In this document: piece after piece, positions 1-64,000 of the stretch | How positions within the stretch are numbered: the first letter of the stretch is position 1 | How the letters are laid out: every line of letters starts with the position of its first letter | Assembly (NCBI RefSeq): GCF_000183425.1 | Contig: NC_014759.1 | Location: forward strand, 2,139,001-2,203,000 | Reading direction: 5' to 3' | Source: Marivirga tractuosa DSM 4126 | GTDB lineage: Bacteria; Bacteroidota; Bacteroidia; Cytophagales; Cyclobacteriaceae | DNA: 64,000 bases | Notes under the pieces: generated by a model | The model's input: only the letters and a program-made list of their open reading frames with translations | Told to the model about the DNA's origin: nothing | Database searches by the model: none | Made by a program: the position numbers and the translations under genes

Positions 1-67
1 ATACGATTCAGTTGTATTTGAGAGAGCTCAGAGAAGATTGAAGACCCCTAATCCCTAATGGGGGAAT

Positions 68-101
68 GAAGTAGGGAGCTTGAAGTAGGAAGTGGGGTGA
101 A
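68..101. repeat. Dispersed purine-rich repeat at left flank of IS copy A
   Basis: This 34-bp tract is rich in GAAGT/GGAAGT units. It matches 7581-7614 at 32 of 34 positions, and that tract sits immediately left of the second IS copy. It lies outside the inverted repeats, so it is a feature of the target and not of the IS. Its last three bases (GAA, 99-101) are the target duplication. Purine-rich GAAGT-type intergenic repeats are common in Bacteroidota genomes; that background is general knowledge. Confidence 0.75.
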
Positions 102-142
102 TGTACGTCTCTGGTATAGGTTGACCATATAAGTCAATATAT

Positions 143-541
143 ATGAAAGCGAAGGTAAAATTAATTGAGAAGTACCGTAAGTATTCGGAAGGCTTTAAAA
201 AATCTATTGTCGATGATTTTGAAAGTGGTAAATTTAGTGTGAGCCAATTGGAGCGCATACACAAGATTTCTAATCAGAGTATCTATAAATGGATTTATAA
301 ATACTCGAACCATAATGAACGTGGTCAACGCATAGTAGAGATGAAAGACAGTAGTACAGAAAAATTGAAAGCTTTGGAGCAACGCATCAAGGAGTTAGAG
401 CAAACAGTTGGTCAGAAGCAGATACAGATTGATTATTTTGAAAAGATGATTGATGTAGCCAAGACTGAATTAGATATCGACATCAAAAAAAACTCCAACA
501 CCCCACAATCGAGTGGTTCAGCAACAACCAGAAGAAAATAA
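143..541 (+). CDS. IS3-family transposase OrfA (HTH and leucine zipper), copy A
   Basis: This 132-residue basic protein is the DNA-binding half of the IS3 transposase. Residues about 10-55 form a helix-turn-helix of the transposase_8 type, with QLERIHKISNQSIYKWIYKY as the core. Residues about 70-115 are a heptad-rich coiled coil (leucine zipper) used for multimerisation. The product would recognise the terminal inverted repeats. OrfB lies in the -1 frame. A run of eight A (485-492) creates the slippery heptamer A_AAA_AAC at 487-493. The -1 frame is open from there into orfB, so a fused OrfAB can be made by programmed frameshifting, as is known for IS3 elements. The frameshift is inferred from sequence only. 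Confidence 0.93.
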   Translation: MKAKVKLIEKYRKYSEGFKKSIVDDFESGKFSVSQLERIHKISNQSIYKWIYKYSNHNERGQRIVEMKDSSTEKLKALEQRIKELEQTVGQKQIQIDYFEKMIDVAKTELDIDIKKNSNTPQSSGSATTRRK

Positions 542-549
542 ACTTTTCC

Positions 550-1386
550 ATGAACCAGTTGTATGAAACCATAGGCATTAGCAAGCAGGCTGTACATCAG
601 TATGCAAAGCGTCAAGCTATCTTTGATAAGAAAGTAGCAGATTTAGTTATGGAGGCTGATCAGTTAAGAGAAGCCCATCCCGGTTGTGGGGTTGAGAAAA
701 TGTATGACACACTACGTCCTGATTTCATTGGAAGAGATCGCTTTGTATCTCTGTTCATGGCACTAGGCTACCGTTTAAAAGCTAAAAGAAATTACAGAAG
801 GACTACTTATTCCTCAGATGTGTATTATCCTAACCTCATCAAAGGAATGAAGATAAAAGGTCCTTCTCTGATTTGGCAATCTGACATCACTTATATCCGC
901 ATAGGTGAAAAGTTTTATTATGCTGTATTTATCATTGATGTTTATACAAAGAAAATAGTCGGCTATCATGTAGGTGATCATATGCGAGCGACTGCCAATA
1001 TTAAGGCGCTTAAAATGGCATTTAAAGATCATAAACCACCTAAGATCCATCATTCAGATCGAGGTAGCCAGTATATCTATCATCAGTATATTGATCTTCT
1101 AAGAAGTGAAAATTGTGAAATAAGTATGGCTAAAACTGCACAGGATAATGCTTATGCAGAGCGAATCAATCGAACAATCAAAAATGATTATATCGAATTA
1201 TGGCAGCCCTCCAGCTTTGATGAGTTAAAAAGGAAAATGAAAAAAGCAGTACAGCACTACAATAATGTAAGACCACATAACCATATTGGAAAAATGAGTC
1301 CAGAAGAATTTGAGAAAAAATTGTTGATGAAAAGTACTTTTCATCAACAATCAATCACTATATTCAATAATGAAATAAATGTTTAA
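550..1386 (+). CDS. IS3-family transposase OrfB (DDE integrase core), copy A
   Basis: This 278-residue catalytic half has an rve integrase core. The DDE triad is visible: D in WQSDITYIRIG, D in HHSDRGSQY, and E in NAYAERINRTIKNDY, with 35-residue-type spacing between the last two. An N-terminal HTH_21-like segment (residues about 35-75) contains HPGCGVEKMYDTLRP. The gene is intact, with a short C-terminal tail after the conserved VRPHNHIGKMSPEEFE segment. The annotated ATG gives free OrfB, while the frameshift product OrfAB would be the active transposase. The gene is identical to 8063-8899. Confidence 0.95.
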   Translation: MNQLYETIGISKQAVHQYAKRQAIFDKKVADLVMEADQLREAHPGCGVEKMYDTLRPDFIGRDRFVSLFMALGYRLKAKRNYRRTTYSSDVYYPNLIKGMKIKGPSLIWQSDITYIRIGEKFYYAVFIIDVYTKKIVGYHVGDHMRATANIKALKMAFKDHKPPKIHHSDRGSQYIYHQYIDLLRSENCEISMAKTAQDNAYAERINRTIKNDYIELWQPSSFDELKRKMKKAVQHYNNVRPHNHIGKMSPEEFEKKLLMKSTFHQQSITIFNNEINV

Positions 1387-1429
1387 AAACGGTCAACTCT
1401 ATTCAGGGAAGTGCAGAATTTCTGTGACG

Positions 1430-1452
1430 AGGTCAGTACCGAAGGTTAGACC
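1430..1452. repeat. Right-flank part of the dispersed IS target repeat
   Basis: The 23-bp stretch starting AGGTCAGTACCGAAGG is matched at 8958-8980, to the right of IS copy B, with three mismatches. Together with the left flanks (68-101 and 7581-7614) it shows that both IS copies inserted into members of the same longer dispersed repeat. The rest of 1453-1637 holds AT-rich intergenic sequence, including a short repeat at 1600-1623 that recurs at 36140-36163. Confidence 0.6.
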
Positions 1453-1599
1453 GAAAATAGAATTAGAGGTGGAAATAAGATTGTAATAAAGCTGAATTAA
1501 GGTAGTTGGTAATAAATTCTGCATTTTAACTTATTACTTAAAACTTATAACTAAAAGTAAATGGTTGGATGCATGGTAAAACCTGAATTATAAAATTTG

Positions 1600-1623
1600 T
1601 CTAGATTCTAGTATCTAGGCTCT
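1600..1623. repeat. Short dispersed TCTAGA-type intergenic repeat, copy 1
   Basis: This 24-bp sequence begins TCTAGATTCTAG and continues TATCTAGG. It matches 36140-36163 at 20 of 24 positions. It is partly self-complementary (TCTAGA, CTAG) and lies just upstream of the esterase gene. A looser relative with the TTGAATCTTAATATC pattern is at about 9064-9092. The function is unknown. Confidence 0.5.
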
Positions 1624-1637
1624 AAAAATCTAAAAAA

Positions 1638-2402
1638 ATGAAATTAAATTATAAAGAATTAGGAGATGGCGGACAGCCGCTAATTATTTTACACGGACTT
1701 TTTGGTTCTTCTGATAATTGGATGACAATTGGACGAAAGTTGTCAGAGCAATTCCATGTTTATTTAGTAGATCAGCGAAACCATGGTGATTCACCTCATG
1801 ATGATGTGCACAATTATGAGGTGATGGCTGAAGATTTGGAAGAATTTATTGAATCCAACAATATTGAAAATCCTCATATTATTGGTCATTCAATGGGCGG
1901 AAAAACAGCTATGTATTTTGCCGTTCAGCATCCAGATTTATATGATAAATTAGTAGTGGTCGATATTGCACCAAAAGCATATCCCGTTCATCATGATACT
2001 ATTTTGGAAGGATTATGTAGTCTTAAATTAGATGAACTTGAATCAAGAGGTGATGCAGATAAAAAATTGTCTGAGTATGTGCCTGAAAAGGGTGTAAGGC
2101 AGTTTTTACTCAAAAACCTGACCAGAAATGAGAATAAAAAATTCGAGTGGAAAATCAATTTATCTGTTTTAGAAAAGAACATTGAGGTAGTGGGTAAAGG
2201 ATTAGAGAAGAGATTATCCACTGAGAAGGATACATTATTCATAGGAGGCAAAAATTCTAACTATATAAAATCGGAAGATCATATTGCCATCAACAATTTC
2301 TTCCCGAATGCCAAAATTGAAATGGTAGAAGATGCAGGGCATTGGATTCATGCCGAAAAACCAGAAGACTTTTTAAATTTGATTGAAGACTTTTTGCGAT
2401 AA
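1638..2402 (+). CDS. Alpha/beta-hydrolase esterase (YbfF-like)
   Basis: This 254-residue soluble alpha/beta-hydrolase has no signal peptide. The oxyanion-hole segment is LHGLFGSSDNW (residues 19-28), followed by the VDQRNHGDSP strand-turn typical of YbfF-type acyl-CoA or short-ester hydrolases. The nucleophile elbow GHSMGGK places Ser at residue 85, and the catalytic His is in AGHWIH (residue 235). The length agrees with E. coli YbfF (about 254). The start follows a short A-rich leader and no better upstream ATG is visible. It is the first gene in a same-strand run with the two genes downstream (24-bp and 18-bp gaps). The physiological substrate cannot be read from the sequence. Confidence 0.85.
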   Translation: MKLNYKELGDGGQPLIILHGLFGSSDNWMTIGRKLSEQFHVYLVDQRNHGDSPHDDVHNYEVMAEDLEEFIESNNIENPHIIGHSMGGKTAMYFAVQHPDLYDKLVVVDIAPKAYPVHHDTILEGLCSLKLDELESRGDADKKLSEYVPEKGVRQFLLKNLTRNENKKFEWKINLSVLEKNIEVVGKGLEKRLSTEKDTLFIGGKNSNYIKSEDHIAINNFFPNAKIEMVEDAGHWIHAEKPEDFLNLIEDFLR

Positions 2403-2426
2403 AATCACATTCTAAATACAATACAC

Positions 2427-2879
2427 ATGAAAAATCTACTCTTGCTTTGCCTTTTATTAGTCTCCCCATTTTTGGTGTTCTCACAAAATCCTGATTATGA
2501 TAAGAATTTAGCCGACTCATTAGGCGCTGATGATTACGGGATGAAATCTTATACATTGGTGATGCTGAAAACTGGTGGGGGAAATATAGAGGACAAAGCA
2601 AGAGTTGATAGTTTGTTCAGAGGACATATGGAAAATATTGGAAGAATGGCTGAAGCAGGTGAATTGATTGTGGCTGGTCCTTTGGGTGAAAATAGTAATG
2701 ATTATCGAGGGATTTATATTTTTGATGAACCTGATAAGGCAAAAGTAGCAGAGCTTTTACTTACCGATCCTGCCATAAAAGCAGATTTATTAGCTTATGA
2801 TATTTACAATTGGTATGGATCAGCCGCTTTACCTGTTTATTTAGAAACTCATTCTAAAATCGAAAAAATCCGCCCATAA
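2427..2879 (+). CDS. Exported YCII-related domain protein
   Basis: This 150-residue protein has a clear signal peptide: MKNLLLLCLLLVSPFLVFSQ with likely cleavage after Ser19-Gln20. The mature part has a YciI-like dimeric alpha/beta ferredoxin-like fold. The recognisable block is FRGHMENIGRMAEAGELIVA followed by GPL, then a GIYIFDEPDKAKVAELLLTDPA segment. YciI family proteins are small putative enzymes of mostly unknown activity, and exported versions are frequent in Bacteroidota. It lies 24 bp after the esterase and 18 bp before the TRIC-like channel gene, which suggests one transcript. The role is unknown. Confidence 0.8.
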   Translation: MKNLLLLCLLLVSPFLVFSQNPDYDKNLADSLGADDYGMKSYTLVMLKTGGGNIEDKARVDSLFRGHMENIGRMAEAGELIVAGPLGENSNDYRGIYIFDEPDKAKVAELLLTDPAIKADLLAYDIYNWYGSAALPVYLETHSKIEKIRP

Positions 2880-2897
2880 TTTAATAAAAGTTGATTT

Positions 2898-3497
2898 ATG
2901 CAAATCCAATATGCACTTGAACTTCTAGGAACCTTAGTTTTTGCTATTTCAGGTGCATTAGCTGTAAAAGACAAGTCAGAAGATTGGTTTGGTGCAGGTT
3001 TTACAGGATTTGTAACAGCAATTGGAGGCGGAACTTTAAGAGATATCATGTTAGGCAGCTACCCATTATCGTGGGTTGGCGATATGACTATTATCTACAC
3101 TATTCTTTTTGGTGTATTGCTCACCAGTTTTTTCAATAAATTCCTCCAAAAACTACGAAAAACTTTGAGCCTATTTGACTCAATGGGAATTGCGCTCTTT
3201 ACTGTTGCAGGAGTTGAAAAAGCATTATCCATGGGTTTAAGATGGGAAATTGCTGCAATCATGGGAATGTTCTCTGCTGTTTTTGGAGGAGTAATTCGCG
3301 ACACATTAGTAAATGAAACACCCGTTATTTTCCGTAAGGAAATTTATGCTAGTGTATGCCTTGTGGGCGGAATGCTTTATACTCTCCTAAACTATTTCCA
3401 ACTTGATAGAGATCTTAACTTTATTGTGACGGCTTCCTTTATAATGTCAGCACGCCTGCTAGCAGTAAAATACCATATTAATTTCCCTAAAATATAA
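2898..3497 (+). CDS. TRIC-like cation channel family membrane protein (UPF0126/YadS type)
   Basis: This 199-residue integral membrane protein has about six to seven hydrophobic helices arranged as two homologous halves. Each half contains the signature glycine-rich bend, GGGTLRD near residue 46 and GGVIRD near residue 133. This internal duplication and the (G)GG-x-x-RD motif are diagnostic of the bacterial trimeric intracellular cation channel family (UPF0126, E. coli YadS). Homologues form homotrimeric K+-permeable channels. The gene converges on the TerB-like gene with only 2 bp between stop codons. Confidence 0.9.
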   Translation: MQIQYALELLGTLVFAISGALAVKDKSEDWFGAGFTGFVTAIGGGTLRDIMLGSYPLSWVGDMTIIYTILFGVLLTSFFNKFLQKLRKTLSLFDSMGIALFTVAGVEKALSMGLRWEIAAIMGMFSAVFGGVIRDTLVNETPVIFRKEIYASVCLVGGMLYTLLNYFQLDRDLNFIVTASFIMSARLLAVKYHINFPKI

Positions 3498-3499
3498 TG

Positions 3500-3955
3500 C
3501 TAAAGTTCGATATCTTCCAAGCCTAATTCCTTAGTAAGGAATTCAATATCTTCATTTTCTTCTTCAGAAACACCATCTGAAGCGCTGGCAAAGAGATACA
3601 TGGTTTCTACCACAAATTCTCTGGCAGGTTCATTTTCATTGAAATAGTCTTTTAGTGCAGCTAGAAATTTATCTTGCCATTTATCTAAATTTCTGACCAA
3701 GTGCCGAAACTCAGCTCTATAAATCAACATGAGGTTTTCCTCCTTCTCTTCACCTAAATCATCTGAAGCAAATTCATCACCAAGAATTTTAGCAAGTCTT
3801 TTCACCGTAACCCATTCTTCCTGGTCAACAATTCCATCTGACATTACCACTCTTAAGGCAGGAAAAAGATTCACAATATAAACGAATTGTTCTTTGTTCA
3901 ATTTGATGAAACGCTCTTGCGTATACTCTTTAAAAAGTTGATCTATTTTTGACAT
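3500..3955 (-). CDS. TerB-like acidic cytoplasmic protein
   Basis: This 151-residue acidic, all-helical protein has no signal sequence. Two related segments, MSDGIVDQEEWVTVKRLAKIL (near residue 38) and SASDGVSEEENEDIEFLTKELG (C-terminal), match the ADG-x-(V/I)-x-x-EE pattern of TerB-like domains, which bind metal through clustered acidic residues. In the TerB superfamily these domains occur in stress and phage-defence contexts, but no other ter genes are present here. The protein is probably a generic TerB-fold protein and not a tellurite-resistance determinant. It is followed 26 bp upstream by the MltF-like gene on the same strand. Confidence 0.6.
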   Translation of the reverse strand: MSKIDQLFKEYTQERFIKLNKEQFVYIVNLFPALRVVMSDGIVDQEEWVTVKRLAKILGDEFASDDLGEEKEENLMLIYRAEFRHLVRNLDKWQDKFLAALKDYFNENEPAREFVVETMYLFASASDGVSEEENEDIEFLTKELGLEDIEL

Positions 3956-3981
3956 TTTATAAATTAAATAAAAATTAGGCT

Positions 3982-5472
3982 TTAAATAACCGGGGCTTCA
4001 TCCCCATCCTCAATAGTTGACGCATTCAACAATAAAACATATTGCTGGTACCTCTCTAAAATTTCATGTACATAATTTACAGGCTCTTCGCCCCTGCAAT
4101 AGCCATATTTCACCACCGGATCTGTATAATATTTCTTTTGAGATTTTAATAAAAGGTATTTTTCAACATTCCCTTCCCATTTAGTTGGATCTCCACCATA
4201 TTTTTTTGTTAGGCGAATCGCATCTTGCATATGCCCAATACCGACATTATAAGAAGCTAAAACATACTTCTGTCTTTCCACGCTGTCTTGAATTTGCTTG
4301 GTAAATGCGTTTTGTAACCAGTTAATATAGTTGCCCCCAGCTTCTAAGCTTTGACTAGGATCGTATAAATTTTTAGCTCCAAATTCACGAGCTGTAGGTT
4401 CCATCATTTGCATCAATCCCTTAGCTCCTGCCCAGGATTTCACTTTAGGGTCGAATTTACTTTCTTGGTATATTAGTGCTGCCAATAATTTCCAGTCCCA
4501 CCCAATTTCCTGTGCAGTAGCCTTGATTTCTTCATCAAAAGAAGAAAGTTTATCCCCTCCAACCGATGAAAACTCAGAATAAGACCTATCTACCGATCTT
4601 TTTAAATTTTTGAAATACTTGTTGTAGATCACGTAGTAATCGGTTTCCTTTTGTCTCTCTTCTAACCAACTGTTAATTTTATTCTCCAAGGTGTCAGCAT
4701 TTGACCTCATAGCCCAGGCAATTTGCTGAGAAAAACTCACAGGAGTTTTCACATCTATTATGGGATAGTAAGTAGCATTTAACATTGCAACATCTTCATC
4801 TGAAACTGTATATTCAATCTCCCCTTCCGCCACCATTCTTATTAATGTTTCTACCTCCAAACTACTACTATCTTCAATAATTATAATGTCACCACCAATT
4901 TCATCTGAAAGATTAGCTAAACGAGTTGAAAAAGCAGAACTCTTTCTAACATGTACTTTCTTGCCTGTTAATTGGATTGGGTCTCTTATGAGTTGATTTT
5001 CAATTTCATGGACCTTCATTTGCCTCCAGTTTTCTGGTTTCCGCTGTACCAAAACTTGTCTTACGAAGTACAAAGGATTTGTAAAATCCACATATCGTTT
5101 TCTATCTTTAGTGACGGTCAAATTAAAAGCTGCAATATCCGCTTCACCTCTATTCACTTTCTCAAGCGCAGAAGAAATACTATTATCTTTTATTATTTTC
5201 AATTCAACATCTAAATCGTCTGCTAACCAATTTAACATTTCATATTCATAGCCCATTGGCTGACCCTTGTAGATAAAATAACTGGTTGCACTATTATCGA
5301 CCACCGCAGTTAGATACCCCCTTTCTTTAATTTTATCAAAATCAAAATCTACAGGTTCAATATCGTAGGATACATCCTGTGATTTGGTATCAGTTTTTGT
5401 GGAACATGCCCACGTTAAACTAAATAGAACTGTTAGCAGAATGTAAAAAGACTTGTTGAAAAATTTCATCAT
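3982..5472 (-). CDS. mltF: MltF-like membrane-bound lytic transglycosylase with solute-binding domain
   Basis: This 496-residue lipoprotein is predicted to cleave peptidoglycan glycan strands, with 1,6-anhydro product formation. The lipobox is LTWACS (Cys23). Residues about 45-290 form a SBP_bac_3 periplasmic-binding module; DIAAFNLTVTKDRKRYVDFT is typical of it. Residues about 312-470 form an SLT domain. The catalytic Glu is E337 in QESKF, followed by the AGAKGLMQMM and ASYNVGIGH motifs. The domain order and length match MltF (YfhD), where the binding domain regulates the lyase domain. Two adjacent ATGs encode the start. The symbol is assigned by architecture, not by proven orthology. Confidence 0.9.
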   Translation of the reverse strand: MMKFFNKSFYILLTVLFSLTWACSTKTDTKSQDVSYDIEPVDFDFDKIKERGYLTAVVDNSATSYFIYKGQPMGYEYEMLNWLADDLDVELKIIKDNSISSALEKVNRGEADIAAFNLTVTKDRKRYVDFTNPLYFVRQVLVQRKPENWRQMKVHEIENQLIRDPIQLTGKKVHVRKSSAFSTRLANLSDEIGGDIIIIEDSSSLEVETLIRMVAEGEIEYTVSDEDVAMLNATYYPIIDVKTPVSFSQQIAWAMRSNADTLENKINSWLEERQKETDYYVIYNKYFKNLKRSVDRSYSEFSSVGGDKLSSFDEEIKATAQEIGWDWKLLAALIYQESKFDPKVKSWAGAKGLMQMMEPTAREFGAKNLYDPSQSLEAGGNYINWLQNAFTKQIQDSVERQKYVLASYNVGIGHMQDAIRLTKKYGGDPTKWEGNVEKYLLLKSQKKYYTDPVVKYGYCRGEEPVNYVHEILERYQQYVLLLNASTIEDGDEAPVI

Positions 5473-5630
5473 ATCTTTATTTTAAGGTTGACAATATAGC
5501 TAATAAATTAATCCGTGAGTAAATAGGGTTAATTTTTTCGACTGATCACTTATTTTGTTGGATGATCATAATCCCATATAAAATACTCATAAATAGAGAA
5601 AGGGTTTATAATTGTAATTTACATGTCAAT

Positions 5631-5664
5631 AAAAAAGCCATTCAATTTTGCGTTGAATGGCTTT
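5631..5664 (-). terminator. Rho-independent terminator for the DUF4199 gene
   Basis: A perfect 12-bp stem (AAAGCCATTCAA, 5634-5645, with TTGAATGGCTTT, 5653-5664) has a 7-nt loop. Read on the minus strand it ends in a run of six T (5631-5636). It sits just after the stop of the gene ending at 5685. The rest of 5473-5630 is AT-rich, would hold the mltF promoter, and shows nothing else I can call. Confidence 0.85.
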
Positions 5665-5684
5665 AAAATAAGATTTTGATTAAT

Positions 5685-6233
5685 CTAAAATTCTTCTTCT
5701 TTGTTCTTCTTCTTATTGATTGCCCCTACAATTAAGGCTCCAATAGCATAAATAATCAGGCTCCATAAAAAGCCCATTGCCTGGCCTTTCAAGGTATAGC
5801 TTTCTTTAATTCCATCTGCCATGCCATCCATCATTTCAGTATTTCCAGCTCCACCCAATGCTTCCATAGTCTTCATTGCATTTCCCATTTGTGCCTCTAC
5901 TAAGATTGGAACAATGTCTGGATCAATGAAATTAAATAATAAATAATTAAAAACTGTTCCTACAAAACCTGCAATCACTAATACTACAAAAGCATGCGTA
6001 AAAGCTTTCCCAAAGGACATATATCCTCCTAATTTAGATCGGTAGTCTCGTCCTGCATATATCAGAGCTGCTAAATAAACCACAAAAATAATGATCCCAA
6101 CGACAGATTGTGCTAAGAGTGTAATATCAATAAGATAAACAAGGAGTGTAATAATAATGGAAATTAATCCCAATATTAAACCCCATTTTACCGAGTGTTG
6201 ATTTGTTCCAGATTCTAATTCTTGATTTTCCAT
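5685..6233 (-). CDS. DUF4199 family inner-membrane protein
   Basis: This 182-residue protein has four predicted transmembrane helices at residues about 17-38, 43-60, 78-102 and 150-172. A soluble loop (about 105-148) sits before the last helix and a charged tail (KKKNKEEEF) follows it. The segment YAGRDYRSKLGGYMSFGKAF between helices 2 and 3 is the conserved hallmark of DUF4199, a family largely confined to Bacteroidota and with no known function. It lies 40 bp downstream of an exported NTF2-like protein on the same strand, so co-transcription is likely, and it ends at a strong terminator. Confidence 0.85.
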   Translation of the reverse strand: MENQELESGTNQHSVKWGLILGLISIIITLLVYLIDITLLAQSVVGIIIFVVYLAALIYAGRDYRSKLGGYMSFGKAFTHAFVVLVIAGFVGTVFNYLLFNFIDPDIVPILVEAQMGNAMKTMEALGGAGNTEMMDGMADGIKESYTLKGQAMGFLWSLIIYAIGALIVGAINKKKNKEEEF

Positions 6234-6273
6234 TTTAATTTCGATTTAGGTTATAGTTTTAAGTTTAATTGTA

Positions 6274-6738
6274 CTAATTACAATCCTTTGTCTTTCTTGA
6301 ATCAATTATATAAATAATTTTCCACTTTTCATCCATTTTTATTAATTGGAATGAATTTGTTCCGCAATGGCTCAATTGATCCCCTAAATAAAATTTATAA
6401 TCCATCCAAGCAGTGGCAATGGCGCCATCAGATGTGATCCTCAAATTATCTATTACTTCATTCCAAACTGCTCCATTATTATTAGCTACTGCCTTCAGCC
6501 AGCCCTCTGCTCCATTCAATTGACTGATCTGATTGCCGCTGTCTCCCACATTCAAGCTTTGCATTTTTACCTTTGGATGCATGTATGGAGCCATTTTGGA
6601 AGTATCCGATTCTCTCATCCCATCAAAAACATCGTGGATAATTTTTGCTATATACGTAGAATCATTTTGATAATTTTGTGAGAAGCCCCAAAAATAATTA
6701 CAAAAGATAAAAGCAGATAAAAGTAAAATTTTCTTCAT
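6274..6738 (-). CDS. Exported NTF2-like (SnoaL/DUF4440-type) protein
   Basis: This 154-residue protein has a signal peptide (residues 1-20, ending GFSQ). The mature part looks like a cone-shaped NTF2-like domain: an initial amphipathic helix with DGMRESDTSKMAPYMHPKV, a central helix, then strands ending in the WKIIYIIDSRK segment. It is the length of one NTF2 domain. Such exported proteins are often annotated as DUF4440 or nuclear transport factor 2 family. They may be ligand-binding or enzymatic, and no catalytic residues can be assigned from the sequence. Its neighbours suggest an envelope role but nothing specific. Confidence 0.7.
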   Translation of the reverse strand: MKKILLLSAFIFCNYFWGFSQNYQNDSTYIAKIIHDVFDGMRESDTSKMAPYMHPKVKMQSLNVGDSGNQISQLNGAEGWLKAVANNNGAVWNEVIDNLRITSDGAIATAWMDYKFYLGDQLSHCGTNSFQLIKMDEKWKIIYIIDSRKTKDCN

Positions 6739-6826
6739 AAATAAACTGATTCAATCGAAAATTCAGAAAATTTCAACATGGATACAATGGTATTTACACC
6801 AATGGTAAAGCGCCCTAATTTAGCTT

Positions 6827-7522
6827 TTAGATCACATCCTCAAAAAACGACCAAACAAATGCTTTTGGAATAGGACTTACTACATTGAATGGCTCTTTTT
6901 TCACAGGATGCACAAAGCTAATTGCTCTGGCATGCAAAGCTATTGAACCATCTTTAGTCGGTTTAGGGAATCCATATTTCACATCTCCAATAATCGGACA
7001 TCCAATTCTAGCCAACTGCACTCTAATTTGATGCGGACGTCCTGTGTGTGGTTTGACTTCTATCAAGTTTCTGTCGCCCAATGCACGAACCAGACGATAG
7101 GAAAGCGTAGATTTCAATCCTCCTTTTTTATCACTCATATGGGCGTGAGTCAAATTCTTATTAGAATCTTTTTTGAGCCAATGGGTAATAGTATCTTCTG
7201 TTTTGGGTGGTCTTTTTTCAGTAATTGCCCAATAGGTTTTATCGACCTCACCATCATGAAATAATTTTGACACTCGCTCCAGCGCTTTAGAAGTTCTTGC
7301 CAAAACCAAGGTGCCGCTCACGGGTCGGTCAATTCGGTGAGGTGTGCCACAGAATACTTTACCTGGCTTATCATATTTTTTAGCTATATATTCTTTCGCA
7401 TGTTCCGATATTGGAGTATCCCCTGTTTGATCTCCCTGAACTAGCATACCTGAAGGTTTGTTAACCACTAAAAGGTGGTTATCCTCATACATTACTATTT
7501 GTAAAAATTCCTGATAAGTCAT
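6827..7522 (-). CDS. RluA-family RNA pseudouridine synthase
   Basis: This enzyme isomerises uridine to pseudouridine in RNA. The catalytic motif HRIDRPVSG carries the active-site Asp (residue 65 from the chosen start). LLVVNKPSGMLV, LIEVKPHTGRPHQIRVQL and IIGDVKYG are the other RluA-family blocks. There is no S4 domain, so it is a short single-domain member. I chose the ATG at 7522 (MTYQEFLQIV). A TTG at 7552 would add ten residues. The gene begins about 90 bp from the left end of IS copy B, which therefore separates it from its original upstream DNA. The target site (rRNA or tRNA) cannot be assigned. Confidence 0.9.
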   Translation of the reverse strand: MTYQEFLQIVMYEDNHLLVVNKPSGMLVQGDQTGDTPISEHAKEYIAKKYDKPGKVFCGTPHRIDRPVSGTLVLARTSKALERVSKLFHDGEVDKTYWAITEKRPPKTEDTITHWLKKDSNKNLTHAHMSDKKGGLKSTLSYRLVRALGDRNLIEVKPHTGRPHQIRVQLARIGCPIIGDVKYGFPKPTKDGSIALHARAISFVHPVKKEPFNVVSPIPKAFVWSFFEDVI

Positions 7523-7580
7523 AAATGCAAAAGTCGTAAAATTTGGGTACAATTTATAGGTTCAAGAAAATAAATAGTTG

Positions 7581-7614
7581 GAAGTAGGGAGTTTGAAGTA
7601 GGAAGTGGGGTGGA
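7581..7614. repeat. Dispersed purine-rich repeat at left flank of IS copy B
   Basis: This is the second copy of the 34-bp repeat at 68-101, with 32 of 34 bases identical and ending at exactly the same position relative to the IS. Its last three bases, GGA (7612-7614), are duplicated at 8929-8931 as the target-site duplication. Confidence 0.75.
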
Positions 7615-7655
7615 TGTACGTCTCTGGTATAGGTTGACCATATAAGTCAATATAT

Positions 7656-8054
7656 ATGAAAGCGAAGGTAAAATTAATTGAGAAGTACCGTAAGTATTCG
7701 GAAGGCTTTAAAAAATCTATTGTCGATGATTTTGAAAGTGGTAAATTTAGTGTGAGCCAATTGGAGCGCATACACAAGATTTCTAATCAGAGTATCTATA
7801 AATGGATTTATAAATACTCGAACCATAATGAACGTGGTCAACGCATAGTAGAGATGAAAGACAGTAGTACAGAAAAATTGAAAGCTTTGGAGCAACGCAT
7901 CAAGGAGTTAGAGCAAACAGTTGGTCAGAAGCAGATACAGATTGATTATTTTGAAAAGATGATTGATGTAGCCAAGACTGAATTAGATATCGACATCAAA
8001 AAAAACTCCAACACCCCACAATCGAGTGGTTCAGCAACAACCAGAAGAAAATAA
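7656..8054 (+). CDS. IS3-family transposase OrfA, copy B
   Basis: The 132-residue product is identical to that of 143-541, with an N-terminal HTH and a coiled coil. The A-run at 7998-8005 gives the same A_AAA_AAC slippery heptamer (8000-8006), so a fused OrfAB could arise by -1 frameshifting. Confidence 0.93.
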   Translation: MKAKVKLIEKYRKYSEGFKKSIVDDFESGKFSVSQLERIHKISNQSIYKWIYKYSNHNERGQRIVEMKDSSTEKLKALEQRIKELEQTVGQKQIQIDYFEKMIDVAKTELDIDIKKNSNTPQSSGSATTRRK

Positions 8055-8062
8055 ACTTTTCC

Positions 8063-8899
8063 ATGAACCAGTTGTATGAAACCATAGGCATTAGCAAGCA
8101 GGCTGTACATCAGTATGCAAAGCGTCAAGCTATCTTTGATAAGAAAGTAGCAGATTTAGTTATGGAGGCTGATCAGTTAAGAGAAGCCCATCCCGGTTGT
8201 GGGGTTGAGAAAATGTATGACACACTACGTCCTGATTTCATTGGAAGAGATCGCTTTGTATCTCTGTTCATGGCACTAGGCTACCGTTTAAAAGCTAAAA
8301 GAAATTACAGAAGGACTACTTATTCCTCAGATGTGTATTATCCTAACCTCATCAAAGGAATGAAGATAAAAGGTCCTTCTCTGATTTGGCAATCTGACAT
8401 CACTTATATCCGCATAGGTGAAAAGTTTTATTATGCTGTATTTATCATTGATGTTTATACAAAGAAAATAGTCGGCTATCATGTAGGTGATCATATGCGA
8501 GCGACTGCCAATATTAAGGCGCTTAAAATGGCATTTAAAGATCATAAACCACCTAAGATCCATCATTCAGATCGAGGTAGCCAGTATATCTATCATCAGT
8601 ATATTGATCTTCTAAGAAGTGAAAATTGTGAAATAAGTATGGCTAAAACTGCACAGGATAATGCTTATGCAGAGCGAATCAATCGAACAATCAAAAATGA
8701 TTATATCGAATTATGGCAGCCCTCCAGCTTTGATGAGTTAAAAAGGAAAATGAAAAAAGCAGTACAGCACTACAATAATGTAAGACCACATAACCATATT
8801 GGAAAAATGAGTCCAGAAGAATTTGAGAAAAAATTGTTGATGAAAAGTACTTTTCATCAACAATCAATCACTATATTCAATAATGAAATAAATGTTTAA
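8063..8899 (+). CDS. IS3-family transposase OrfB, copy B
   Basis: The 278-residue product is identical to that of 550-1386 and has an intact DDE triad (WQSDITY, HHSDRGS, AYAERIN). It lies in the -1 frame relative to orfA with an 8-bp gap after its stop codon. Confidence 0.95.
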   Translation: MNQLYETIGISKQAVHQYAKRQAIFDKKVADLVMEADQLREAHPGCGVEKMYDTLRPDFIGRDRFVSLFMALGYRLKAKRNYRRTTYSSDVYYPNLIKGMKIKGPSLIWQSDITYIRIGEKFYYAVFIIDVYTKKIVGYHVGDHMRATANIKALKMAFKDHKPPKIHHSDRGSQYIYHQYIDLLRSENCEISMAKTAQDNAYAERINRTIKNDYIELWQPSSFDELKRKMKKAVQHYNNVRPHNHIGKMSPEEFEKKLLMKSTFHQQSITIFNNEINV

Positions 8900-8957
8900 A
8901 AACGGTCAACTCTATTCAGGGAAGTGCAGGATGTTGGATAAGGGATGACGGGTGATT

Positions 8958-9025
8958 AGGTCAGTACAGAAGCTCAGACCAGAGACAGATCGAAATTAGA
9001 AGTCAGAAGCTGGAAATTGGAAGTG
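8958..9025. repeat. Right-flank dispersed repeat and GAAGT tract next to IS copy B
   Basis: Positions 8958-8980 match 1430-1452 beside IS copy A. They are followed by further purine-rich AGAAGT/GGAAGT units (8999-9025) of the same kind as the left-flank repeat. The remaining sequence to 9114 is AT-rich, with a TTGAATCTTAATATC-type repeat at about 9064-9092. Confidence 0.5.
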
Positions 9026-9114
9026 TGCACTTGTCCATCCATAAATAGCATTGACCGTATTGTTTCTTGAATCTTAATATCAATACTTGATCCTAGCAAC
9101 TATCTACTTCCTTA

Positions 9115-10308
9115 TCAAACCACTCGCAATACCAAACCCTTCAAATACTCACCTTCAGGATGGAAAATATTAATCGGGTGATCTGCTGGTTGATGGAGTT
9201 GATGCAGAATTTGAACTTGCCTTCCTGCTCTGGCTGCAGCTGAAAATATTACCGTCCTGAATTGCTCTTGATTGACTACTTGCGAACAACTAAAAGTAAA
9301 AAGTACACCCCCCGATTTCATATTCTTCATGGCTTTTTCATTGATAGTTCTATATCCCTGTAAGCCATTCTTTAATACTTTTCTGTGCTTGGCAAATGCC
9401 GGTGGATCCAAAACGATCACATCATACTGCTCTGGCATTTCATTTAAGAAATTAAAAACATCAGCTGTGAAAGATTGATGATTTTGAGCATCCGGGAAAT
9501 TCAATTTCACATTTTGATCAGTCAAATCCATTGCACCTTGAGAACTGTCCACACTATGAACTAATTCAGCACCCGCTTGCAGAGCAAAAATGGAGAACCC
9601 TCCAGAATAGCAAAAAGTATTGCAAACCTTCTTGCCTTTACTGTAATGCTCCAACAATTTCCTATTCTCTCTTTGATCTATAAAAAAGCCGGTTTTTTGC
9701 CCAGTTACCACATTGATATTAAAGGTGTTGCCATATTCCTTTACCAACCACTCTTCTTTCTCTTCTCCGTAAATAAATGCATCCGTGGTTTCCAGTTCTG
9801 CCTTGAAAGGAAGTGTATGATTACTTTTATCGTAAACTGACTTCAATTGCTCTCCTAATAGATCTTTTAGGGCTTCTAAGAATACTTCCTTAATCTGGTA
9901 CATTCCGACTGTATGTGCTTGAAAAACCACACAGCCGTCATAATAATCCACTATGAGACCAGGGAAACCATCTCCCTCGCCATGAACTAATCTAAAAACA
10001 TTGGTCTCAGTATTATTCCAGAGATTTGCAGTCTTCCTCAGCTCAATTGAAGATTGTAATTTCCTTTTCCAAAAATCCTGATTGATTTCCTCTTTTTGGA
10101 AAGTCAGCATTCGCACGGCAATGGAGCCCACTTGGAAATAACCAATTCCGATAAATCTTTTATCTTGTGTTTGAATTTCTACAAAATCGCCCTCTTTCAC
10201 TTCCTGAGGAACAGGATGAATAGCACCTGAAAATATCCAAGGATGGAAACGCTCTAAAGATTTTTCTTTTCCTTTTTTGAGGTTGATGATGGGTAATGGG
10301 CTTTGCAT
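9115..10308 (-). CDS. rlmI: 23S rRNA (cytosine-5) methyltransferase RlmI-like
   Basis: This 397-residue SAM-dependent methyltransferase has the RlmI/YccW layout. A PUA domain occupies residues about 5-85 (ERFHPWIFSGAI, GDFVEI). The Rossmann methyltransferase domain occupies about 170-390 and includes GQKTGFFIDQRENR and the SAM-binding segment VCNTFCYSGGFSIFALQAGA. The catalytic segments are VLDPPAFAK and FSCSQ, whose Cys is the expected nucleophile for m5C formation. E. coli RlmI methylates C1962 of 23S rRNA and has the same length (396). It is a monocistronic gene between the IS copy B flank and the PUL. Confidence 0.9.
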   Translation of the reverse strand: MQSPLPIINLKKGKEKSLERFHPWIFSGAIHPVPQEVKEGDFVEIQTQDKRFIGIGYFQVGSIAVRMLTFQKEEINQDFWKRKLQSSIELRKTANLWNNTETNVFRLVHGEGDGFPGLIVDYYDGCVVFQAHTVGMYQIKEVFLEALKDLLGEQLKSVYDKSNHTLPFKAELETTDAFIYGEEKEEWLVKEYGNTFNINVVTGQKTGFFIDQRENRKLLEHYSKGKKVCNTFCYSGGFSIFALQAGAELVHSVDSSQGAMDLTDQNVKLNFPDAQNHQSFTADVFNFLNEMPEQYDVIVLDPPAFAKHRKVLKNGLQGYRTINEKAMKNMKSGGVLFTFSCSQVVNQEQFRTVIFSAAARAGRQVQILHQLHQPADHPINIFHPEGEYLKGLVLRVV

Positions 10309-10420
10309 AATAATTGGATTCTAGAATATTATGCAAAGATGGGGAAAATGGACTTAAAACTTAACTGATTATTCATATTTACACTTTTAGTTAAATATTT
10401 CAGCTTTGAAGCTTTTCCAC

Positions 10421-10500
10421 TTTGCAGGTATTTTCACCTGCAAATTTCCATGAGTTTCTTGAGCCGGTAGTTACTAAAGTTTCGGTGAAAACACCGAAAC
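10421..10500. repeat. Pair of related perfect hairpins at the 3' end of the PUL operon
   Basis: Hairpin 1 has a 9-bp stem, TTTGCAGGT (10421-10429) with ACCTGCAAA (10436-10444). Hairpin 2 has a 9-bp stem, GTTTCGGTG (10479-10487) with CACCGAAAC (10492-10500), and an AAAA loop. Both share the core GGTRTTTTCACC when read in opposite directions, so they look like one REP-like unit in inverted arrangement. There is no T-run, so they are not classical terminators. They may protect the 3' end of the PUL transcript, whose last gene stops at 10548. The rest of 10309-10547 shows nothing else. Confidence 0.55.
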
Positions 10501-10547
10501 GGGGAGTGCGTGTATGTTAATCCTATAATTTGATAAAACAAGATACC

Positions 10548-11384
10548 CTATTCAAATTCAACCACCACTGGAAAATGATCTGATAAAAAAGTATCCTGGA
10601 TTCTTAAGCTATAATTTTTATAGCTTTTGATTTTAAAGCCTTGATAGAAAACATAATCTATTCTTCTCTCATAGTTTTCTCCGATTTTGAATGCATTGTA
10701 TGTTCCAATAGGTCCCAAATTTAATTCAGCTTCAAAAGCATCATTTAATTCTGAATCAATAATTTTTTGTATGGGTTTAGATTGAGGTTCTAAATTAAAA
10801 TCACCCATTAAGATTACTTTTCCATTATGTTCGAGTTCATTGATCTTTGACAAAATTAAATCCACACTTTTTGCACGTGCTTCACTTCCTACATGATCAA
10901 AATGGGTATTTAAAACAAGAATTAAATCCTTTGTATCCTGATCTATCAATTTAGCCCATGTGCAAACCCTTGGAAGTGCTGCATCCCATGCCTTAGCAGG
11001 AATCTGAGGATTTGGAGATAACCAAAAAGTTGCACTATCAATTATGGTATATCGATCCTTTTTATAAAAAATAGGAGAATATTCACCTTTGCTTTTTCCA
11101 TCATCTCTTGCCACTCCAATTCGAGCATATTCAGCTAAACCAGCTTCCAGAAACCGAATTTGTGAATGTACTACCTCTTGCATTCCAATGATATCAACAT
11201 CCTCTATTTTTATGAGTTTCAGAATTTGCTCTTTTCTGTTGTCCCATTGGTGAACTCCCTCCTTTGGGTTTTCATATTTGATGTTAAAAGTGCAGACTTT
11301 GGTTTGTGAAAACGAATTCACAGAAAAAAGGAGCACAACAGAAAAAATCATCCCATACTTTAGCATAAATACTGATTTATTCAC
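10548..11384 (-). CDS. Exported endonuclease/exonuclease/phosphatase-fold protein
   Basis: This 278-residue protein has a signal peptide (residues about 7-27, ending NSFSQ) and a DNase I-like EEP domain. Visible motifs are TFNIKY, the metal-binding Glu in IIGMQEV, LNTHFDHVG, MGDFNLEP and the C-terminal SDHFPVVVEF, which carries the catalytic His. Family members hydrolyse phosphodiesters in nucleic acids, phospholipids or inositol phosphates, and the substrate here is unknown. The GTG start at 11384 overlaps the TAG stop of the GH3 gene by one base (TAGTG). An ATG six codons later (11366) is the alternative. It is the last gene of the PUL operon. Confidence 0.85.
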   Translation of the reverse strand: MNKSVFMLKYGMIFSVVLLFSVNSFSQTKVCTFNIKYENPKEGVHQWDNRKEQILKLIKIEDVDIIGMQEVVHSQIRFLEAGLAEYARIGVARDDGKSKGEYSPIFYKKDRYTIIDSATFWLSPNPQIPAKAWDAALPRVCTWAKLIDQDTKDLILVLNTHFDHVGSEARAKSVDLILSKINELEHNGKVILMGDFNLEPQSKPIQKIIDSELNDAFEAELNLGPIGTYNAFKIGENYERRIDYVFYQGFKIKSYKNYSLRIQDTFLSDHFPVVVEFE

Positions 11385-13663
11385 TACTTCAGTTCAAATT
11401 CGGATTCTAAAACCTCATCGGAACTGGTTCCAACGAAAACTCTAAACTCACCAGGTTCCGCATAAAAGCTCATATCTTGATGATAGAACCCTAATTCTTG
11501 CTCACTCAAGGTGAATTCTACCGTTTTGGTCTCTCCTGCTTTCAATTCTATTTTTTGAAAGCCTTTCAGTTCTTTCACGGGGCGTGTAACAGTTCCCACC
11601 AGATCGCGGATGTATAATTGAACAACTTCTTTTCCGGTAACATTTCCTGTATTGCTAACTTCCACGGTAACCCTTAATTCACCCCCTTTATCTATGGCCT
11701 CTGAGCTTAATTTCAAATTATCATAAGAAAAATTAGTGTAACTTAATCCGTATCCGAAAGGAAATTCCGGTTCATTGCTCACATCCAAATAATTGGATTT
11801 GAATTTCTGGAACCACTCTCCTTCCAAAGGACGACCTGTGTTTTTATGAGCATAATAGATAGGAATTTGACCTACATTTTGCGGATAGGTCATGGTCAGT
11901 TTTCCGGATGGATTGACATCTCCGTATAAAACATCAGCCAAGGCCAAGCCCGCTTCAGAACCCGGAAACCATGCATTCAAAATAGCATCGGAATCTTCCA
12001 AAATCTCATCGAGTACCAATGGCCTTCCACTCAATAAAACTACCACGACTTTTTTACCAGTAGCTTTTAATGCCTTTAATAAATTCACTTGAACTTCAGG
12101 AATACTGATATCCGTTAAACTAGAACTTTCCCCTGAACTTTCTGAGGCCTCCCCTAAAACAGCCACTACTACATCAGAATTCTTAGCTAGGCTAACGGCT
12201 TCAGCAATCATCACAGATTCAGCCCTGTCATCACGATAGGTGTTTTTTCCAAACATCCCAATTCGTTCTTCTAAATCGGGATCTGCCACTAAATTTGAGC
12301 CTTTAGCATATTTTACATTTTCAGGATTAGTGGAAACTTCTTTAATCCCATCATAAATGGAGATGGACTTACTGATATCAGAACTCACACTCCAAGTACC
12401 TACCATATTTTCTTTATTGTTCGCCAATGGACCAATTAAAGCTATTTTAGCATCTTTCCGAAGTGGTAAAGCATCTTCATTTTTCAATAAAACCATGGAT
12501 TCAGATGCTACTTTCCGCGCAACTGCTCTGTTTTCATCGGAAAAAATTTCAGAAGCTCTTTCTTCATCCATATAGCGATAAGGATCATCAAAAAGACCTA
12601 ATTGAAACTTTGCTTTCAAAATCAGTCTAGCTGCATTTGTTATGGTTGCTTCGGAAACTTTCCCTTCCGCTACAGATTTTTCCAGTGTGGTCAAAAAGCC
12701 TTCACTTACCATATCCATTTCCACCCCGGCATTGATGGCCAATGCAGAAACCTGTTGTAAATCCCCCATTCCGTGGGCAATCATTTCGCTTACGCCTGTA
12801 TAATCGCTCACTACAAATCCATCAAAGCCCCATGCTTCGCGCAAAACATCGGTCATCAACCACTTATTACCAGTTGCTGGAACTCCATCTATTTCATTAA
12901 AAGAAGCCATAGCAGTTCCCACACCAGCATCGACTGCTGCTTTGTAGGATGGGAAATAATCGTTATACATTCTCAATCGCCCCATATCTACAGTATTATA
13001 ATCTCTTCCAGCTTCCGAGGCACCATAAAGCGCAAAGTGCTTTACACATGCCAACAAAGTGTTGGCTGCTGATAAATCATCTCCTTGATAACCCTTCACC
13101 ATAGCCTTGGCTATTTGAGCGCCTAAGTACGGATCTTCCCCGCTACCTTCCGAAACTCTACCCCATCTGGGGTCTCTAGAAATATCAGTCATAGGAGAGA
13201 AGGTCCAGGCAATGCCATCGGCTGATGCTTCTTGAGCAGCAATTCTTGCAGACTTTTCAATTAACTCCATATCCCAGCTTGCTGAAAGTCCGATTGGAAT
13301 TGGGAAAGTCGTTTTATATCCATGAATAACATCTTTAGCAATAATTAATGGGATGCCTAATCTACTTTCCTCTACTGCTACTTTTTGAACTGCTCGGATT
13401 TTATCCAACCCATTGATATTAAATAATCCACCTACTTTACCTTCTTTTATTTGCTTTGCAATGCCCTTATTGGTACTAATTCCAGTACTCACGTCACCAG
13501 CAGATGGCAAATTCAATTGGCCTATCTTTTCTTCAAGGGTCATGATAGCCAGCAGCGAATCTACCTTTTGATCGAGGTCAGCGGTACCTTTATCTTCTTG
13601 GGGATTGTTACATCCTCCTAATAAGAAAAGTAAACCTAATGCTGATAGTAATATAAATTTCAT
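11384..13663 (-). CDS. bglX: GH3 beta-glucosidase lipoprotein (BglX-like)
   Basis: This 759-residue periplasmic or surface lipoprotein has its lipobox at LLGGCN (Cys18). The N-terminal GH3 TIM-barrel spans about 35-370, with the catalytic nucleophile Asp287 in GFDGFVVSDYTG, the same position as in E. coli BglX. An alpha/beta sandwich domain follows (about 400-620), then a C-terminal fibronectin III-like domain (about 670-755). It removes glucose from non-reducing ends of beta-gluco-oligosaccharides. The ATG at 13663 is chosen because it begins the signal peptide and leaves 7 bp after the esterase gene. An upstream start at 13717 would overlap that gene. In this context the substrate is probably sophoro-oligosaccharides, since related Bacteroides GH3 enzymes act on beta-1,2-glucosides. 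That assignment is inference. Confidence 0.92.
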   Translation of the reverse strand: MKFILLSALGLLFLLGGCNNPQEDKGTADLDQKVDSLLAIMTLEEKIGQLNLPSAGDVSTGISTNKGIAKQIKEGKVGGLFNINGLDKIRAVQKVAVEESRLGIPLIIAKDVIHGYKTTFPIPIGLSASWDMELIEKSARIAAQEASADGIAWTFSPMTDISRDPRWGRVSEGSGEDPYLGAQIAKAMVKGYQGDDLSAANTLLACVKHFALYGASEAGRDYNTVDMGRLRMYNDYFPSYKAAVDAGVGTAMASFNEIDGVPATGNKWLMTDVLREAWGFDGFVVSDYTGVSEMIAHGMGDLQQVSALAINAGVEMDMVSEGFLTTLEKSVAEGKVSEATITNAARLILKAKFQLGLFDDPYRYMDEERASEIFSDENRAVARKVASESMVLLKNEDALPLRKDAKIALIGPLANNKENMVGTWSVSSDISKSISIYDGIKEVSTNPENVKYAKGSNLVADPDLEERIGMFGKNTYRDDRAESVMIAEAVSLAKNSDVVVAVLGEASESSGESSSLTDISIPEVQVNLLKALKATGKKVVVVLLSGRPLVLDEILEDSDAILNAWFPGSEAGLALADVLYGDVNPSGKLTMTYPQNVGQIPIYYAHKNTGRPLEGEWFQKFKSNYLDVSNEPEFPFGYGLSYTNFSYDNLKLSSEAIDKGGELRVTVEVSNTGNVTGKEVVQLYIRDLVGTVTRPVKELKGFQKIELKAGETKTVEFTLSEQELGFYHQDMSFYAEPGEFRVFVGTSSDEVLESEFELK

Positions 13664-13670
13664 CTTTATT

Positions 13671-14459
13671 TTATTTTGAATTTGAAAATAACCAAGTGAG
13701 CAATTCAGGCTCTGCAAAAGCAGGATCCCAGCTATTGTGATTCGCTTCTGGATAAAGCGTAAATTTCACATTAGCCCCAGCCGCCTTTAAACTTTTTACC
13801 ATTTCTTTTGAATACTCAGGATCAACAACATCATCTTTTGCTCCGTGAAACACCCATAAATCTGTCTTATCAGCATAATTGCCAACACTATAAGGATTGC
13901 CAGCACCACAAATTGCAATGGCTGCTGCAAATGTATTAGGCATCCTGCTCAAAATCTCAAATGTTCCCATGCCACCCATTGAGAGGCCACCAACATATAA
14001 TCTATTCTGATCGATAAAATGATTTTGGCTATATTGATCAAGTAGTTTCATTACCAATCCCAAACTTTTATTGGGCGTTCCTGAATAATCAAATCTGAAA
14101 GTATTGCCTTCAGTAGAGCGCACTATATCGGCCTTTGCCCAGTATTCCGAACTTGGGCATTGTGGGAAAATTACAACTGCAGGAAAATTCTCTCGGTTTT
14201 CTTGATTGAGAAACAATGAACTACCATGAACAAGCTGTTTTTCGTTATCACCTCCTCTTTCACCTGCGCCATGCAAAAATAAAACAAGTGGATATTTTTC
14301 GGCAGGATTAAAATTTTTAGGGTAAAGAATTCGGTAACTTAAAGTGTCCTCATCTTCAATTAATGTTGCTTTTAAAAATTCAGATTTATCCTGTGCATAT
14401 AAATTCAGGGTAAAGACCGTCAATAGAAATCCAATACAAAATTTCAGTTTATTCTTCAT
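13671..14459 (-). CDS. Exported prolyl-oligopeptidase/PHB-depolymerase-like esterase
   Basis: This protein of about 262 residues has a signal peptide (MKNKLKFCIGFLLTVFTLNL, then YAQ). The alpha/beta-hydrolase core starts at YPLVLFLHGAGERGGDN, the nucleophile elbow is GGLSMGGMGT, the acid lies in FHGAKDDVVDPE, and the His is in EANHNSW. This is the fold of secreted feruloyl/acetyl esterases and of the predicted peptidases often found in polysaccharide loci. It could remove acyl substituents such as succinyl or acetyl from the glucan, but this cannot be proven from sequence. The ATG at 14459 overlaps the end of the upstream GH144 gene by 11 bp, suggesting translational coupling. Confidence 0.85.
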   Translation of the reverse strand: MKNKLKFCIGFLLTVFTLNLYAQDKSEFLKATLIEDEDTLSYRILYPKNFNPAEKYPLVLFLHGAGERGGDNEKQLVHGSSLFLNQENRENFPAVVIFPQCPSSEYWAKADIVRSTEGNTFRFDYSGTPNKSLGLVMKLLDQYSQNHFIDQNRLYVGGLSMGGMGTFEILSRMPNTFAAAIAICGAGNPYSVGNYADKTDLWVFHGAKDDVVDPEYSKEMVKSLKAAGANVKFTLYPEANHNSWDPAFAEPELLTWLFSNSK

Positions 14460-15786
14460 AGTAAAATCCCAATTTAGAAAGCCCATTTTCGATTTCTTTA
14501 TTCTGCATAAAAAGTTCCCATATCAAGCCTGATCGATGGTTTTCGATCATGACAGGTATAGGACCTTGATCAATAGCCAAATAGCGAGGTACATACCAAT
14601 CATGCTCAAAAGAAAATGCATCATAAGGCCCATAATTCCCGATTAAACTGTCCCTTTTGGGTTCATACAAGAATTTTAGGAATTGCATGCTTTCCTTAGG
14701 CGTATAAGGAAAAGATGAAAGTGCTGCAGTTGGAGAAATCACACCTAAATCATCATCAGGATTATGTCCGGCATAGCCTTTCATGGAATAGCTAGAAGTT
14801 AAGCCCCACATATTTTCACCATATCCCTCGAATTCCTTAGGATTTTCTACTGCATATCTGTATTGTATCAATGCATGATTTTTATTCAAATCCCAGTAGT
14901 CCCCATATTTATCATTCAGATTTTTAGGATTTAAACCCAAATAAGAATAATGTGCCCAAAACAATGGTCCAACTGCTTTATCAGCATGTTCGTAATGATC
15001 CAAAATGGTAGGCAAACCGTATGCAGTGGTATCATTTGCAATAGCGCCATCTCTTGCCCAGCCTTTGTGATAAACATCAGCGTCTATTGCATGAGTTGGA
15101 GATGAAGCTGCCAAGACATACATTATCAAACATTCATTATAACCTCCTACTGGAAAATTCATATCCCACTCATAGTTGGGAGACCAGTGCCAGTATAGAA
15201 CATCTTCACCTTTTGTGTACCAATCCCATTCTACCTCTTCCCAGATCTTAGTAATTCTTTGTGCGAGATTTTTCTCTGCTTCAGTTGAGGCATCCAAAAA
15301 CTGCCTTACAGTTAGAAGACCCTGAATCAGAAAAGCTGTTTCAACTAAATCTCCACCATCATCCTTTTTGCTAAATGCTTTCACTTCTCCTGTTTCACCA
15401 TTCAACCAATGTGGGTAAGCCCCATGAAAACGGTCAGCTGTTTCAAGAAAACCCACTATTTTTCCGAATCTTTCGATGGCTTGAGCTCGCTCAATAAAGC
15501 CTCTTTCAACCCCCACAATGATGGCCATTAATCCAAAACCAGATCCTCCAGTCGTTACGATATGCTTGTCATTAGAAGGATAAATGTTATCCTCGTGAAA
15601 TCTTTCCCTGGCTAGTCCAGAATTAGGCTCAGCACCCTCCCAGAAGTATTGGAAAGTTTGATATTGCACTAAATTCAAGAGTGAATCCTCATCGATTTTA
15701 TTCGTGCTGGCTTCCTTTTCTTTTTGGGGTGAAGAACAAAAAGAGAAAAGAAGTGCCGTAGTAATTAATAAGAGTAAATTCTTCAT
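14449..15786 (-). CDS. GH144-type endo-beta-1,2-glucanase lipoprotein (glycoamylase-like fold)
   Basis: This 445-residue lipoprotein has its lipobox at LFSFCS (Cys17). It is a single (alpha/alpha)6-barrel of the glycoamylase-like family. Signature stretches are QTFQYFWEGAEPNSGLARER, VTTGGSGFGLMAIIVGVERG, GGDLVETAFLIQGLL, DVLYWHWSPNYEWDM and GYNECLIMYVLAASSPTH. The founding characterised enzyme of CAZy family GH144, from Chitinophaga, is an endo-beta-1,2-glucanase with this architecture. Automatic annotation often calls such proteins glucoamylase, which is misleading. It is homologous to the next gene, 15885-17879, suggesting tandem duplication. The exact linkage specificity is inferred. Confidence 0.85.
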   Translation of the reverse strand: MKNLLLLITTALLFSFCSSPQKEKEASTNKIDEDSLLNLVQYQTFQYFWEGAEPNSGLARERFHEDNIYPSNDKHIVTTGGSGFGLMAIIVGVERGFIERAQAIERFGKIVGFLETADRFHGAYPHWLNGETGEVKAFSKKDDGGDLVETAFLIQGLLTVRQFLDASTEAEKNLAQRITKIWEEVEWDWYTKGEDVLYWHWSPNYEWDMNFPVGGYNECLIMYVLAASSPTHAIDADVYHKGWARDGAIANDTTAYGLPTILDHYEHADKAVGPLFWAHYSYLGLNPKNLNDKYGDYWDLNKNHALIQYRYAVENPKEFEGYGENMWGLTSSYSMKGYAGHNPDDDLGVISPTAALSSFPYTPKESMQFLKFLYEPKRDSLIGNYGPYDAFSFEHDWYVPRYLAIDQGPIPVMIENHRSGLIWELFMQNKEIENGLSKLGFYYEE

Positions 15787-15884
15787 TTCAAATCATTTAT
15801 ATGGATTTCAAAAATATTTATCATTTGGTACTAACTATCAAAGAGATACAATTTTCTCTCAAGTAATTGCCTAATAGGCTCTAT

Positions 15885-17879
15885 TTAAAAAGTAAATCCT
15901 AAATCATTTAATCCGTTTTGTACATCTGGGTCTTGCATGAAGATATTCCAGATCAATGCCGTTCGGTGATTTTCAATCATCGTAATAATAGGACCCTGGT
16001 CTATTGCTAAATAAGAATCCGCATACCAATCTTGGGTCACATTAAAAGCATCATAAAAGCCATATTCTCCCCATAACCTATCTCCTAACAAATAATAAAA
16101 ATGCCTGATGGCCTTCATAGATTCTTCGGGAGTATAAGGAATAGAGGAAATAGCGGCCGTTGGCGTAATTACACCCAAATCATTCCCAGGCGAATGAGCG
16201 CTATACCCCTGATGATTATCGCTGGCTGTTAAGCCCCAGCAAGCTTCACTGTAGCCCACAAAATTGTTGGGATTATCAATACAATAAGCTTGATTGATTA
16301 AGGAATGCGCCTGATTTTGTTCCCAATAATTGGCGTACTGATCTTGTAAATTTCGAGGATCTAAACCCAAAAAGGAATAATGTGCAAAAAACAAAGGACC
16401 ACCTCTATCTTCCCCTAATGGCATAGAGATACCATAAGTAGAATTTCCATTGACTATCCCTCCGTTTCTTGCCCAACCTGCATCATGAACTGATTTTTCA
16501 ATAGGATGAGTAGGCGATGAAGCAGCCAATACATAAATAATCAAACTTTCATTCCAGCCCCTAATGGGTAAATCCATGGCCCATTCATTTTCGGGCGACC
16601 AGTGCCAATACAAAACATCTTCTCCCCCTTTTGTAAACCAATCCCATTCAACTTCTTCCCATAGCGTGGTGATTTGATTGATAATGGCCAGTTCTTGTGC
16701 ATTTGATTCATCTAGATATTGTCTAACTGCCAATAGGCCTTGGATCATGAAGGCGGTTTCCACTAAATCTGCTCCATCATCCAATTCGCTAAACGGAATG
16801 GTATTCCCTGTATTTCCGTTCATCCAATGAGGCCAAACCCCATGAAATCGATCGGCATCGGCAAGAAAATTCACAATTCTTTCAAAGCGGTCTATCCCTT
16901 CCTGTCGGGTAATAAAGCCTCTCTCAACACCTACTATAATAGCCATTAAACCAAAGCCTGAACCTCCAATGGTCACTACATCACCAGATGTGTTTCTTTC
17001 TCTGGCCAACCCACTATTAGGATGGGCAAAATCCCAGAAATACTTAAAGGTTTGTTCCTGAATTTTGGTTAATAGTGCCTCATCTGATATTTCATCAAAT
17101 TTGTAGGTGGAATCCAACTGCGTATAAAAGCTTTTAGAAAAGCCTTGAAACTCAAATTCAACTTCACTTAGGAAATTTTCAGATATTCTAAAGTCGTATT
17201 TTACCAAGTCCCTTGCCTCTTCTTGGCTTTGGATTTGCAATGTTTTTTGGTCTTCTGAAAGGTTGAAACTTAAAGGCAAGCGAGCTCCTTTGTTTGTTAA
17301 TGTTATAAAATCTTCAAAATCTGTTTCTGGATTCAGGCTTTGATCAAAAGTCAAGATCATTTCAGGATTAAGCGAAACATCTTGAATCCTATTATTTGTT
17401 TGCAGTGAAATTCCATCAACTTCTGCACTCACTAATTGAAACTCTCCTTGCTGAGTTTGAAATTGATAGGTAGCACCTGGAAATTCCTTATTGTTAATGG
17501 AAAGTACAGCTTCTATAGAAACGGTATAAATGGTATTATTTTGAAAATCATTTTCTGGTATAGCGGAAACGGCTCTATCCTCATTCAAATAGGAAAAATT
17601 TAAGGCTATATTTCCTTCATCTGTGGAAATGGAAATATTTTCTTCGGCTGAGCTCCTATCTAATGCGTCAGTAAATTCAATGACAAGTCCTTTGTCAAAT
17701 GGGGCATCTTCGGTTAATTCATTTTCAACTAAATCTAGCGTCCCAAGTCTTATGGTTTTCAATTGCAATAATCCCGTTTCATCGGGTTCTTGTTCTGGGT
17801 TTTCTTGGCAGGAATAAATGAAACCACTGAAAAAGGCTACTAGAATTAAATAAAATAAGGGTCTAAGTGAATTAAACAT
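15885..17879 (-). CDS. GH144-type endo-glucanase lipoprotein with N-terminal Ig-like domains
   Basis: This 664-residue lipoprotein has its lipobox at FIYSCQ (Cys24). Residues about 35-145 and 150-255 resemble two bacterial Ig-like (Big_5) domains; LVIEFTDALD and MILTFDQSLN are the paired first strands. A GH144-like catalytic domain follows (about 275-660), with QTFKYFWDFAHPNSGLARER, TIGGSGFGLMAIIVGVERG, GADLVETAFMIQGLLAVRQY and GWNESLIIYVLAASSPTH. The catalytic part is clearly paralogous to the protein of 14449-15786. The extra Ig modules probably hold the enzyme away from the outer membrane as a surface glucanase, while the shorter paralogue may act in the periplasm. That division is inference. 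Confidence 0.85.
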   Translation of the reverse strand: MFNSLRPLFYLILVAFFSGFIYSCQENPEQEPDETGLLQLKTIRLGTLDLVENELTEDAPFDKGLVIEFTDALDRSSAEENISISTDEGNIALNFSYLNEDRAVSAIPENDFQNNTIYTVSIEAVLSINNKEFPGATYQFQTQQGEFQLVSAEVDGISLQTNNRIQDVSLNPEMILTFDQSLNPETDFEDFITLTNKGARLPLSFNLSEDQKTLQIQSQEEARDLVKYDFRISENFLSEVEFEFQGFSKSFYTQLDSTYKFDEISDEALLTKIQEQTFKYFWDFAHPNSGLARERNTSGDVVTIGGSGFGLMAIIVGVERGFITRQEGIDRFERIVNFLADADRFHGVWPHWMNGNTGNTIPFSELDDGADLVETAFMIQGLLAVRQYLDESNAQELAIINQITTLWEEVEWDWFTKGGEDVLYWHWSPENEWAMDLPIRGWNESLIIYVLAASSPTHPIEKSVHDAGWARNGGIVNGNSTYGISMPLGEDRGGPLFFAHYSFLGLDPRNLQDQYANYWEQNQAHSLINQAYCIDNPNNFVGYSEACWGLTASDNHQGYSAHSPGNDLGVITPTAAISSIPYTPEESMKAIRHFYYLLGDRLWGEYGFYDAFNVTQDWYADSYLAIDQGPIITMIENHRTALIWNIFMQDPDVQNGLNDLGFTF

Positions 17880-17956
17880 CTAAAAATAATTAGAGTTGAA
17901 AAGAAAAAGCAGAGGCTTTTTACAGCCCCTGCTCTATGAAAAAAACAATTAAACTA

Positions 17957-19270
17957 TTATGGTCTTTCTGCTTCGTAAAGCGTAGCTACATCATCTTCAG
18001 AATAGGCAGCATGAATGATTCTAAAATCATCTAACCATCCTTTAAAATGGTTAGCATTTGGATTTTCATAGTTTCCAAATGCTGCATCATCAAATAAAGT
18101 TCCTGCACGAGAATGAATAAAGCCTAAAGCTAAATCATCAAATACCTCAGGTTCTGCACCTCTATAGTCAACACCTGCAGCTGTTTGCTTTGGATCACCA
18201 TCTGGCCAAAGATTAAAATCAAAGCTCTTCATTAATTCACCGTTGAAATATAAATATCCCTTTTTCTCTGCGGCATTATAAGTGAACACATTATGATACC
18301 ATGTTTGAGTTATTGTATTTTTCATTTCGGTAACACTTAAGCTTCTTGCAAAATCCCAACCTTGCCATCCACCATTTGTATTATCGGTAGCATTGCTTGG
18401 AAAGAACATATCTTCTGCAAATTGGGTACCCTCATCATTTACATAGGAAACTGCATATTTAGAGCCATCATAAGAACCAAATATTTCATATTGAATACCA
18501 TAGAAAGCACCTAAACCGAATACAAACATTCCAGTTTGGTTTCCATCATCATTAAAATGATTAGTAGTATCAGGTTTTAGCCAAAAACTAATTGTGAAAT
18601 CTTGTGTCTCAGTCATAAGAGCGCCCGCATCTGCAATCTCAATAATACTTGCGTCACCATCAAAATATGCTGCACTTTCGATTGTTCCAAATCTATCTGC
18701 CTGATATTCAACTTCTACTTCTGTTCCGTCTGCATAGTTACCCATTTCATCTGATGCATTACCATCTAGCTTCCAATATGCCACTTGAGCATCTTCTTGC
18801 GGAGCTACTACGGGCAATCTTCCCGCTGTCTCAAAGGTTCTTGAACCATTTGTTACAGTTCCACCATCAGAAGCGAGTAAAGCAGTAGAGACTGTAACCG
18901 TATAGTCTGTTCCTTGAATCAATTCTTCATTTGGAGTTACCGTCACAACGCTTCCATCAGCAGTAACAGTTAAAGCAACATCATTATCGCCATCACTTAT
19001 GGAAATATTTGAAGCACTTACTGTTTCGGTATCAATTTCTCTATCAAATGTAATTTCGAAAACTGCATCAGGTGGCACATCAGATGCCGAACTTGCAGCA
19101 TTCAAGTCAACAGTTACTTCTTCGCCTGTTTCAAGACTAGTTCCTGTGGCAGTTAAAGCTTCAATGGTTAAAGCAGGTGCTTCACCTTCTTCGTCATCGC
19201 AAGCCGTAAAAACCAGTGCTCCTAGTATTAATGCACCGATCCAATACTTCATTTTACTTAGCATTCTCAT
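17957..19270 (-). CDS. Surface lipoprotein with Big_5 and LamG-type domains (candidate glycan-binding protein)
   Basis: This 437-residue lipoprotein has its lipobox at VFTACD (Cys24). Residues about 32-150 form a Big_5/Ig-like domain (DAVFEITFDREIDTETVSAS, then VTPNEELIQGTDYTVTVS). Residues about 165-430 form a concanavalin-like LamG domain (VAYWKLDGNASDEMGNYADG, FTISFWLKPD, GWLDDFRIIHAAYSEDDV). No hydrolase signature is visible. Its place directly after susD is that of the surface glycan-binding proteins (SusE/SGBP-B type) of PULs, so binding of the glucan at the cell surface is the likely role. Three Met codons (residues 1, 3 and 7) could start translation. Confidence 0.8.
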   Translation of the reverse strand: MRMLSKMKYWIGALILGALVFTACDDEEGEAPALTIEALTATGTSLETGEEVTVDLNAASSASDVPPDAVFEITFDREIDTETVSASNISISDGDNDVALTVTADGSVVTVTPNEELIQGTDYTVTVSTALLASDGGTVTNGSRTFETAGRLPVVAPQEDAQVAYWKLDGNASDEMGNYADGTEVEVEYQADRFGTIESAAYFDGDASIIEIADAGALMTETQDFTISFWLKPDTTNHFNDDGNQTGMFVFGLGAFYGIQYEIFGSYDGSKYAVSYVNDEGTQFAEDMFFPSNATDNTNGGWQGWDFARSLSVTEMKNTITQTWYHNVFTYNAAEKKGYLYFNGELMKSFDFNLWPDGDPKQTAAGVDYRGAEPEVFDDLALGFIHSRAGTLFDDAAFGNYENPNANHFKGWLDDFRIIHAAYSEDDVATLYEAERP

Positions 19271-19298
19271 AATCGTTTTTGTTTAAAGTGTAAAAAAT

Positions 19299-20774
19299 TT
19301 AATTCCAGTTTGGGTTTTGGTCTAGTAAACCGTTGGTTATGTCTCGTTCAGATTGTGGTATAGGCAATAATTCATGTTTATCTGTTTGAAAGCCGTAAGG
19401 ACCGAATATATCTGCTGCATTTCCAGTTCTCACTACATCCCAAAATCTATGGCCTTCCATAGCTAATTCATGCCTTCTTTCTCTCAAAATTAAATCTTCT
19501 AAAAGGTCTGGATTAGTTTCAGTAATGTCTGGCAATATGGACTCATCTCCTTGGCGAGCTCTTTCTCTTACTTCATTAAGATAAATTAAGGCTTGAGGAG
19601 TACTTCCATTTCGATTTAATGCTTCGGCAGCTATTAATAGGACTTCGGCATATCGAATTAGTCTTCTATTATGGGCTCTATTAGAAAAAGGAGTTGTTCC
19701 AGGCACCCAAATTTTCTGATTATAAGTTTCAATTTGCCCTGTGTCTGTAGTATCGGGTGTTTGGGAATCACCAATAATTTCAATGCCATCCAAAACTTCT
19801 CCTACAAAAATCACAGTAGCATCCATTCTTGGATCATCTTCTTCAAAAGATTCGATCAAATCCATAGATGGTCTATTAGCTCCTATTCCTCTATTGGGTG
19901 ATCCTCTTACTCCCTGACCACTGGTATAGTCATTATTCCCAGCTGCTACACCACCCTCAACTCCAATTCCGCCAATTTCAAAAACAGATTCTATTCCAAA
20001 TTCTGTTGATTCTCTGAACGCACTTTCAAAGTTACTTTCCAATTCGTACTGTTGAGAATTTATTACTTCTTCAGCAAAAAGAGCCGCACTATCATATTCT
20101 TGTTGATATAAATATACTCTTGCCAATAATGCCCGAGCTGCTCCTTTTGTGGCTCTTCCTAAGTCCTCTGGACCATATTCGGATTTTTCTGGTAAGACTT
20201 CAATTGCACTTCGCAAATCCGACTCAATAAAATCATAAGTTTGCTCTAAAGTGGACCGCGTAAAGTCAATATTAATTTCGGAGTTTTTAACTAAAGGTAC
20301 TCCTCCGTAGCCTCTTGCCAAATCAGAATAATATAAAGCCCTAAGAAAACGGGCTTCACCTATAAACCTCGATTTTAATTCTTCATCCATATTGACACTA
20401 GGCACACGCTCTATCACTACATTAGTGCGTCTCACTCCCGTGTATAATGCTGACCACCAATTGGCAATAAAGTTATTAGTAACAGTATGCTGAAATTCAT
20501 CAAAAGGCTGAAGGTCAGCCTGAAGGTCTGAAGGACTACTCCCTTTCAAAGCATCATCTGACATCACATCATCAATAGGATAAAATCCTCTATGATAAGA
20601 ACCAGTTCTCAAAACTTGATAAGATGCATTAGTGGCAGCTAGTGCATCTGATTCATTAGAAGGGAAATTATCTTGCGTAATAAGATTCTGCGGTGGTTTC
20701 TCTAAAAATTCATCTTTACATGAAAACAAAATCACCGTAAGAAATACGACCGATAGTACGAAAATTCTTTTCAT
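19299..20774 (-). CDS. susD: SusD/RagB-family outer-membrane glycan-binding lipoprotein
   Basis: This 491-residue lipoprotein has its lipobox at ILFSCK (Cys19). SusD family features are visible: the N-terminal FLEKPPQNLITQDNFPSNES segment, TPR-like helices with RFIGEARFLRALYYSDLARGYGG and KGAARALLARVYLYQQEYDSA, and the C-terminal RRLIRYAEVLLIAAEALNRN and ERRHELAMEGHRFWDVVRTG blocks. It forms the lid over the SusC barrel and captures oligosaccharides. I chose the ATG at 20774, which starts the signal peptide 10 bp after the susC stop. A longer start (20825) would overlap susC. It is directly coupled to susC as in all PULs. Confidence 0.95.
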   Translation of the reverse strand: MKRIFVLSVVFLTVILFSCKDEFLEKPPQNLITQDNFPSNESDALAATNASYQVLRTGSYHRGFYPIDDVMSDDALKGSSPSDLQADLQPFDEFQHTVTNNFIANWWSALYTGVRRTNVVIERVPSVNMDEELKSRFIGEARFLRALYYSDLARGYGGVPLVKNSEINIDFTRSTLEQTYDFIESDLRSAIEVLPEKSEYGPEDLGRATKGAARALLARVYLYQQEYDSAALFAEEVINSQQYELESNFESAFRESTEFGIESVFEIGGIGVEGGVAAGNNDYTSGQGVRGSPNRGIGANRPSMDLIESFEEDDPRMDATVIFVGEVLDGIEIIGDSQTPDTTDTGQIETYNQKIWVPGTTPFSNRAHNRRLIRYAEVLLIAAEALNRNGSTPQALIYLNEVRERARQGDESILPDITETNPDLLEDLILRERRHELAMEGHRFWDVVRTGNAADIFGPYGFQTDKHELLPIPQSERDITNGLLDQNPNWN

Positions 20775-20784
20775 AATTATTCGT

Positions 20785-23754
20785 TTAAAAATTAAGGTTA
20801 ATTCCTGCTGTGTAAATACTTGCAACCGGATAGGTACCTGTATCTATCCCATTAATCAATGGGTTACCATTGGCTACTTCTGGATTATATCCTGTGAAAT
20901 CACTTAAAGTGAACACATTATTTCCTCTTAAAAACACCCTAGCCGATGTCATTCCAATGTTTTTTATAAAATCTTGAGAGAGATTATATGAAAGCGTAAC
21001 CGTTCTTAATCGAAAGAAGCTTCCATCTTGGATATAACGTGATGAAATTCTATAATTATTCCCTCCCTCAGTCGGTCTTGGTTCCGTATTGCTAGTTCCT
21101 TCGCCTCTCCAATAATCATAGTATCTAGCCTCATAATTATAAAGAGCTGGCCTTACAGTTTCTTTATAATTTAATATCTCATTTCCTTCTTGCCCTTGAA
21201 AAAGGACATCTAAACTAAAATTTCTATAAGAAGCCCCTAAGCTGATTCCGTAGGTTAAATCTGGAATAGGTGAACCGATAAATGTTCTATCATCACCGTT
21301 TATTACTCCATCATCATTAATATCGGCAAAAATAAGATCCCCAGGATTTGTCCCCGTAAAAGATGGAGTATTAGCAATTTGATCTTCATTTTGAAAAACT
21401 CCTTCTACCTGATAGCCATAAAACGCTCCAATAGGAAGCCCTGCTTCTGTTCTGGAAACTACATCGTTATTAATTCTTCCAAATAATTGGTCTGAACCCT
21501 CAACCCCACTAACGAAAAGCATTTCATTATTGAGAGTGGCTCCATTAATTCCAATAGTATACTCGACTTCTCCAACATCATCTTGCCATTGAACATTAAA
21601 TTCTAAACCACTATTCCTTACTTCCCCCGCATTAAAAAAGACATTGCTATTACCATTTCCTAGATAACTAGGAACAGGCAAGTCTATCAAAATCCCTTCT
21701 GTGGTTCTTTGGTAATAATCAAACTCACCTAACAATCTTGCTTCAAACAAATCAATTTCTAATCCAATATCAAACTGCTCAACTATTTCCCATTTGAGGT
21801 CTGGATTTCCGAAACCACTATCAGATTGACCAAAATATATCTGTTCTTCCTCTCCGAAGACTGCATTTAAATCATTCCCTATCACGTTATAGGCCGATAA
21901 ATAAGAAATTTTATCATTACCAACCCGACCCCAACTACCTCTAATTTTTAGATTGGTAATTTGTTCCGGAAGGTTAATAAACTCTTCATTGATGACATTA
22001 TATCCTAACCCTACTGCTGGAAAATTTCCAAACTTATTATCTCCTAAAAACTTAGATGATCCATCTCTTCTGAAAGTAAGAGTGGCGATATAACGATTAT
22101 CGAATGAATAATTTAATCTTCCTAAGTATGAAATTTGATTATAGAAATCTCCTACATCCCTGATACCATTTTGTATACTATTAGGATCCAGGTTATTAGG
22201 ATTTAGATATCTAAAATCATTACCATCTCTAAATAAATCTCTTCCTATAAGATTTAAATTCTCGTTGGTAACACTTTGAACTGTATAGCCCACTACTGCA
22301 TTAATCTGATGCTGTTCAATAGTTTTATCATAATTTAAAGTGTTTTCCCAAATGATTGACGAACGTCTGAATAGGTTTTTGGAAAAACTATTGACTTCAT
22401 TTTGTTGAGGAGAATCTCCTACTGAATATACTGGTGTGAATGATTCATTTTCTTCCAATAGTAACTCAATTCCTAAGCTGGTTTTAAATGTAAATCCATC
22501 CCAAAAAGTAGCTTCGCCAAAAAGTTGACCAACCGTAGTAATTCCTCTGGTTTTATTATCAGTATTGTATTTAAAGTCTGCCAAAATATTACCCACATTT
22601 GGCACCACATTAAAATTCCCATTTTCATCTTTAGGAGAAATAATCGGCCATGCCCGGTAAGCATTAAAAGGTGCATTTCCTATCGTATTATCTCTGTTTG
22701 ACAAAGAAAAATTAAGATTGGCCCCGATAGAAAGAAAAGACTTCGGGCGGTAACGTTCATTGAATTTCAAATTCAGTCTTTGAAATTGCGATTCCGGAAT
22801 AGTTCCCTTTTGATCAAAATAGCCCAATGAAAAATAATACTGATTCTTTTCGGATGCTCCTGAAAGAGATAATTGGTGGTTTTGAATTGGGGCGGGCTCA
22901 AATATTAGCTCTTGCCAATTAGTTTCAGGTAAAGCACCTACATTGTTGTACGTCCCGGGATTAATTACATTTACGACCTCAGCAAACTGATCTCTATTTA
23001 ATAAATCAATTCTATTTTGCTGAATTTGAATGCTGAACTCAGAGGAAACTGAAAGCGTAGGTTTTTTACCCTCTTCTCCTAATTTGGTACTTACAATAAT
23101 TACTCCATTTGCCCCTCTATTTCCATATATTGCCAATGCAGAGGCATCTTTCAGTACTTCGATGGATTCAATATCTGTAGAGTTAAGAAATGAGATATCA
23201 TTGGTAATTACTCCATCTACCACATAAATAGGTGATGGATTCCCAGATGTACCTACTCCTCTTATTCTTACTATTGGTGAACTTCCAGGGGCCCCAGAGG
23301 AATTAGTTATTTGAACACCGGATACTTTTCCTTGCAAAGCATCAACTGGATTTGCAGTAGGAACTGTCTTGAGCTCTTCGCCTTTAATAGATGTTACAGA
23401 ACCTGTTAAATCACTCTTTTTAATTGCACCATATCCAACTACAACTACTTCCTCAAGCGCTTCTATATCTTCTTTTAATTCAATATTTATGGTAGACCTG
23501 CCGTTTACAGATACTTCCTGAGTCTTATATCCTATAAATGAAAAACGCAAAGTGGCATTTTCATCTAAATTCAATTTATAATTACCATCTATGTCAGTAA
23601 TTGTCCCTCTGTCGGTTCCTATAACTTGAATGGATACCCCTGGAATAGGTTCTTGATTGGCAGCATCCGTTACTGTTCCTTTTAATTCTACTTGAGCCAT
23701 GGCAGAGCTGGCCATGAGAAATAATAAGAAAACTAATCGTATAATTTTATTCAT
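20785..23754 (-). CDS. susC: SusC/RagA-family TonB-dependent outer-membrane transporter
   Basis: This 989-residue protein has a signal peptide (residues 1-20, ending AMA). A CarboxypepD_reg-like (DUF4480-type) domain spans about 22-105 (LKGTVTDAANQEPIPGVSIQ). The SusC-type linker and TonB-box region is LEEVVVVGYGAIKKSDLTGS. The plug domain spans about 115-230 with IRGVGTSGNPSPIYVVDGV, followed by a beta-barrel ending in an aromatic residue (YTAGINLNF). It imports oligosaccharides with energy from TonB/ExbBD. The first gene of the PUL, it is preceded by a 265-bp intergenic region that should contain the operon promoter; I found no exact TAnnTTTG box there. Confidence 0.96.
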   Translation of the reverse strand: MNKIIRLVFLLFLMASSAMAQVELKGTVTDAANQEPIPGVSIQVIGTDRGTITDIDGNYKLNLDENATLRFSFIGYKTQEVSVNGRSTINIELKEDIEALEEVVVVGYGAIKKSDLTGSVTSIKGEELKTVPTANPVDALQGKVSGVQITNSSGAPGSSPIVRIRGVGTSGNPSPIYVVDGVITNDISFLNSTDIESIEVLKDASALAIYGNRGANGVIIVSTKLGEEGKKPTLSVSSEFSIQIQQNRIDLLNRDQFAEVVNVINPGTYNNVGALPETNWQELIFEPAPIQNHQLSLSGASEKNQYYFSLGYFDQKGTIPESQFQRLNLKFNERYRPKSFLSIGANLNFSLSNRDNTIGNAPFNAYRAWPIISPKDENGNFNVVPNVGNILADFKYNTDNKTRGITTVGQLFGEATFWDGFTFKTSLGIELLLEENESFTPVYSVGDSPQQNEVNSFSKNLFRRSSIIWENTLNYDKTIEQHQINAVVGYTVQSVTNENLNLIGRDLFRDGNDFRYLNPNNLDPNSIQNGIRDVGDFYNQISYLGRLNYSFDNRYIATLTFRRDGSSKFLGDNKFGNFPAVGLGYNVINEEFINLPEQITNLKIRGSWGRVGNDKISYLSAYNVIGNDLNAVFGEEEQIYFGQSDSGFGNPDLKWEIVEQFDIGLEIDLFEARLLGEFDYYQRTTEGILIDLPVPSYLGNGNSNVFFNAGEVRNSGLEFNVQWQDDVGEVEYTIGINGATLNNEMLFVSGVEGSDQLFGRINNDVVSRTEAGLPIGAFYGYQVEGVFQNEDQIANTPSFTGTNPGDLIFADINDDGVINGDDRTFIGSPIPDLTYGISLGASYRNFSLDVLFQGQEGNEILNYKETVRPALYNYEARYYDYWRGEGTSNTEPRPTEGGNNYRISSRYIQDGSFFRLRTVTLSYNLSQDFIKNIGMTSARVFLRGNNVFTLSDFTGYNPEVANGNPLINGIDTGTYPVASIYTAGINLNF

Positions 23755-23912
23755 AAGAAAACATTTTAGGCATCTAAAAAAGCCGTAATTCTAACTTATT
23801 TTATTTGAAGTTACATGAATGTTTTCTTGAAATCAAAATTTAAAAATGGATATTTTTATATTATACAATTGAAAAAAAAGGCACATTTTCAATTTATATA
23901 ACGCTTTAAAAA

Positions 23913-23928
23913 CATAATATATATTATG
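23913..23928. promoter_or_regulatory. 16-bp perfect palindrome upstream of susC (candidate operator)
   Basis: CATAATATATATTATG is a perfect inverted repeat lying about 160 bp upstream of the susC start and about 90 bp after the stop of the putative regulator gene. A dimeric HTH regulator could use it. The surrounding DNA is very AT-rich, so chance is a real alternative. Otherwise 23755-24019 shows only AT-rich sequence. Confidence 0.3.
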
Positions 23929-24019
23929 ATAAGAGCTAATGAGATGATATTTTATTTTTGTTATCCTGATTAAAAAACAATAAAAATAAATTTTGAATAA
24001 TATTAGAATATTACAATTT

Positions 24020-25858
24020 TTATCTTGCTTCCACGAAATTTGTTAGCCTTTCGTATCCAAAGTGAAGCAAGTTGTTGAGATATGCCTTACCGTTATTTTC
24101 TATTTCTACTTCCACTTTACGCTTAAATTCCCAAATAGTATTTCTTCGCATCTCCATTATTTCTGCAAGTTCGTCCAGAGTATAGCGATCCTCATTGAGG
24201 TGCGTATATACAATGAAAAATGCTTTGGGTATATCAAATTTAATGCCTTTAAAAATGGTGTATGCAGTGGGGCTTTCATTATATCCACATTTGGTGCATC
24301 TTCTTGCCAAATTTTCATTATTGAGATAATATTTTTTGCTGTCACATTTCTGACATTCAAATCCATCCTTCCATTTAAATGAAGCTAGTATTTCTAGGCA
24401 TTGGTCTTTGGTATTAAAGATTTCCGTAAACTCATCGAAATTAAGGTTCTTATTTAAAAGCCTTTCACGCTGTATTTTTTTAATATTATTTTTCAATCGA
24501 TAATTATCTAAGTCGAGCATAGAATTAATTTGTGCAATTTCCCTAGACTGCTTATTGATCTGCGCGTTTCTTTGTTCCAGCTCTATATTTTTCTCATTCA
24601 AATCCTTAGTTCTTTCTTCTACTTTCCTTTCTAGTCCTCTATTTATTCTATTAATTACCTGCACATTCTGCTCATGCTGCGTTACAATTCTCTTCAAAGC
24701 GCGGTCTCTATTTGCTTTCAATATTCTAACCCGATCAGACAATGCAAAAGTCAAAAATAGCATCTCCAGTATAAAACCTATATGCAAGCTGTAGTAATTA
24801 AAAGTGTTGAAAGGTATAATTGACCAATTGATTAGCGCACGCATTAAAAATCCTAAAAATAATATGCCGTACGCCACCACGAAGAATCGTGCAGGTTTGT
24901 AGCCCCTTCTAAAAACAAAAATACTGCTTATAAAAATTATGGAAAGCAGTATGATTTCAATATTCCGAAACCGGAATAAACTAGGATCGAAAAATAGTGA
25001 ATAAAGGAAAAATGCAGATCGTGCCGTTAAAACAGCAATAATTAATTTATGAATTTTGGGTGATCTCATTTTTGTATTCAAAAAACGTATGGAAAATATA
25101 GTTGACCATAGGATAATCGAATAGAGTGCCACACCATACGCTAACTGATTCCAATCCGGCTGCTCAGGCCATAAATATTGATAAGCTATACCGTCAATAC
25201 ACAATGCATAAAAACCAACACTCAAAATGTAGAAAGTATAGTAAATATATTTAATTTCTCTTATAGCCAGGAAAATCAATAAATTATAAAGTGAAATGAT
25301 TAAAATCATCCCGTAAAAAATTCCATATAGAAAATATTCATTTAGGCTATACTGAATAAAACGGTCTATACGCTTTATAGCAATTCTAATATCAGCATAT
25401 TGTGAATTCCGAACTTGAATGTATGCTTCATATTCACTGTTGGCATCTAGTGTCAAATCGAAGTTTTTGTGCTTGATGGATTTGCTACTGAATGGATAGG
25501 CATCCCCCAAATTATACTTTCTAAACACACCTTTATCTTGCCTTATAAATACATTTATACTGTCTATAGTTTGATCATAAAACTCCAATATATAATTTCC
25601 TTCATATTCGGGGAGTACAAAGTTTAATTGCACCCAGTAGGTAGAATTCCTATTATAATCATCGGGTTCAAAATCCGTTCTTTGCCTAAAATTTGATTCA
25701 AAGGAAGGGGATTTAACATCTGAAAAAGTCAGCTGATTGCTTTTGTCCTCATATGAATACAACTCCTTCATGCCTAGAATTACCTCATCCTGATCTTGAT
25801 TTATTTCAAGGGGGCTAAATGAAATTTGAAATGATAAAATGAATATATATAGCAACAT
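24020..25858 (-). CDS. 7TMR-DISM sensor fused to IS1595-type zinc ribbon and HTH: candidate membrane-bound PUL regulator
   Basis: This 612-residue protein has five parts. They are a signal peptide (about 1-15); a periplasmic 7TMR-DISMED2-type jelly-roll domain (about 25-155; NRNSTYWVQLNFVLPEYEGN); a seven-helix 7TMR-DISM membrane domain (about 165-385); a long coiled coil (about 390-480); and a cytoplasmic C-terminus. The last part has a zinc ribbon, Cys502-x2-Cys505-x15-Cys521-x2-Cys524. It is followed by SPTAYTIFKGIKFDIPKAFF and an HTH (TLDELAEIMEMRRNTIWEFK). This matches the N-terminal DNA-binding region of IS1595-family transposases; the DDE catalytic domain is absent. 7TMR-DISM proteins usually end in kinase, cyclase or LytTR/LuxR outputs. 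The position just upstream of susC suggests a carbohydrate-sensing transcription regulator. The function is inference. Confidence 0.75.
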   Translation of the reverse strand: MLLYIFILSFQISFSPLEINQDQDEVILGMKELYSYEDKSNQLTFSDVKSPSFESNFRQRTDFEPDDYNRNSTYWVQLNFVLPEYEGNYILEFYDQTIDSINVFIRQDKGVFRKYNLGDAYPFSSKSIKHKNFDLTLDANSEYEAYIQVRNSQYADIRIAIKRIDRFIQYSLNEYFLYGIFYGMILIISLYNLLIFLAIREIKYIYYTFYILSVGFYALCIDGIAYQYLWPEQPDWNQLAYGVALYSIILWSTIFSIRFLNTKMRSPKIHKLIIAVLTARSAFFLYSLFFDPSLFRFRNIEIILLSIIFISSIFVFRRGYKPARFFVVAYGILFLGFLMRALINWSIIPFNTFNYYSLHIGFILEMLFLTFALSDRVRILKANRDRALKRIVTQHEQNVQVINRINRGLERKVEERTKDLNEKNIELEQRNAQINKQSREIAQINSMLDLDNYRLKNNIKKIQRERLLNKNLNFDEFTEIFNTKDQCLEILASFKWKDGFECQKCDSKKYYLNNENLARRCTKCGYNESPTAYTIFKGIKFDIPKAFFIVYTHLNEDRYTLDELAEIMEMRRNTIWEFKRKVEVEIENNGKAYLNNLLHFGYERLTNFVEAR

Positions 25859-26052
25859 CTTCTACAAATTATGAACTCAATTTAAGCTTTATTAACCTAA
25901 TAAAATAAACTAGCATTAATTTTCAAATATTCTTTAACTGTTAAAAACTAAAGCAAAAGGATTTGAAATAACTTTCTTTATCGTTTTTGACAGAATTATT
26001 TATATTGCAGTATATTAGATTTTTAATACTTTTTTAATCTTAAATTATAATT

Positions 26053-27555
26053 ATGTTCAATTCAAAACCTTTCAATCCCTTGGCTTATCTTGCTATTGTA
26101 CTAATTTCAACTTTTTGGTCAGCTTGCTCACAAAAAAAAGAGGAATACAAAGCTACAGATACAAATTCGCAAGCACAGAAAATTACACTAGAGCCTTTTG
26201 CAAATAATAATGGTGTATACCCACCTGATTCCATTTATTCCGGACCATTTTTTAAAGCAAATTACGATTACCCAGAAAAAGTAGCTCCCAAAGAATATCC
26301 ATGGGAGAACATCACAGCAGGTCAGCCCATCACTCAAGAAAATGCTGCTGATTATATCATGTCCATCAGAAAATACATTGGCGATGCTATGGCTAAAATG
26401 ATTGATGAACCAGAGAATTGGCCAAACAGTGAATTCCGAAAAGATTGGTACAATATGGCTTGGAGTGCTCAAACCTATGAAAAACAGGGATGGGAAGGCC
26501 TCGAAACGGTCTATGGAACTATGACTGGACAGGTACTAAAAAACGATATTTTTAAAGACTACGGATTTGAAGGCCCCATGCAAAATCATGCATTGGTTTA
26601 TTATAATGATGTAGCCTCTCTTACCCTAAATGAACTATGGAAATCGAATGATGAAAGTGGTTTCTATCCAGAATATACTACTAAAGCCGCACAGTTTAAA
26701 CAAAACGCTATTATTATCAAAGCTGCAGGTACTACGGCAACAGCTGAAGACTGGGATATTATGGAAGGCGCAAAAACTTTCCCTATTTACAGAGAGATGG
26801 CTTTTGGACCGATGAAAGGCAAAGGTCCTGTTTTGCAGGATTTGGCTTGGATACAATTTGATATTATTATTAAGGATACTATTGCGGCACCAGAAACAGG
26901 CTGGGTATTTTCCACTTTTATTTACGACAAAGAAAGTGAAGGTAAAACCACTTTTGAACGCCTAGAGCTTTTGGGAGTTGCTTGGGGAAATGACCCAGGA
27001 CAAATGGATACTAGCAAAGCATTGACTGAAACATACCTGAATCCTGACGCTCCAGATTATTACAAGGCTAATATAGGATACGGAGATCGACTTTCAGGCC
27101 CTATTGATGTAGCCATGGTAGGCGGAATAACTGCAGATGGAACCCCCGATAGCGTTTTTGTATTAGATGAACAAGGAACAGCATCAGGCGGTAAATCGTA
27201 TTTACACTTTAGAGCTTCTGCTTGTATGAGTTGTCATGGCACTGCTACATTCCCACCACAAAATGACTTCTACCCATCGCCTAAGCAAAATTTAGTATAT
27301 ACTGACACGCTTTATAATCCTTCAAGCAAAGGCTGGAGTAATTACTTTCAAAATAGAGCAGGGACTGAAATTATGCCTGCTTTGGATGGAAAGCAAAAAT
27401 CAATTATGGCTTTGGACTATGACTTATTTATGCAGTTTGCACTAAACAACTCACGATTGGCAGGAAATTACGATAACAAACCTGAAAAACCGCAAGATTA
27501 TAAAGGTTTAAGCCATGAAGAATATCCAGCACTTTACATGCCGAGGTCTAAATAA
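26053..27555 (+). CDS. Large lipoprotein with a single heme c motif (uncharacterised)
   Basis: This 500-residue lipoprotein has its lipobox at FWSACS (Cys25). A single CxxCH heme c site, CMSCH (Cys391, Cys394, His395), lies in the C-terminal third in the context FRASACMSCHGTATFPPQND. Possible distal Met ligands follow but cannot be assigned. The N-terminal 380 residues are rich in Trp/Tyr and acidic residues and resemble no domain I recognise. The protein would be attached to the periplasmic or outer face and might carry electrons or sense redox state. It is transcribed divergently from the 7TM regulator (194-bp gap) and ends at a hairpin, so it is a single-gene transcript. Confidence 0.65.
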   Translation: MFNSKPFNPLAYLAIVLISTFWSACSQKKEEYKATDTNSQAQKITLEPFANNNGVYPPDSIYSGPFFKANYDYPEKVAPKEYPWENITAGQPITQENAADYIMSIRKYIGDAMAKMIDEPENWPNSEFRKDWYNMAWSAQTYEKQGWEGLETVYGTMTGQVLKNDIFKDYGFEGPMQNHALVYYNDVASLTLNELWKSNDESGFYPEYTTKAAQFKQNAIIIKAAGTTATAEDWDIMEGAKTFPIYREMAFGPMKGKGPVLQDLAWIQFDIIIKDTIAAPETGWVFSTFIYDKESEGKTTFERLELLGVAWGNDPGQMDTSKALTETYLNPDAPDYYKANIGYGDRLSGPIDVAMVGGITADGTPDSVFVLDEQGTASGGKSYLHFRASACMSCHGTATFPPQNDFYPSPKQNLVYTDTLYNPSSKGWSNYFQNRAGTEIMPALDGKQKSIMALDYDLFMQFALNNSRLAGNYDNKPEKPQDYKGLSHEEYPALYMPRSK

Positions 27556-27564
27556 TGACAAAAA

Positions 27565-27597
27565 GGGAGGCTTCTTATCGATGATTTAAAGCCTCCC
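27565..27597 (+). terminator. Hairpin after the heme c lipoprotein gene
   Basis: The 9-bp stem is GGGAGGCTT (27565-27573) paired with AAGCCTCCC (27589-27597), ten bases after the TAA stop. The following tract is only moderately T-rich, so this could be a weak terminator or a 3'-end stabiliser. Confidence 0.6.
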
Positions 27598-27698
27598 ATC
27601 TTAAAACAACCGTCAGAATTTTATTTTAATAGGGTAAAGTGGATATTTACACTTAATAGGGGATTAATTAACATAGGGAAAGTGTTCAAAATAATGAT

Positions 27699-30600
27699 AT
27701 GGAAGGAGAATTAATCTACAATTCAACATCAACAAGTATTTTTAAGACCAAAATAGCAAAATACGATTCCGATGTATTGGTAAAACTGCTTAAAAAAGAG
27801 CAAGAAACAGAGAAAAAAATTAATCAGTTTGAAAATGAGCTGTATATAAGCAGCAAATTAGAAAAAAGTGGATTCAGAAAAGCATTAGATAAAACCTTTA
27901 TTGAAGGGCAACATGCGCTTGTTTTGGAATACGTCCCAGGACTTCCATTATCTCAAGTATTTGCAAAACCCGTTGGCATTGGTGAATTCTTAAATATCGC
28001 CATTCAGTGTTCTACATTGCTAGGTAGTTTACATCAAAAGCACATTATCCATAAAGATATTAATAGTAACAATATCCTTTATGACAATACAAATAAGAAA
28101 ATCTCGATCATAGATTTTAATATCTCATCTGAAATTAACTTAAAATCTAATCATCTTGAAAACCCAGATCGACTAGAAGGCACTTTACAATACATCTCCC
28201 CTGAGCAAACCGGTCGTGTAAATAGAATAATTGACTATCGTTCAGATTTATACTCATTAGGCATTACACTATACGAATTACTAATTGGAACTCTACCTTT
28301 CGAAACTGACGATTCACTTGAGTTAATTCATTTCCATATAGCTAAAAAGCCTACTGCTCCGCACAAGCATAATAAAAATATACCAGAGGTACTCTCTGAA
28401 ATTATTTTAAAGTTGCTATCCAAAAATGCTGAAGACCGCTATCAATCTGCTGAAGGATTATTACATGACCTCAATAAATGCCAAAGATCTTGGGAAAAAG
28501 ATTCCAAAATAGCGGATTTTGCTGTTGGTATGGAAGATTTCTCCAATCAATTTAGTATACCGGAGAAACTATACGGTAGATCAAGTGAAAAACAACAACT
28601 AATTGAGGCTTTCACAAGGGCAAGCAACCATCAAAAGGAATTAGTGCTGGTATCAGGAGCTTCAGGGACCGGTAAATCGGCCCTAATAAGTGAAGTAAAC
28701 AAACCAATAACCGAGAAAAAAGGGGAATTCTTGAGTGGTAAATTTGACCAATTTCAACGGAACAACCCTTATTTCGCCATAAGTCAGGCTTTCAAAAGCT
28801 TTACCCAGTCCATACTTACTAAAGAAGAAAGCCAATTAAAAATATGGAAGGATAGAATTCAAAAGGCACTAGGTGAAAACGGAGAAGTACTTTTGGAAAT
28901 CATTCCCGAAATGGAGCTTATCATTGGTGCTCAGCCAGCATTGGCAAGCTTGGGTGCAGCCGAATCTCAAAATAGACTGAATTTCGTCTTTCAGAAATTT
29001 ATAAAAGCCATTGCAAAGCCTGAACACCCCTTTGTGCTTTTTATTGATGATATGCAATGGGGAGATACGGCTTCCTTAAATCTACTCCATGCCATTCTAT
29101 CCGATAAGGAAATTGAGAATTTGTTGGTGATATTATCCTACAGAGATAATGAGGTTACAGAGGCTCATCCTTTCCAATTAATGCTGGATAAGCTTAAAAA
29201 AGATGAGCTTGTAGTCAATAATATAGAACTGGAGAACCTGTCACTCACTTCTATTGTTGCCCTTTTGGAAGATGCGCTTTTAGACAAAGGAGCGCATGTC
29301 AATGCATTAGCTGAACTAATAAAAAACAAAACTGGAGGAAATGCTTTTTTCGTCACGCAATTCCTAAAGAATCTTTACGAAGAATCTTATATCACTGCTA
29401 AACCCAATGAAAGAAAGTGGAGCTTTGAATTAGATAAAGTAAGTAAAATGGGATTCAGTGATAATGTCCTGGATTTAATGATGCAAAAAGCTGCAAAACT
29501 ACCTTCAGATTTGCAAGAAATACTTAAAACCGCTTCGGTAATAGGTAATACATTTAGTTTACAGGAATTGGCTCAGCTTAGAGATAAAAGAAATGAAGAA
29601 GTTGTACCTCTTCTAAAAAATGCCCTTCAGGAGAACCTAATTCTTCCTTTAAGGGATAATACAGCACTTTTATCTTCATCTGAAATAAAGGAAAAGATTG
29701 AATTCAAATTTGTACATGATAGAATCCAACAAGCATTTTATGAATTATTAGGTATTGAAAAAGCGCAAGTTCTGCATTTATCAATCGGGAGAATGATTAA
29801 AGCGCAAGTAACTCCTGCAGGTGAAAGCAACTTGCTTTTTGATATGGTCAACCATTTCAATCAGGCCTTAACTCTTATAACATCAGCGGAAGAAAAAATT
29901 GAGGTAGGTAAGTTAAATGCCGCTGCGTGTAAAAAAGCAATCCTAAGTGCAGCTTATGAATCAGCTTTAAGCTATGCAAAAAACGGGATGAAACTTATCG
30001 AAGGGGAAGATCTTAGTAATGAGGCTGAACTAGTATATCAAATAAATTTAAGCAGGGCTGAAGCTGAACATTTGTGCGATCAGGATGAGACTGCTAATCA
30101 GTTTTATGATAGAGCCATTGAATTAGCAACAGACAAAAATCAAAAAGCTGATGCCTACGAGAAAAAAATTCATTTCTACACTAATATAGGTGAGTTTAGA
30201 AGTGCTTATGCAACTGGAAGTGAAGTTTTAAAGAAAATATTCAACATAAAATTACCGAAAAACCCTCCAAAGCCTGCTTTAATCATCAATATGCTAAAAA
30301 CCAAAAGCAGATTTAAAGGGCAACCGATTAGGGATTTTGTTAATCACAAAACTGCTGAAGATCAAGATATCATTATGGCTGTAAAATTAATGGCAGCCAT
30401 CTTAAAATCTGCTTATCAAATCAAACCTGAATTAGCGGTTGCCAATGCCATGGTTATGGTCAATTTATGCATGAAAAATGGTAACACATCTGAAAGTGCC
30501 ATTGGATATTTAGTGTTTGGCGGAATTTTCATGGGTGGCATTTTAGGAATGCGAAAAACAGGTCAGCAATTTGGTCAATTAGCGCACGACCTGAATGAAA

Positions 30601-32978
30601 AGTACGGCAATATGACTCAACGAAGTGAAGTGCTTTTCGTGAACGGTTATTTTGCTACTTCCTGGCTAAATCCTGCGATTGAGGCAGAGCAATACTTTAC
30701 GAAAGCATATGAGTCGGGTTTGGAAACAGGCGATCTTTTCCATACAGGATGTAGTTGCTGTGCTACTTTACAGAATCAATTAATGCGCGGAGTTCCATTA
30801 GATGAAATTGAAAAGAAAGCTTCCGCATATGAAGAGTTACTCGAAAATTTGTCCAATAATCAAGAACTAATTGGCACGGTTAAGGCTGTAAAACAAGCTG
30901 TAATGTGCTTTCAAGGTAAAACTGACAGAGCTATTTCATTTGATGATGAACATTTTTCAGAGAAAGAATATGCTACTAAAACCGAAGATTATGTATCTCA
31001 GCATTTTGCACATTACTTCTTTATTAACCAATTATGCAACAACTATTTAAATAGAGATTTTGAAAAAACTGATGAGACCATTAATAAATCGAAAAAATTA
31101 ATGGATGCATCTGCCGGAATGCTACACAGCACTGAACACTATTTCTGGTCAGGAATGAATGCGGCATTAATGTCTACAAAATCAAAGGGGAAAAAGTCCC
31201 TTTTAAATGTTGCAATAAAGAAATTTAAGAAATGGAAAGAGCAGAATCCACATAATTTTGAAGCGAAGTACTTGTTTTTGAAGGCCGAGAGCGAATTTTT
31301 AGTTAAAAAGTACTGGCAAGCTTCCAAAACTTATGCTCAGGCAATTCAAAGTGCTAGAAAATACAATTACAATCATTTACCGGCAATGATACATGAACGG
31401 ATAGCTCAATTAATGGATATTGAAAACCGTCATGAAGAAGCAAAATACCACCTTAACAGGGCAATTATAATATACAGCAAGCAAGGATTCCGTAACAAAG
31501 CGGAACACCTGCAAAAGAAGCAAAGCACTGTTTACGGGACTAATGACATCACCATGTCGACTCAGGCTACAAGTTCTGCCAGAATAACTGATTATAGCTT
31601 TGAAGGAGCGAATACAATTGATATCAATACCATAATAAAATCTTCTCAAACCTTATCGGGTGAAGTAGTCCTATCCAAATTACTGGATAAGGTTATGCAC
31701 TTGGTTATCGAAAATGCAGGTGCTGAAAAGGGTTTCTTACTATTGAAAAATGAGGAAACCCATCAATGGTTTGTAGAAGCCAGCTGTGATGTAGAAAATA
31801 CTGAAGTTGAGTTAATGCAACATATCCCCATTAAAGATATGATGCCAAGAGGGAAAAACCCTCAAATATCAGCAGGCATTGTAAACTATGTAATGCGAAC
31901 AGAGGAAAGCGTAGTACTGAATGATGCTACCAAGGAAGGGAATTTCACGCAAGATGAGCATGTAGTACTATACAATCCTAAATCTATTTTATGCATTCCT
32001 TTGGTTTACAAAGGCAAATTGCTAGGGATTTTATATTTGGAGAATAATCTTTCTTATGGTGCTTTCAATGCTGACCGCACTAAGATCTTAAATATGCTCA
32101 CTACTCAAATGGCCATCTCCATTGAAAATGCAATGTTATATGAAAATCTCGAAGAAAAAGTACAAGAGCGAACTGCTGAGGTCGTGGAACAAAAGGAAAT
32201 TATTGAGAGGAAAAATGAAAATATTACAGCCAGTATAAAATATGCGGAAAGAATTCAAAGCGCTGCATTACCGACTAATGAAAGCATCAGCGAATCACTG
32301 AAAGAGAATTTCATCTATTTTAAGCCTCGAGACATCGTGTCGGGTGATTTTTATTGGTTTGCTAAAACAGAAAACAAAATATTTATCGCCGCAGTGGATT
32401 GCACTGGTCATGGCGTTCCGGGTGCTTTTATGTCATTAGTAGGAGAATCTCATTTGACCAGTATTGTTAAACAAAATAATATTTTGGAGCCCGGAAAAAT
32501 ATTGGATCATTTACATGAAGCTATACAGCGCTCTTTAAAACAAAAAGAAACCAACAATCAAGATGGTATGGATGCTGCGCTGTGCGCCATTGATATTGAA
32601 GCTAATACATTAGAATTTGCTGGTGCCAATAATCCATTGGTGATGGTTGATAAAGAAGGGGAAATGACAATCATTAAAGCCAACAAAATGGCGATTGGCG
32701 GCAAACGCAAAACCAAGAGGAATGAGAAGTTCACCAATCACAAATTCGATTTAACCAATGGAACCACTTATTATATCTACTCTGATGGATATGCAGACCA
32801 ATTTGGTGGCCCTGATGATAGAAAATTCATGGTAGGTAAAATGAAAAAATTACTTCAGGAAATTGCATTGGAGCCATTGGATAAACAAAAATCTATACTT
32901 GATGATAGATTTGAAAGCTGGAAAGGACAACAGTCTCAAGTTGATGATGTGTTGGTTATAGGGTTTAGAATCACTTAA
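27699..32978 (+). CDS. Multidomain signalling protein: Ser/Thr kinase - AAA ATPase - helical repeats - GAF - SpoIIE phosphatase
   Basis: This 1759-residue cytoplasmic protein begins with a Ser/Thr kinase domain (about 5-270). Its catalytic loop is HKDINSNN (Asp120), DFN replaces DFG (139-141), and SPEQ takes the place of APE. The glycine-rich loop is poor. An AAA/STAND-like ATPase follows (about 290-560), with Walker A GASGTGKS (320-327) and Walker B FVLFIDDMQWGD. About 700 residues of TPR-like helices come next, then a GAF domain (about 1330-1475), a coiled coil, and a SpoIIE/PP2C phosphatase (about 1520-1757). The metal ligands are in SGDFYWF (Asp1550) and VDCTGHGVPGAFMS (Asp1567). Kinase and phosphatase in one chain suggest a switch acting on a partner, perhaps an anti-sigma antagonist. 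The gene stands alone between terminators. Confidence 0.85.
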   Translation: MEGELIYNSTSTSIFKTKIAKYDSDVLVKLLKKEQETEKKINQFENELYISSKLEKSGFRKALDKTFIEGQHALVLEYVPGLPLSQVFAKPVGIGEFLNIAIQCSTLLGSLHQKHIIHKDINSNNILYDNTNKKISIIDFNISSEINLKSNHLENPDRLEGTLQYISPEQTGRVNRIIDYRSDLYSLGITLYELLIGTLPFETDDSLELIHFHIAKKPTAPHKHNKNIPEVLSEIILKLLSKNAEDRYQSAEGLLHDLNKCQRSWEKDSKIADFAVGMEDFSNQFSIPEKLYGRSSEKQQLIEAFTRASNHQKELVLVSGASGTGKSALISEVNKPITEKKGEFLSGKFDQFQRNNPYFAISQAFKSFTQSILTKEESQLKIWKDRIQKALGENGEVLLEIIPEMELIIGAQPALASLGAAESQNRLNFVFQKFIKAIAKPEHPFVLFIDDMQWGDTASLNLLHAILSDKEIENLLVILSYRDNEVTEAHPFQLMLDKLKKDELVVNNIELENLSLTSIVALLEDALLDKGAHVNALAELIKNKTGGNAFFVTQFLKNLYEESYITAKPNERKWSFELDKVSKMGFSDNVLDLMMQKAAKLPSDLQEILKTASVIGNTFSLQELAQLRDKRNEEVVPLLKNALQENLILPLRDNTALLSSSEIKEKIEFKFVHDRIQQAFYELLGIEKAQVLHLSIGRMIKAQVTPAGESNLLFDMVNHFNQALTLITSAEEKIEVGKLNAAACKKAILSAAYESALSYAKNGMKLIEGEDLSNEAELVYQINLSRAEAEHLCDQDETANQFYDRAIELATDKNQKADAYEKKIHFYTNIGEFRSAYATGSEVLKKIFNIKLPKNPPKPALIINMLKTKSRFKGQPIRDFVNHKTAEDQDIIMAVKLMAAILKSAYQIKPELAVANAMVMVNLCMKNGNTSESAIGYLVFGGIFMGGILGMRKTGQQFGQLAHDLNEKYGNMTQRSEVLFVNGYFATSWLNPAIEAEQYFTKAYESGLETGDLFHTGCSCCATLQNQLMRGVPLDEIEKKASAYEELLENLSNNQELIGTVKAVKQAVMCFQGKTDRAISFDDEHFSEKEYATKTEDYVSQHFAHYFFINQLCNNYLNRDFEKTDETINKSKKLMDASAGMLHSTEHYFWSGMNAALMSTKSKGKKSLLNVAIKKFKKWKEQNPHNFEAKYLFLKAESEFLVKKYWQASKTYAQAIQSARKYNYNHLPAMIHERIAQLMDIENRHEEAKYHLNRAIIIYSKQGFRNKAEHLQKKQSTVYGTNDITMSTQATSSARITDYSFEGANTIDINTIIKSSQTLSGEVVLSKLLDKVMHLVIENAGAEKGFLLLKNEETHQWFVEASCDVENTEVELMQHIPIKDMMPRGKNPQISAGIVNYVMRTEESVVLNDATKEGNFTQDEHVVLYNPKSILCIPLVYKGKLLGILYLENNLSYGAFNADRTKILNMLTTQMAISIENAMLYENLEEKVQERTAEVVEQKEIIERKNENITASIKYAERIQSAALPTNESISESLKENFIYFKPRDIVSGDFYWFAKTENKIFIAAVDCTGHGVPGAFMSLVGESHLTSIVKQNNILEPGKILDHLHEAIQRSLKQKETNNQDGMDAALCAIDIEANTLEFAGANNPLVMVDKEGEMTIIKANKMAIGGKRKTKRNEKFTNHKFDLTNGTTYYIYSDGYADQFGGPDDRKFMVGKMKKLLQEIALEPLDKQKSILDDRFESWKGQQSQVDDVLVIGFRIT

Positions 32979-33008
32979 AGGGGAATAAATTAGCTAAATA
33001 AATCGTTT

Positions 33009-33052
33009 AAAAAAAAGGAGGCTTTCTTAATTGTATTTTTAAGAAAGTCTCC
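33009..33052. terminator. Bidirectional terminator between convergent genes
   Basis: The 14-bp stem with one G-T pair is GGAGGCTTTCTTAA (33017-33030) with TTAAGAAAGTCTCC (33039-33052). It is preceded by eight A (33009-33016), which read as a T-run on the minus strand, and followed by T-rich sequence on the plus strand. It serves both the large kinase gene and the small membrane protein gene. Confidence 0.85.
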
Positions 33053-33072
33053 ATCTATTATATTTAAAATAT

Positions 33073-33273
33073 TTATTTTCCTCCCTTAGATCTTAAGAAA
33101 GCACCTACTAAAAGCACTACCACGCTAACAATAAGCGGTGTCCAATCTGCTGAACTTACCGCTATATCCATTCCCAAGACACTAAAACTTTCAGAGTCCT
33201 GCATTGCTTGATAGCCAAACATTATGGTTCCAACAATTCCAATAACTAAAATAATTGTTCCAATCGTTTTCAT
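33073..33273 (-). CDS. Small two-helix membrane protein (DUF3185-like)
   Basis: This 66-residue protein is made of two transmembrane helices (about 4-22 and 41-58) separated by a polar loop, ending in RSKGGK. The layout, with MKTIGTIILVIGIVGTIMFG first and VVVLLVGAFLRSKGGK last, resembles the small DUF3185-type membrane proteins, whose function is unknown. I chose the ATG at 33273; a start at 33315 would add a poorly fitting extension. It stands alone on the minus strand, 97 bp after the VOC gene. Confidence 0.65.
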   Translation of the reverse strand: MKTIGTIILVIGIVGTIMFGYQAMQDSESFSVLGMDIAVSSADWTPLIVSVVVLLVGAFLRSKGGK

Positions 33274-33370
33274 AAATAGTCGTTTACAATTAAAAACGAA
33301 GAAAAATACCTTCATTTGTATTTAATACAAACGGCATTACAAACAATTAGTTGCTGAGCAAACATAGTTA

Positions 33371-33865
33371 CTATTTTTCACCTAGCTCAGCTGTCAAGTC
33401 TTCAATATTTAGCGGGCGCGTATACATCTGGACTTTCCCATCAGCACTTCTTGGCCATTCTTCTTTAGGTCTATCCCAATATAGCTCTACGCCATTTTCA
33501 TCAGGATCATTCAAATATAGAGCTTCGGATACACCATGATCTGCTGCTCCAGTGAATTTATAGTTGGCTTCTCTTAATCGAACGAAGATTTCCGCTAGGG
33601 ATTTTCTGGTGGGGTATACAATAGCCGTATGAAATAATCCTGGGGCGTAATCTGGTGCGGGATCAGCTCCTCTGCTTTGCCAAGTATTTAGGCCGATGTG
33701 ATGATGATAGCCACCAGCTGAAATAAAAGCTGCTTGATCTCCCATTTTTTGAATAATTTCAAAGCCTAACAAGCCATGGTAAAAATCCAAAGCTTTTTCC
33801 AAATCAGAAACTTTTAAATGAACATGACCGATGCGTGTTTGTGCTGGAATTTTATAATTCTCCAT
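33371..33865 (-). CDS. VOC-family (glyoxalase/catechol 2,3-dioxygenase-like) protein
   Basis: This 164-residue protein has vicinal-oxygen-chelate beta-alpha-beta-beta-beta modules. RIGHVHLKVSDLEKALDFYH starts the first module, with a metal-ligand His. GYHHHIGLNTW follows. LFHTAIVYPTRKSLAEIF starts the second module, and DPDENGVELYWDRP carries the last ligand Glu. This resembles single-domain CatE-like dioxygenases. The ATG at 33865 is preferred. A TTG at 33880 overlaps the stop of the upstream nitroreductase gene (TTGA) and is the alternative. Translation is probably coupled to the nitroreductase, and a joint role in detoxifying aromatic or electrophilic compounds is a guess. Confidence 0.85.
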   Translation of the reverse strand: MENYKIPAQTRIGHVHLKVSDLEKALDFYHGLLGFEIIQKMGDQAAFISAGGYHHHIGLNTWQSRGADPAPDYAPGLFHTAIVYPTRKSLAEIFVRLREANYKFTGAADHGVSEALYLNDPDENGVELYWDRPKEEWPRSADGKVQMYTRPLNIEDLTAELGEK

Positions 33866-33876
33866 CTTTTCTATTT

Positions 33877-34485
33877 TCAAAAAGAGCTCTCACTCCATTC
33901 GTTATCAAAAACAATTTCATTAAGGGGTTTTCTTGTGCGCTCTTTAGTTTCTCGGGCTATTAAATCTTCAGGTACATCTTCAATGTCTAACTTATATCCT
34001 ATAGCAATTCCAGAAACCACATCATAATCATCAGGTATATCGAAATCATTTAAAATATTCTCCCTTACAATACCTGCCATTTGATGTACATATAATCCCA
34101 TAGCAGTAGCCTGAGCAGACATATTGCCCACAGCCAAGCCTAAGTCATGCCAGCTGTGCATATTCGGCTTTCCATTTTTATCAAAGGTTTTCTTGGCAAA
34201 GGTGAGCATCAATACAGGAGCATTTTGCGCCCAAGTTTGATTATGGGGATGGATGCCATTCAAGACTTTCTTATAATGATCACCCTGATCTCTAGTAGCC
34301 ACCACAAATCGCCATGGTTGCTCATTAAAACAGGATGCTGCCCACCTTGCTGCTTCAAATAGTTGCTCCAATTGATCTTTAGTGACTTCCTTATCCGAAA
34401 AAGCCACTGGACTTTTCCGCTTTTTGATTAAATCTAATTGAAGTTGCCCTAAATCTTGTGATGTATCTGTAGTTTGATTTTCCAT
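33877..34485 (-). CDS. Nitroreductase-family flavoprotein
   Basis: This 202-residue FMN-dependent NAD(P)H oxidoreductase-fold protein has the usual family blocks. RKSPVAFSDKEVTKDQLEQL opens the domain. FEAARWAASCFNEQPWRFVV is the FMN phosphate-binding helix. WHDLGLAVGNMSAQATAMGL is the dimer and flavin helix, and GIAIGYK closes the core. Such enzymes reduce nitro groups, quinones or enones, and the natural substrate is unknown. It is the first gene of a two-gene operon with the VOC protein. The 227-bp upstream region (34486-34712) holds an inverted repeat belonging to the GxxExxY unit. Confidence 0.9.
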   Translation of the reverse strand: MENQTTDTSQDLGQLQLDLIKKRKSPVAFSDKEVTKDQLEQLFEAARWAASCFNEQPWRFVVATRDQGDHYKKVLNGIHPHNQTWAQNAPVLMLTFAKKTFDKNGKPNMHSWHDLGLAVGNMSAQATAMGLYVHQMAGIVRENILNDFDIPDDYDVVSGIAIGYKLDIEDVPEDLIARETKERTRKPLNEIVFDNEWSESSF

Positions 34486-34558
34486 AATTCTCTTTTTAGA
34501 TCAATACGCAAATTCAAATTACATGTTGCTACATGGGTTTTGGATTTCAATATATAAA

Positions 34559-34612
34559 TTGAACCACAAAAGAAACAAAAGAACACAAAGTAAATTTACC
34601 TCAGGTAAATTT
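34559..34612. repeat. Left inverted repeat plus palindrome of the GxxExxY unit
   Basis: An A-rich repeat (about 34562-34590, core ACCACAAAAGAAA and AAAAGAACACAAA) is followed at once by a 9-bp palindrome, AAATTTACC (34592-34600) with GGTAAATTT (34604-34612) and loop TCA. The reverse complement of the A-rich part recurs at 35189-35218 with 26 of 28 identical bases. Both repeats point inwards to the GxxExxY gene. Confidence 0.75.
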
Positions 34613-34712
34613 TATGATGATTTGTAAATCAATGTCATATATTATACTTTGGTAATTAGTTTATAAGACAAGTTTATTAATTTATAAAGTATTTCAGCCT
34701 AAGTTAAGACCA

Positions 34713-35114
34713 ATGAATACCCGTAAAGCTTTTTTAAAAGAATTAACCTATAAAATTAATGGTGCAGCAATAGAAGTTCATAAAGAATTAGGACCTGGTT
34801 TGTTGGAAAGTGTATATCATCAATGTCTGATCCACGAATTAAAAAATCAAAATATTTATTTTCAAACAGAGAAATTAATTGAAGTAAATTATAAAGGACT
34901 GAATTTAGATACCAATTTAAGATGTGACATCTTAGTTGAAAATTCAATATGTATCGAACTCAAAGCCGTAAAAGAAATGCTGCCGGTTCATGATGCTCAA
35001 ATTTTATCGTATATGAAGCTATTAAAGGTACCAAAAGGTATTTTATATAATTTCAATGTCTACAATCTTTTTAACCAAGGACAAAAAACTTTTGTAAATG
35101 AGTTTTTTATTTAA
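34713..35114 (+). CDS. GxxExxY protein (PD-(D/E)XK nuclease-like)
   Basis: This 133-residue protein has the family motif GPGLLESVY (residues 28-36), which fits GxxExxY. Then comes RCDILVENSICIELKAVKEM, where D and E-x-K fit the PD-(D/E)XK nuclease active site, and HDAQILSYMKLL. GxxExxY proteins are widespread in Bacteroidota and Planctomycetes, often flanked by repeats, and their role is not established. Here the gene is enclosed by inverted repeats with palindromes (34559-34612 and 35168-35222), suggesting that gene and repeats move or are copied as one unit. No transposase is inside. The ATG at 34713 is the only fitting start. Confidence 0.85.
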   Translation: MNTRKAFLKELTYKINGAAIEVHKELGPGLLESVYHQCLIHELKNQNIYFQTEKLIEVNYKGLNLDTNLRCDILVENSICIELKAVKEMLPVHDAQILSYMKLLKVPKGILYNFNVYNLFNQGQKTFVNEFFI

Positions 35115-35167
35115 TTAAGATGATCTATTTAGAGTCATTCAAAGTACAAGAGCAAAACCTCAACTAA

Positions 35168-35222
35168 GAATTGCCAGCGGCAATTCCTCTTTTGTGTTCT
35201 TTTATTTCTTTTGTGGTTAATT
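35168..35222. repeat. Palindrome plus right inverted repeat of the GxxExxY unit
   Basis: An 8-bp palindrome, GAATTGCC (35168-35175) with GGCAATTC (35179-35186), is followed by the T-rich repeat that is the reverse complement of the left repeat. The mirror order (repeat-palindrome-gene-palindrome-repeat) is symmetrical, although the palindromes differ in sequence. Between this and the next gene, 35223-35300 contains another short hairpin, TTTCGGC (35276-35282) with GCCGAAA (35286-35292). Confidence 0.75.
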
Positions 35223-35300
35223 TTATATGGCGGCTCCCGACTTTCAGTGCGGGACAGGTTTTGCGTGAATCACCTTTTCGGCTTTGCCGAAATAATAGCC

Positions 35301-35996
35301 TTAATACTCCATTCCAATATCTTTTTGCGTATCAAAAGACATCAATTCCTTTTCCAAGTCATTCAAAATCTCTCCTGAAGTCACCAATGAATTTTCAAAC
35401 TCATCGGCTTCTTCATCACCAGCAAAGCGAATGCTTACCTCCTGATCAAGCGGTAAAAAAATAGCCTCAAAAACTTCAGATAATTGTAATTTAGTAAGCT
35501 CCAAAATACCGGAATTCAAAGCTGCTTGGGTAATCTTATCTTTTCTTTCCGCTTCTATTTCTTTAATCTCCTTCATGGCGGCTTCCATTCTGTTTTCAAA
35601 GAGTGTGATATCCAAATCCAACACTCTTAAACTTTCAAATTCAGCCTGATCCCATTTGAAATTTGGAACATCCAGTTTCGGATCGGGCAGAAGGATAGTG
35701 ATATTCTGATCATCATCACTACTGACCACCATATCCTTTAAATCTACAAAAGCAGAAATCTCTACTGGAATTTCATAATAAGCAATAATTGGTCGGTTGG
35801 GTTTGTTTCGCCTATGGACAAAATAAACATCATTCAATACCACTTTAGCACCATGGAAATCTTGTTGCAGAATCACCTCTTTAACTTGGGCTTCTTCGAG
35901 GTACTTTCGTGGATGTTGCAGCTCCAGAGTAGCCCAAACTGCCAAAGGTGCTACAATTAAAGTCACAAAAAGAGCGGTTAATAGATAAGGTTTCAT
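35301..35996 (-). CDS. DUF4230-like membrane-anchored protein
   Basis: This 231-residue protein has one N-terminal membrane helix (residues 5-25) and a mainly beta then alpha extracytoplasmic part. The run VEISAFVDLKDMVVSSDDDQ followed by NITILLPDPKLDVPNF resembles the conserved strand pair of DUF4230 proteins. A helical coiled region follows (RMEAAMKEIKEIEAERKDKI). The function of this family is unknown. It is a single gene with a hairpin just after its stop. The domain assignment is tentative. Confidence 0.5.
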   Translation of the reverse strand: MKPYLLTALFVTLIVAPLAVWATLELQHPRKYLEEAQVKEVILQQDFHGAKVVLNDVYFVHRRNKPNRPIIAYYEIPVEISAFVDLKDMVVSSDDDQNITILLPDPKLDVPNFKWDQAEFESLRVLDLDITLFENRMEAAMKEIKEIEAERKDKITQAALNSGILELTKLQLSEVFEAIFLPLDQEVSIRFAGDEEADEFENSLVTSGEILNDLEKELMSFDTQKDIGMEY

Positions 35997-36072
35997 TCGG
36001 TTCTGTTTTGGTGAATACAGAAGTAAATGTAAGGAACGATTTTAATTATTGAAAATAAGCTCATTTAAAACC

Positions 36073-36102
36073 AAAAAACCACCCAGTTTCCCAGGTGGTT
36101 TT
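36073..36102 (-). terminator. Rho-independent terminator of the nrdBA operon
   Basis: The 9-bp stem is AAAACCACC (36075-36083) with GGTGGTTTT (36094-36102) and a 10-nt loop. Read on the minus strand it ends in GGTTTTTTGGTTTT. It lies about 70 bp after the nrdA stop codon. Confidence 0.85.
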
Positions 36103-36139
36103 CGGCTATGAATAAACAATTTGTGTTTATTTTCTTTAG

Positions 36140-36163
36140 TCTAGAATCTTTTATCTAGGTTCT
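36140..36163. repeat. Short dispersed TCTAGA-type intergenic repeat, copy 2
   Basis: Twenty of 24 bases are shared with 1600-1623. The repeat sits between the nrdA stop and the operon terminator. TCTAGA and TATCTAGG are the constant parts. Confidence 0.5.
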
Positions 36164-36173
36164 TAGGTCTCAT

Positions 36174-38654
36174 TTAAGATCCACACATTTCGCAATCATC
36201 AGGATTGTCCAATGAGCAGGCTACTTGTGCTGCTTTTAATGCCGCTAAGTCGTCTTCTGCATTGGCTTGTGGCCCTTGACCTTGTGTTCCAACACTATTT
36301 TGCGGTCTGTTTACCTTGGTGTCCGTACTTTGTGTGATATCCTGAGGCTTTTGCTCCGGCTGTGGCTCGTTCAACTGACTCTTATCAACAGTAAACTGAA
36401 TTGCACTTGTTGCTGCTTTAGAGCGCAAGTAATACATACCTGTTTTCAATCCTTTCTTCCAGGCATAGAAATGCATAGAAGTCATTTTACCGAAATTAGG
36501 GTCTTGCATGAACAAGTTCATACTCTGTGACTGGCAAATGTAAGCACCACGATCTGCCGCCATATCAATAATGGCTTTCTGAGAAATCTCCCAAACCGTT
36601 TTATACAGTTCTTTGATATCCTGTGGAATATCCGCAATATCCTGAACAGAACCATTGGCTGCGATCAGTTTATTTTTCATATTATCATTCCACATGCCTC
36701 TTTCGATCAAGTCTCGCATTAGGTGCTTGTTCACTACCACAAACTCACCTGACAAGGTTCTTCTGGTGTAGATGTTAGAGGTATAAGGTTCAAAACACTC
36801 ATTATTTCCTAAAATTTGAGAAGTAGAAGCCGTTGGCATTGGCGCTACTAATAAAGAGTTACGAACTCCATTTTTCTTCACTTCCTGCTTCAATGTAGTC
36901 CAGTCCCATCTATCAGTTGGCTCTACATTCCACATATCGAATTGGAAAATGCCTTTAGAAACCGGTGAACCTTTATAGGTTTCATAAGGGCCTTCTTTAA
37001 CTGCCAAATCTTTAGAGGCGGTCATAGCTGCAAAGTAGATAGTTTCAAAGATTTCCTTGTTCAATTTTCTTGACTCTTCTGAATCAAATGGATAACGCAA
37101 TAACATAAAGGCATCTGCCAATCCCTGAACACCCAACCCAATTGGTCTGTGTCTCATATTGGAAGTTCTAGCCTCTTCTACTGGGTAATAATTCACATCA
37201 ATCACACGGTTTAAGTTTACTGTAGCCGTATAAGTGATGTCATATAATTTATCGTGATCAAAGAATTTCTGTCCATTTTCATCCTCTTGCACAAACATTG
37301 GCAATGCAATAGAAGCCAAGTTACAAACCGCTACTTCATCCTTAGAAGTATATTCTAAAATCTCAGTACATAAGTTTGAAGACTTGATCGTACCTAAGTT
37401 TTTCTGATTCGACTTTTTGTTGGCCGCATCTTTATACAACATATAAGGAGTACCCGTCTCAATTTGAGATTCCAAAATCTCGAACCAAAGCTCCTGTGCT
37501 TTTACGGTTTTTCTGCCTTTTCCTTCTCGCTCGTATTTTTCATAAAGCTTTTCGAAATCATCACCATAAGCTTCATCCAAGCCTGATGCTTCATTCGGAT
37601 CAAATAAAGTCCATTCAGCATTAGCTTCTACTCTCTTCATGAATAAATCAGACATCCACATAGCATAGAATAAATCACGCGCACGCATTTCTTCTTTTCC
37701 GTGGTTCTTTTTCAAATCCAAGAAATCGAAAATATCAGCATGCCAAGGCTCAAGGTAAATAGCGAAACTACCTTTTCTTTTTCCACCACCTTGATCCACA
37801 TATCTTGCGGTCATGTCAAAGTTTCTCAACATCGGTACAATACCATTGGAAACCCCACCGGTTCCTTTGATGTATGAACCTGTTGCTCTAACATTGTGAA
37901 TGCTTAGTCCGATTCCTCCGGCTGACTGAGAGATTTTAGCCGTTTGTTTTAAGGTATCATAAATTCCATCTATACTGTCTTCTTGAATAGTCAACAAGAA
38001 ACAAGATGACAATTGTGGTTTAGGAGTTCCAGCGTTGAAAAGAGTTGGTGTAGCATGCGTGAACCACTTTTCAGACATCAAATTATAAGTTTTGATCGCT
38101 GACTCTATATCTTCCCCATGGATACCAATCGCCACTCTCATCAACATATGTTGCGGACGCTCAACGATTTTACCATCCACTTTCATTAAATATGAACGCT
38201 CTAAGGTTTTGAAACCGAAGAAATCATAACCAAAATCACGGTCATAGATAATAGCAGAATCTAATTGAGCCGCATGTTTTTTGATGATGCCGTAAGTCTC
38301 TGTAGAAAGCAAAGGTGCATTCTGTCCTGTTTTTGCATCCACATAAGTGTAAAGTCTTTTCATCGTATTGCTGAAAGACTTACTTGTGGTTTTATGCAAA
38401 TTAGAAATGGCAATTCTAGCAGAAAGCTTGGAATAGTCTGGGTGCTTCACCGTCATAGAAGCAGCAGTTTCAGCCGCTAAATTGTCCAATTCCTGAGTAG
38501 TTACGCCATCGTAAATACCATTGATTACTTTTCTCGCCACATCAATTGGCTGAATGTAATTTAGATCCAGGCCGTAGCATAGTTTTTCTATGCGGGCAGT
38601 AATTTTATCGAATTTAACGGTTTCTCTCCTACCGTCTCTTTTTACAACTAACAT
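36174..38654 (-). CDS. nrdA: Class I ribonucleoside-diphosphate reductase, alpha subunit
   Basis: This 826-residue catalytic subunit reduces ribonucleoside diphosphates to deoxy forms. Residues 3-93 are an ATP-cone, the dATP/ATP overall-activity site ([20 protein letters not shown]). The R1 barrel contains [20 protein letters not shown], with one redox-active Cys. The radical-site NxCxE motif is at Asn427-Cys429-Glu431 (NLCTEI), and [10 protein letters not shown] follows. A proline/glutamine-rich linker of about 60 residues leads to the C-terminal Cys pair CEMCGS, which relays electrons from thioredoxin. It lies 88 bp downstream of nrdB on the same strand. The order nrdB-nrdA is the reverse of E. 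coli. Confidence 0.97.
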
Positions 38655-38706
38655 GCTATTATTTTTATTTTATGGGGTTATAGTTATAGGTATTTATTTT
38701 AATGAG

Positions 38707-38726
38707 ATTCCCGCCTCTGCGGGGAT
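38707..38726. repeat. Short GC-rich palindrome between nrdB and nrdA
   Basis: ATTCCCGC (38707-38714) pairs with GCGGGGAT (38719-38726) around a CTCT loop, with one T-G pair. Its GC content is far above the local average. It resembles the small repeated CCCGC..GCGGG elements scattered in many genomes. On the nrd transcript it would form a stable intercistronic stem that might adjust the nrdB to nrdA ratio. Confidence 0.5.
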
Positions 38727-38742
38727 GACGCCTAGAAAAATC

Positions 38743-39738
38743 TTAGAAGTCTTCGTCCAATGAGAATTTAGCTTTATCGCTATCTTCCTCTTTTTTCATT
38801 ACACCAGCTTTTTGGTAATCCCCAACTCTTTTCTCGAAGAAGTTAGTTTTACCTTGTAATGAAATCATTTCCATAAAGTCGAATGGATTGCTTGATCCAT
38901 ATACTTTATCACATCTTAACTCTTGTAATAATCTATCTGCTACAAACTCGATATACTGACACATCAAATCTGCATTCATTCCAATCAATTTCACTGGTAA
39001 AGAATCGGTCACAAATTCTTTTTCAATTTCAACAGCATCTGTAATAATAGCTGTCACTTTTTCTTTCGATAATTTATTTACTAAATGATCATTGTAAAGC
39101 AAGCAAGCAAAATCACAATGCAATCCTTCGTCTCTTGAAATTAATTCATTGGAGAAAGTCAATCCTGGCATTAACCCTCTTTTCTTTAACCAGAAAATAG
39201 AACAGAAACTACCAGAGAAGAAAATACCTTCCACAGCAGCGAAGGCAATCAATCTTTCCGCATAATTTCCTTCATCAATCCAACGCAAAGCCCAGTCTGC
39301 CTTTTTCTTTACACAGTCCATCGTATCGATCGCATTGAAAAGCTTATCCTTTTCTTTATTGTCTTTAACGTAAGTGTCTATCAATAAAGAATAGGTCTCG
39401 GAGTGTACGTTTTCCATTGCAATTTGAAAGCCGTAGAAAAACTTGGCTTCGGTATATTGAACTTCAGCCACAAAATTTTCGGCTAGGTTTTCGTTTACGA
39501 TTCCGTCACTTGCTGCAAAGAAAGCAAGCACGTGTTTAATAAAGTGTGTTTCGCCTTCCGTCAGATTTTCCCAGTCTTTTTGATCCTGGCTTAAATCGAT
39601 TTCTTCAGCAGTCCAAAAACTAGCTTCTGCCATCTTATAGAATTCCCATATATCTTTATGTTGTATTGGGAATAAAACAAAGCGGTCTTTGTTCTCTTTC
39701 AAAATCGGTTCGTCTTGGAATGTGGTTACTTCACTCAT
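38743..39738 (-). CDS. nrdB: Class I ribonucleoside-diphosphate reductase, beta subunit
   Basis: This 331-residue diiron-tyrosyl radical subunit contains the block [20 protein letters not shown], which closely follows eukaryotic R2. The radical Tyr is expected at residue 102 (FFYGF). Diiron ligands are in the [18 protein letters not shown] and [12 protein letters not shown] segments. The C-terminal tail (KFSLDEDF) is the acidic peptide that docks on NrdA. The eukaryote-like subtype is normal for Bacteroidota. It is the first gene of the operon, and the upstream region contains DnaA-box-like sites. Confidence 0.97.
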
Positions 39739-39938
39739 CTTTGAAATATTTTTTTTTTGTTTCTTAATAAATTCTCAAAGAAAACAGGGTGGCAAAGGCT
39801 AATGAATTCTTACTAAAGCAGATAGAAAAAATTACGCAGTCAAAAATCTTTTTTCTCTTCCCTATTTTCTTGGCTGTGTTTACAAATATTAGCAACTCAA
39901 CTGAAAAATCAAAGGGAGAAAAGTTACTGACAGAGAGC

Positions 39939-39947
39939 TGTGGATAA
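39939..39947 (-). promoter_or_regulatory. DnaA box (exact) upstream of nrdB
   Basis: TGTGGATAA is the reverse complement of the consensus DnaA box TTATCCACA. It is followed by an AT-rich TATATATA segment. DnaA binding regulates nrdAB in E. coli. Whether it does so here is inferred from position. Confidence 0.5.
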
Positions 39948-40046
39948 GTATATATATAACTTATTTTCAATTACTTACACGCTTTTATCTCAGCTTCACT
40001 TAGGGGTATTTCGAGCGTATTCAAACATTAAAAAAAGTTGCGAAAG

Positions 40047-40055
40047 TTTTCCACA
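40047..40055 (+). promoter_or_regulatory. DnaA-box-like site (one mismatch)
   Basis: TTTTCCACA differs from the consensus TTATCCACA at one position. It lies 100 bp from the exact box, in the gap between nrdB and the gene at 40111-40617. Confidence 0.35.
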
Positions 40056-40110
40056 AGCACAAGCAAATGAGCACTGAAAAAATTGGCCGTAAAGGCACTA
40101 TATTACATCG

Positions 40111-40617
40111 CTAGTTATTATACAAAAGCCTCTCTTTCAGGTCCTCCGGCATAAATTCAATCTGCGGTTCATGCTGATTTAAGAAAAATGTTATTGGGCC
40201 GTAGTATGTATTGCTTGTTACGGGATCTTCGAATTTGCGGTACACTCCTTTCTTCATTTTATTGGATAAGGCTGCTGAAACAGAGCTCCTTACTTTTGAT
40301 TTATTCAGGTCTGGCTCCTTTTCCATGATAAAATCTACCACTTCATTAGTTTTGACCAATTTCCGCTTAAAATCAATAAAATAGGCTATTTTCTTTGTCC
40401 AAGCCCATTGGTCATGATATGCATTAGTTTTCTGATGCAATAAATTTTGCGCTTCATTTTCCTGAAAAAGAGGCAAGTTTACCAAGTTAGAGAGGTGGCT
40501 ATCGATCTCTTCAATCTCCGCCTTGAATTGATTGATTTTCATTTGCAAAGCTTTCTTTTTATCTCCTAAAGCTTTTATATATAGGTCAGTATATTTCTCA
40601 GGAATGTTTACCTTCAT
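40111..40617 (-). CDS. Conserved hypothetical protein, coiled coil plus winged-helix-like C-terminus
   Basis: This 168-residue cytoplasmic protein is not a family I can name. Residues about 12-45 are a charged coiled coil (KKKALQMKINQFKAEIEEID). Residues about 75-145 resemble a winged helix: KLVKTNEVVDFIMEKEPDLN, SKVRSSVSAALSNKMKKGVY, then the hairpin RKFEDPVTSNTYYGP. This layout resembles HARE-HTH/HB1-type DNA-binding domains. It may be a DNA-associated regulator, but this is tentative. It is a single gene between the nrd upstream region and the rplU promoter. Confidence 0.5.
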   Translation of the reverse strand: MKVNIPEKYTDLYIKALGDKKKALQMKINQFKAEIEEIDSHLSNLVNLPLFQENEAQNLLHQKTNAYHDQWAWTKKIAYFIDFKRKLVKTNEVVDFIMEKEPDLNKSKVRSSVSAALSNKMKKGVYRKFEDPVTSNTYYGPITFFLNQHEPQIEFMPEDLKERLLYNN

Positions 40618-40832
40618 CTTTTAGAATATTTAGAGTGCTTAATAGTTTCAAAATAAAGCAATACAAGCGCACAAAGCAAGCGCTTCAAGCAATATATACA
40701 GCTTGAAAAAACTCCAGAGGCATTATGTTGCTGTTATCGCTCGCATTTGAAGGTATTTAAAGCAATATTACAATCGCTTATCAAATGTGCAGAACAGAAA
40801 TTCATTAGATTTAGATGAGTAATACAATAGCT

Positions 40833-40863
40833 TTTGTAACTATAAATAAAATCACTATATTTG
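40833..40863 (+). promoter_or_regulatory. Bacteroidota-type promoter of rplU-rpmA
   Basis: A -33 element TTTG (40833-40836), a 19-bp spacer and a -7 element TATATTTG (40856-40863) fit the Bacteroidota sigma-ABfr consensus TTTG-N19-21-TAnnTTTG. Transcription would start near 40870, about 37 bases before the rplU ATG. The rest of 40618-40832 shows only a short hairpin (40684-40707) and no gene. Confidence 0.7.
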
Positions 40864-40906
40864 CATTCCTTTTGGGAAATAGTATACTTAATAAACAATT
40901 ATTTCA

Positions 40907-41218
40907 ATGTACGCAATTGTAAACATAGCCGGAAAGCAGTTCAAAGTAACGCAAGACCAGTTCGTATACGCTCCAAAGATGGAGGGTGAGGATGGCGCTT
41001 CCGTAGAGTTCGACAAAGTATTGTTAGTAGACAATGATGGAAAAGTCGAAGTTGGTGCACCTTTAGTAAAGGGCGCTAAGGTATCAGGGAAAATCCTTGG
41101 TCATGTAAAAGGCGATAAAGTAGTCGTTTTCAAAAAGAAAAGAAGAAAAGGCTACAAGAAAAGAAATGGACATCGTCAAGATTTCACAAAAGTTTTAATC
41201 GAAAAAATTACAAAATAA
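40907..41218 (+). CDS. rplU: 50S ribosomal protein L21
   Basis: This 103-residue L21 protein is of full family length. MYAIVNIAGKQFKVTQDQFV at the N-terminus and the basic C-terminal block KKRRKGYKKRNGHRQDFTKV are the family signature, which binds domain I of 23S rRNA. It is followed 8 bp later by rpmA, the universal rplU-rpmA pair. Confidence 0.98.
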   Translation: MYAIVNIAGKQFKVTQDQFVYAPKMEGEDGASVEFDKVLLVDNDGKVEVGAPLVKGAKVSGKILGHVKGDKVVVFKKKRRKGYKKRNGHRQDFTKVLIEKITK

Positions 41219-41226
41219 TATAAACC

Positions 41227-41484
41227 ATGGCACACAAAAAAGGAGTCGGTAGTTCCAAAAACGGTAGAGAATCGGAAAGTAAACGATTGGGTGTGAAAAT
41301 ATATGGTGGCCAAGCTGCAATTGCAGGAAACATATTGGTTCGTCAGCGTGGTACTGCTCATCACCCCGGAAATAATGTGGGTATGGGAAAAGATCACACA
41401 TTATTTGCACTTACTGATGGAGTGGTTCAATTTAAAAGAGGCAAAAAAGATAGATCTTACGTTTCTGTTGAGCCTGTAAATTAA
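41227..41484 (+). CDS. rpmA: 50S ribosomal protein L27
   Basis: This 85-residue L27 protein begins [20 protein letters not shown], the standard N-terminal arm that reaches towards the peptidyl-transferase centre. It lacks the cleavable extension seen in Firmicutes. The core [20 protein letters not shown] and [15 protein letters not shown] are intact. It is the second gene of the operon and is followed by a strong terminator. Confidence 0.98.
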
Positions 41485-41507
41485 GAAACAACATTTAAAA
41501 TATTTTT

Positions 41508-41541
41508 AAACCCATTGACTTTCTAGTTAATGGGTTTTTTT
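41508..41541 (+). terminator. Rho-independent terminator after rpmA
   Basis: The stem is AAACCCATTGACT (41508-41520) with AGTTAATGGGTTT (41525-41537), a TTCT loop, one G-T pair and a run of seven T (41535-41541). The rest of the intergenic sequence to 41755 is AT-rich with nothing else seen. Confidence 0.9.
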
Positions 41542-41755
41542 ATTTATACTCCCACACAAAACCAAAATTGGCTCGCTTGCGTTTTTTAAAGATGCAAACT
41601 TACAGTTAAAGACTCTTTAATAAATCAAAGAGTCAGCAACAATATTACATACTAAAACCACAAGTCTCCCTACAGCTGTATTTATTTGCTTCCAAGTCTT
41701 CAAATAATTACTTATATTATAAAATAATACAATTGAGTAAAGTTTAATTCTACTG

Positions 41756-43927
41756 TTGAAATTAAAATTTCTATATATAGCCCTAATTATCTTATTGAGC
41801 TCTAAACTGATGGCACAATCAGAAAGCGACAGTTTAAGATCAAAATTGATTGCCGCAAAAGGTGAAGAGAGAATTAATATTTTACATTCCCTAATTTTTA
41901 AAACTTGGTTAAACTATCCAGATTCGGCTCTTAAATATGCCGAGCAAGCTTTACTTCTGTCTCAAAAGGTAGGTGATACAAAAAATATATCAAAATCCTT
42001 ACGGCTTTTGGGAGGAACTTACAATTACAAAGGGGAATTTGAAACTTCACTAGAATACAACTTAAGAGCTCTTAAAATAGCAAATCAAATCAACGACTCC
42101 ATCCTGATCCACAATGCATTAAACAATATCGGTTTTGTTTATATCAGTTTAGGAAATTATCAAAATGCATTAGAATATTTAGTGAGATCTTATGAATTAA
42201 AGCAAGAGTTAGGGGTGAATTATGGATTAGAACATACGTTAAATAATATTGGCTTAGTTTACGCACAAGCCAATATGTTTGATAGTGCTATTCATTATTT
42301 TAATAGAGGATTAAAAGTTGCCCAAGACAATGATGATTTCAACATAGTAATTTATTCACAAAACAATATGGGGAATCTACATCTAGCTCAAAAAAATTAT
42401 GATAGAGCTGGAATGTACTTCAACTCCTCCCTGTCTCTAGTTGAAAGCTATGAAAACAAAAACTGGGAGTCCGTAGCCTTGCAAGGGATGGGGCAAGTTG
42501 CTATGGCACAAGGCAAATATGACTCAGCTGAATATTACTATAATCAATCATTAAGAATCAGAAAAGAGATAAGCGAACAAAAAGGCATAGCTGAAATCTA
42601 TCTTCTAAAAGCAGAAGTTCTAATTTTAAAAGATGAAACTGATAAGGCATTAAACTTACTTAATCAATGTGATTCTATTGCCCAGAAAATTAAAGCGAAA
42701 GATTTGGTATTGGGAATTTATAGGGTTTGTGCCGAATTGTACAAAAAGAAAGGCAACACCCCCTTGTCAAATGAATATCTGGAAAAATTTATCTCCCTTA
42801 AAGACTCATTGTATCTTGACGCACTAGAAAGAAACCTATCTTTAATTCCTTTGAAACTTGAGGAAAATGAAAACAGAATGAAATTGCAGGAAAGTGAAAT
42901 CGCCTTAAAAGAAAAAAGCTTTCAAAATTTAGTGTACATTTCCCTCCTTATCTTAGTCACTCCCTTTTCATTCCTGATGATATTGATTTATCAGCGAAAT
43001 AAGAAGATCAACAGCACATTGAAGAAACAAAATGACAAGGTAGAAGCCCAAAAGGAAGAAATTGAAACTCAAAAAGAATACTTAGAAACCAATCTTAATG
43101 AATTAGAAAGAGCAAAAAATGTAATCAGCCAACAAAAAGATGAATTAGAAATTTTAAATCAACAATTAGCCGGAACAGTTGACAAACGGAATTACGAATT
43201 AAAAAAGGTAAATGAGAGATTGCGTACGACAAGCTTAGAATTAGATAATTTCATTTATAAGTCTTCTCACGATATCAAAGGGCCAATTGTTAGGTTGATG
43301 GGTATTTGTGATTTAGCTATGAAGGATGTAAACGATGCTAAAGCGCTAGAATACTTCAGCATGCTTGATAAAGCCGCTCTTAGGCTCAATGTGATAATTG
43401 AAGAGTTGAAATTGATAAGTGAATTAAACGACAAAGCTGTTGAGCATTCATTAATAGATTTCAAATCAATAGTTCAGGAATGTTTTAATGAAGTTGCTTA
43501 CATTGAAAACATTAACGAATTTAATCTAGACATTAAAATTGAAGATCATTTAGTTTATTATTCGGATGAGGCATTGGTTCGCCTGATTATCTTCAATATG
43601 CTGCAAAATTCTTTACAGTTTATGAAAAGCGAGCAATCTAAAGATTACAAAATTGGATTTTATATCACCGATGACCCCAAAAATATACATATAAGCTTCA
43701 AACTTTTTGACCTAAAACTGTTAGATGCCGAAACTTCCAAACTTGTTAGTAGTTTTTCAAAAGCTCAAAGCAAGTTTGAAAACATCAGTATTGGGCTTTA
43801 TACAGTCAAACAGTGTATTCAAAAATTATCGGGCAGTTTCAACATGATTCTAGAAGAAAAAGAGCATACTAAATTTGAAATTCAACTGCCAAAAAAATTG
43901 AATTCTATTTCGGAAAAAAGTCCATGA
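41756..43927 (+). CDS. TPR-containing membrane histidine-kinase-like sensor (divergent ATPase domain)
   Basis: This 723-residue protein has a signal peptide (about 1-20), then six or more tetratricopeptide repeats (about 35-330; NNIGFVYISLGNYQNALEYL is one). A membrane helix follows at about 388-408, then a coiled coil (410-480), a HisKA-like segment with phosphoacceptor H in IYKSSHDIKGPIVRL, and an ATPase-like region. The N-box (FNMLQNSLQFMK) and a G2-like SIGLYTVKQC are present. The G1 DxGxG motif is not recognisable (SFKLFDLKLLD), so kinase activity is uncertain. The start codon is non-ATG (TTG at 41756; ATT at 41747 is possible), because the first Met codon lies inside the signal peptide. 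The gene meets the DUF5686 gene tail to tail with no gap. Confidence 0.8.
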   Translation: MKLKFLYIALIILLSSKLMAQSESDSLRSKLIAAKGEERINILHSLIFKTWLNYPDSALKYAEQALLLSQKVGDTKNISKSLRLLGGTYNYKGEFETSLEYNLRALKIANQINDSILIHNALNNIGFVYISLGNYQNALEYLVRSYELKQELGVNYGLEHTLNNIGLVYAQANMFDSAIHYFNRGLKVAQDNDDFNIVIYSQNNMGNLHLAQKNYDRAGMYFNSSLSLVESYENKNWESVALQGMGQVAMAQGKYDSAEYYYNQSLRIRKEISEQKGIAEIYLLKAEVLILKDETDKALNLLNQCDSIAQKIKAKDLVLGIYRVCAELYKKKGNTPLSNEYLEKFISLKDSLYLDALERNLSLIPLKLEENENRMKLQESEIALKEKSFQNLVYISLLILVTPFSFLMILIYQRNKKINSTLKKQNDKVEAQKEEIETQKEYLETNLNELERAKNVISQQKDELEILNQQLAGTVDKRNYELKKVNERLRTTSLELDNFIYKSSHDIKGPIVRLMGICDLAMKDVNDAKALEYFSMLDKAALRLNVIIEELKLISELNDKAVEHSLIDFKSIVQECFNEVAYIENINEFNLDIKIEDHLVYYSDEALVRLIIFNMLQNSLQFMKSEQSKDYKIGFYITDDPKNIHISFKLFDLKLLDAETSKLVSSFSKAQSKFENISIGLYTVKQCIQKLSGSFNMILEEKEHTKFEIQLPKKLNSISEKSP

Positions 43928-46600
43928 TTATTCATCATCGCTTACATTAATTGACATATCACCTCCAAGTGAGGTGGAAATCCCTACTCTAACTCCCCAT
44001 CCTCTATATTGGAAATCCTCATACTGAGTGGCTATTTCTATACGGAAAAGATTGATTATCCCTTCTACTGAATAGCCTAACTCTGAATAGTTTTTACTAT
44101 CGGGAGTATACAAATAGTTGATAAAAACTCCTTCTTTCAATCCCATAAATCGGGTGGCTGGAATTTGAGTAATCATTAATTTTCTGAATCGGTGGAAAAG
44201 GAAATTCTGGACATAAAACTGATCCGTACTAAATCGGTAATAGTCCAATAGTCTAAAGGACTTCACAGGATCCGCTTGAGTGATGAAAGAACGATTACCC
44301 GGAAAATGAGCATAATCCATAAATCCTAATGCGTTATTATTTAAAAACCCTCCAACATTGGTATTTATATAAGTCCTGCCCTTTGCACCAAAATCAAACT
44401 CATCACGATAACCTAGCTCAAGCCTGTCAAAATCCACTTCACTTCCAGCCAAATTTTTAAATCCCTTAAAATATTCAAATGAAAAGCGAGTATCTCTAGT
44501 AAATTGTGGACGCCTGACATTGTTACGGATCACATATTTTACAAAGGGTTTATAATAAGCCTTGAAATTAGCAGTCAGTGCTTTCTGACCATCAAAGTCT
44601 TCAATGGGATTAATATTTACCGGAAAATTAGGAGTAAATTCTCTTTTCCAATCAACCGTTCGAAAATCAGCATTATTCAATAATCGATTTCGTTCTTCAT
44701 ATTCAATTTCACCTTCTATATCAAAACTGGCGGAAAATCTTCTTGTAAAATTTAATCTCAGGAAATCCTTTTCATAGATTTTCATGAAATTCTGTTCCCA
44801 AAGCGTAGTGAAACTGGTATTGATCAAAGGTTCAACAGCTGGTGCATTATTGAATTGCTCCACATATCGCCCAACCCTAAATGCAACTTCTCCCTTCTTA
44901 TACTGATATTTTGCTAATAGTTTACCTGTCACCACATTTCGGGCAACTGAATAACGAAAGGTCGGTTTTATCAAGGCATAGGAACTCCAATTGAAATAAC
45001 TTCTATCAATTTCATCATTTTCTCTAGTAGTATCATATCGAATTGGTAGTATTTTCTTTAGACCAATACTATAATCCATGTTTAGCCCTTCTACCGTATT
45101 ATATTGAATATTAAGGATTGGATTATAAATTTTAAACCTCCATTGCTTCAAACTGTCCAAATAATAGCGTCCTCCTAGCAGGATATCCGTAATCTGGAAA
45201 CTTGACTTTTTGACATTTGCAATAGAATCTTTTTCAGCCTTTTGATCTTGAATAATATTTAAACTATCAACCTTGGCATAACCTCTGGCTTCATCAGATG
45301 AAAGTGGTATGGGCCGTACTTGTGCCCAAAATGTTGAATCCTGATTGTATGCCCCTGAATCAACTTTAAAATTATAAACCCCAATAACATCTTGTTTAGC
45401 TAAAGAATCCTGTTGAGTCTTTTTATAATCCTTCATTATACCCGATAAATCTTCAGACTTTACTACTATTTCTTCTTCCTTTTTTGCTTCCTGAAGTTGA
45501 GAAACTTCTTCTAAAATATCTTCCTTCATTCTGCCTTGCTGATCATCATCCTTATCCAAAATTCTAAGCTTTTGCGGCAAAGCAGGGTTCAATTCAATGC
45601 TGTAATTGCTCATTGAAGCCAAGTACTTCCCTTTAAAACCAAATCCCATAGGGTCTCCATTAAAATCAAATTGGTGAGTTATGGGCATCCAAGCCAAATC
45701 ATTGATCTTTTGATATACCTGCCGAATCCTAACTTTTATTCCAAGATCAATCTGCGCATTCAGGTCGACCCTAAATAAGGCCCAGTCTTCTTCCACTAAT
45801 TGTATTTCTCCTTCAAATACATTTGGAGCTGGCACTTTAGGTATTACTTTTATCTTATTAATTAGATTATTCCCATCCATAAAAGCTCCCAAATGCTTAA
45901 ATCGATAATATCGAAAAGCTTTGGATGAAAGCGGGGAAATAACGGAAGCAATTTCATCTTGATAAAAACTCCCCGCAATGAAACGCATAGGATTTGCATT
46001 GATATCTGTTTTTTTGGAGGCGTAAATAGAAACTACCTTTTCAGAAAACTGATTGGGCCTTCTGTAGCTTACTTCGCTTACAGATTCCGTAATAATGATT
46101 GTTTCTTCATCTATTCCTTCTCTTTTTAAAACACTCGTCATATAAAAAGGAATATCTACAACCTCTAGTTTCCCTTTTACATAGACCCGAGCTGAATAAG
46201 CATCAATTTGTTGGCGATGGTAACTACTTTTGGCTATGGCTTTTCGCATCATCCAGTTAGCAGGATCAGTTGCTTTGGCTGATGTAGTTACTTCATCTAA
46301 TAACAGACTTTGTTTTGGAAGTACTACATCCAACTTTAAATTCTCATTGGCAACAGTAATTTTCTTTATGACCGTTTCATAACCAACAAATTTATATTGA
46401 AGCGTATAGTCGCCCGGCTTTAGCTGTAATTCGTAATATGCTTCTTGATTAGTGGAAGTTCCTGATCCCGTTTGCTCTACATAAATAGTAGCAAACGATA
46501 GGGCTTCACCATCATCTCCATACACAACACCTCTCACACCCTGAGCCTTAATTTGAAAGATAAAACAGATTAGTATACAGAGGGTAAGATATTTCTTCAT
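43928..46600 (-). CDS. DUF5686 outer-membrane protein with carboxypeptidase regulatory-like domain
   Basis: This 890-residue exported protein has a signal peptide of about 20 residues ending IKAQ. A CarboxypepD_reg-like domain follows (about 22-105; GVVYGDDGEALSFATIYVEQ). The long DUF5686 region includes LPKQSLLLDEVTTSAKATDP and NWMMRKAIAKSSYHRQQIDAY. The C-terminal half is rich in amphipathic strands ending GISTSLGGDMSINVSDDE and is likely an outer-membrane barrel. The family is specific to Bacteroidota and lacks a known function. I used the ATG at 46600; a TTG at 46612 is the alternative. Confidence 0.85.
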   Translation of the reverse strand: MKKYLTLCILICFIFQIKAQGVRGVVYGDDGEALSFATIYVEQTGSGTSTNQEAYYELQLKPGDYTLQYKFVGYETVIKKITVANENLKLDVVLPKQSLLLDEVTTSAKATDPANWMMRKAIAKSSYHRQQIDAYSARVYVKGKLEVVDIPFYMTSVLKREGIDEETIIITESVSEVSYRRPNQFSEKVVSIYASKKTDINANPMRFIAGSFYQDEIASVISPLSSKAFRYYRFKHLGAFMDGNNLINKIKVIPKVPAPNVFEGEIQLVEEDWALFRVDLNAQIDLGIKVRIRQVYQKINDLAWMPITHQFDFNGDPMGFGFKGKYLASMSNYSIELNPALPQKLRILDKDDDQQGRMKEDILEEVSQLQEAKKEEEIVVKSEDLSGIMKDYKKTQQDSLAKQDVIGVYNFKVDSGAYNQDSTFWAQVRPIPLSSDEARGYAKVDSLNIIQDQKAEKDSIANVKKSSFQITDILLGGRYYLDSLKQWRFKIYNPILNIQYNTVEGLNMDYSIGLKKILPIRYDTTRENDEIDRSYFNWSSYALIKPTFRYSVARNVVTGKLLAKYQYKKGEVAFRVGRYVEQFNNAPAVEPLINTSFTTLWEQNFMKIYEKDFLRLNFTRRFSASFDIEGEIEYEERNRLLNNADFRTVDWKREFTPNFPVNINPIEDFDGQKALTANFKAYYKPFVKYVIRNNVRRPQFTRDTRFSFEYFKGFKNLAGSEVDFDRLELGYRDEFDFGAKGRTYINTNVGGFLNNNALGFMDYAHFPGNRSFITQADPVKSFRLLDYYRFSTDQFYVQNFLFHRFRKLMITQIPATRFMGLKEGVFINYLYTPDSKNYSELGYSVEGIINLFRIEIATQYEDFQYRGWGVRVGISTSLGGDMSINVSDDE

Positions 46601-46668
46601 AAAATGATGCAAATGTGGTTCAAGATATTAATTGTAAGGATGAAAGTTCAAGCCTAAAAGTTAAAAAC

Positions 46669-47247
46669 TTATATATAAAGTTTCTTTCCTTTTATTCTAT
46701 CTAAAACCGCATCAGGTACTAAATATTTCACAGAGCGATTATTTTTTATGGACTTTCTGATAAAGGTAGCAGAAATATCCATCATTGGAGCTTCTACAAA
46801 ACGAACATTCTCATGCTCTTTCAATTCAGAATTTTTAGCATTTGGCCGTGGGTAAACCAACAAACCATAATCTCTCAATATGATATCGCTATTCTTCCAC
46901 TTAGGAAAACTTTTCAAATTATCTTCTCCGATGATTAACTTAAAATTATGATTAGGATTTTGATCTGTTAAATATGCTAAAGTATCTGCCGTGTAGCTTG
47001 GTTTAGGCATATTGAATTCAATATCCGTAACTTTCATATGGAAATGATCACCTATAGCTGCTTGAACCAAGTCATATCGATCAAATTCGTGTGCCAGTGA
47101 TTTCTGCTTTTTAAATGGGCTTTGGGGGGAAACAACAAACCAAACCTCATCTACATCAGGCTCCTCCAACATGGTGTTGGCAATAATTAAATGCCCCACA
47201 TGAATTGGGTTAAATGAACCAAAAAATAGACCTACGTTTTTATTCAT
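46669..47247 (-). CDS. nadD: Nicotinate-nucleotide adenylyltransferase
   Basis: This 192-residue nucleotidyltransferase makes deamido-NAD from NaMN and ATP in NAD biosynthesis. The (H/T)xGH-type motif is in GLFFGSFNPIHVGHLIIANT, the substrate-binding WFVVSPQSPFKK loop follows, and SATFIRKSI is the ISxTxxR motif. The ATG at 47247 begins directly at MNKNVGLFFGSF and lies 4 bp after the gmk stop, whereas an upstream start at 47316 would overlap gmk. It is the last gene of the sigma/zinc-finger/gmk/nadD operon. Confidence 0.95.
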   Translation of the reverse strand: MNKNVGLFFGSFNPIHVGHLIIANTMLEEPDVDEVWFVVSPQSPFKKQKSLAHEFDRYDLVQAAIGDHFHMKVTDIEFNMPKPSYTADTLAYLTDQNPNHNFKLIIGEDNLKSFPKWKNSDIILRDYGLLVYPRPNAKNSELKEHENVRFVEAPMMDISATFIRKSIKNNRSVKYLVPDAVLDRIKGKKLYI

Positions 47248-47251
47248 AATT

Positions 47252-47827
47252 TTATTTACCAATAAAACCAGCCACCATATCTTCTGCTTTTTTGAGAGAG
47301 GTTGGTAAATCCTCATTTACCAAAGTTACATCAAACTCCTTTTCAAAAGTCATTTCGAATTTAGCTTTATACATACGTTGAGACAAACTCGATGACGATT
47401 CAGAGTTACGCTTTTTCAATCTTTCTTCCAAAACTTCAAGTGAAGGTACTTTAACGAACACGGCTAATGCGTCATCTCCAAAATATTTCTTGAGTTTTAA
47501 ACCGCCTTTTACATCCACATCAAAAATAACTGCTCTACCTGAATCCCAAATTCTTTGCACTTCTTCTTTTAAGGTACCATAAAAATTCCCTTCATAGACT
47601 TCCTCCCACTCTACAAATTCCTCTTTGTCTATGCGTTTTTTAAATTCTTCTGGGGTCAGGAAATAATAATCAACGCCATCAACCTCTGTTCTACCTCTTT
47701 TATCGCGTGTGCAAGCAGAAATAGAAAAACCTAGCTCAGGATGTTGATCTAATAAATGTTGGACTATAGTGGTTTTACCAGCTCCGGATGGTGCTGAGAA
47801 GATAATTGCTTTACCGTTATTCTTCAT
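47252..47827 (-). CDS. gmk: Guanylate kinase
   Basis: This 191-residue enzyme phosphorylates GMP to GDP. The P-loop is [12 protein letters not shown], the GMP-binding segments include [22 protein letters not shown] residues ([19 protein letters not shown]) and [13 protein letters not shown], and the lid carries [17 protein letters not shown]. The length is normal. Its ATG overlaps the TGA of the zinc-finger gene (ATGA), so translation is coupled. Confidence 0.97.
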
Positions 47828-48072
47828 TTGATGGAAGCTGCTGTGTCAGAAATTTTATTTTGGATGGAGTTTACCAAATCCTTGGGAGTGCCGTTAGCTT
47901 TGACGTGGCTTTTGAGACTTTCTTTGATTACTTTACTCAATAAATACTCTTCTCTGCAACTTTCGCATTCTTCAAGATGCTTCATCAACTCCTGATGTTG
48001 CTCTTTTGTAGCTTGTCCATCAATTACTAGTTGTAATAATTCTGTACACGCTTGGTTTTGCTCAACTTCCAT
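47824..48072 (-). CDS. Zinc-finger anti-sigma-factor-like protein
   Basis: This 82-residue soluble protein has a zf-HC2/ZAS-type motif. Cys9 (QACTELL) is followed by the H-x3-C-x2-C cluster in [11 protein letters not shown]. The rest is helical ([15 protein letters not shown]). ZAS domains bind ECF sigma factors and release them on redox or other cues. It lies 88 bp downstream of an ECF sigma gene on the same strand and is the natural partner. There is no membrane helix, so it would be a cytoplasmic regulator. The anti-sigma role is inferred from motif and position. Confidence 0.8.
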
Positions 48073-48160
48073 GGTTTGCTTTTTTATTAAAAAATTAGGC
48101 GATTACCTTTTTATTCCACAAATATGCCCAAAGTTTCTTTCACCTAAAAATCTCCTATAA

Positions 48161-48733
48161 TTATTTTCGCTTATCCTTATAGCCTAAGGAACTAGCATAT
48201 TGCTTAAGCTTCTCTTTCAATAAATTTCTGGCTCTGTGCAATCGACTTCTGACAGTTCCTATGGGGATATCCAATATCTTGGCCATCTCTTCATAAGTGA
48301 AGCCTTCCAAATCACACAAAATAATAACGGTTCTGAAATCGACATCAAGTGAATTAAGTGCATTTGTGATCTCATCCCCTATTAAATGCTGAACAGTTTC
48401 AACCCTAAGGTCTGTTGTAATATTTTCATTCACAGAATCAGAATTATAGAACGACTCCACTTCCTGATAATCGACCTTATTCGGCTGTTTACTTTTCTTC
48501 CTATAATTATTTATGAAGCTGTTCTTCAAGATTCGAAACAGCCAAGCTTTTGCATTGGTTCCCGTTTCAAAAGAATTGATGAATCTATAGGCTTTCATGA
48601 AGGTTTCTTGCACCAAATCTTTGGCATCGTCCTCATCCAAAGTTAACCTAAATGCGAAATTATACATCGCATCAACATGCGGCATAAATTCCTCATTAAA
48701 TACTCTTTTCTTATCTTTGCTTTCGTATGACAT
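48161..48733 (-). CDS. ECF-type RNA polymerase sigma factor
   Basis: This 190-residue sigma-70 family protein is of ECF type. Region 2 covers about 15-85 (MYNFAFRLTLDEDDAKDLVQ, ETFMKAYRFI, TNAKAWLFRILKNSFINNYR). Region 4 covers about 125-180 (LDVDFRTVIILCDLEGFTYE, EMAKILDIPIGTVRSRLHRA). Region 3 is absent. It recruits polymerase to stress-type promoters. I chose the ATG at 48733; a GTG at 48745 would add four residues. It is first in the operon with the putative anti-sigma, gmk and nadD. Confidence 0.93.
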   Translation of the reverse strand: MSYESKDKKRVFNEEFMPHVDAMYNFAFRLTLDEDDAKDLVQETFMKAYRFINSFETGTNAKAWLFRILKNSFINNYRKKSKQPNKVDYQEVESFYNSDSVNENITTDLRVETVQHLIGDEITNALNSLDVDFRTVIILCDLEGFTYEEMAKILDIPIGTVRSRLHRARNLLKEKLKQYASSLGYKDKRK

Positions 48734-48827
48734 ACGCTCTCCCACAGACTAGTTTAATTACTGTATATAACCGAAAAATGGAGAGAAGGTTATACCTGTC
48801 AATTCTTAATTTTATATAAATTCTATT

Positions 48828-49940
48828 ATGAATATTCTTATTCTTTGTGCACAGGGCGGTGTGGCTGGTTCTACTTACAGTATTTCCTATTTAGCTAAAG
48901 GGTTGGCTGATAGGAACCACAATGTTTTTTTAGGCTTGAAAAAGGACACTTTTCTGGATAGCTTAATCGAGGATTCTAAAGTTAAAAGAGTCTATTTGCC
49001 ATTTAGAAGCAAAACGGATAAAATTACTAGGAACATAATCAAAGAATTAATTGAGAAAGAAAATATTCAAATCATTAATGCACAGTCTTCTAAAGACCGC
49101 TATGTTGGGCCATTGGTGAATTTCTTGTATGGTAAAAAAGTTAAAATAGTTCAAACAAGAAGACAAAACCCTAAGAAAATGATAGGGTTAAACAAATTTT
49201 TCCAAAATGTTTTCAATAATTACTTCTGCGATAAAGTAGTGGTGGTTAGTGAAGCTCTAAGGAAAATTTTTATTGAAAGAGGAATTCATCAAGATAAGCT
49301 TAAAGTGATCCATAATGGCACTCCAACTGATCAATATCAACCCAACTTAAAACTAAGAAAAAAACTACAAGAGGAATTAGGCTACACGGATGAGGATATT
49401 GTGATAGGCTGTGTGTCTCGATATAAGAATCAACCCCAACTAGTAAAAGCTCTTCAGTTTTTACCTAAAGAATGGAAAGTACTTTACGTTGGTTTGGACG
49501 AGGAAAATTACAGAAACAGATTTCCAAATGAACCAGACATCCACGATGTTCCTCAAGAAGTGAAGTGCTTAGGAATAGTCAATAATAAAGCTACTGTTAT
49601 TCAATACTATACTCTGATGACCGTAAACGTATTACCCTCCACCATGGATGGCTTTGGATTAACTTTGGTAGAAAGTATGGCAATGGACACACCTGTGGTG
49701 GCGACAAATTATGCGGGGATACCTGATGTAGTACAACATGAAGAAAATGGATTGCTATATGAAAACGAAGATTACCAGGACTTTGCCCATCAAATAAAAC
49801 GCTTAGTTGAAGATCAGGCTTTAAGACAAAACATTTTGGAAAATGGAAGAAAAACTGCCTTTGAAACTTTTTCGATAGAAAATACACTAAACAAACATGA
49901 GGACTTTTTTACGGGTTTAATCAAAAGCCATCTCGTCTAA
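48828..49940 (+). CDS. GT4-family glycosyltransferase
   Basis: This 370-residue GT-B glycosyltransferase has an N-terminal Rossmann domain opening with LILCAQGGVAGSTYSISYLA. The C-terminal domain carries IVIGCVSRYKNQPQLVKALQ and the nucleotide-sugar motif E-x7-E in LVESMAMDTPVVATNYAGIP. It transfers a sugar from an NDP donor to a glycan or lipid acceptor. It has no membrane helix. It opens a glycosyltransferase-rich region (48828-54806) for surface polysaccharide or lipopolysaccharide. Donor and acceptor cannot be assigned. Confidence 0.88.
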   Translation: MNILILCAQGGVAGSTYSISYLAKGLADRNHNVFLGLKKDTFLDSLIEDSKVKRVYLPFRSKTDKITRNIIKELIEKENIQIINAQSSKDRYVGPLVNFLYGKKVKIVQTRRQNPKKMIGLNKFFQNVFNNYFCDKVVVVSEALRKIFIERGIHQDKLKVIHNGTPTDQYQPNLKLRKKLQEELGYTDEDIVIGCVSRYKNQPQLVKALQFLPKEWKVLYVGLDEENYRNRFPNEPDIHDVPQEVKCLGIVNNKATVIQYYTLMTVNVLPSTMDGFGLTLVESMAMDTPVVATNYAGIPDVVQHEENGLLYENEDYQDFAHQIKRLVEDQALRQNILENGRKTAFETFSIENTLNKHEDFFTGLIKSHLV

Positions 49941-50002
49941 ATAAAAGCGATAAAAGCACATAATTTACAATTTTTTGTATCTATAATTCGAATGAATACC
50001 CT

Positions 50003-50010
50003 TACATTTG
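50003..50010 (+). promoter_or_regulatory. Candidate -7 promoter element (TAnnTTTG) for the second glycosyltransferase gene
   Basis: TACATTTG fits the Bacteroidota -7 box and lies 31 bp before the ATG at 50042. The nearest upstream TTTG (49974-49977) is 25 bp away, further than the usual 19-21, so this is a partial match. Confidence 0.35.
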
Positions 50011-50041
50011 ATTAAATTTACGCCTCTAATTTGGAATTGAG

Positions 50042-51091
50042 ATGAATATATTATTTGCCGGCAAATCCGACTTCAACTATAATAGAGTTCAAGTTTTATT
50101 GAGCGGTTTAAAGAAAATACCCAATGTTAATATAGATTACTTCTCTATTCCAAAAAGAAGCAGCTTTGATAAAAACAAGTTTCAATTAAAGGCCGATTGG
50201 GCAGATTACATTTTTATTCCACCTTTCCGACATAAAGATGTTGGATTTATCAAAAATCATACTAAAACACCTGTCATTTTTGATCCTTTAATATCCAAAT
50301 ACTTAACCAAACTGGATTATGGTCATTTTTGGAAATTACCTATTAAATTCTTTCTAGATAAAATACCTTTCCAAAAAGCTGACGTTCTACTAACCGACAC
50401 AAAGGCTCATAGAGAATACTTCATCAGAAAATTCAGTTTGAATCGTGACAAGGTGTATCATCTATATATAGGATCAGATACCGATCTGTTCTTTCCTGAT
50501 GAAGAATCAAATGATAAAAAAAAGATTTTTACTGTAGGTTTTTACGGCAGTTTTGTACCCTTACAAGGGGTAAAAAAGATTATTGAGGCTGCCAACATCT
50601 TGAAAGATCATATTGACATCAAATTTGAACTTATTGGAGGTGGCTATACTTTCAAAAAGGCAAAACAAAAATCAGAAAAATACGGACTTTCTAACATTAG
50701 ATTTCGAGGTAGAGTGGAATATAATGAATTAAATGAGATCATAAATTCTTTTGATGTTTGCCTTGGAATTTTCGGAGATTCAGAGAAAGCAAATTTAGTC
50801 ATCCCTAATAAAATCTATCATTATGCTTCAATAGGGAAAACTATCATTACCCGAGAGAGTACTGCGATTAAAGAGATTTTTACCAACCGAGAGAATATTA
50901 TACTTATCGAAAATACAGCAACTGATTTAGCAAATGCAATACTAAAAGCAAAAGAAAACAGCCTACTACTAAAAACATTAGGAACTAATGCCTATCAACT
51001 GATATTGAAAAGTTATAATTCTGTTCAAATTGCTAATCATCTCCTAAACATTATAGCTGAATTCGAAAAGTCCTCAAAAACTACTAAGTGA
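50042..51091 (+). CDS. Glycosyltransferase (GT-B, GT4-like)
   Basis: This 349-residue protein has an N-terminal domain starting MNILFAGKSDFNYNRVQVLL and a C-terminal GT4-like domain with TVGFYGSFVPLQGVKKIIEA, FRGRVEYNELNEIINSFDVC and NKIYHYASIGKTIITRESTA. The E-x7-E motif is replaced by a divergent version, so the donor site is unusual. A predicted hairpin covers the last codons. The acceptor is unknown. It belongs to the surface-glycan cluster. Confidence 0.75.
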   Translation: MNILFAGKSDFNYNRVQVLLSGLKKIPNVNIDYFSIPKRSSFDKNKFQLKADWADYIFIPPFRHKDVGFIKNHTKTPVIFDPLISKYLTKLDYGHFWKLPIKFFLDKIPFQKADVLLTDTKAHREYFIRKFSLNRDKVYHLYIGSDTDLFFPDEESNDKKKIFTVGFYGSFVPLQGVKKIIEAANILKDHIDIKFELIGGGYTFKKAKQKSEKYGLSNIRFRGRVEYNELNEIINSFDVCLGIFGDSEKANLVIPNKIYHYASIGKTIITRESTAIKEIFTNRENIILIENTATDLANAILKAKENSLLLKTLGTNAYQLILKSYNSVQIANHLLNIIAEFEKSSKTTK

Positions 51092-51099
51092 GGACTTTT
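51066..51099. terminator. Terminator hairpin overlapping the end of the glycosyltransferase gene
   Basis: The stem AAAAGTCCTC (51066-51075) pairs with GAGGACTTTT (51090-51099). The left arm and loop lie inside the last codons and the right arm covers the stop codon (51089-51091). T-rich sequence follows on the plus strand. The convergent FkbM gene stops at 51105, so it could serve both directions. Confidence 0.7.
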
Positions 51100-51104
51100 A
51101 TTTC

Positions 51105-51923
51105 TTATTCTCCTAATTGGTTGAAAACTGATATACCGAGCTTAAAATCTTTCCTTACGGCTATGCTGTCTCTCCCTAATCTTCTGATTAAATAGCCGTG
51201 ATCCACAAAATAATTTTCAGCCTCTGCATATTCCAAATCTTTTAAAAGATCACTCTCAAAAACTACAACCTTTGGCTTAAATTTACTAAGGTCATATAAT
51301 TTTATCACCTCATAATCAAATCCTTCTACGTCCACTTGCAATATATCTACTTCACCAATTTTGTATTTCGTTCTTAGAAATTCAAACGTCTTGACCTCTA
51401 CTTTCAACTCATCAATATATTCCGCTCTTCGCTTCGGCACCTTCAAATTACGTTCTCTAGCGATTTCGTCTACACGCCCGCTATCTACTTTAGCTTGCAA
51501 TGTTGGTTTATAAAAGCTCGTTAAACCAGTAGCCCATCTTTCCCTAGTAAAACTGATTTTATACATATCCATCAAGCTAATCTCTTCTCCAATAGCAATA
51601 TTCTCCATCCAAATGCCTTCATCCCGCATATAAAGTGGGAACAGTTGATATCTAAACACATCCGGTTGCGGTTCTATCAAAAGTCCTTTCCATTTGTCTC
51701 GTTTTACAAATTTATGAATCGGATCATGATTGATACCATCATTTGCACCTACTTGTATCACATACACATCCTCCAGATTTTTGGAAACCTGATCGTAAAA
51801 ATAGTCTAAGCTTCCTTTTTTTGGATTGAAAAAGTATTTGTAAAACACTCTGAAAATTATAGAATTTCGTGCTGACAATCTGAAAACGAACTTCTTATAA
51901 GCTTGTGTAAAATACTTTTTCAT
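51105..51923 (-). CDS. FkbM-family methyltransferase
   Basis: This 272-residue SAM-dependent methyltransferase has the FkbM signature: VYVIQVGANDGINHDPIHKF (motif I), GLLIEPQPDVF, and VDILQVDVEGFDYEVIKLYD, where the conserved D-E-G-D/F residues sit. In sugar clusters such enzymes O-methylate polysaccharides or glycolipids. It is last in a leftward run with three glycosyltransferase genes, 114 bp after the nearest one. The methylated sugar is unknown. Confidence 0.88.
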   Translation of the reverse strand: MKKYFTQAYKKFVFRLSARNSIIFRVFYKYFFNPKKGSLDYFYDQVSKNLEDVYVIQVGANDGINHDPIHKFVKRDKWKGLLIEPQPDVFRYQLFPLYMRDEGIWMENIAIGEEISLMDMYKISFTRERWATGLTSFYKPTLQAKVDSGRVDEIARERNLKVPKRRAEYIDELKVEVKTFEFLRTKYKIGEVDILQVDVEGFDYEVIKLYDLSKFKPKVVVFESDLLKDLEYAEAENYFVDHGYLIRRLGRDSIAVRKDFKLGISVFNQLGE

Positions 51924-52037
51924 TCGAAAAATGATTATACAATTAATGAATATGCAATAATACTAAGAATCAGGTTTGAGAAAGAAGAATTAGATAACAA
52001 CTGAAACCTACCTCACTTGTAGGTTGCATTGAAACAG

Positions 52038-53126
52038 TTAATTAACGATCAGTTCTTTGTAGAATTTGTCGTACTCTTCAACTGTTTTACTGGTGTGAAA
52101 AACCGTTTGAATTCTGTTTTGGGCAGCTTTTCCATACTTGCTAATGAGGTCAGGATTATAAATATATTTTTTCATCCCTTCCGCTAGTGACTTTGCATTT
52201 GCCTTTGGCACAACAATGCCCGACTCCCCTGAAATCACCAGTTTTCTATTGCCGGGAATATCAGTAATCAAAGGTGCTTTGCCTAAGCCCATGGCTTCAA
52301 TTGCCGCTTTAGTTATGGACTCACCGTAAAGAGAGGCCAACACAAAAACATCGCAGTTATTCTCTACTTCCAGAATATCCTTTCTGAATCCCAAAATATG
52401 AATCTTATCCTTCACAGGACTGTCATTTATCAACTTCAGAAATTCAGGCCTATCCATATTCCTACCCGCCAAGAATAATTCAAAAGGAGCATCTTTGTCT
52501 AAATAATGAGTGGCTTTCAGTAAATATTTTACGCCCTTCATTTTTCGATCATTAGCAGTACAGATAAATTTCACATTGTCGGGCTTTTGTGTGTATCCAG
52601 ATAAATCTGCCTTCTCCTCTACTTGATACCAGGAAATATCATGACCCTTATTAATGGTTTTAAAAATAATCCTGTTCCCAAAGTAATTCTTTAGGAACAG
52701 TTCTTCAATTGCCTTCACATTACAGATAACTGCATCAACAGTTTTGTTGAAATATTTAAAATAAATAAAAGGATCATACCACGCAATATTTCCAGTATAA
52801 CCCCTATATAAAATCACTTTTACAGGAAGGCCTTTCGCAGCTGGAATTCCACTGAGATAAGCAAGGCTATTGTACATCTGCAGAACATCATATTTTCCTC
52901 TTACTAATTCCTCCCTTATGAAAGCAATACTTTCTTTATCGCGTTTCTTTTCGGGGTGAAATAGAATGACTTTTATCCCATGTTCTTCAAATCGTGGAAT
53001 ATATTCGGATTCCTTATAAGTCATTACGGTAATGTCATGCCCTTTTTTCGCTAAACCGATAAAAATTTCTGCTTCGGGCCTTACCGTAACAATTGATCTG
53101 AAATTGCTGATGACTAGTATCTTCAC
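52038..53126 (-). CDS. GT4-family glycosyltransferase
   Basis: This 362-residue GT-B enzyme starts MKILVISNFRSIVTVRPEAE. The C-terminal domain carries VKFICTANDRKMKGVKYLLK, DAPFELFLAGRNMDRP, VLASLYGESITKAAIEAMGL and LITDIPGNRKLVISGESGIV, the last two forming the donor-binding E-x7-E region. The start is GTG at 53126. It lies 57 bp after the GT2 gene, with which it is probably co-transcribed. Confidence 0.88.
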   Translation of the reverse strand: MKILVISNFRSIVTVRPEAEIFIGLAKKGHDITVMTYKESEYIPRFEEHGIKVILFHPEKKRDKESIAFIREELVRGKYDVLQMYNSLAYLSGIPAAKGLPVKVILYRGYTGNIAWYDPFIYFKYFNKTVDAVICNVKAIEELFLKNYFGNRIIFKTINKGHDISWYQVEEKADLSGYTQKPDNVKFICTANDRKMKGVKYLLKATHYLDKDAPFELFLAGRNMDRPEFLKLINDSPVKDKIHILGFRKDILEVENNCDVFVLASLYGESITKAAIEAMGLGKAPLITDIPGNRKLVISGESGIVVPKANAKSLAEGMKKYIYNPDLISKYGKAAQNRIQTVFHTSKTVEEYDKFYKELIVN

Positions 53127-53183
53127 TTTAATCTATTTAAAACTGTAATAAATCTTTTTGAGTCGATTGACCTTCTTTTTTTA

Positions 53184-54020
53184 CTAATTTAAGCTAGCTT
53201 CCCTTATTGAGGAGTTATGGTCTGCTCCAATTCGCAGAAAATTTTGCGTAAAAGTTTTCGAACTAAGTCCCCATTTCATAATAAACTGAATTCTTCCTGT
53301 ATTTTTGCCTAATCTTTTGGTGGATTTAGAACCAAAATGATAAACCAGGCTTTCACCCTTACTTTTGAAAATTCTAACACCAGCCTCATAGATTTTTTTG
53401 GAAAAATCTGGATCTGAATACATCCCCGGGCTGTACTCTATGCTTAAGCCACCCTCCAAATCCCAAAGCTCGACTGGCATGATGTTAGGCGGCCAGGTAC
53501 TACCACTCCAATCTTCTCTCACCAAATTTTTATATTCACTTAATAACTTCTCCTCCTTAAAATCATCAAATCCATTCCCATAATCCTGTTTAACAACACA
53601 AGAATTACCTGTGTCAGTTGGCTCAATTAAGGTTGCTGACAGCATGAACATTTTAGTATTCAAGGAATTAATTTCTTCATAAAGCACTTTATCCCATTCA
53701 GGCAAAACGTACATATCATCATTCAAATACAGCATATAATCTGCTTCAAACAAATTTCTGCAACTATTCAAGGCATAGCAACTTCCGACATTGGTAGGGC
53801 TAAACACATAATCAAGATCGTTTTGGGATTTCACCCATTCCAAAGTGTCATCTTTCCCTTCATTGATAAATACAATGATTTGATGATTTAAATTAGAATG
53901 ATTGCGGATTGCTTTAATGCAGTTTTTTAAAATATCCCAATTATTCCATGTTGGAATAACAATAGAAAAGATGGGTGGATTGTCCTTTTTGTTGCTGTAT
54001 GATTTAAAATTATCTAACAT
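53184..54020 (-). CDS. GT2-family glycosyltransferase
   Basis: This 278-residue GT-A enzyme has the core IFSIVIPTWNNWDILKNCIK, the VNEGKD-like region IVFINEGKDDTLEWVKSQND, and the metal-binding DxD-type motif YMLYLNDDMYVLPEWDKV. Conserved downstream is LVYHFGSKSTKRLGKNTGRI. It resembles family 2 transferases of polysaccharide clusters. It lies 9 bp after the next gene, so both belong to one transcript. Confidence 0.88.
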   Translation of the reverse strand: MLDNFKSYSNKKDNPPIFSIVIPTWNNWDILKNCIKAIRNHSNLNHQIIVFINEGKDDTLEWVKSQNDLDYVFSPTNVGSCYALNSCRNLFEADYMLYLNDDMYVLPEWDKVLYEEINSLNTKMFMLSATLIEPTDTGNSCVVKQDYGNGFDDFKEEKLLSEYKNLVREDWSGSTWPPNIMPVELWDLEGGLSIEYSPGMYSDPDFSKKIYEAGVRIFKSKGESLVYHFGSKSTKRLGKNTGRIQFIMKWGLSSKTFTQNFLRIGADHNSSIREASLN

Positions 54021-54029
54021 TCAATCTAA

Positions 54030-54806
54030 TCAACTAGGTTTTTGATTTAATTTTTCGGCTCTTTCTAACTCCCAAAGTTTTATGATTTTTGAATAGGTTT
54101 CAACTGCCGTAAGTAAACAAATCGTCAAGCCTCTGATACCACCAAGAAAGCCATGCTTGAGAAAATAATCTCGGAAGAACCTCCAGAACGGTTTAAAAAC
54201 CAACTTTAATATATTGAATCTTTTTCCTTTATCATGAGCTGCTTTAGCTGCTATTCCAGAAAAATAATTGATCTGTTTGATGTGTTCTTCTATTGTGTGG
54301 TAGGTGTAATGCAACAAGTCCCCTTTGAGAAACTCTTTACTATTAGTTGAAAGAACAATTTTATCATGAGGATTTGTACCTCCCCATTTGGCAAGCCTCC
54401 TGTCAAAAAGTCTTATTTTCTGGTCGGGATACCAACTTCCATGTGGAAAAAACTTGCCGCAATAAGAAGATAGCCGATTGAAATAATATGCATCATATTT
54501 CCAATCAGCTTTAATTTCTAAAATAGATTCGATAAGTTTTTGAGAAAGTTCTTCATCGGCATCTAAAGAAAGTATAAAATCATTGGATGCTTGCTGCAAA
54601 GCGAAGTTTTTTTGTTGAATGTGCCCTTCAAAAGGATTTGTTCTGAAATCACATCCGAATTCCTTGCAAATTTCCACCGTCCGATCGGAAGAAAAAGAAT
54701 CCACAACAATTATTTCATCCGCAACTTTTACTAAAGAATTTAAACACCTCCTGATGTTTTTCTCTTCATTAAAAGTAATCACAACTGCGGATAATTTAAT
54801 CTTCAA
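54030..54806 (-). CDS. GT2-family glycosyltransferase (WaaE/KdtX-like)
   Basis: This 258-residue transferase has the WaaE/KdtX pattern: SAVVITFNEEKNIRRCLNSL, ADEIIVVDSFSSDRTVEICK, DFILSLDADEELSQKLIESI and LFDRRLAKWGGTNPHDKIVL. Its C-terminus (LKLVFKPFWRFFRDYFLKHG, FLGGIRGLTICLLTAVETYS) is amphipathic and may attach to the membrane. WaaE-type enzymes add glucose to the lipopolysaccharide core, and that specificity is only suggested here. It is first of the four leftward glycan genes. Confidence 0.85.
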   Translation of the reverse strand: MKIKLSAVVITFNEEKNIRRCLNSLVKVADEIIVVDSFSSDRTVEICKEFGCDFRTNPFEGHIQQKNFALQQASNDFILSLDADEELSQKLIESILEIKADWKYDAYYFNRLSSYCGKFFPHGSWYPDQKIRLFDRRLAKWGGTNPHDKIVLSTNSKEFLKGDLLHYTYHTIEEHIKQINYFSGIAAKAAHDKGKRFNILKLVFKPFWRFFRDYFLKHGFLGGIRGLTICLLTAVETYSKIIKLWELERAEKLNQKPS

Positions 54807-54825
54807 GGAATAGGCGTTTAAAAAA

Positions 54826-54878
54826 TTAAAAAACCAACACCTTCTTCCTAGTTAAGAACTGTGGAATCAGTGTTGGTT
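54826..54878 (-). terminator. Rho-independent terminator of ahcY
   Basis: The 9-bp stem is AACCAACAC (54832-54840) with GTGTTGGTT (54870-54878) around a long 29-nt internal region. A T-rich tail on the minus strand follows (A-run at 54826-54833 on the plus strand). It lies directly after the ahcY stop codon. Confidence 0.8.
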
Positions 54879-54886
54879 AAAAAATA

Positions 54887-56188
54887 TTAATATCTGTAAT
54901 ACTCTGGCTTAAATGGTCCTTCAACCTCTACACCAATATAATCTGCTTGGTCTTTACTTAAAGTATCTAGTTCAACTCCAATTTTAGACAAGTGCAAGGC
55001 CGCTACTTTTTCATCTAAGTGCTTAGGAAGCATATAAACAGCATTTTCATAATTATCTTTACGTGTCCACAATTCAATTTGAGCCAAAGTCTGGTTCGTA
55101 AATGAATTGGACATTACGAAAGAAGGGTGACCAGTCGCACAACCCAAGTTTACTAATCTTCCTTCAGCTAACAGAATGATTTGTTTACCGTTCTTCATAG
55201 TAATCAAATCTACTTGCGGCTTTATGTTATCCCACTCAGCATTTTTATGTAACCAGTCTACATCGATCTCATTGTCAAAATGACCAATGTTACAAACAAT
55301 TGCCTTGTCTTTCATCGCTTCAAATAAATCAGAAGTAATGATATCCTTATTTCCAGTAGCTGTAACAATGATATCAGCTTCTTGCACTGCTTTTTTCATT
55401 GGTTTCACTTCAAAGCCATCCATTGCAGCCTGAAGCGCACAAATTGGATCAATCTCCGTAACAATAACTCTAACACCAGCACCTCTTAAAGAAGCAGCAG
55501 AACCTTTCCCTACATCACCATAACCACCAACAACGGCAACTTTACCAGCCATCATCACATCTGTAGCTCTTCTAATTGCATCTACCAATGATTCTTTACA
55601 TCCGTACTTATTATCAAATTTAGATTTAGTAACTGAATCGTTAACATTGATAGCAGGCATTGGTAAGGTTCCTTTCTTCATACGCTCATATAATCTATGA
55701 ACGCCAGTGGTAGTCTCCTCAGAAAGCCCGTTGATGCCATCTGCAAGTTCAGGATAGTTGTCTAGCACCATATTGGTTAAGTCACCACCATCATCCAAAA
55801 TCATGTTCAATGGCTTCTTGTCTTCACCGAAGAAAAGTGTTTGTTCAATACACCAGTTGAATTCCTCTTCTGTCATTCCTTTCCAAGCATAAACAGGTAT
55901 ACCTGCAGCTGCAATAGCAGCAGCAGCTTGGTCTTGAGTTGAAAAGATGTTACAAGAACTCCATGTTACTTCAGCACCTAAAGCCACTAAAGTTTCAATC
56001 AAAACTGCAGTTTGGATAGTCATGTGCAAACAACCCGCAATTCTAGCACCTTTCAAAGGTTGCTCTTTTCCGTACTCTTCTCTTAATGCCATTAGGCCAG
56101 GCATTTCTGCCTCAGCAAGCGTAATTTCTTTTCTTCCCCAAGCAGCTAGGGAAATGTCTTTTACTTTGTAATTCTCTGTATCTGTCAT
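54887..56188 (-). CDS. ahcY: Adenosylhomocysteinase (S-adenosylhomocysteine hydrolase)
   Basis: This 433-residue enzyme splits S-adenosylhomocysteine into adenosine and homocysteine, relieving product inhibition of methyltransferases. Signature segments are [48 protein letters not shown], the NAD-binding motif [20 protein letters not shown] (near residue 225) and [13 protein letters not shown]. The C-terminal KPEYYRY is the conserved tail that closes the neighbouring NAD site. The length is that of the bacterial form without the long insertion. It is monocistronic. Confidence 0.98.
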
Positions 56189-56292
56189 TTTAACTTATTT
56201 TCTTCTTTCTAAATGCATTTAGCAACACAAAATTACCACATTAGTTTTAATAATTAAAGAGAGTATGTGTTTATTGAAAGAAAAGACTACTA

Positions 56293-57057
56293 TTATGACA
56301 GCAAGCGGACTTCCTTGAAATGAAATTTTTTAATAATTCCACTTTCATCTTCGATTTCCAGTACCCCATCGGGGTAAACTTTACGAATAATCCCATTGAA
56401 TTTCCCGCTGGCATCTTCATAAAAAGCCACCTTATCTTTAAGATATAAGTTTGATTCGTACAGCTGATGAATGAATCGAAAATCCCCGCTTCTTAAAATT
56501 AAATAGTAATGTTCTAATCTCTGAACAATATCTAACAGGATCTTGTCTAAATTAAAATTCTTATCAAATTGCTGTGCTAAAGATGTTGCCGTTGGAAGAA
56601 TATTTTCCATTTGATTAACATTCAATCCAATCCCGACAATACTTTCAGAAATTCCATTTTGATTGATGGAATTTTCAATTAATATCCCCGCTACTTTTTT
56701 CTTATTTACGATAAGATCATTAGGCCATTTAACAAAAACTTTTACTTCATCGGAAAGGCTTTTCACAACATCCAAAAGCGCCAAAGAGACCATTCTATTG
56801 AGTTCAAATTGCTGCGCTGCTTTTAGGAATTGTGGTTTAAGAAAAATTGAAAAAGTTAAATTTTCTCCATCAGGAGAATTCCACTGATTACCTCTTTGCC
56901 CTTTCCCTTTAGTTTGGTGTTTTGTAATGATAATTGCACCTTCGTAAAGCTGATTTTTGGCAGACATTTGTGCCATCAAATCATTGGTGGAATGACAGCT
57001 TGGCAGGGAAATGAATTGTTTCCCCATAAATAAGGTATTGGCAAAGATTTTATGCAA
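56293..57057 (-). CDS. birA: Biotin--[acetyl-CoA-carboxylase] ligase (no DNA-binding domain)
   Basis: This 254-residue biotin protein ligase attaches biotin to the carboxyl carrier protein. The N-terminal ligase core begins at CHSTNDLMAQMS. The ATP/biotin loop is QTKGKGQRGNQWNSPDGENL, and the active site carries VFVKWPNDLIVNKKKVAGIL and SIVGIGLNVNQ. The small C-terminal domain runs from about residue 200. The N-terminal HTH of the E. coli repressor-ligase is absent, so it is a monofunctional (class I) enzyme. The start is TTG at 57057, since the conserved KIFANTLFMGK segment precedes the next ATG (57027). It is divergent from rsfS. Confidence 0.93.
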   Translation of the reverse strand: MHKIFANTLFMGKQFISLPSCHSTNDLMAQMSAKNQLYEGAIIITKHQTKGKGQRGNQWNSPDGENLTFSIFLKPQFLKAAQQFELNRMVSLALLDVVKSLSDEVKVFVKWPNDLIVNKKKVAGILIENSINQNGISESIVGIGLNVNQMENILPTATSLAQQFDKNFNLDKILLDIVQRLEHYYLILRSGDFRFIHQLYESNLYLKDKVAFYEDASGKFNGIIRKVYPDGVLEIEDESGIIKKFHFKEVRLLS

Positions 57058-57234
57058 TATTATTTCGTAGTTTTACAGCAAAGAAACATCTTAGATTTGA
57101 AACCAAAAAATATTTAATGAAATGAGCATGAATCTAGAGTCCCTAAATTTACTAATCAAGGGATAGGTTGCCTGCCTATGACAGGAATAGATTTATGGGA
57201 ATTCCATGTAGCCGTAAAAAACCATGATATACAC

Positions 57235-57588
57235 ATGAATTCAGAAGCTTTAAGTAATATAGTAGTGAAGGGAATGCAGGAGAGAAAAGCTCAAGACATC
57301 ACCATTTTGGATTTAACCGCAGTGAAAAATGCAGTAGCTGACTACTTCGTGATTTGTTCAGCAACTTCCGACACTCAAGCAGATTCCATATCTGAATCCA
57401 TTGAAAAATTTGTGCATAAAGAAGCAAATGAAAAACCATGGATGACTGAGGGAAAAAATAATAAGGAGTGGATTCTGATTGATTTTGCAAATGTTGTTGC
57501 CCATGTCTTCAAAAATGACAAAAGAGATCATTATAATCTGGAAAGTCTATGGGGCGATGCCAAAATCATAGAGGTAGAAAGTGTTTAA
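57235..57588 (+). CDS. rsfS: Ribosomal silencing factor RsfS
   Basis: This 117-residue protein binds L14 and blocks joining of the ribosomal subunits in starvation. The RsfS/DUF143 core is NIVVKGMQERKAQDITILDL, VADYFVICSATSDTQADSIS, WILIDFANVVAHVFKNDKRD and HYNLESLWGDA. The ATG at 57235 gives the usual family length. An ATG at 57178 would add 19 residues with no family match. It stands 66 bp before ftsH, a pairing often seen in Bacteroidota. Confidence 0.93.
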   Translation: MNSEALSNIVVKGMQERKAQDITILDLTAVKNAVADYFVICSATSDTQADSISESIEKFVHKEANEKPWMTEGKNNKEWILIDFANVVAHVFKNDKRDHYNLESLWGDAKIIEVESV

Positions 57589-57654
57589 AAATTTATCATA
57601 AACATAATGCTAAATGCTAACGTTATGCTAGCAGCATTGTAATAGTTAAAAGTA

Positions 57655-59760
57655 ATGGCAGAAAAACCAAAAGATAACAAAAGAAAAAAAATCATACCAA
57701 AACCACCACAAAAGCCAAATTACCAAATTTGGGTAATTATTATTTTGATTTCAGTGGTGTTTGGTATTTCATTATTCAGTGGCAGTAGCAATGCCATTAA
57801 AATCTCAGAAAAGAGATTTGAGAGAATGTATTTAAGTAATGACGTTAAAAAAGTGTTGTTACTCAAAAACCAAGGCCTCGTTGAAGTGTATCTAAAAGAA
57901 GATGCCCTTCAAAATTCCAAATACATTCAAGAGCTAGAAAACAGCAACCCTTGGAATTATCAGCAAGGACCTCATTATCAATTTGAAATTCCTAGCTTAG
58001 ATATTTTTGATAAAAACTACTCTGAACTTGAAAGCCAAGTTCCCGAAGGAGATAGAATTGGTTATGAAGTCGAAGAACGTACGCAATGGTCAGAAATGTT
58101 TTGGAGCTATGGCTTCTTGATATTCCTATTATTTGGTGTTTGGTTCTTAATGAGAAGAATGTCTGGACAAGGCGGTCCTGGCGGTCAAATTTTCAACATC
58201 GGAAAATCCAAAGCAGCTTTATTTGACGCAGAGAATAAAGTAAAGATTACTTTTAAGGATGTTGCAGGATTAGATGAAGCAAAAGAGGAAGTAGCAGAAA
58301 TAGTAGAATTCTTAAAGAATCCTTCTAAGTTCACTACATTGGGTGGTAAAATCCCTAAAGGCGCATTATTAGTAGGCCCTCCAGGTACTGGTAAGACATT
58401 ATTAGCAAAAGCCGTGGCTGGTGAAGCTGAAGTACCTTTTTTCTCATTGTCAGGTTCCGATTTCGTTGAAATGTTTGTGGGTGTTGGTGCGGCCAGAGTA
58501 AGAGATTTATTTAAACAAGCAAAGGAAAAAGCTCCGTGCATTGTCTTTATTGATGAGATTGACGCAATAGGTCGTTCTAGAGGTGGCGGAAGAATGCCAG
58601 GTTCAAATGACGAAAGAGAAAACACATTGAACTCTCTTTTAGTGGAGATGGACGGTTTCTCAACTGATTCTGGAGTAATCATTTTAGCAGCTACCAACCG
58701 ACCCGATGTGTTGGATTCAGCATTAATGAGACCTGGTAGATTTGATAGACAAGTGAGTATTGACAAACCAGACATCATTGGTAGAGAGGCCATCTTCAAG
58801 GTGCATTTAGGCCCTTTAAAAGTTAGCAAGGAATTAGATGCTAAAAAATTAGCAGCTCAAACACCAGGCTTTGCTGGTGCAGAAATTGCCAATGTTTGTA
58901 ATGAAGCTGCATTGATAGCTGCCAGAAGAAATAAGAAGGCAGTAGATATGGATGATTTTCAGGATGCAATCGATAGAGTAATCGGTGGTCTTGAAAAGAA
59001 AAATAAAATCATATCTCCTGATGAGAAGAAAATTGTTGCCTATCACGAAGCTGGTCATGCAGTGGCTGGTTGGTTTTTAGAACATGCAGATCCATTGGTA
59101 AAAGTCAGTATTGTCCCAAGAGGTATTGCAGCATTAGGGTATGCACAGTATCTACCTAAGGAGCAATTTTTACATCAAACAGAACAGCTTTTTGATGAAA
59201 TGTGTATGGCTCTTGGTGGCCGTGCAGCTGAGGAAATCGTCTTCGGTAAAATTTCTACAGGTGCATTAAGCGATTTGGAAAGAATTACCAAAATGGCCTA
59301 TAGCATGGTAAGTGTTTATGGTATGAATGAAAAAATTGGAAATGTTTCCTTTTATGATTCTAAAGATGGTGGAGATTATAAATTCACTAAACCATATTCA
59401 GAAGATACTGCAAAAGTAATTGATGAGGAAGTGAACAAATTGATTGCTAAAGCTTATGTAACTACTAAAAAGCTCTTAACAGAGAAAAGAGATAAGTTAG
59501 AAATATTAGCTCAGCAACTATTAGAAAAAGAAATCATCTTCCAGTCTGATTTGGAGAAACTTATAGGCAAACGCCCTTTTGAGCAGCAAACAACTTATGA
59601 AGCTTACACCAATGGTAAGAAGCAAGACGAGTTAAAAAAAGAGAAAGAAAAGAAAGAAAAGAAGGAAAAAGAAGAGGAATCAGTTGCTGAAACAGAAGCA
59701 AAATCTGATAAGCCATCTTCTGATGAAGCTGCAGATAAAGAAGACAAAAAAGAAGATTAA
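57655..59760 (+). CDS. ftsH: ATP-dependent zinc metalloprotease FtsH
   Basis: This 701-residue inner-membrane AAA+ protease degrades unfolded membrane and soluble proteins. Two membrane helices (about 25-42 and 150-166) flank a periplasmic domain. The AAA module has Walker A GPPGTGKT (241-248), Walker [12 protein letters not shown] and the second region of homology [20 protein letters not shown]. The protease has the zinc motif HEAGH (464-468) and a distal Asp ligand region ([13 protein letters not shown]). The last 45 residues are a highly charged Lys/Glu tail, longer than in E. coli. It is downstream of rsfS and ends in a terminator. Confidence 0.98.
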
Positions 59761-59781
59761 GAAAACGCTAAGTTTAAATTT

Positions 59782-59820
59782 AATAGCCCTGCAAGTCAAT
59801 ATTTGTAGGGCTATTTTTTT
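59782..59820. terminator. Terminator after ftsH, between convergent genes
   Basis: The 13-bp stem with one G-T pair is AATAGCCCTGCAA (59782-59794) with TTGTAGGGCTATT (59803-59815). A run of seven T follows (59814-59820) on the plus strand. The convergent gene ends at 59811, inside the right arm. Confidence 0.9.
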
Positions 59821-61109
59821 GTACTGATAGATTTCATCTTGCTTGCTAAGCGTTGGCTAATTTCTAAGGGAACAGATTCGGTTTCAACCATCTCCCCAGC
59901 ATGATTAGTCAACACATAAAATGGAAAGTCTCGAATCTTCAGCGCTTTTCTATATTTACTAACCCTAAATGCTCTTGATTGCTCTGGTAATAAATGAAAG
60001 CCGTCTACCCTATTTTGATAAATAAATGATTTTGTTTTTTCTGGAGCTTCATATGCATCTATGCAAATGTGCACAAAATTAAATTTTTCCTTAAAGTCTT
60101 CCTTTAAACCGCTTAAAAGACTGAATTCTGTTTCCATTTTTTTATCCCAACTAGACCAAAACACTAATAAGTGCATTTTTTCAGATGAATCCCTAGCGAA
60201 ATAACTTTCCATTGACGCATCGATGTCAATGCCAAATAGGAAATCTATTTGTGGGGAATTTGATAAATTCTTGACAGCTTTATTTTGCATCAAAGCCTCA
60301 ACCAGAACTTTCTCTCTTTCACTTAAAGCTGTTGCAAACAACTCAAAATTCTCTTTAAGATCATTTAGTGATAAGCCAACATTGAAGAAATGATGGAAAA
60401 CTAAGAATTTTGATTGAGGATCAGGAAAATCAGTTTCTATTTCAGATTGGATTTCTTTTTTATTGAAACCTTTGAAAGAATTAGTATGGTAATATTGGTA
60501 GTATAATTTGTATAGCAATTGCCAATAGTTAGCATATTCGGGAATATAGTGAATTAGGTTTTCATCAAATTGATAACTGAATGACTCTACAGCAAAATTG
60601 TATAGACGCTTGGCGGAACGACTATCCCAAACAATTGTGCTAAATGAATTTTCATATCGATGCTGCTCATTAGTTTCCGCTAGATTATTTAAACTATCCA
60701 AAGCATTCGAATAGTAACTATCAATTTCATGTACTTTTTTTATACGCTCAAGTTTTGAATCAATTTTTCCAGAGAGCCAATTACTTTTGGATATTAGCAC
60801 ATAATTAGTAGTGCTTGTTTCAGCATCTTCTAAATTCACATTTGTATTTAAAGTTAGGTCTTCAACCCATAAATAGTATTCCTTAGAATTAAATATTACG
60901 GAGTAAAAATGAAAATCCGTTTCTGTTAACTGAAAAATGGTAGCACTAGGGTATTGAAATGTGGGCGTATAAGCTAAATGGCTTGGGTATACTGCATCTC
61001 GTAACTTTACTTCGATTGTTTCATTATGGAGAAATGTAAGGGTGCCTGCAGAAATCTCCTTAAAAGAACTCAAACCAATAATTGTCACAAAAATTAATCT
61101 TAGCACCAT
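59811..61109 (-). CDS. Exported protein with a cysteine-less thioredoxin-like C-terminal domain
   Basis: This 432-residue protein has a signal peptide (about 1-21, ending ISAG). The first 290 residues are beta-rich then helical and match no domain I recognise. Residues about 305-425 follow the TlpA/thioredoxin layout (MHLLVFWSSWDKKMETEFSL, FNFVHICIDAYEAPEKTKSF, FPFYVLTNHAGEMVETES). The expected W-C-x-x-C site reads W-S-S-W-D-K-K, so both catalytic cysteines are missing. It cannot be an ordinary disulfide oxidoreductase and may be a structural or binding domain. It converges with ftsH. Confidence 0.65.
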   Translation of the reverse strand: MVLRLIFVTIIGLSSFKEISAGTLTFLHNETIEVKLRDAVYPSHLAYTPTFQYPSATIFQLTETDFHFYSVIFNSKEYYLWVEDLTLNTNVNLEDAETSTTNYVLISKSNWLSGKIDSKLERIKKVHEIDSYYSNALDSLNNLAETNEQHRYENSFSTIVWDSRSAKRLYNFAVESFSYQFDENLIHYIPEYANYWQLLYKLYYQYYHTNSFKGFNKKEIQSEIETDFPDPQSKFLVFHHFFNVGLSLNDLKENFELFATALSEREKVLVEALMQNKAVKNLSNSPQIDFLFGIDIDASMESYFARDSSEKMHLLVFWSSWDKKMETEFSLLSGLKEDFKEKFNFVHICIDAYEAPEKTKSFIYQNRVDGFHLLPEQSRAFRVSKYRKALKIRDFPFYVLTNHAGEMVETESVPLEISQRLASKMKSISTKK

Positions 61110-61182
61110 AATATTTATATTATACTAAGCAAAAATATAAATATTAGTCAGTATTATTCAGAAATACCTCAATTTCTAATGT

Positions 61183-61632
61183 TTAATTTACTGGAGTACT
61201 AAATAACTTTTTATAAATAGGTTTTCGATATGCAAACTGAAGCCATAAAACAGGATATAGGATAAAGTCCATCAATTTGAATGGAGATTTGAACTCGATA
61301 TCATCAATAATAAATGACCTATTTTCTTGTGCTTTCTCTACTATATGATGATGTTTCCAATATTTTAGAAAAAAGGGTAATTGAGTGCCTTCATCAATAA
61401 ACTCAAAAACGCTTTCGGAAGTACGATCAAAAGTGATTTCGCTTATCCAGTCTTGTTTAAAAAAGATAAAGTTCAATTCTAAATGGACTTTATCTCCTTT
61501 TTCACACCCACCAAATTCTTTCAATTTAACAGGAGGAAACGGTGGATTCAATGATAAAAACAACTTTGCATCAAATCCATTTTTCACGGATAAATAATCT
61601 TGCTTAACTTCTGTCTTAAGTTTTAACTTCAT
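61183..61632 (-). CDS. SRPBCC-fold protein
   Basis: This 149-residue soluble protein shows the START/SRPBCC layout: an initial beta-helix segment (LKTEVKQDYLSVKNGFDAKL), a central antiparallel sheet with KVHLELNFIFFKQDWISEIT and LPFFLKYWKHHHIVEKAQEN, then a long C-terminal helix (LMDFILYPVLWLQFAYRKPI) that caps a hydrophobic pocket. It resembles the SulA-like/SRPBCC proteins of Bacteroidota, which have no known function. It lies 36 bp before the histidine phosphatase gene's stop, in a same-strand run. Confidence 0.65.
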   Translation of the reverse strand: MKLKLKTEVKQDYLSVKNGFDAKLFLSLNPPFPPVKLKEFGGCEKGDKVHLELNFIFFKQDWISEITFDRTSESVFEFIDEGTQLPFFLKYWKHHHIVEKAQENRSFIIDDIEFKSPFKLMDFILYPVLWLQFAYRKPIYKKLFSTPVN

Positions 61633-61668
61633 GAAAAGATAATAGAAACAAGGGTAAAATGTTTTCTT

Positions 61669-62172
61669 TTACTCCTTATATTTTGAGCCGTATCTATGCG
61701 TAAACATCTCATCGCTCCCTAATCGCAACTCAAATATTTTATCATACTCTTTTTCATTGATTTTTTCTTGCGGACGATCAAATCCTAAAGCTTCAATTTG
61801 TTCAAGTATAGTGTTGCTATGCCCAATCACTAAGATGGTATCTGCTTTCATATTTTTCAATTGATTGGCAAATCCTTCAAAATCCATTGCCTGGTATATT
61901 GATAGATCCAGACCTTGTTGCTCAATTAAGGGCTTTGCAGTCTCGCGCATTCTAACGTAATCAGTCGAAAATACTGTGTCGATACTAATATCCTTAAACC
62001 AGCTTGCTAAGTCCACAGACCTAATCACACCATCTGTAGTTAAGGGAGGATCATTTTTTGGGAAAGCATCCTTCTCAGCATGGCGAACCATATAGACCAC
62101 CTTTTTTTCATTTTCATTTGAACATGAAACTGCCATAAAGGCCACTAAAACAATTGCAACTAAAATTCTCAT
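61669..62172 (-). CDS. Histidine phosphatase lipoprotein (PGAM/SixA-like)
   Basis: This 167-residue lipoprotein has its lipobox at MAVSCS (Cys17). The single histidine phosphatase domain has the RHG-type motif VYMVRHAEKDAFPKNDPPLT (catalytic His), the second Arg in FSTDYVRMRETAKPLIEQQG and the second His in ADTILVIGHSNTILEQIEAL. Its size suits the SixA/short PGAM branch. Such exported members may dephosphorylate small phosphoesters or cell-surface molecules. It is 19 bp before the stop of the sensor kinase gene, with which it may share a transcript. Confidence 0.88.
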   Translation of the reverse strand: MRILVAIVLVAFMAVSCSNENEKKVVYMVRHAEKDAFPKNDPPLTTDGVIRSVDLASWFKDISIDTVFSTDYVRMRETAKPLIEQQGLDLSIYQAMDFEGFANQLKNMKADTILVIGHSNTILEQIEALGFDRPQEKINEKEYDKIFELRLGSDEMFTHRYGSKYKE

Positions 62173-62191
62173 CGGAAATATTATTTTAAAA

Positions 62192-64000
62192 TTAAACCTT
62201 AGGAAATGCCACTATAAATTTAGCCCCTTTACCTAATTCACTCTCACACCACACACTGCCATTCATTTCTTCTACGTATTTCTTCACAATAGATAAACCC
62301 AAGCCCGTTGAAGTTTCATCTCCTGTAGGCTTCGCAGAAAGGGTCATATATTTAGTGAATAATTTGACCTTATCTCGTTCTGATATTCCTGGTCCTTGAT
62401 CCTCCATATAAACATGATGATAATCATGATGGCTTTCGGTTCCAATAAACACTGTACTCCCAAAGGGCGAAAACTTCAAGGCATTACTTACTAAGTTTTC
62501 AAAAACTTGTTTGAGGAAAAAGGGGTCAACCATAACGGTTTTTCCATTCACAATATGGGAAATATCTACTGAAATATTTTTAGATACAGCTTTTTCCTCA
62601 AATTCGGACACCGTTTCTCTCAGTATTTCTGCCATATCCACTGTAGTGATCTTATAGTTTAGGCTCTTCTTTTGAATCGACTCCAAATCTAATATTCGCT
62701 CTACCAACTCCTTTAAATGGAAATTTGAGTTCTCAAGTTTTTCAAAAATCTCAACCTCCTCTTTATCCCATTTTTCACTTTTAAAACCTAAAATAGTGAT
62801 TAAGCCACTCATTTGGTTAATCGGACTTTTTAAATCATGAGCCACTATGCCAATTAATTCATCCTTTTGCTTATTTATATCTGACAACTCCTTGTTTTTT
62901 CTCTGAAGCAATTGTCTTTGATGTGATATTTCATCTTTATTTTGATTCAGTTCATTTAATAATTCCTGTAATTGTTCACTTTTCTCTTTTAAAAGTACAT
63001 TGTCTCTTTGTCTCATTCGGTTTGAACGAACCAATAACAAGACTATAATTACTACAAAAACAAGACCTATGCTAACAGATACAATGATGACCCACTGCAA
63101 TTCTTTTTGACGTTCAGCAGCAATTAGACTTTGACTTTGTATTTCCTTTTCCTTGTTTAGAAAAGCAATTTCGTCAGCTCTATCTGCCACATTATCTCCA
63201 GCTAGCCCCCAAATCAATTCTGAATAATCATTCCCAAGATATCTCCTTATTATTTTATCTGCTTCAGCACGGTACAAGTAACTCTCAAAGTAGTTTTTAA
63301 CTGTTTGCTCCCATCCGTTCCCTAGTTGATATATGAATCTATATCCATCTCTTTTGACTTGAAACTTGCTATGCCGCTTTACTGGATTCCCCTTCCCTAT
63401 TTCAATAACATAAAATGGAAGACCAACATAACCTACCATTTCCCTGTTTCGACTAACCAAACGTATGATATCCTCATCATTCGGAACGTCAACATAATTT
63501 AAGTCTAACTCAAACCTCTTACTAAGCTTATCCAAATCATCTTTATAGGTAGTACTTGAAATGGTAGCTGCTTCAAAGCCATTAATATGTGTCTTTAGAG
63601 CTTCTCCATCTTTTAAAAATGGGACAGAAAGGTGAGTAATAAACACGCTTACATCAGGCATATAGGAATACGAAAAACCTACTAGTTTAGCCCGATCCTC
63701 AGTTTTAGAAATAACTGAAATACCGAAAGCTGGAATCTCGGATTTATTAACATAATCAAACACAGAATCAAAAGTTGGGACTTGCTCCCATTCTACGAAA
63801 AGCTTTACAGAATATTTCTTTTCAATAAAACGAAGATAAGAATCCATCATTTCCTTTTCTATACCCAATAAATTCCCAATTTCATCCTTATAAATGAAAG
63901 GTTCAATTGGATAGTAGTAGACCTTGACTTTGCCCGATCCTTCATCAAGAATATCCTGAAAAGACTCTGCAGATACTAGCCTTCCCTGAAATAGAAATAG
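62192..64000 (-). CDS. Sensor histidine kinase with periplasmic solute-binding domain (5' end beyond window)
   Basis: The gene runs off the right edge and its reading frame is open to position 64000, so at least 603 residues are coded here. The N-terminal part (about 1-290 here) is a SBP_bac_3-like sensor with VYYYPIEPFIYKDEIGNLLG and IEKEMMDSYLRFIEKKYSVK. One membrane helix follows (WVIIVSVSIGLVFVVIIVLL), then a coiled coil. HisKA has the phosphoacceptor His in GIVAHDLKSPINQMSGLITI. HATPase has the N-box FENLVSNALKFSPFG, G1 EDQGPGISERD and G2 STGLGLSIVKKYVEEM. It should autophosphorylate on ligand binding. No response regulator gene is visible. A TTG at 63868 is not a real start. Confidence 0.9.
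   Translation of the reverse strand, partial: LFLFQGRLVSAESFQDILDEGSGKVKVYYYPIEPFIYKDEIGNLLGIEKEMMDSYLRFIEKKYSVKLFVEWEQVPTFDSVFDYVNKSEIPAFGISVISKTEDRAKLVGFSYSYMPDVSVFITHLSVPFLKDGEALKTHINGFEAATISSTTYKDDLDKLSKRFELDLNYVDVPNDEDIIRLVSRNREMVGYVGLPFYVIEIGKGNPVKRHSKFQVKRDGYRFIYQLGNGWEQTVKNYFESYLYRAEADKIIRRYLGNDYSELIWGLAGDNVADRADEIAFLNKEKEIQSQSLIAAERQKELQWVIIVSVSIGLVFVVIIVLLLVRSNRMRQRDNVLLKEKSEQLQELLNELNQNKDEISHQRQLLQRKNKELSDINKQKDELIGIVAHDLKSPINQMSGLITILGFKSEKWDKEEVEIFEKLENSNFHLKELVERILDLESIQKKSLNYKITTVDMAEILRETVSEFEEKAVSKNISVDISHIVNGKTVMVDPFFLKQVFENLVSNALKFSPFGSTVFIGTESHHDYHHVYMEDQGPGISERDKVKLFTKYMTLSAKPTGDETSTGLGLSIVKKYVEEMNGSVWCESELGKGAKFIVAFPKV

Follow-up and report, generated by a model that had tools for sequence, protein, structure and literature searches.

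The control of PULs in Bacteroides is described by Ravcheev et al. (PMC3878776) as relying on three Bacteroidetes-specific systems, namely the SusR-like regulators, the HTCS and the ECF sigma/anti-sigma pairs. SusR is presented there as an activator whose C-terminal domain, in that account, shows no significant similarity to other factors. Its operators are predicted in the same source as direct repeats with 67 or 77 bp between centres, i.e. six or seven helix turns, and those of the HTCS as direct repeats averaging 21 bp apart. The DISMED2 domain of NicD is linked to carbohydrate binding in the description given in PMC8544897, and the signalling helix is reported in PMC1592074 to join sensors to HTH domains at low frequency.

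The window analysed here, a stretch of 64,000 nucleotides of the Marivirga tractuosa DSM 4126 genome, contains next to a PUL a gene (hereafter the regulator) that very probably encodes a membrane-bound one-component transcription regulator with a transposase-derived DNA-binding head, most likely activating the SusC-SusD-GH144(-GH3) genes through a direct repeat. Its domains, the neighbouring genes and the putative operator are located in Table 1.

Table 1. Features of the regulator gene and of the adjacent PUL (positions in the window)
Feature	Position	Strand	Basis
GH3 hydrolase, probably beta-glucosidase	11384..13717	-	Pfam
Alpha/beta hydrolase, esterase-like	13671..14486	-	Pfam
GH144-type endo-beta-1,2-glucanase	14449..15786	-	Pfam; 5gzh E 1.8e-178
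PF10091 hydrolase with Big_5 domain, GH144-type	15885..17879	-	Pfam
Big_5 / Laminin_G_3 surface protein	17957..19270	-	Pfam
SusD-like lipoprotein	19299..20825	-	Pfam
SusC-like TonB-dependent transporter	20785..23754	-	Pfam
Putative operator half-site 2, ATGTTTTTAAAGCGTTATAT, 65 bp from half-site 1	23896..23915	-	motif search, half-site model
Putative operator half-site 1, TTGTTTTTTAATCAGGATAA	23961..23980	-	half-site model
Regulator gene: DISMED2 - 7TM - coiled coil - IS1595-type zinc ribbon + HTH, 612 aa	24020..25858	-	single open frame
IS1595-transposase-type head (zinc ribbon, linker, HTH), res. 471-591	24086..24448	-	module profile, tree
Predicted HTH, about res. 560-583	24110..24181	-	alignment with corresponding transposase region
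Zinc ribbon, res. 484-526, Cys502/505/521/524	24281..24409	-	PF12760 28.3 bits
Probable coiled coil, about res. 385-465	24464..24706	-	sub-threshold hits + sequence
7TMR-DISM_7TM seven-helix membrane domain, res. 174-376	24731..25339	-	PF07695 E 5.1e-46; hydropathy
7TMR-DISMED2 sensor, periplasmic, res. 32-160	25379..25765	-	Pfam PF07696 E 1.1e-23

An earlier note on this DNA had read the protein as a DISMED2 domain and a seven-helix domain followed by a zinc ribbon built on four cysteines, and had suggested comparing the C-terminus with the IS1595 families. Pfam recovers both receptor domains, the four cysteines lie at the positions proposed and are invariant in 29 aligned sequences, and the C-terminal segment matches Zn_ribbon_IS1595 (PF12760) above the cut-off of 25.4 bits. 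A fifth cysteine, C487 (24398-24400), ahead of the zinc ribbon, is invariant together with the other four in 74 module sequences, in regulators and transposases alike. The HTH of the module is a predicted one. Hydropathy indicates a signal peptide and seven transmembrane segments, the positive loops lying on the same side as the C-terminus. Coiled-coil-rich models match around residues 380-465 below threshold, and the NCBIfam matches all stand far under their cut-offs, mostly within this presumed coiled coil. Pfam finds in the protein no kinase, receiver or AraC domain, and no DDE domain (PF12762), the absence of the latter having been claimed from the outset.

Both 7TMR-DISM domains are present in all 74 divergent, non-redundant family members scanned (74 of the 111 rows of the full-length tree presented below, given a size limit and open ORFs), and PF12760 is found at E<=0.01 in 69 of them, the cysteine columns being still invariant in the other five. 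The dN values between the regulator and its counterparts in the genus-mates G007 and G004 range from 0.065 to 0.093 with dS saturated or near 2, which points to purifying selection. Since the domains recur in divergent relatives and the gene is under purifying selection, this architecture is not due to chance. The regulator is the sole PF12760 match above the cut-off in the M. tractuosa genome. Four other proteins of this genome match its sensor and membrane part, with differing C-termini that include, as judged by eye, kinase- and SpoIIE-like ends.

The gap between the regulator and susC is exactly 265 bp, as the earlier note had it. Labels of the flanking genes were given by eye and checked by Pfam for SusC, SusD, the two PF10091 enzymes, the GH3 and an endonuclease/phosphatase-like gene. 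The enzyme encoded at 14449-15786 aligns end to end (residues 26-441) with the solved endo-beta-1,2-glucanase 5gzh_A, and the same gene run encodes a second PF10091 enzyme, a GH3 and an esterase-like protein. We take PF10091 and 5gzh to correspond to GH144. From the match to 5gzh and the accompanying genes, the substrate of this PUL is probably beta-1,2-glucan. This probable glycan, the operator-like direct repeat and a sister branch lying mostly off PULs, both described below, go beyond the earlier note. Other features of the window include a 500-aa protein (26053-27555) with no Pfam match and a CMSCH haem-like motif, which is also found beside the regulator in L029 and L031, and a 1759-aa protein (27699-32978) combining Ser/Thr kinase, AAA ATPase, GAF and SpoIIE phosphatase domains. 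A two-ORF insertion sequence, IS3-like by eye, occurs in two copies (143-1386 and 7656-8899) of equal ORF lengths and identical translated starts that flank a 6 kb stretch.

The genomic context was surveyed in 80 named loci, the best-matching of 316, and describes the close relatives of the regulator, not the whole family. In 62 of these 80 loci the regulator is followed directly, counting genes of 130 aa or more, by a co-oriented SusC; in 3 SusC comes second, in 2 it is divergent, in 12 something else is found, and one locus has no downstream gene on its contig. One of the 62, L123, actually carries a different TonB receptor. GH144 is encoded among the next seven genes in 53 of these 62 loci and in 44/44 of those with more than 6.5 kb of contig remaining. 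The SusC-linked regulators span about 18 named genera, plus MAGs, and the arrangement persists while the identity of the module to that of M. tractuosa drops to about 40%. A MAG (L119) is labelled Rickettsiales, but its regulator groups tightly with Marinoscillum and the bin is probably mislabelled or mixed.

A direct repeat, new here, lies in the gap between the regulator and SusC. Expectation-maximisation on 63 such gaps, with 8 shuffled sets as control, yielded a 28-bp motif with a log-likelihood of 551 versus 123-148 in the shuffled sets, exceeding 12 bits in 59/63 gaps versus 1/315 shuffles. Once this motif was masked, the best remaining one turned out to be the same sequence again, some 65 bp further upstream. 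With a shared half-site model, tTGTTtTTaAagCGnaAa, direct-repeat pairs over 10 bits are found in 59/63 gaps and in 7/315 shuffles, at spacings (60-70 bp allowed) of 63 (2 pairs), 64 (23), 65 (21) and 66 bp (13); when 20-110 bp are allowed, 55 of the 59 pairs remain at 63-66 bp. The four gaps under 10 bits include L146 (3.0) and L123 (-5.7). A self-comparison using no motif model gives, for the PUL group, the highest means at the spacings 65, 64 and 66 out of 91, and reveals no excess of 65-bp direct repeats in the non-PUL group or clade B. The pair pattern occurs once in the M. tractuosa genome, and its reversed control does not occur. In the fetched loci, 2.60 Mb in all, 63 pairs score at least 20 bits, 58 of them before SusC beside the regulator, four beside the regulator before another ORF (L034, L087, L106, L127) and one at the end of contig L123. 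The gaps scored by the weight matrix were also those used to train it, most of the 2.60 Mb served in training and some loci overlap within one genome (e.g. L034 and L087), so that the weight lies on the absences and on the untrained cases L034/L087, L106, L107, L123, L135, L090 and L092.

In L034, L087, L106 and L107 the pair goes with the operon. It stands before an inserted esterase-like gene in L034 and L087 (one genome) and before an inserted gene in L106. In L107 (2871-5224) the regulator is followed by a pair (19.9 bits, 65 bp) and then by a GH30 glycosidase with a secretion tail, with no SusC. The site of L135 is located just before SusC, about 1.6 kb from the regulator (25.4 bits; its partner, 65 bp upstream, has 7.2 bits), and that of L123 about 4.3 kb from the regulator, at the contig end. 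Where regulator and SusC are divergent, in L090 and L092, a weaker pair (18.7 and 13.0 bits) faces SusC; an additional 12.4-bit pair at 69 bp faces the regulator in L092, which therefore discriminates little. That the motif could be a 3' element of the regulator gene is disfavoured by the distant sites of L135 and L123 and by the SusC-facing pairs of L090 and L092. Autoregulation through the motif was rejected, the motif being found in 0/77 gaps upstream of the regulator gene itself. The motif is also absent from the SusC-linked members of clade B (L047, L050, L220), and where SusC is missing from scanned loci of clade A or of no assigned clade, L107 is the one locus showing a clear site beyond the regulator gene, most of these loci having none over 11 bits. 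The direct repeat is a candidate operator tied to the regulator, which would contact it.

The same protein acting on the same site might be a repressor, the membrane dimer blocking the operon until the glycan frees it, which we consider unlikely. In 13 of the pairs over 10 bits, half-site 2 precedes the ATG of SusC by 118-185 bp, a position that does not separate an activator from a repressor. No canonical -7 element was found at a fixed distance from the motif, so that promoter geometry does not establish activation, and the joint loss of regulator and PUL reported below does not discriminate either. It is the likeness to the predicted operator geometry of SusR, an activator, that speaks against repression.

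It is less probable still that the direct repeat is read by another regulator (e.g. an HTCS or a global factor), the 7TM protein acting by protein contact with its zinc ribbon as contact domain. Zinc ribbons can indeed bind protein, as a matter of general knowledge, but the module retains its HTH region and the pair stays beside the regulator when the target switches to the GH30 of L107. Moreover, the pair remains below threshold in all 8 homologous GH144 PUL promoters without the regulator gene. These belong to a wider sample of 59 genomes, in which GH144 occurs in 15 genomes outside the genus, 6 of them with a match to the module at E<=1e-25 and 9 with none. At the 8 regulator-less GH144 loci with a readable SusC, an ECF sigma/FecR pair fills the pre-SusC slot in two (L250:4443-6506, L252:6143-8070), and the other neighbours tested are not regulators.

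Ordinary synteny, in which a non-regulating 7TMR-DISM protein hitch-hikes with the PUL and its C-terminus is a decaying transposase scrap, would be very improbable. Adjacent genes may stay together by chance or transfer, and another M. tractuosa 7TMR-DISM-like sensor (L261:6834-13440, a kinase by eye) is encoded just downstream of a SusC/SusD pair. Since L261 also adjoins SusC/SusD, proximity alone is weak evidence, and adjacency is controlled by the contrast between clades A and B and by the few SusC-like places of the genome (7 matched stretches). Against synteny stand the persistence of the arrangement at low module identity, purifying selection with the invariant cysteines, the specific cis site and the fate of the regulator within the genus, where regulator and GH144 are, at the thresholds used, both present in 7/10 genomes and both missing in 3/10. 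In G006 a broken 5' part of the regulator is left and the PUL is absent; this remnant sits between homologues of the genes 9115-10308 and 33371-33880, which flank this region in M. tractuosa. The regulator is lost together with the PUL within the genus. The position of a PUL regulator, ascribed to this gene by the earlier note, is borne out by its conservation in some 18 named genera, by this co-loss and by the link with the direct repeat.

The likeness of the C-terminal module to the N-terminus of IS1595 transposases, also proposed from the start, extends to an end-to-end alignment. Searching residues 470-612 against 5.8 billion proteins, with candidates limited to similar lengths, gave 28 matches, all with a 7TMR-DISM_7TM domain; the best match of the module among PDB sequences has an E of only 0.056. 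A module profile (A2) of 121 positions, built from 20 divergent relatives, was run on the ORFs of 21 loci (20 fetched for PF12762, plus L207). Several full-length transposases match it nearly throughout, i.e. L207 with 132 bits (positions 2-119), L173 with 118 and L178 with 107, the other transposases reaching only 25-55 bits. The homology with genuine IS1595 transposase heads runs for some 118 residues, through zinc ribbon, linker and HTH. Pfam confirmed the DDE domain in 7 of 9 ORFs tested (L207, L227, L241, L173, L178, L171, L233), the two short ORFs L230 and L232 having the ribbon only. The 232 module-bearing ORFs yielded 181 distinct modules in which 90 residues or more were matched, and 105 of these entered a tree of 118 columns, modules of unclear position or over 72% alike being left out. 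In this midpoint-rooted tree, whose bootstrap had not settled, 85 receptor modules and one propeller module form a single clade (100/84) nested among the transposases, and the closest group outside is a multi-copy element of genome G385 (join 99/91). This topology is consistent with a single capture of a transposase head by receptors, the direction from transposase to regulator being read from the nesting and the fusion. The G385 element (L227, L236, L238-L249) is of the IS1595 group, and its transposase head is the one most closely related to the regulator module. Pfam scores for its DDE part are modest in the two ORFs tested (L227, L241).

The regulator is not a transposase: its IS1595 head stands C-terminal to a receptor and is not accompanied by a DDE part. 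A transposase or decayed insertion sequence was ruled out by the absent DDE, the conservation and the receptor fusion. That it be a transposase or a transposition inhibitor acting on IS1595 ends has next to no probability despite its homologous head, as the protein has no DDE and a membrane receptor attached, the M. tractuosa genome has no PF12762 match at E<=1e-10, and the PUL-linked site is a direct, not an inverted, repeat. An origin of the operator from IS terminal repeats was looked for in 14 elements; a convincing inverted repeat was found only in L246 and L173, neither clearly operator-like.

The module is matched in 72/194 genomes of an order-level sample (E<=1e-8, true transposases counted in), with at most 14 matches per genome, and in 16/296 genomes of a phylum sample (E<=1e-18), G385 having 15 transposase-like copies. 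The full-length tree, obtained by a quick method and showing several long branches, comprises 111 of 136 module-bearing ORFs, the identical ones, those over 85% alike and those over 900 aa being dropped. Its side A contains 61 PUL-linked members, 5 without SusC and 4 unassigned; side B contains 3, 27 and 11, respectively. The PUL label changes 7 times on this tree versus a mean of 27 when shuffled. The link to SusC, which the earlier note expected from a survey of homologues, holds for the close relatives (62 of the best 80 of 316 loci) and mostly fails in clade B (3 with versus 27 without SusC). This sister branch, with up to 14 module copies per genome, lies mostly away from PULs. SusC was seen at 2 of 40 paralogue loci from sampled genomes (L220, L221). 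Clade B shows large expansions off PULs (L184-L209; genomes G152, G098, G227), and among its members some lie beside an RND efflux operon (L204) or beside genes for a GH16 enzyme and a GH3 (L197). The IS1595 module is also joined to Reg_prop and Y_Y_Y sensors instead of the receptor in L212 (6903-9893) and L214 (3874-6906), the ribbon of the latter scoring 18.2 bits, below the PF12760 cut-off; these are HTCS-type sensors in which the module replaces kinase, receiver and AraC, a one-component counterpart of HTCS.

A broader scenario appears likely, with less confidence than the regulatory role itself. The transposase head would have been captured once in the Cytophagales lineage and become a general receptor output domain, like LytTR or AraC, on 7TMR-DISM and HTCS-type propeller sensors, in as many as 14 copies per genome. 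One branch would have founded a fourth class of PUL regulators gripping from the membrane direct repeats six helix turns apart, a geometry apparently independent of SusR.

In the mechanism that we propose, the periplasmic DISMED2 would sense a glycan cue, most likely a beta-1,2-glucan oligosaccharide, and the signal would run through the seven helices and a dimeric coiled coil to the cytoplasmic DNA-binding head captured from an IS1595-group transposase. The membrane-held dimer would bind both half-sites of the direct repeat, which are separated by 63-66 bp, or six helix turns, and precede the operon; its most likely effect would be activation of SusC-SusD-GH144(-GH3). DNA contact, dimerisation, the ligand and activation rather than repression are the steps that we infer. 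Membrane anchoring may favour such a long half-site spacing.

If this reading is true, the regulator represents a fourth kind of PUL regulator beside the SusR-like, HTCS and ECF systems, the three listed in PMC3878776. It would show a domain of a bacterial transposase put to use in a regulator tethered to the membrane, and closely related transposons still exist for comparison. It would supply a regulator for beta-1,2-glucan use. Its predicted regulon, ligand and operator are directly testable. It also raises the question of whether a membrane-held dimer favours sites about 65 bp apart, as the predicted spacing of SusR suggests.

Compared with the described systems, the regulator resembles the SusR-like proteins (B. 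thetaiotaomicron BT3705 and its paralogues) as a membrane protein with a periplasmic sensor, a cytoplasmic C-terminal HTH and a control of SusC/D that is here predicted. It differs from them by its DISMED2+7TM sensor and its IS1595-type zinc ribbon and HTH. Its spacing of 63-66 bp has a different value from the 67 or 77 bp predicted for SusR in PMC3878776, the likeness being one of geometry. Like HTCS, it unites a sensor, here presumably for a glycan, and a DNA-binding domain in a single membrane protein and is predicted to regulate a PUL, but it has no kinase, receiver or AraC domain, and its spacing departs from the 21 bp predicted for HTCS in PMC3878776. The ECF sigma/FecR pairs of L250 and L252 take the same slot before a homologous GH144 SusC, with unrelated proteins and mechanism. 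As in IS1595-family transposases, zinc ribbon, linker and HTH follow one another in the module, which unlike theirs is C-terminal, behind a receptor, and has no DDE. The protein has the extracellular DISMED domain, the 7TM and the intracellular module by which 7TMR-DISM receptors are defined, and NicD of Pseudomonas aeruginosa has the same 7TMR-DISMED2 - 7TM arrangement with a different output, a GGDEF diguanylate cyclase. The earlier note regarded the output as unusual for a 7TMR-DISM protein, which stands for the IS1595 head; a DNA-binding output as such has a precedent in the DNA-binding domain of the ChiS family, presented in its description as a cryptic HTH variant of proteobacterial genomes with no transposase tie mentioned there.
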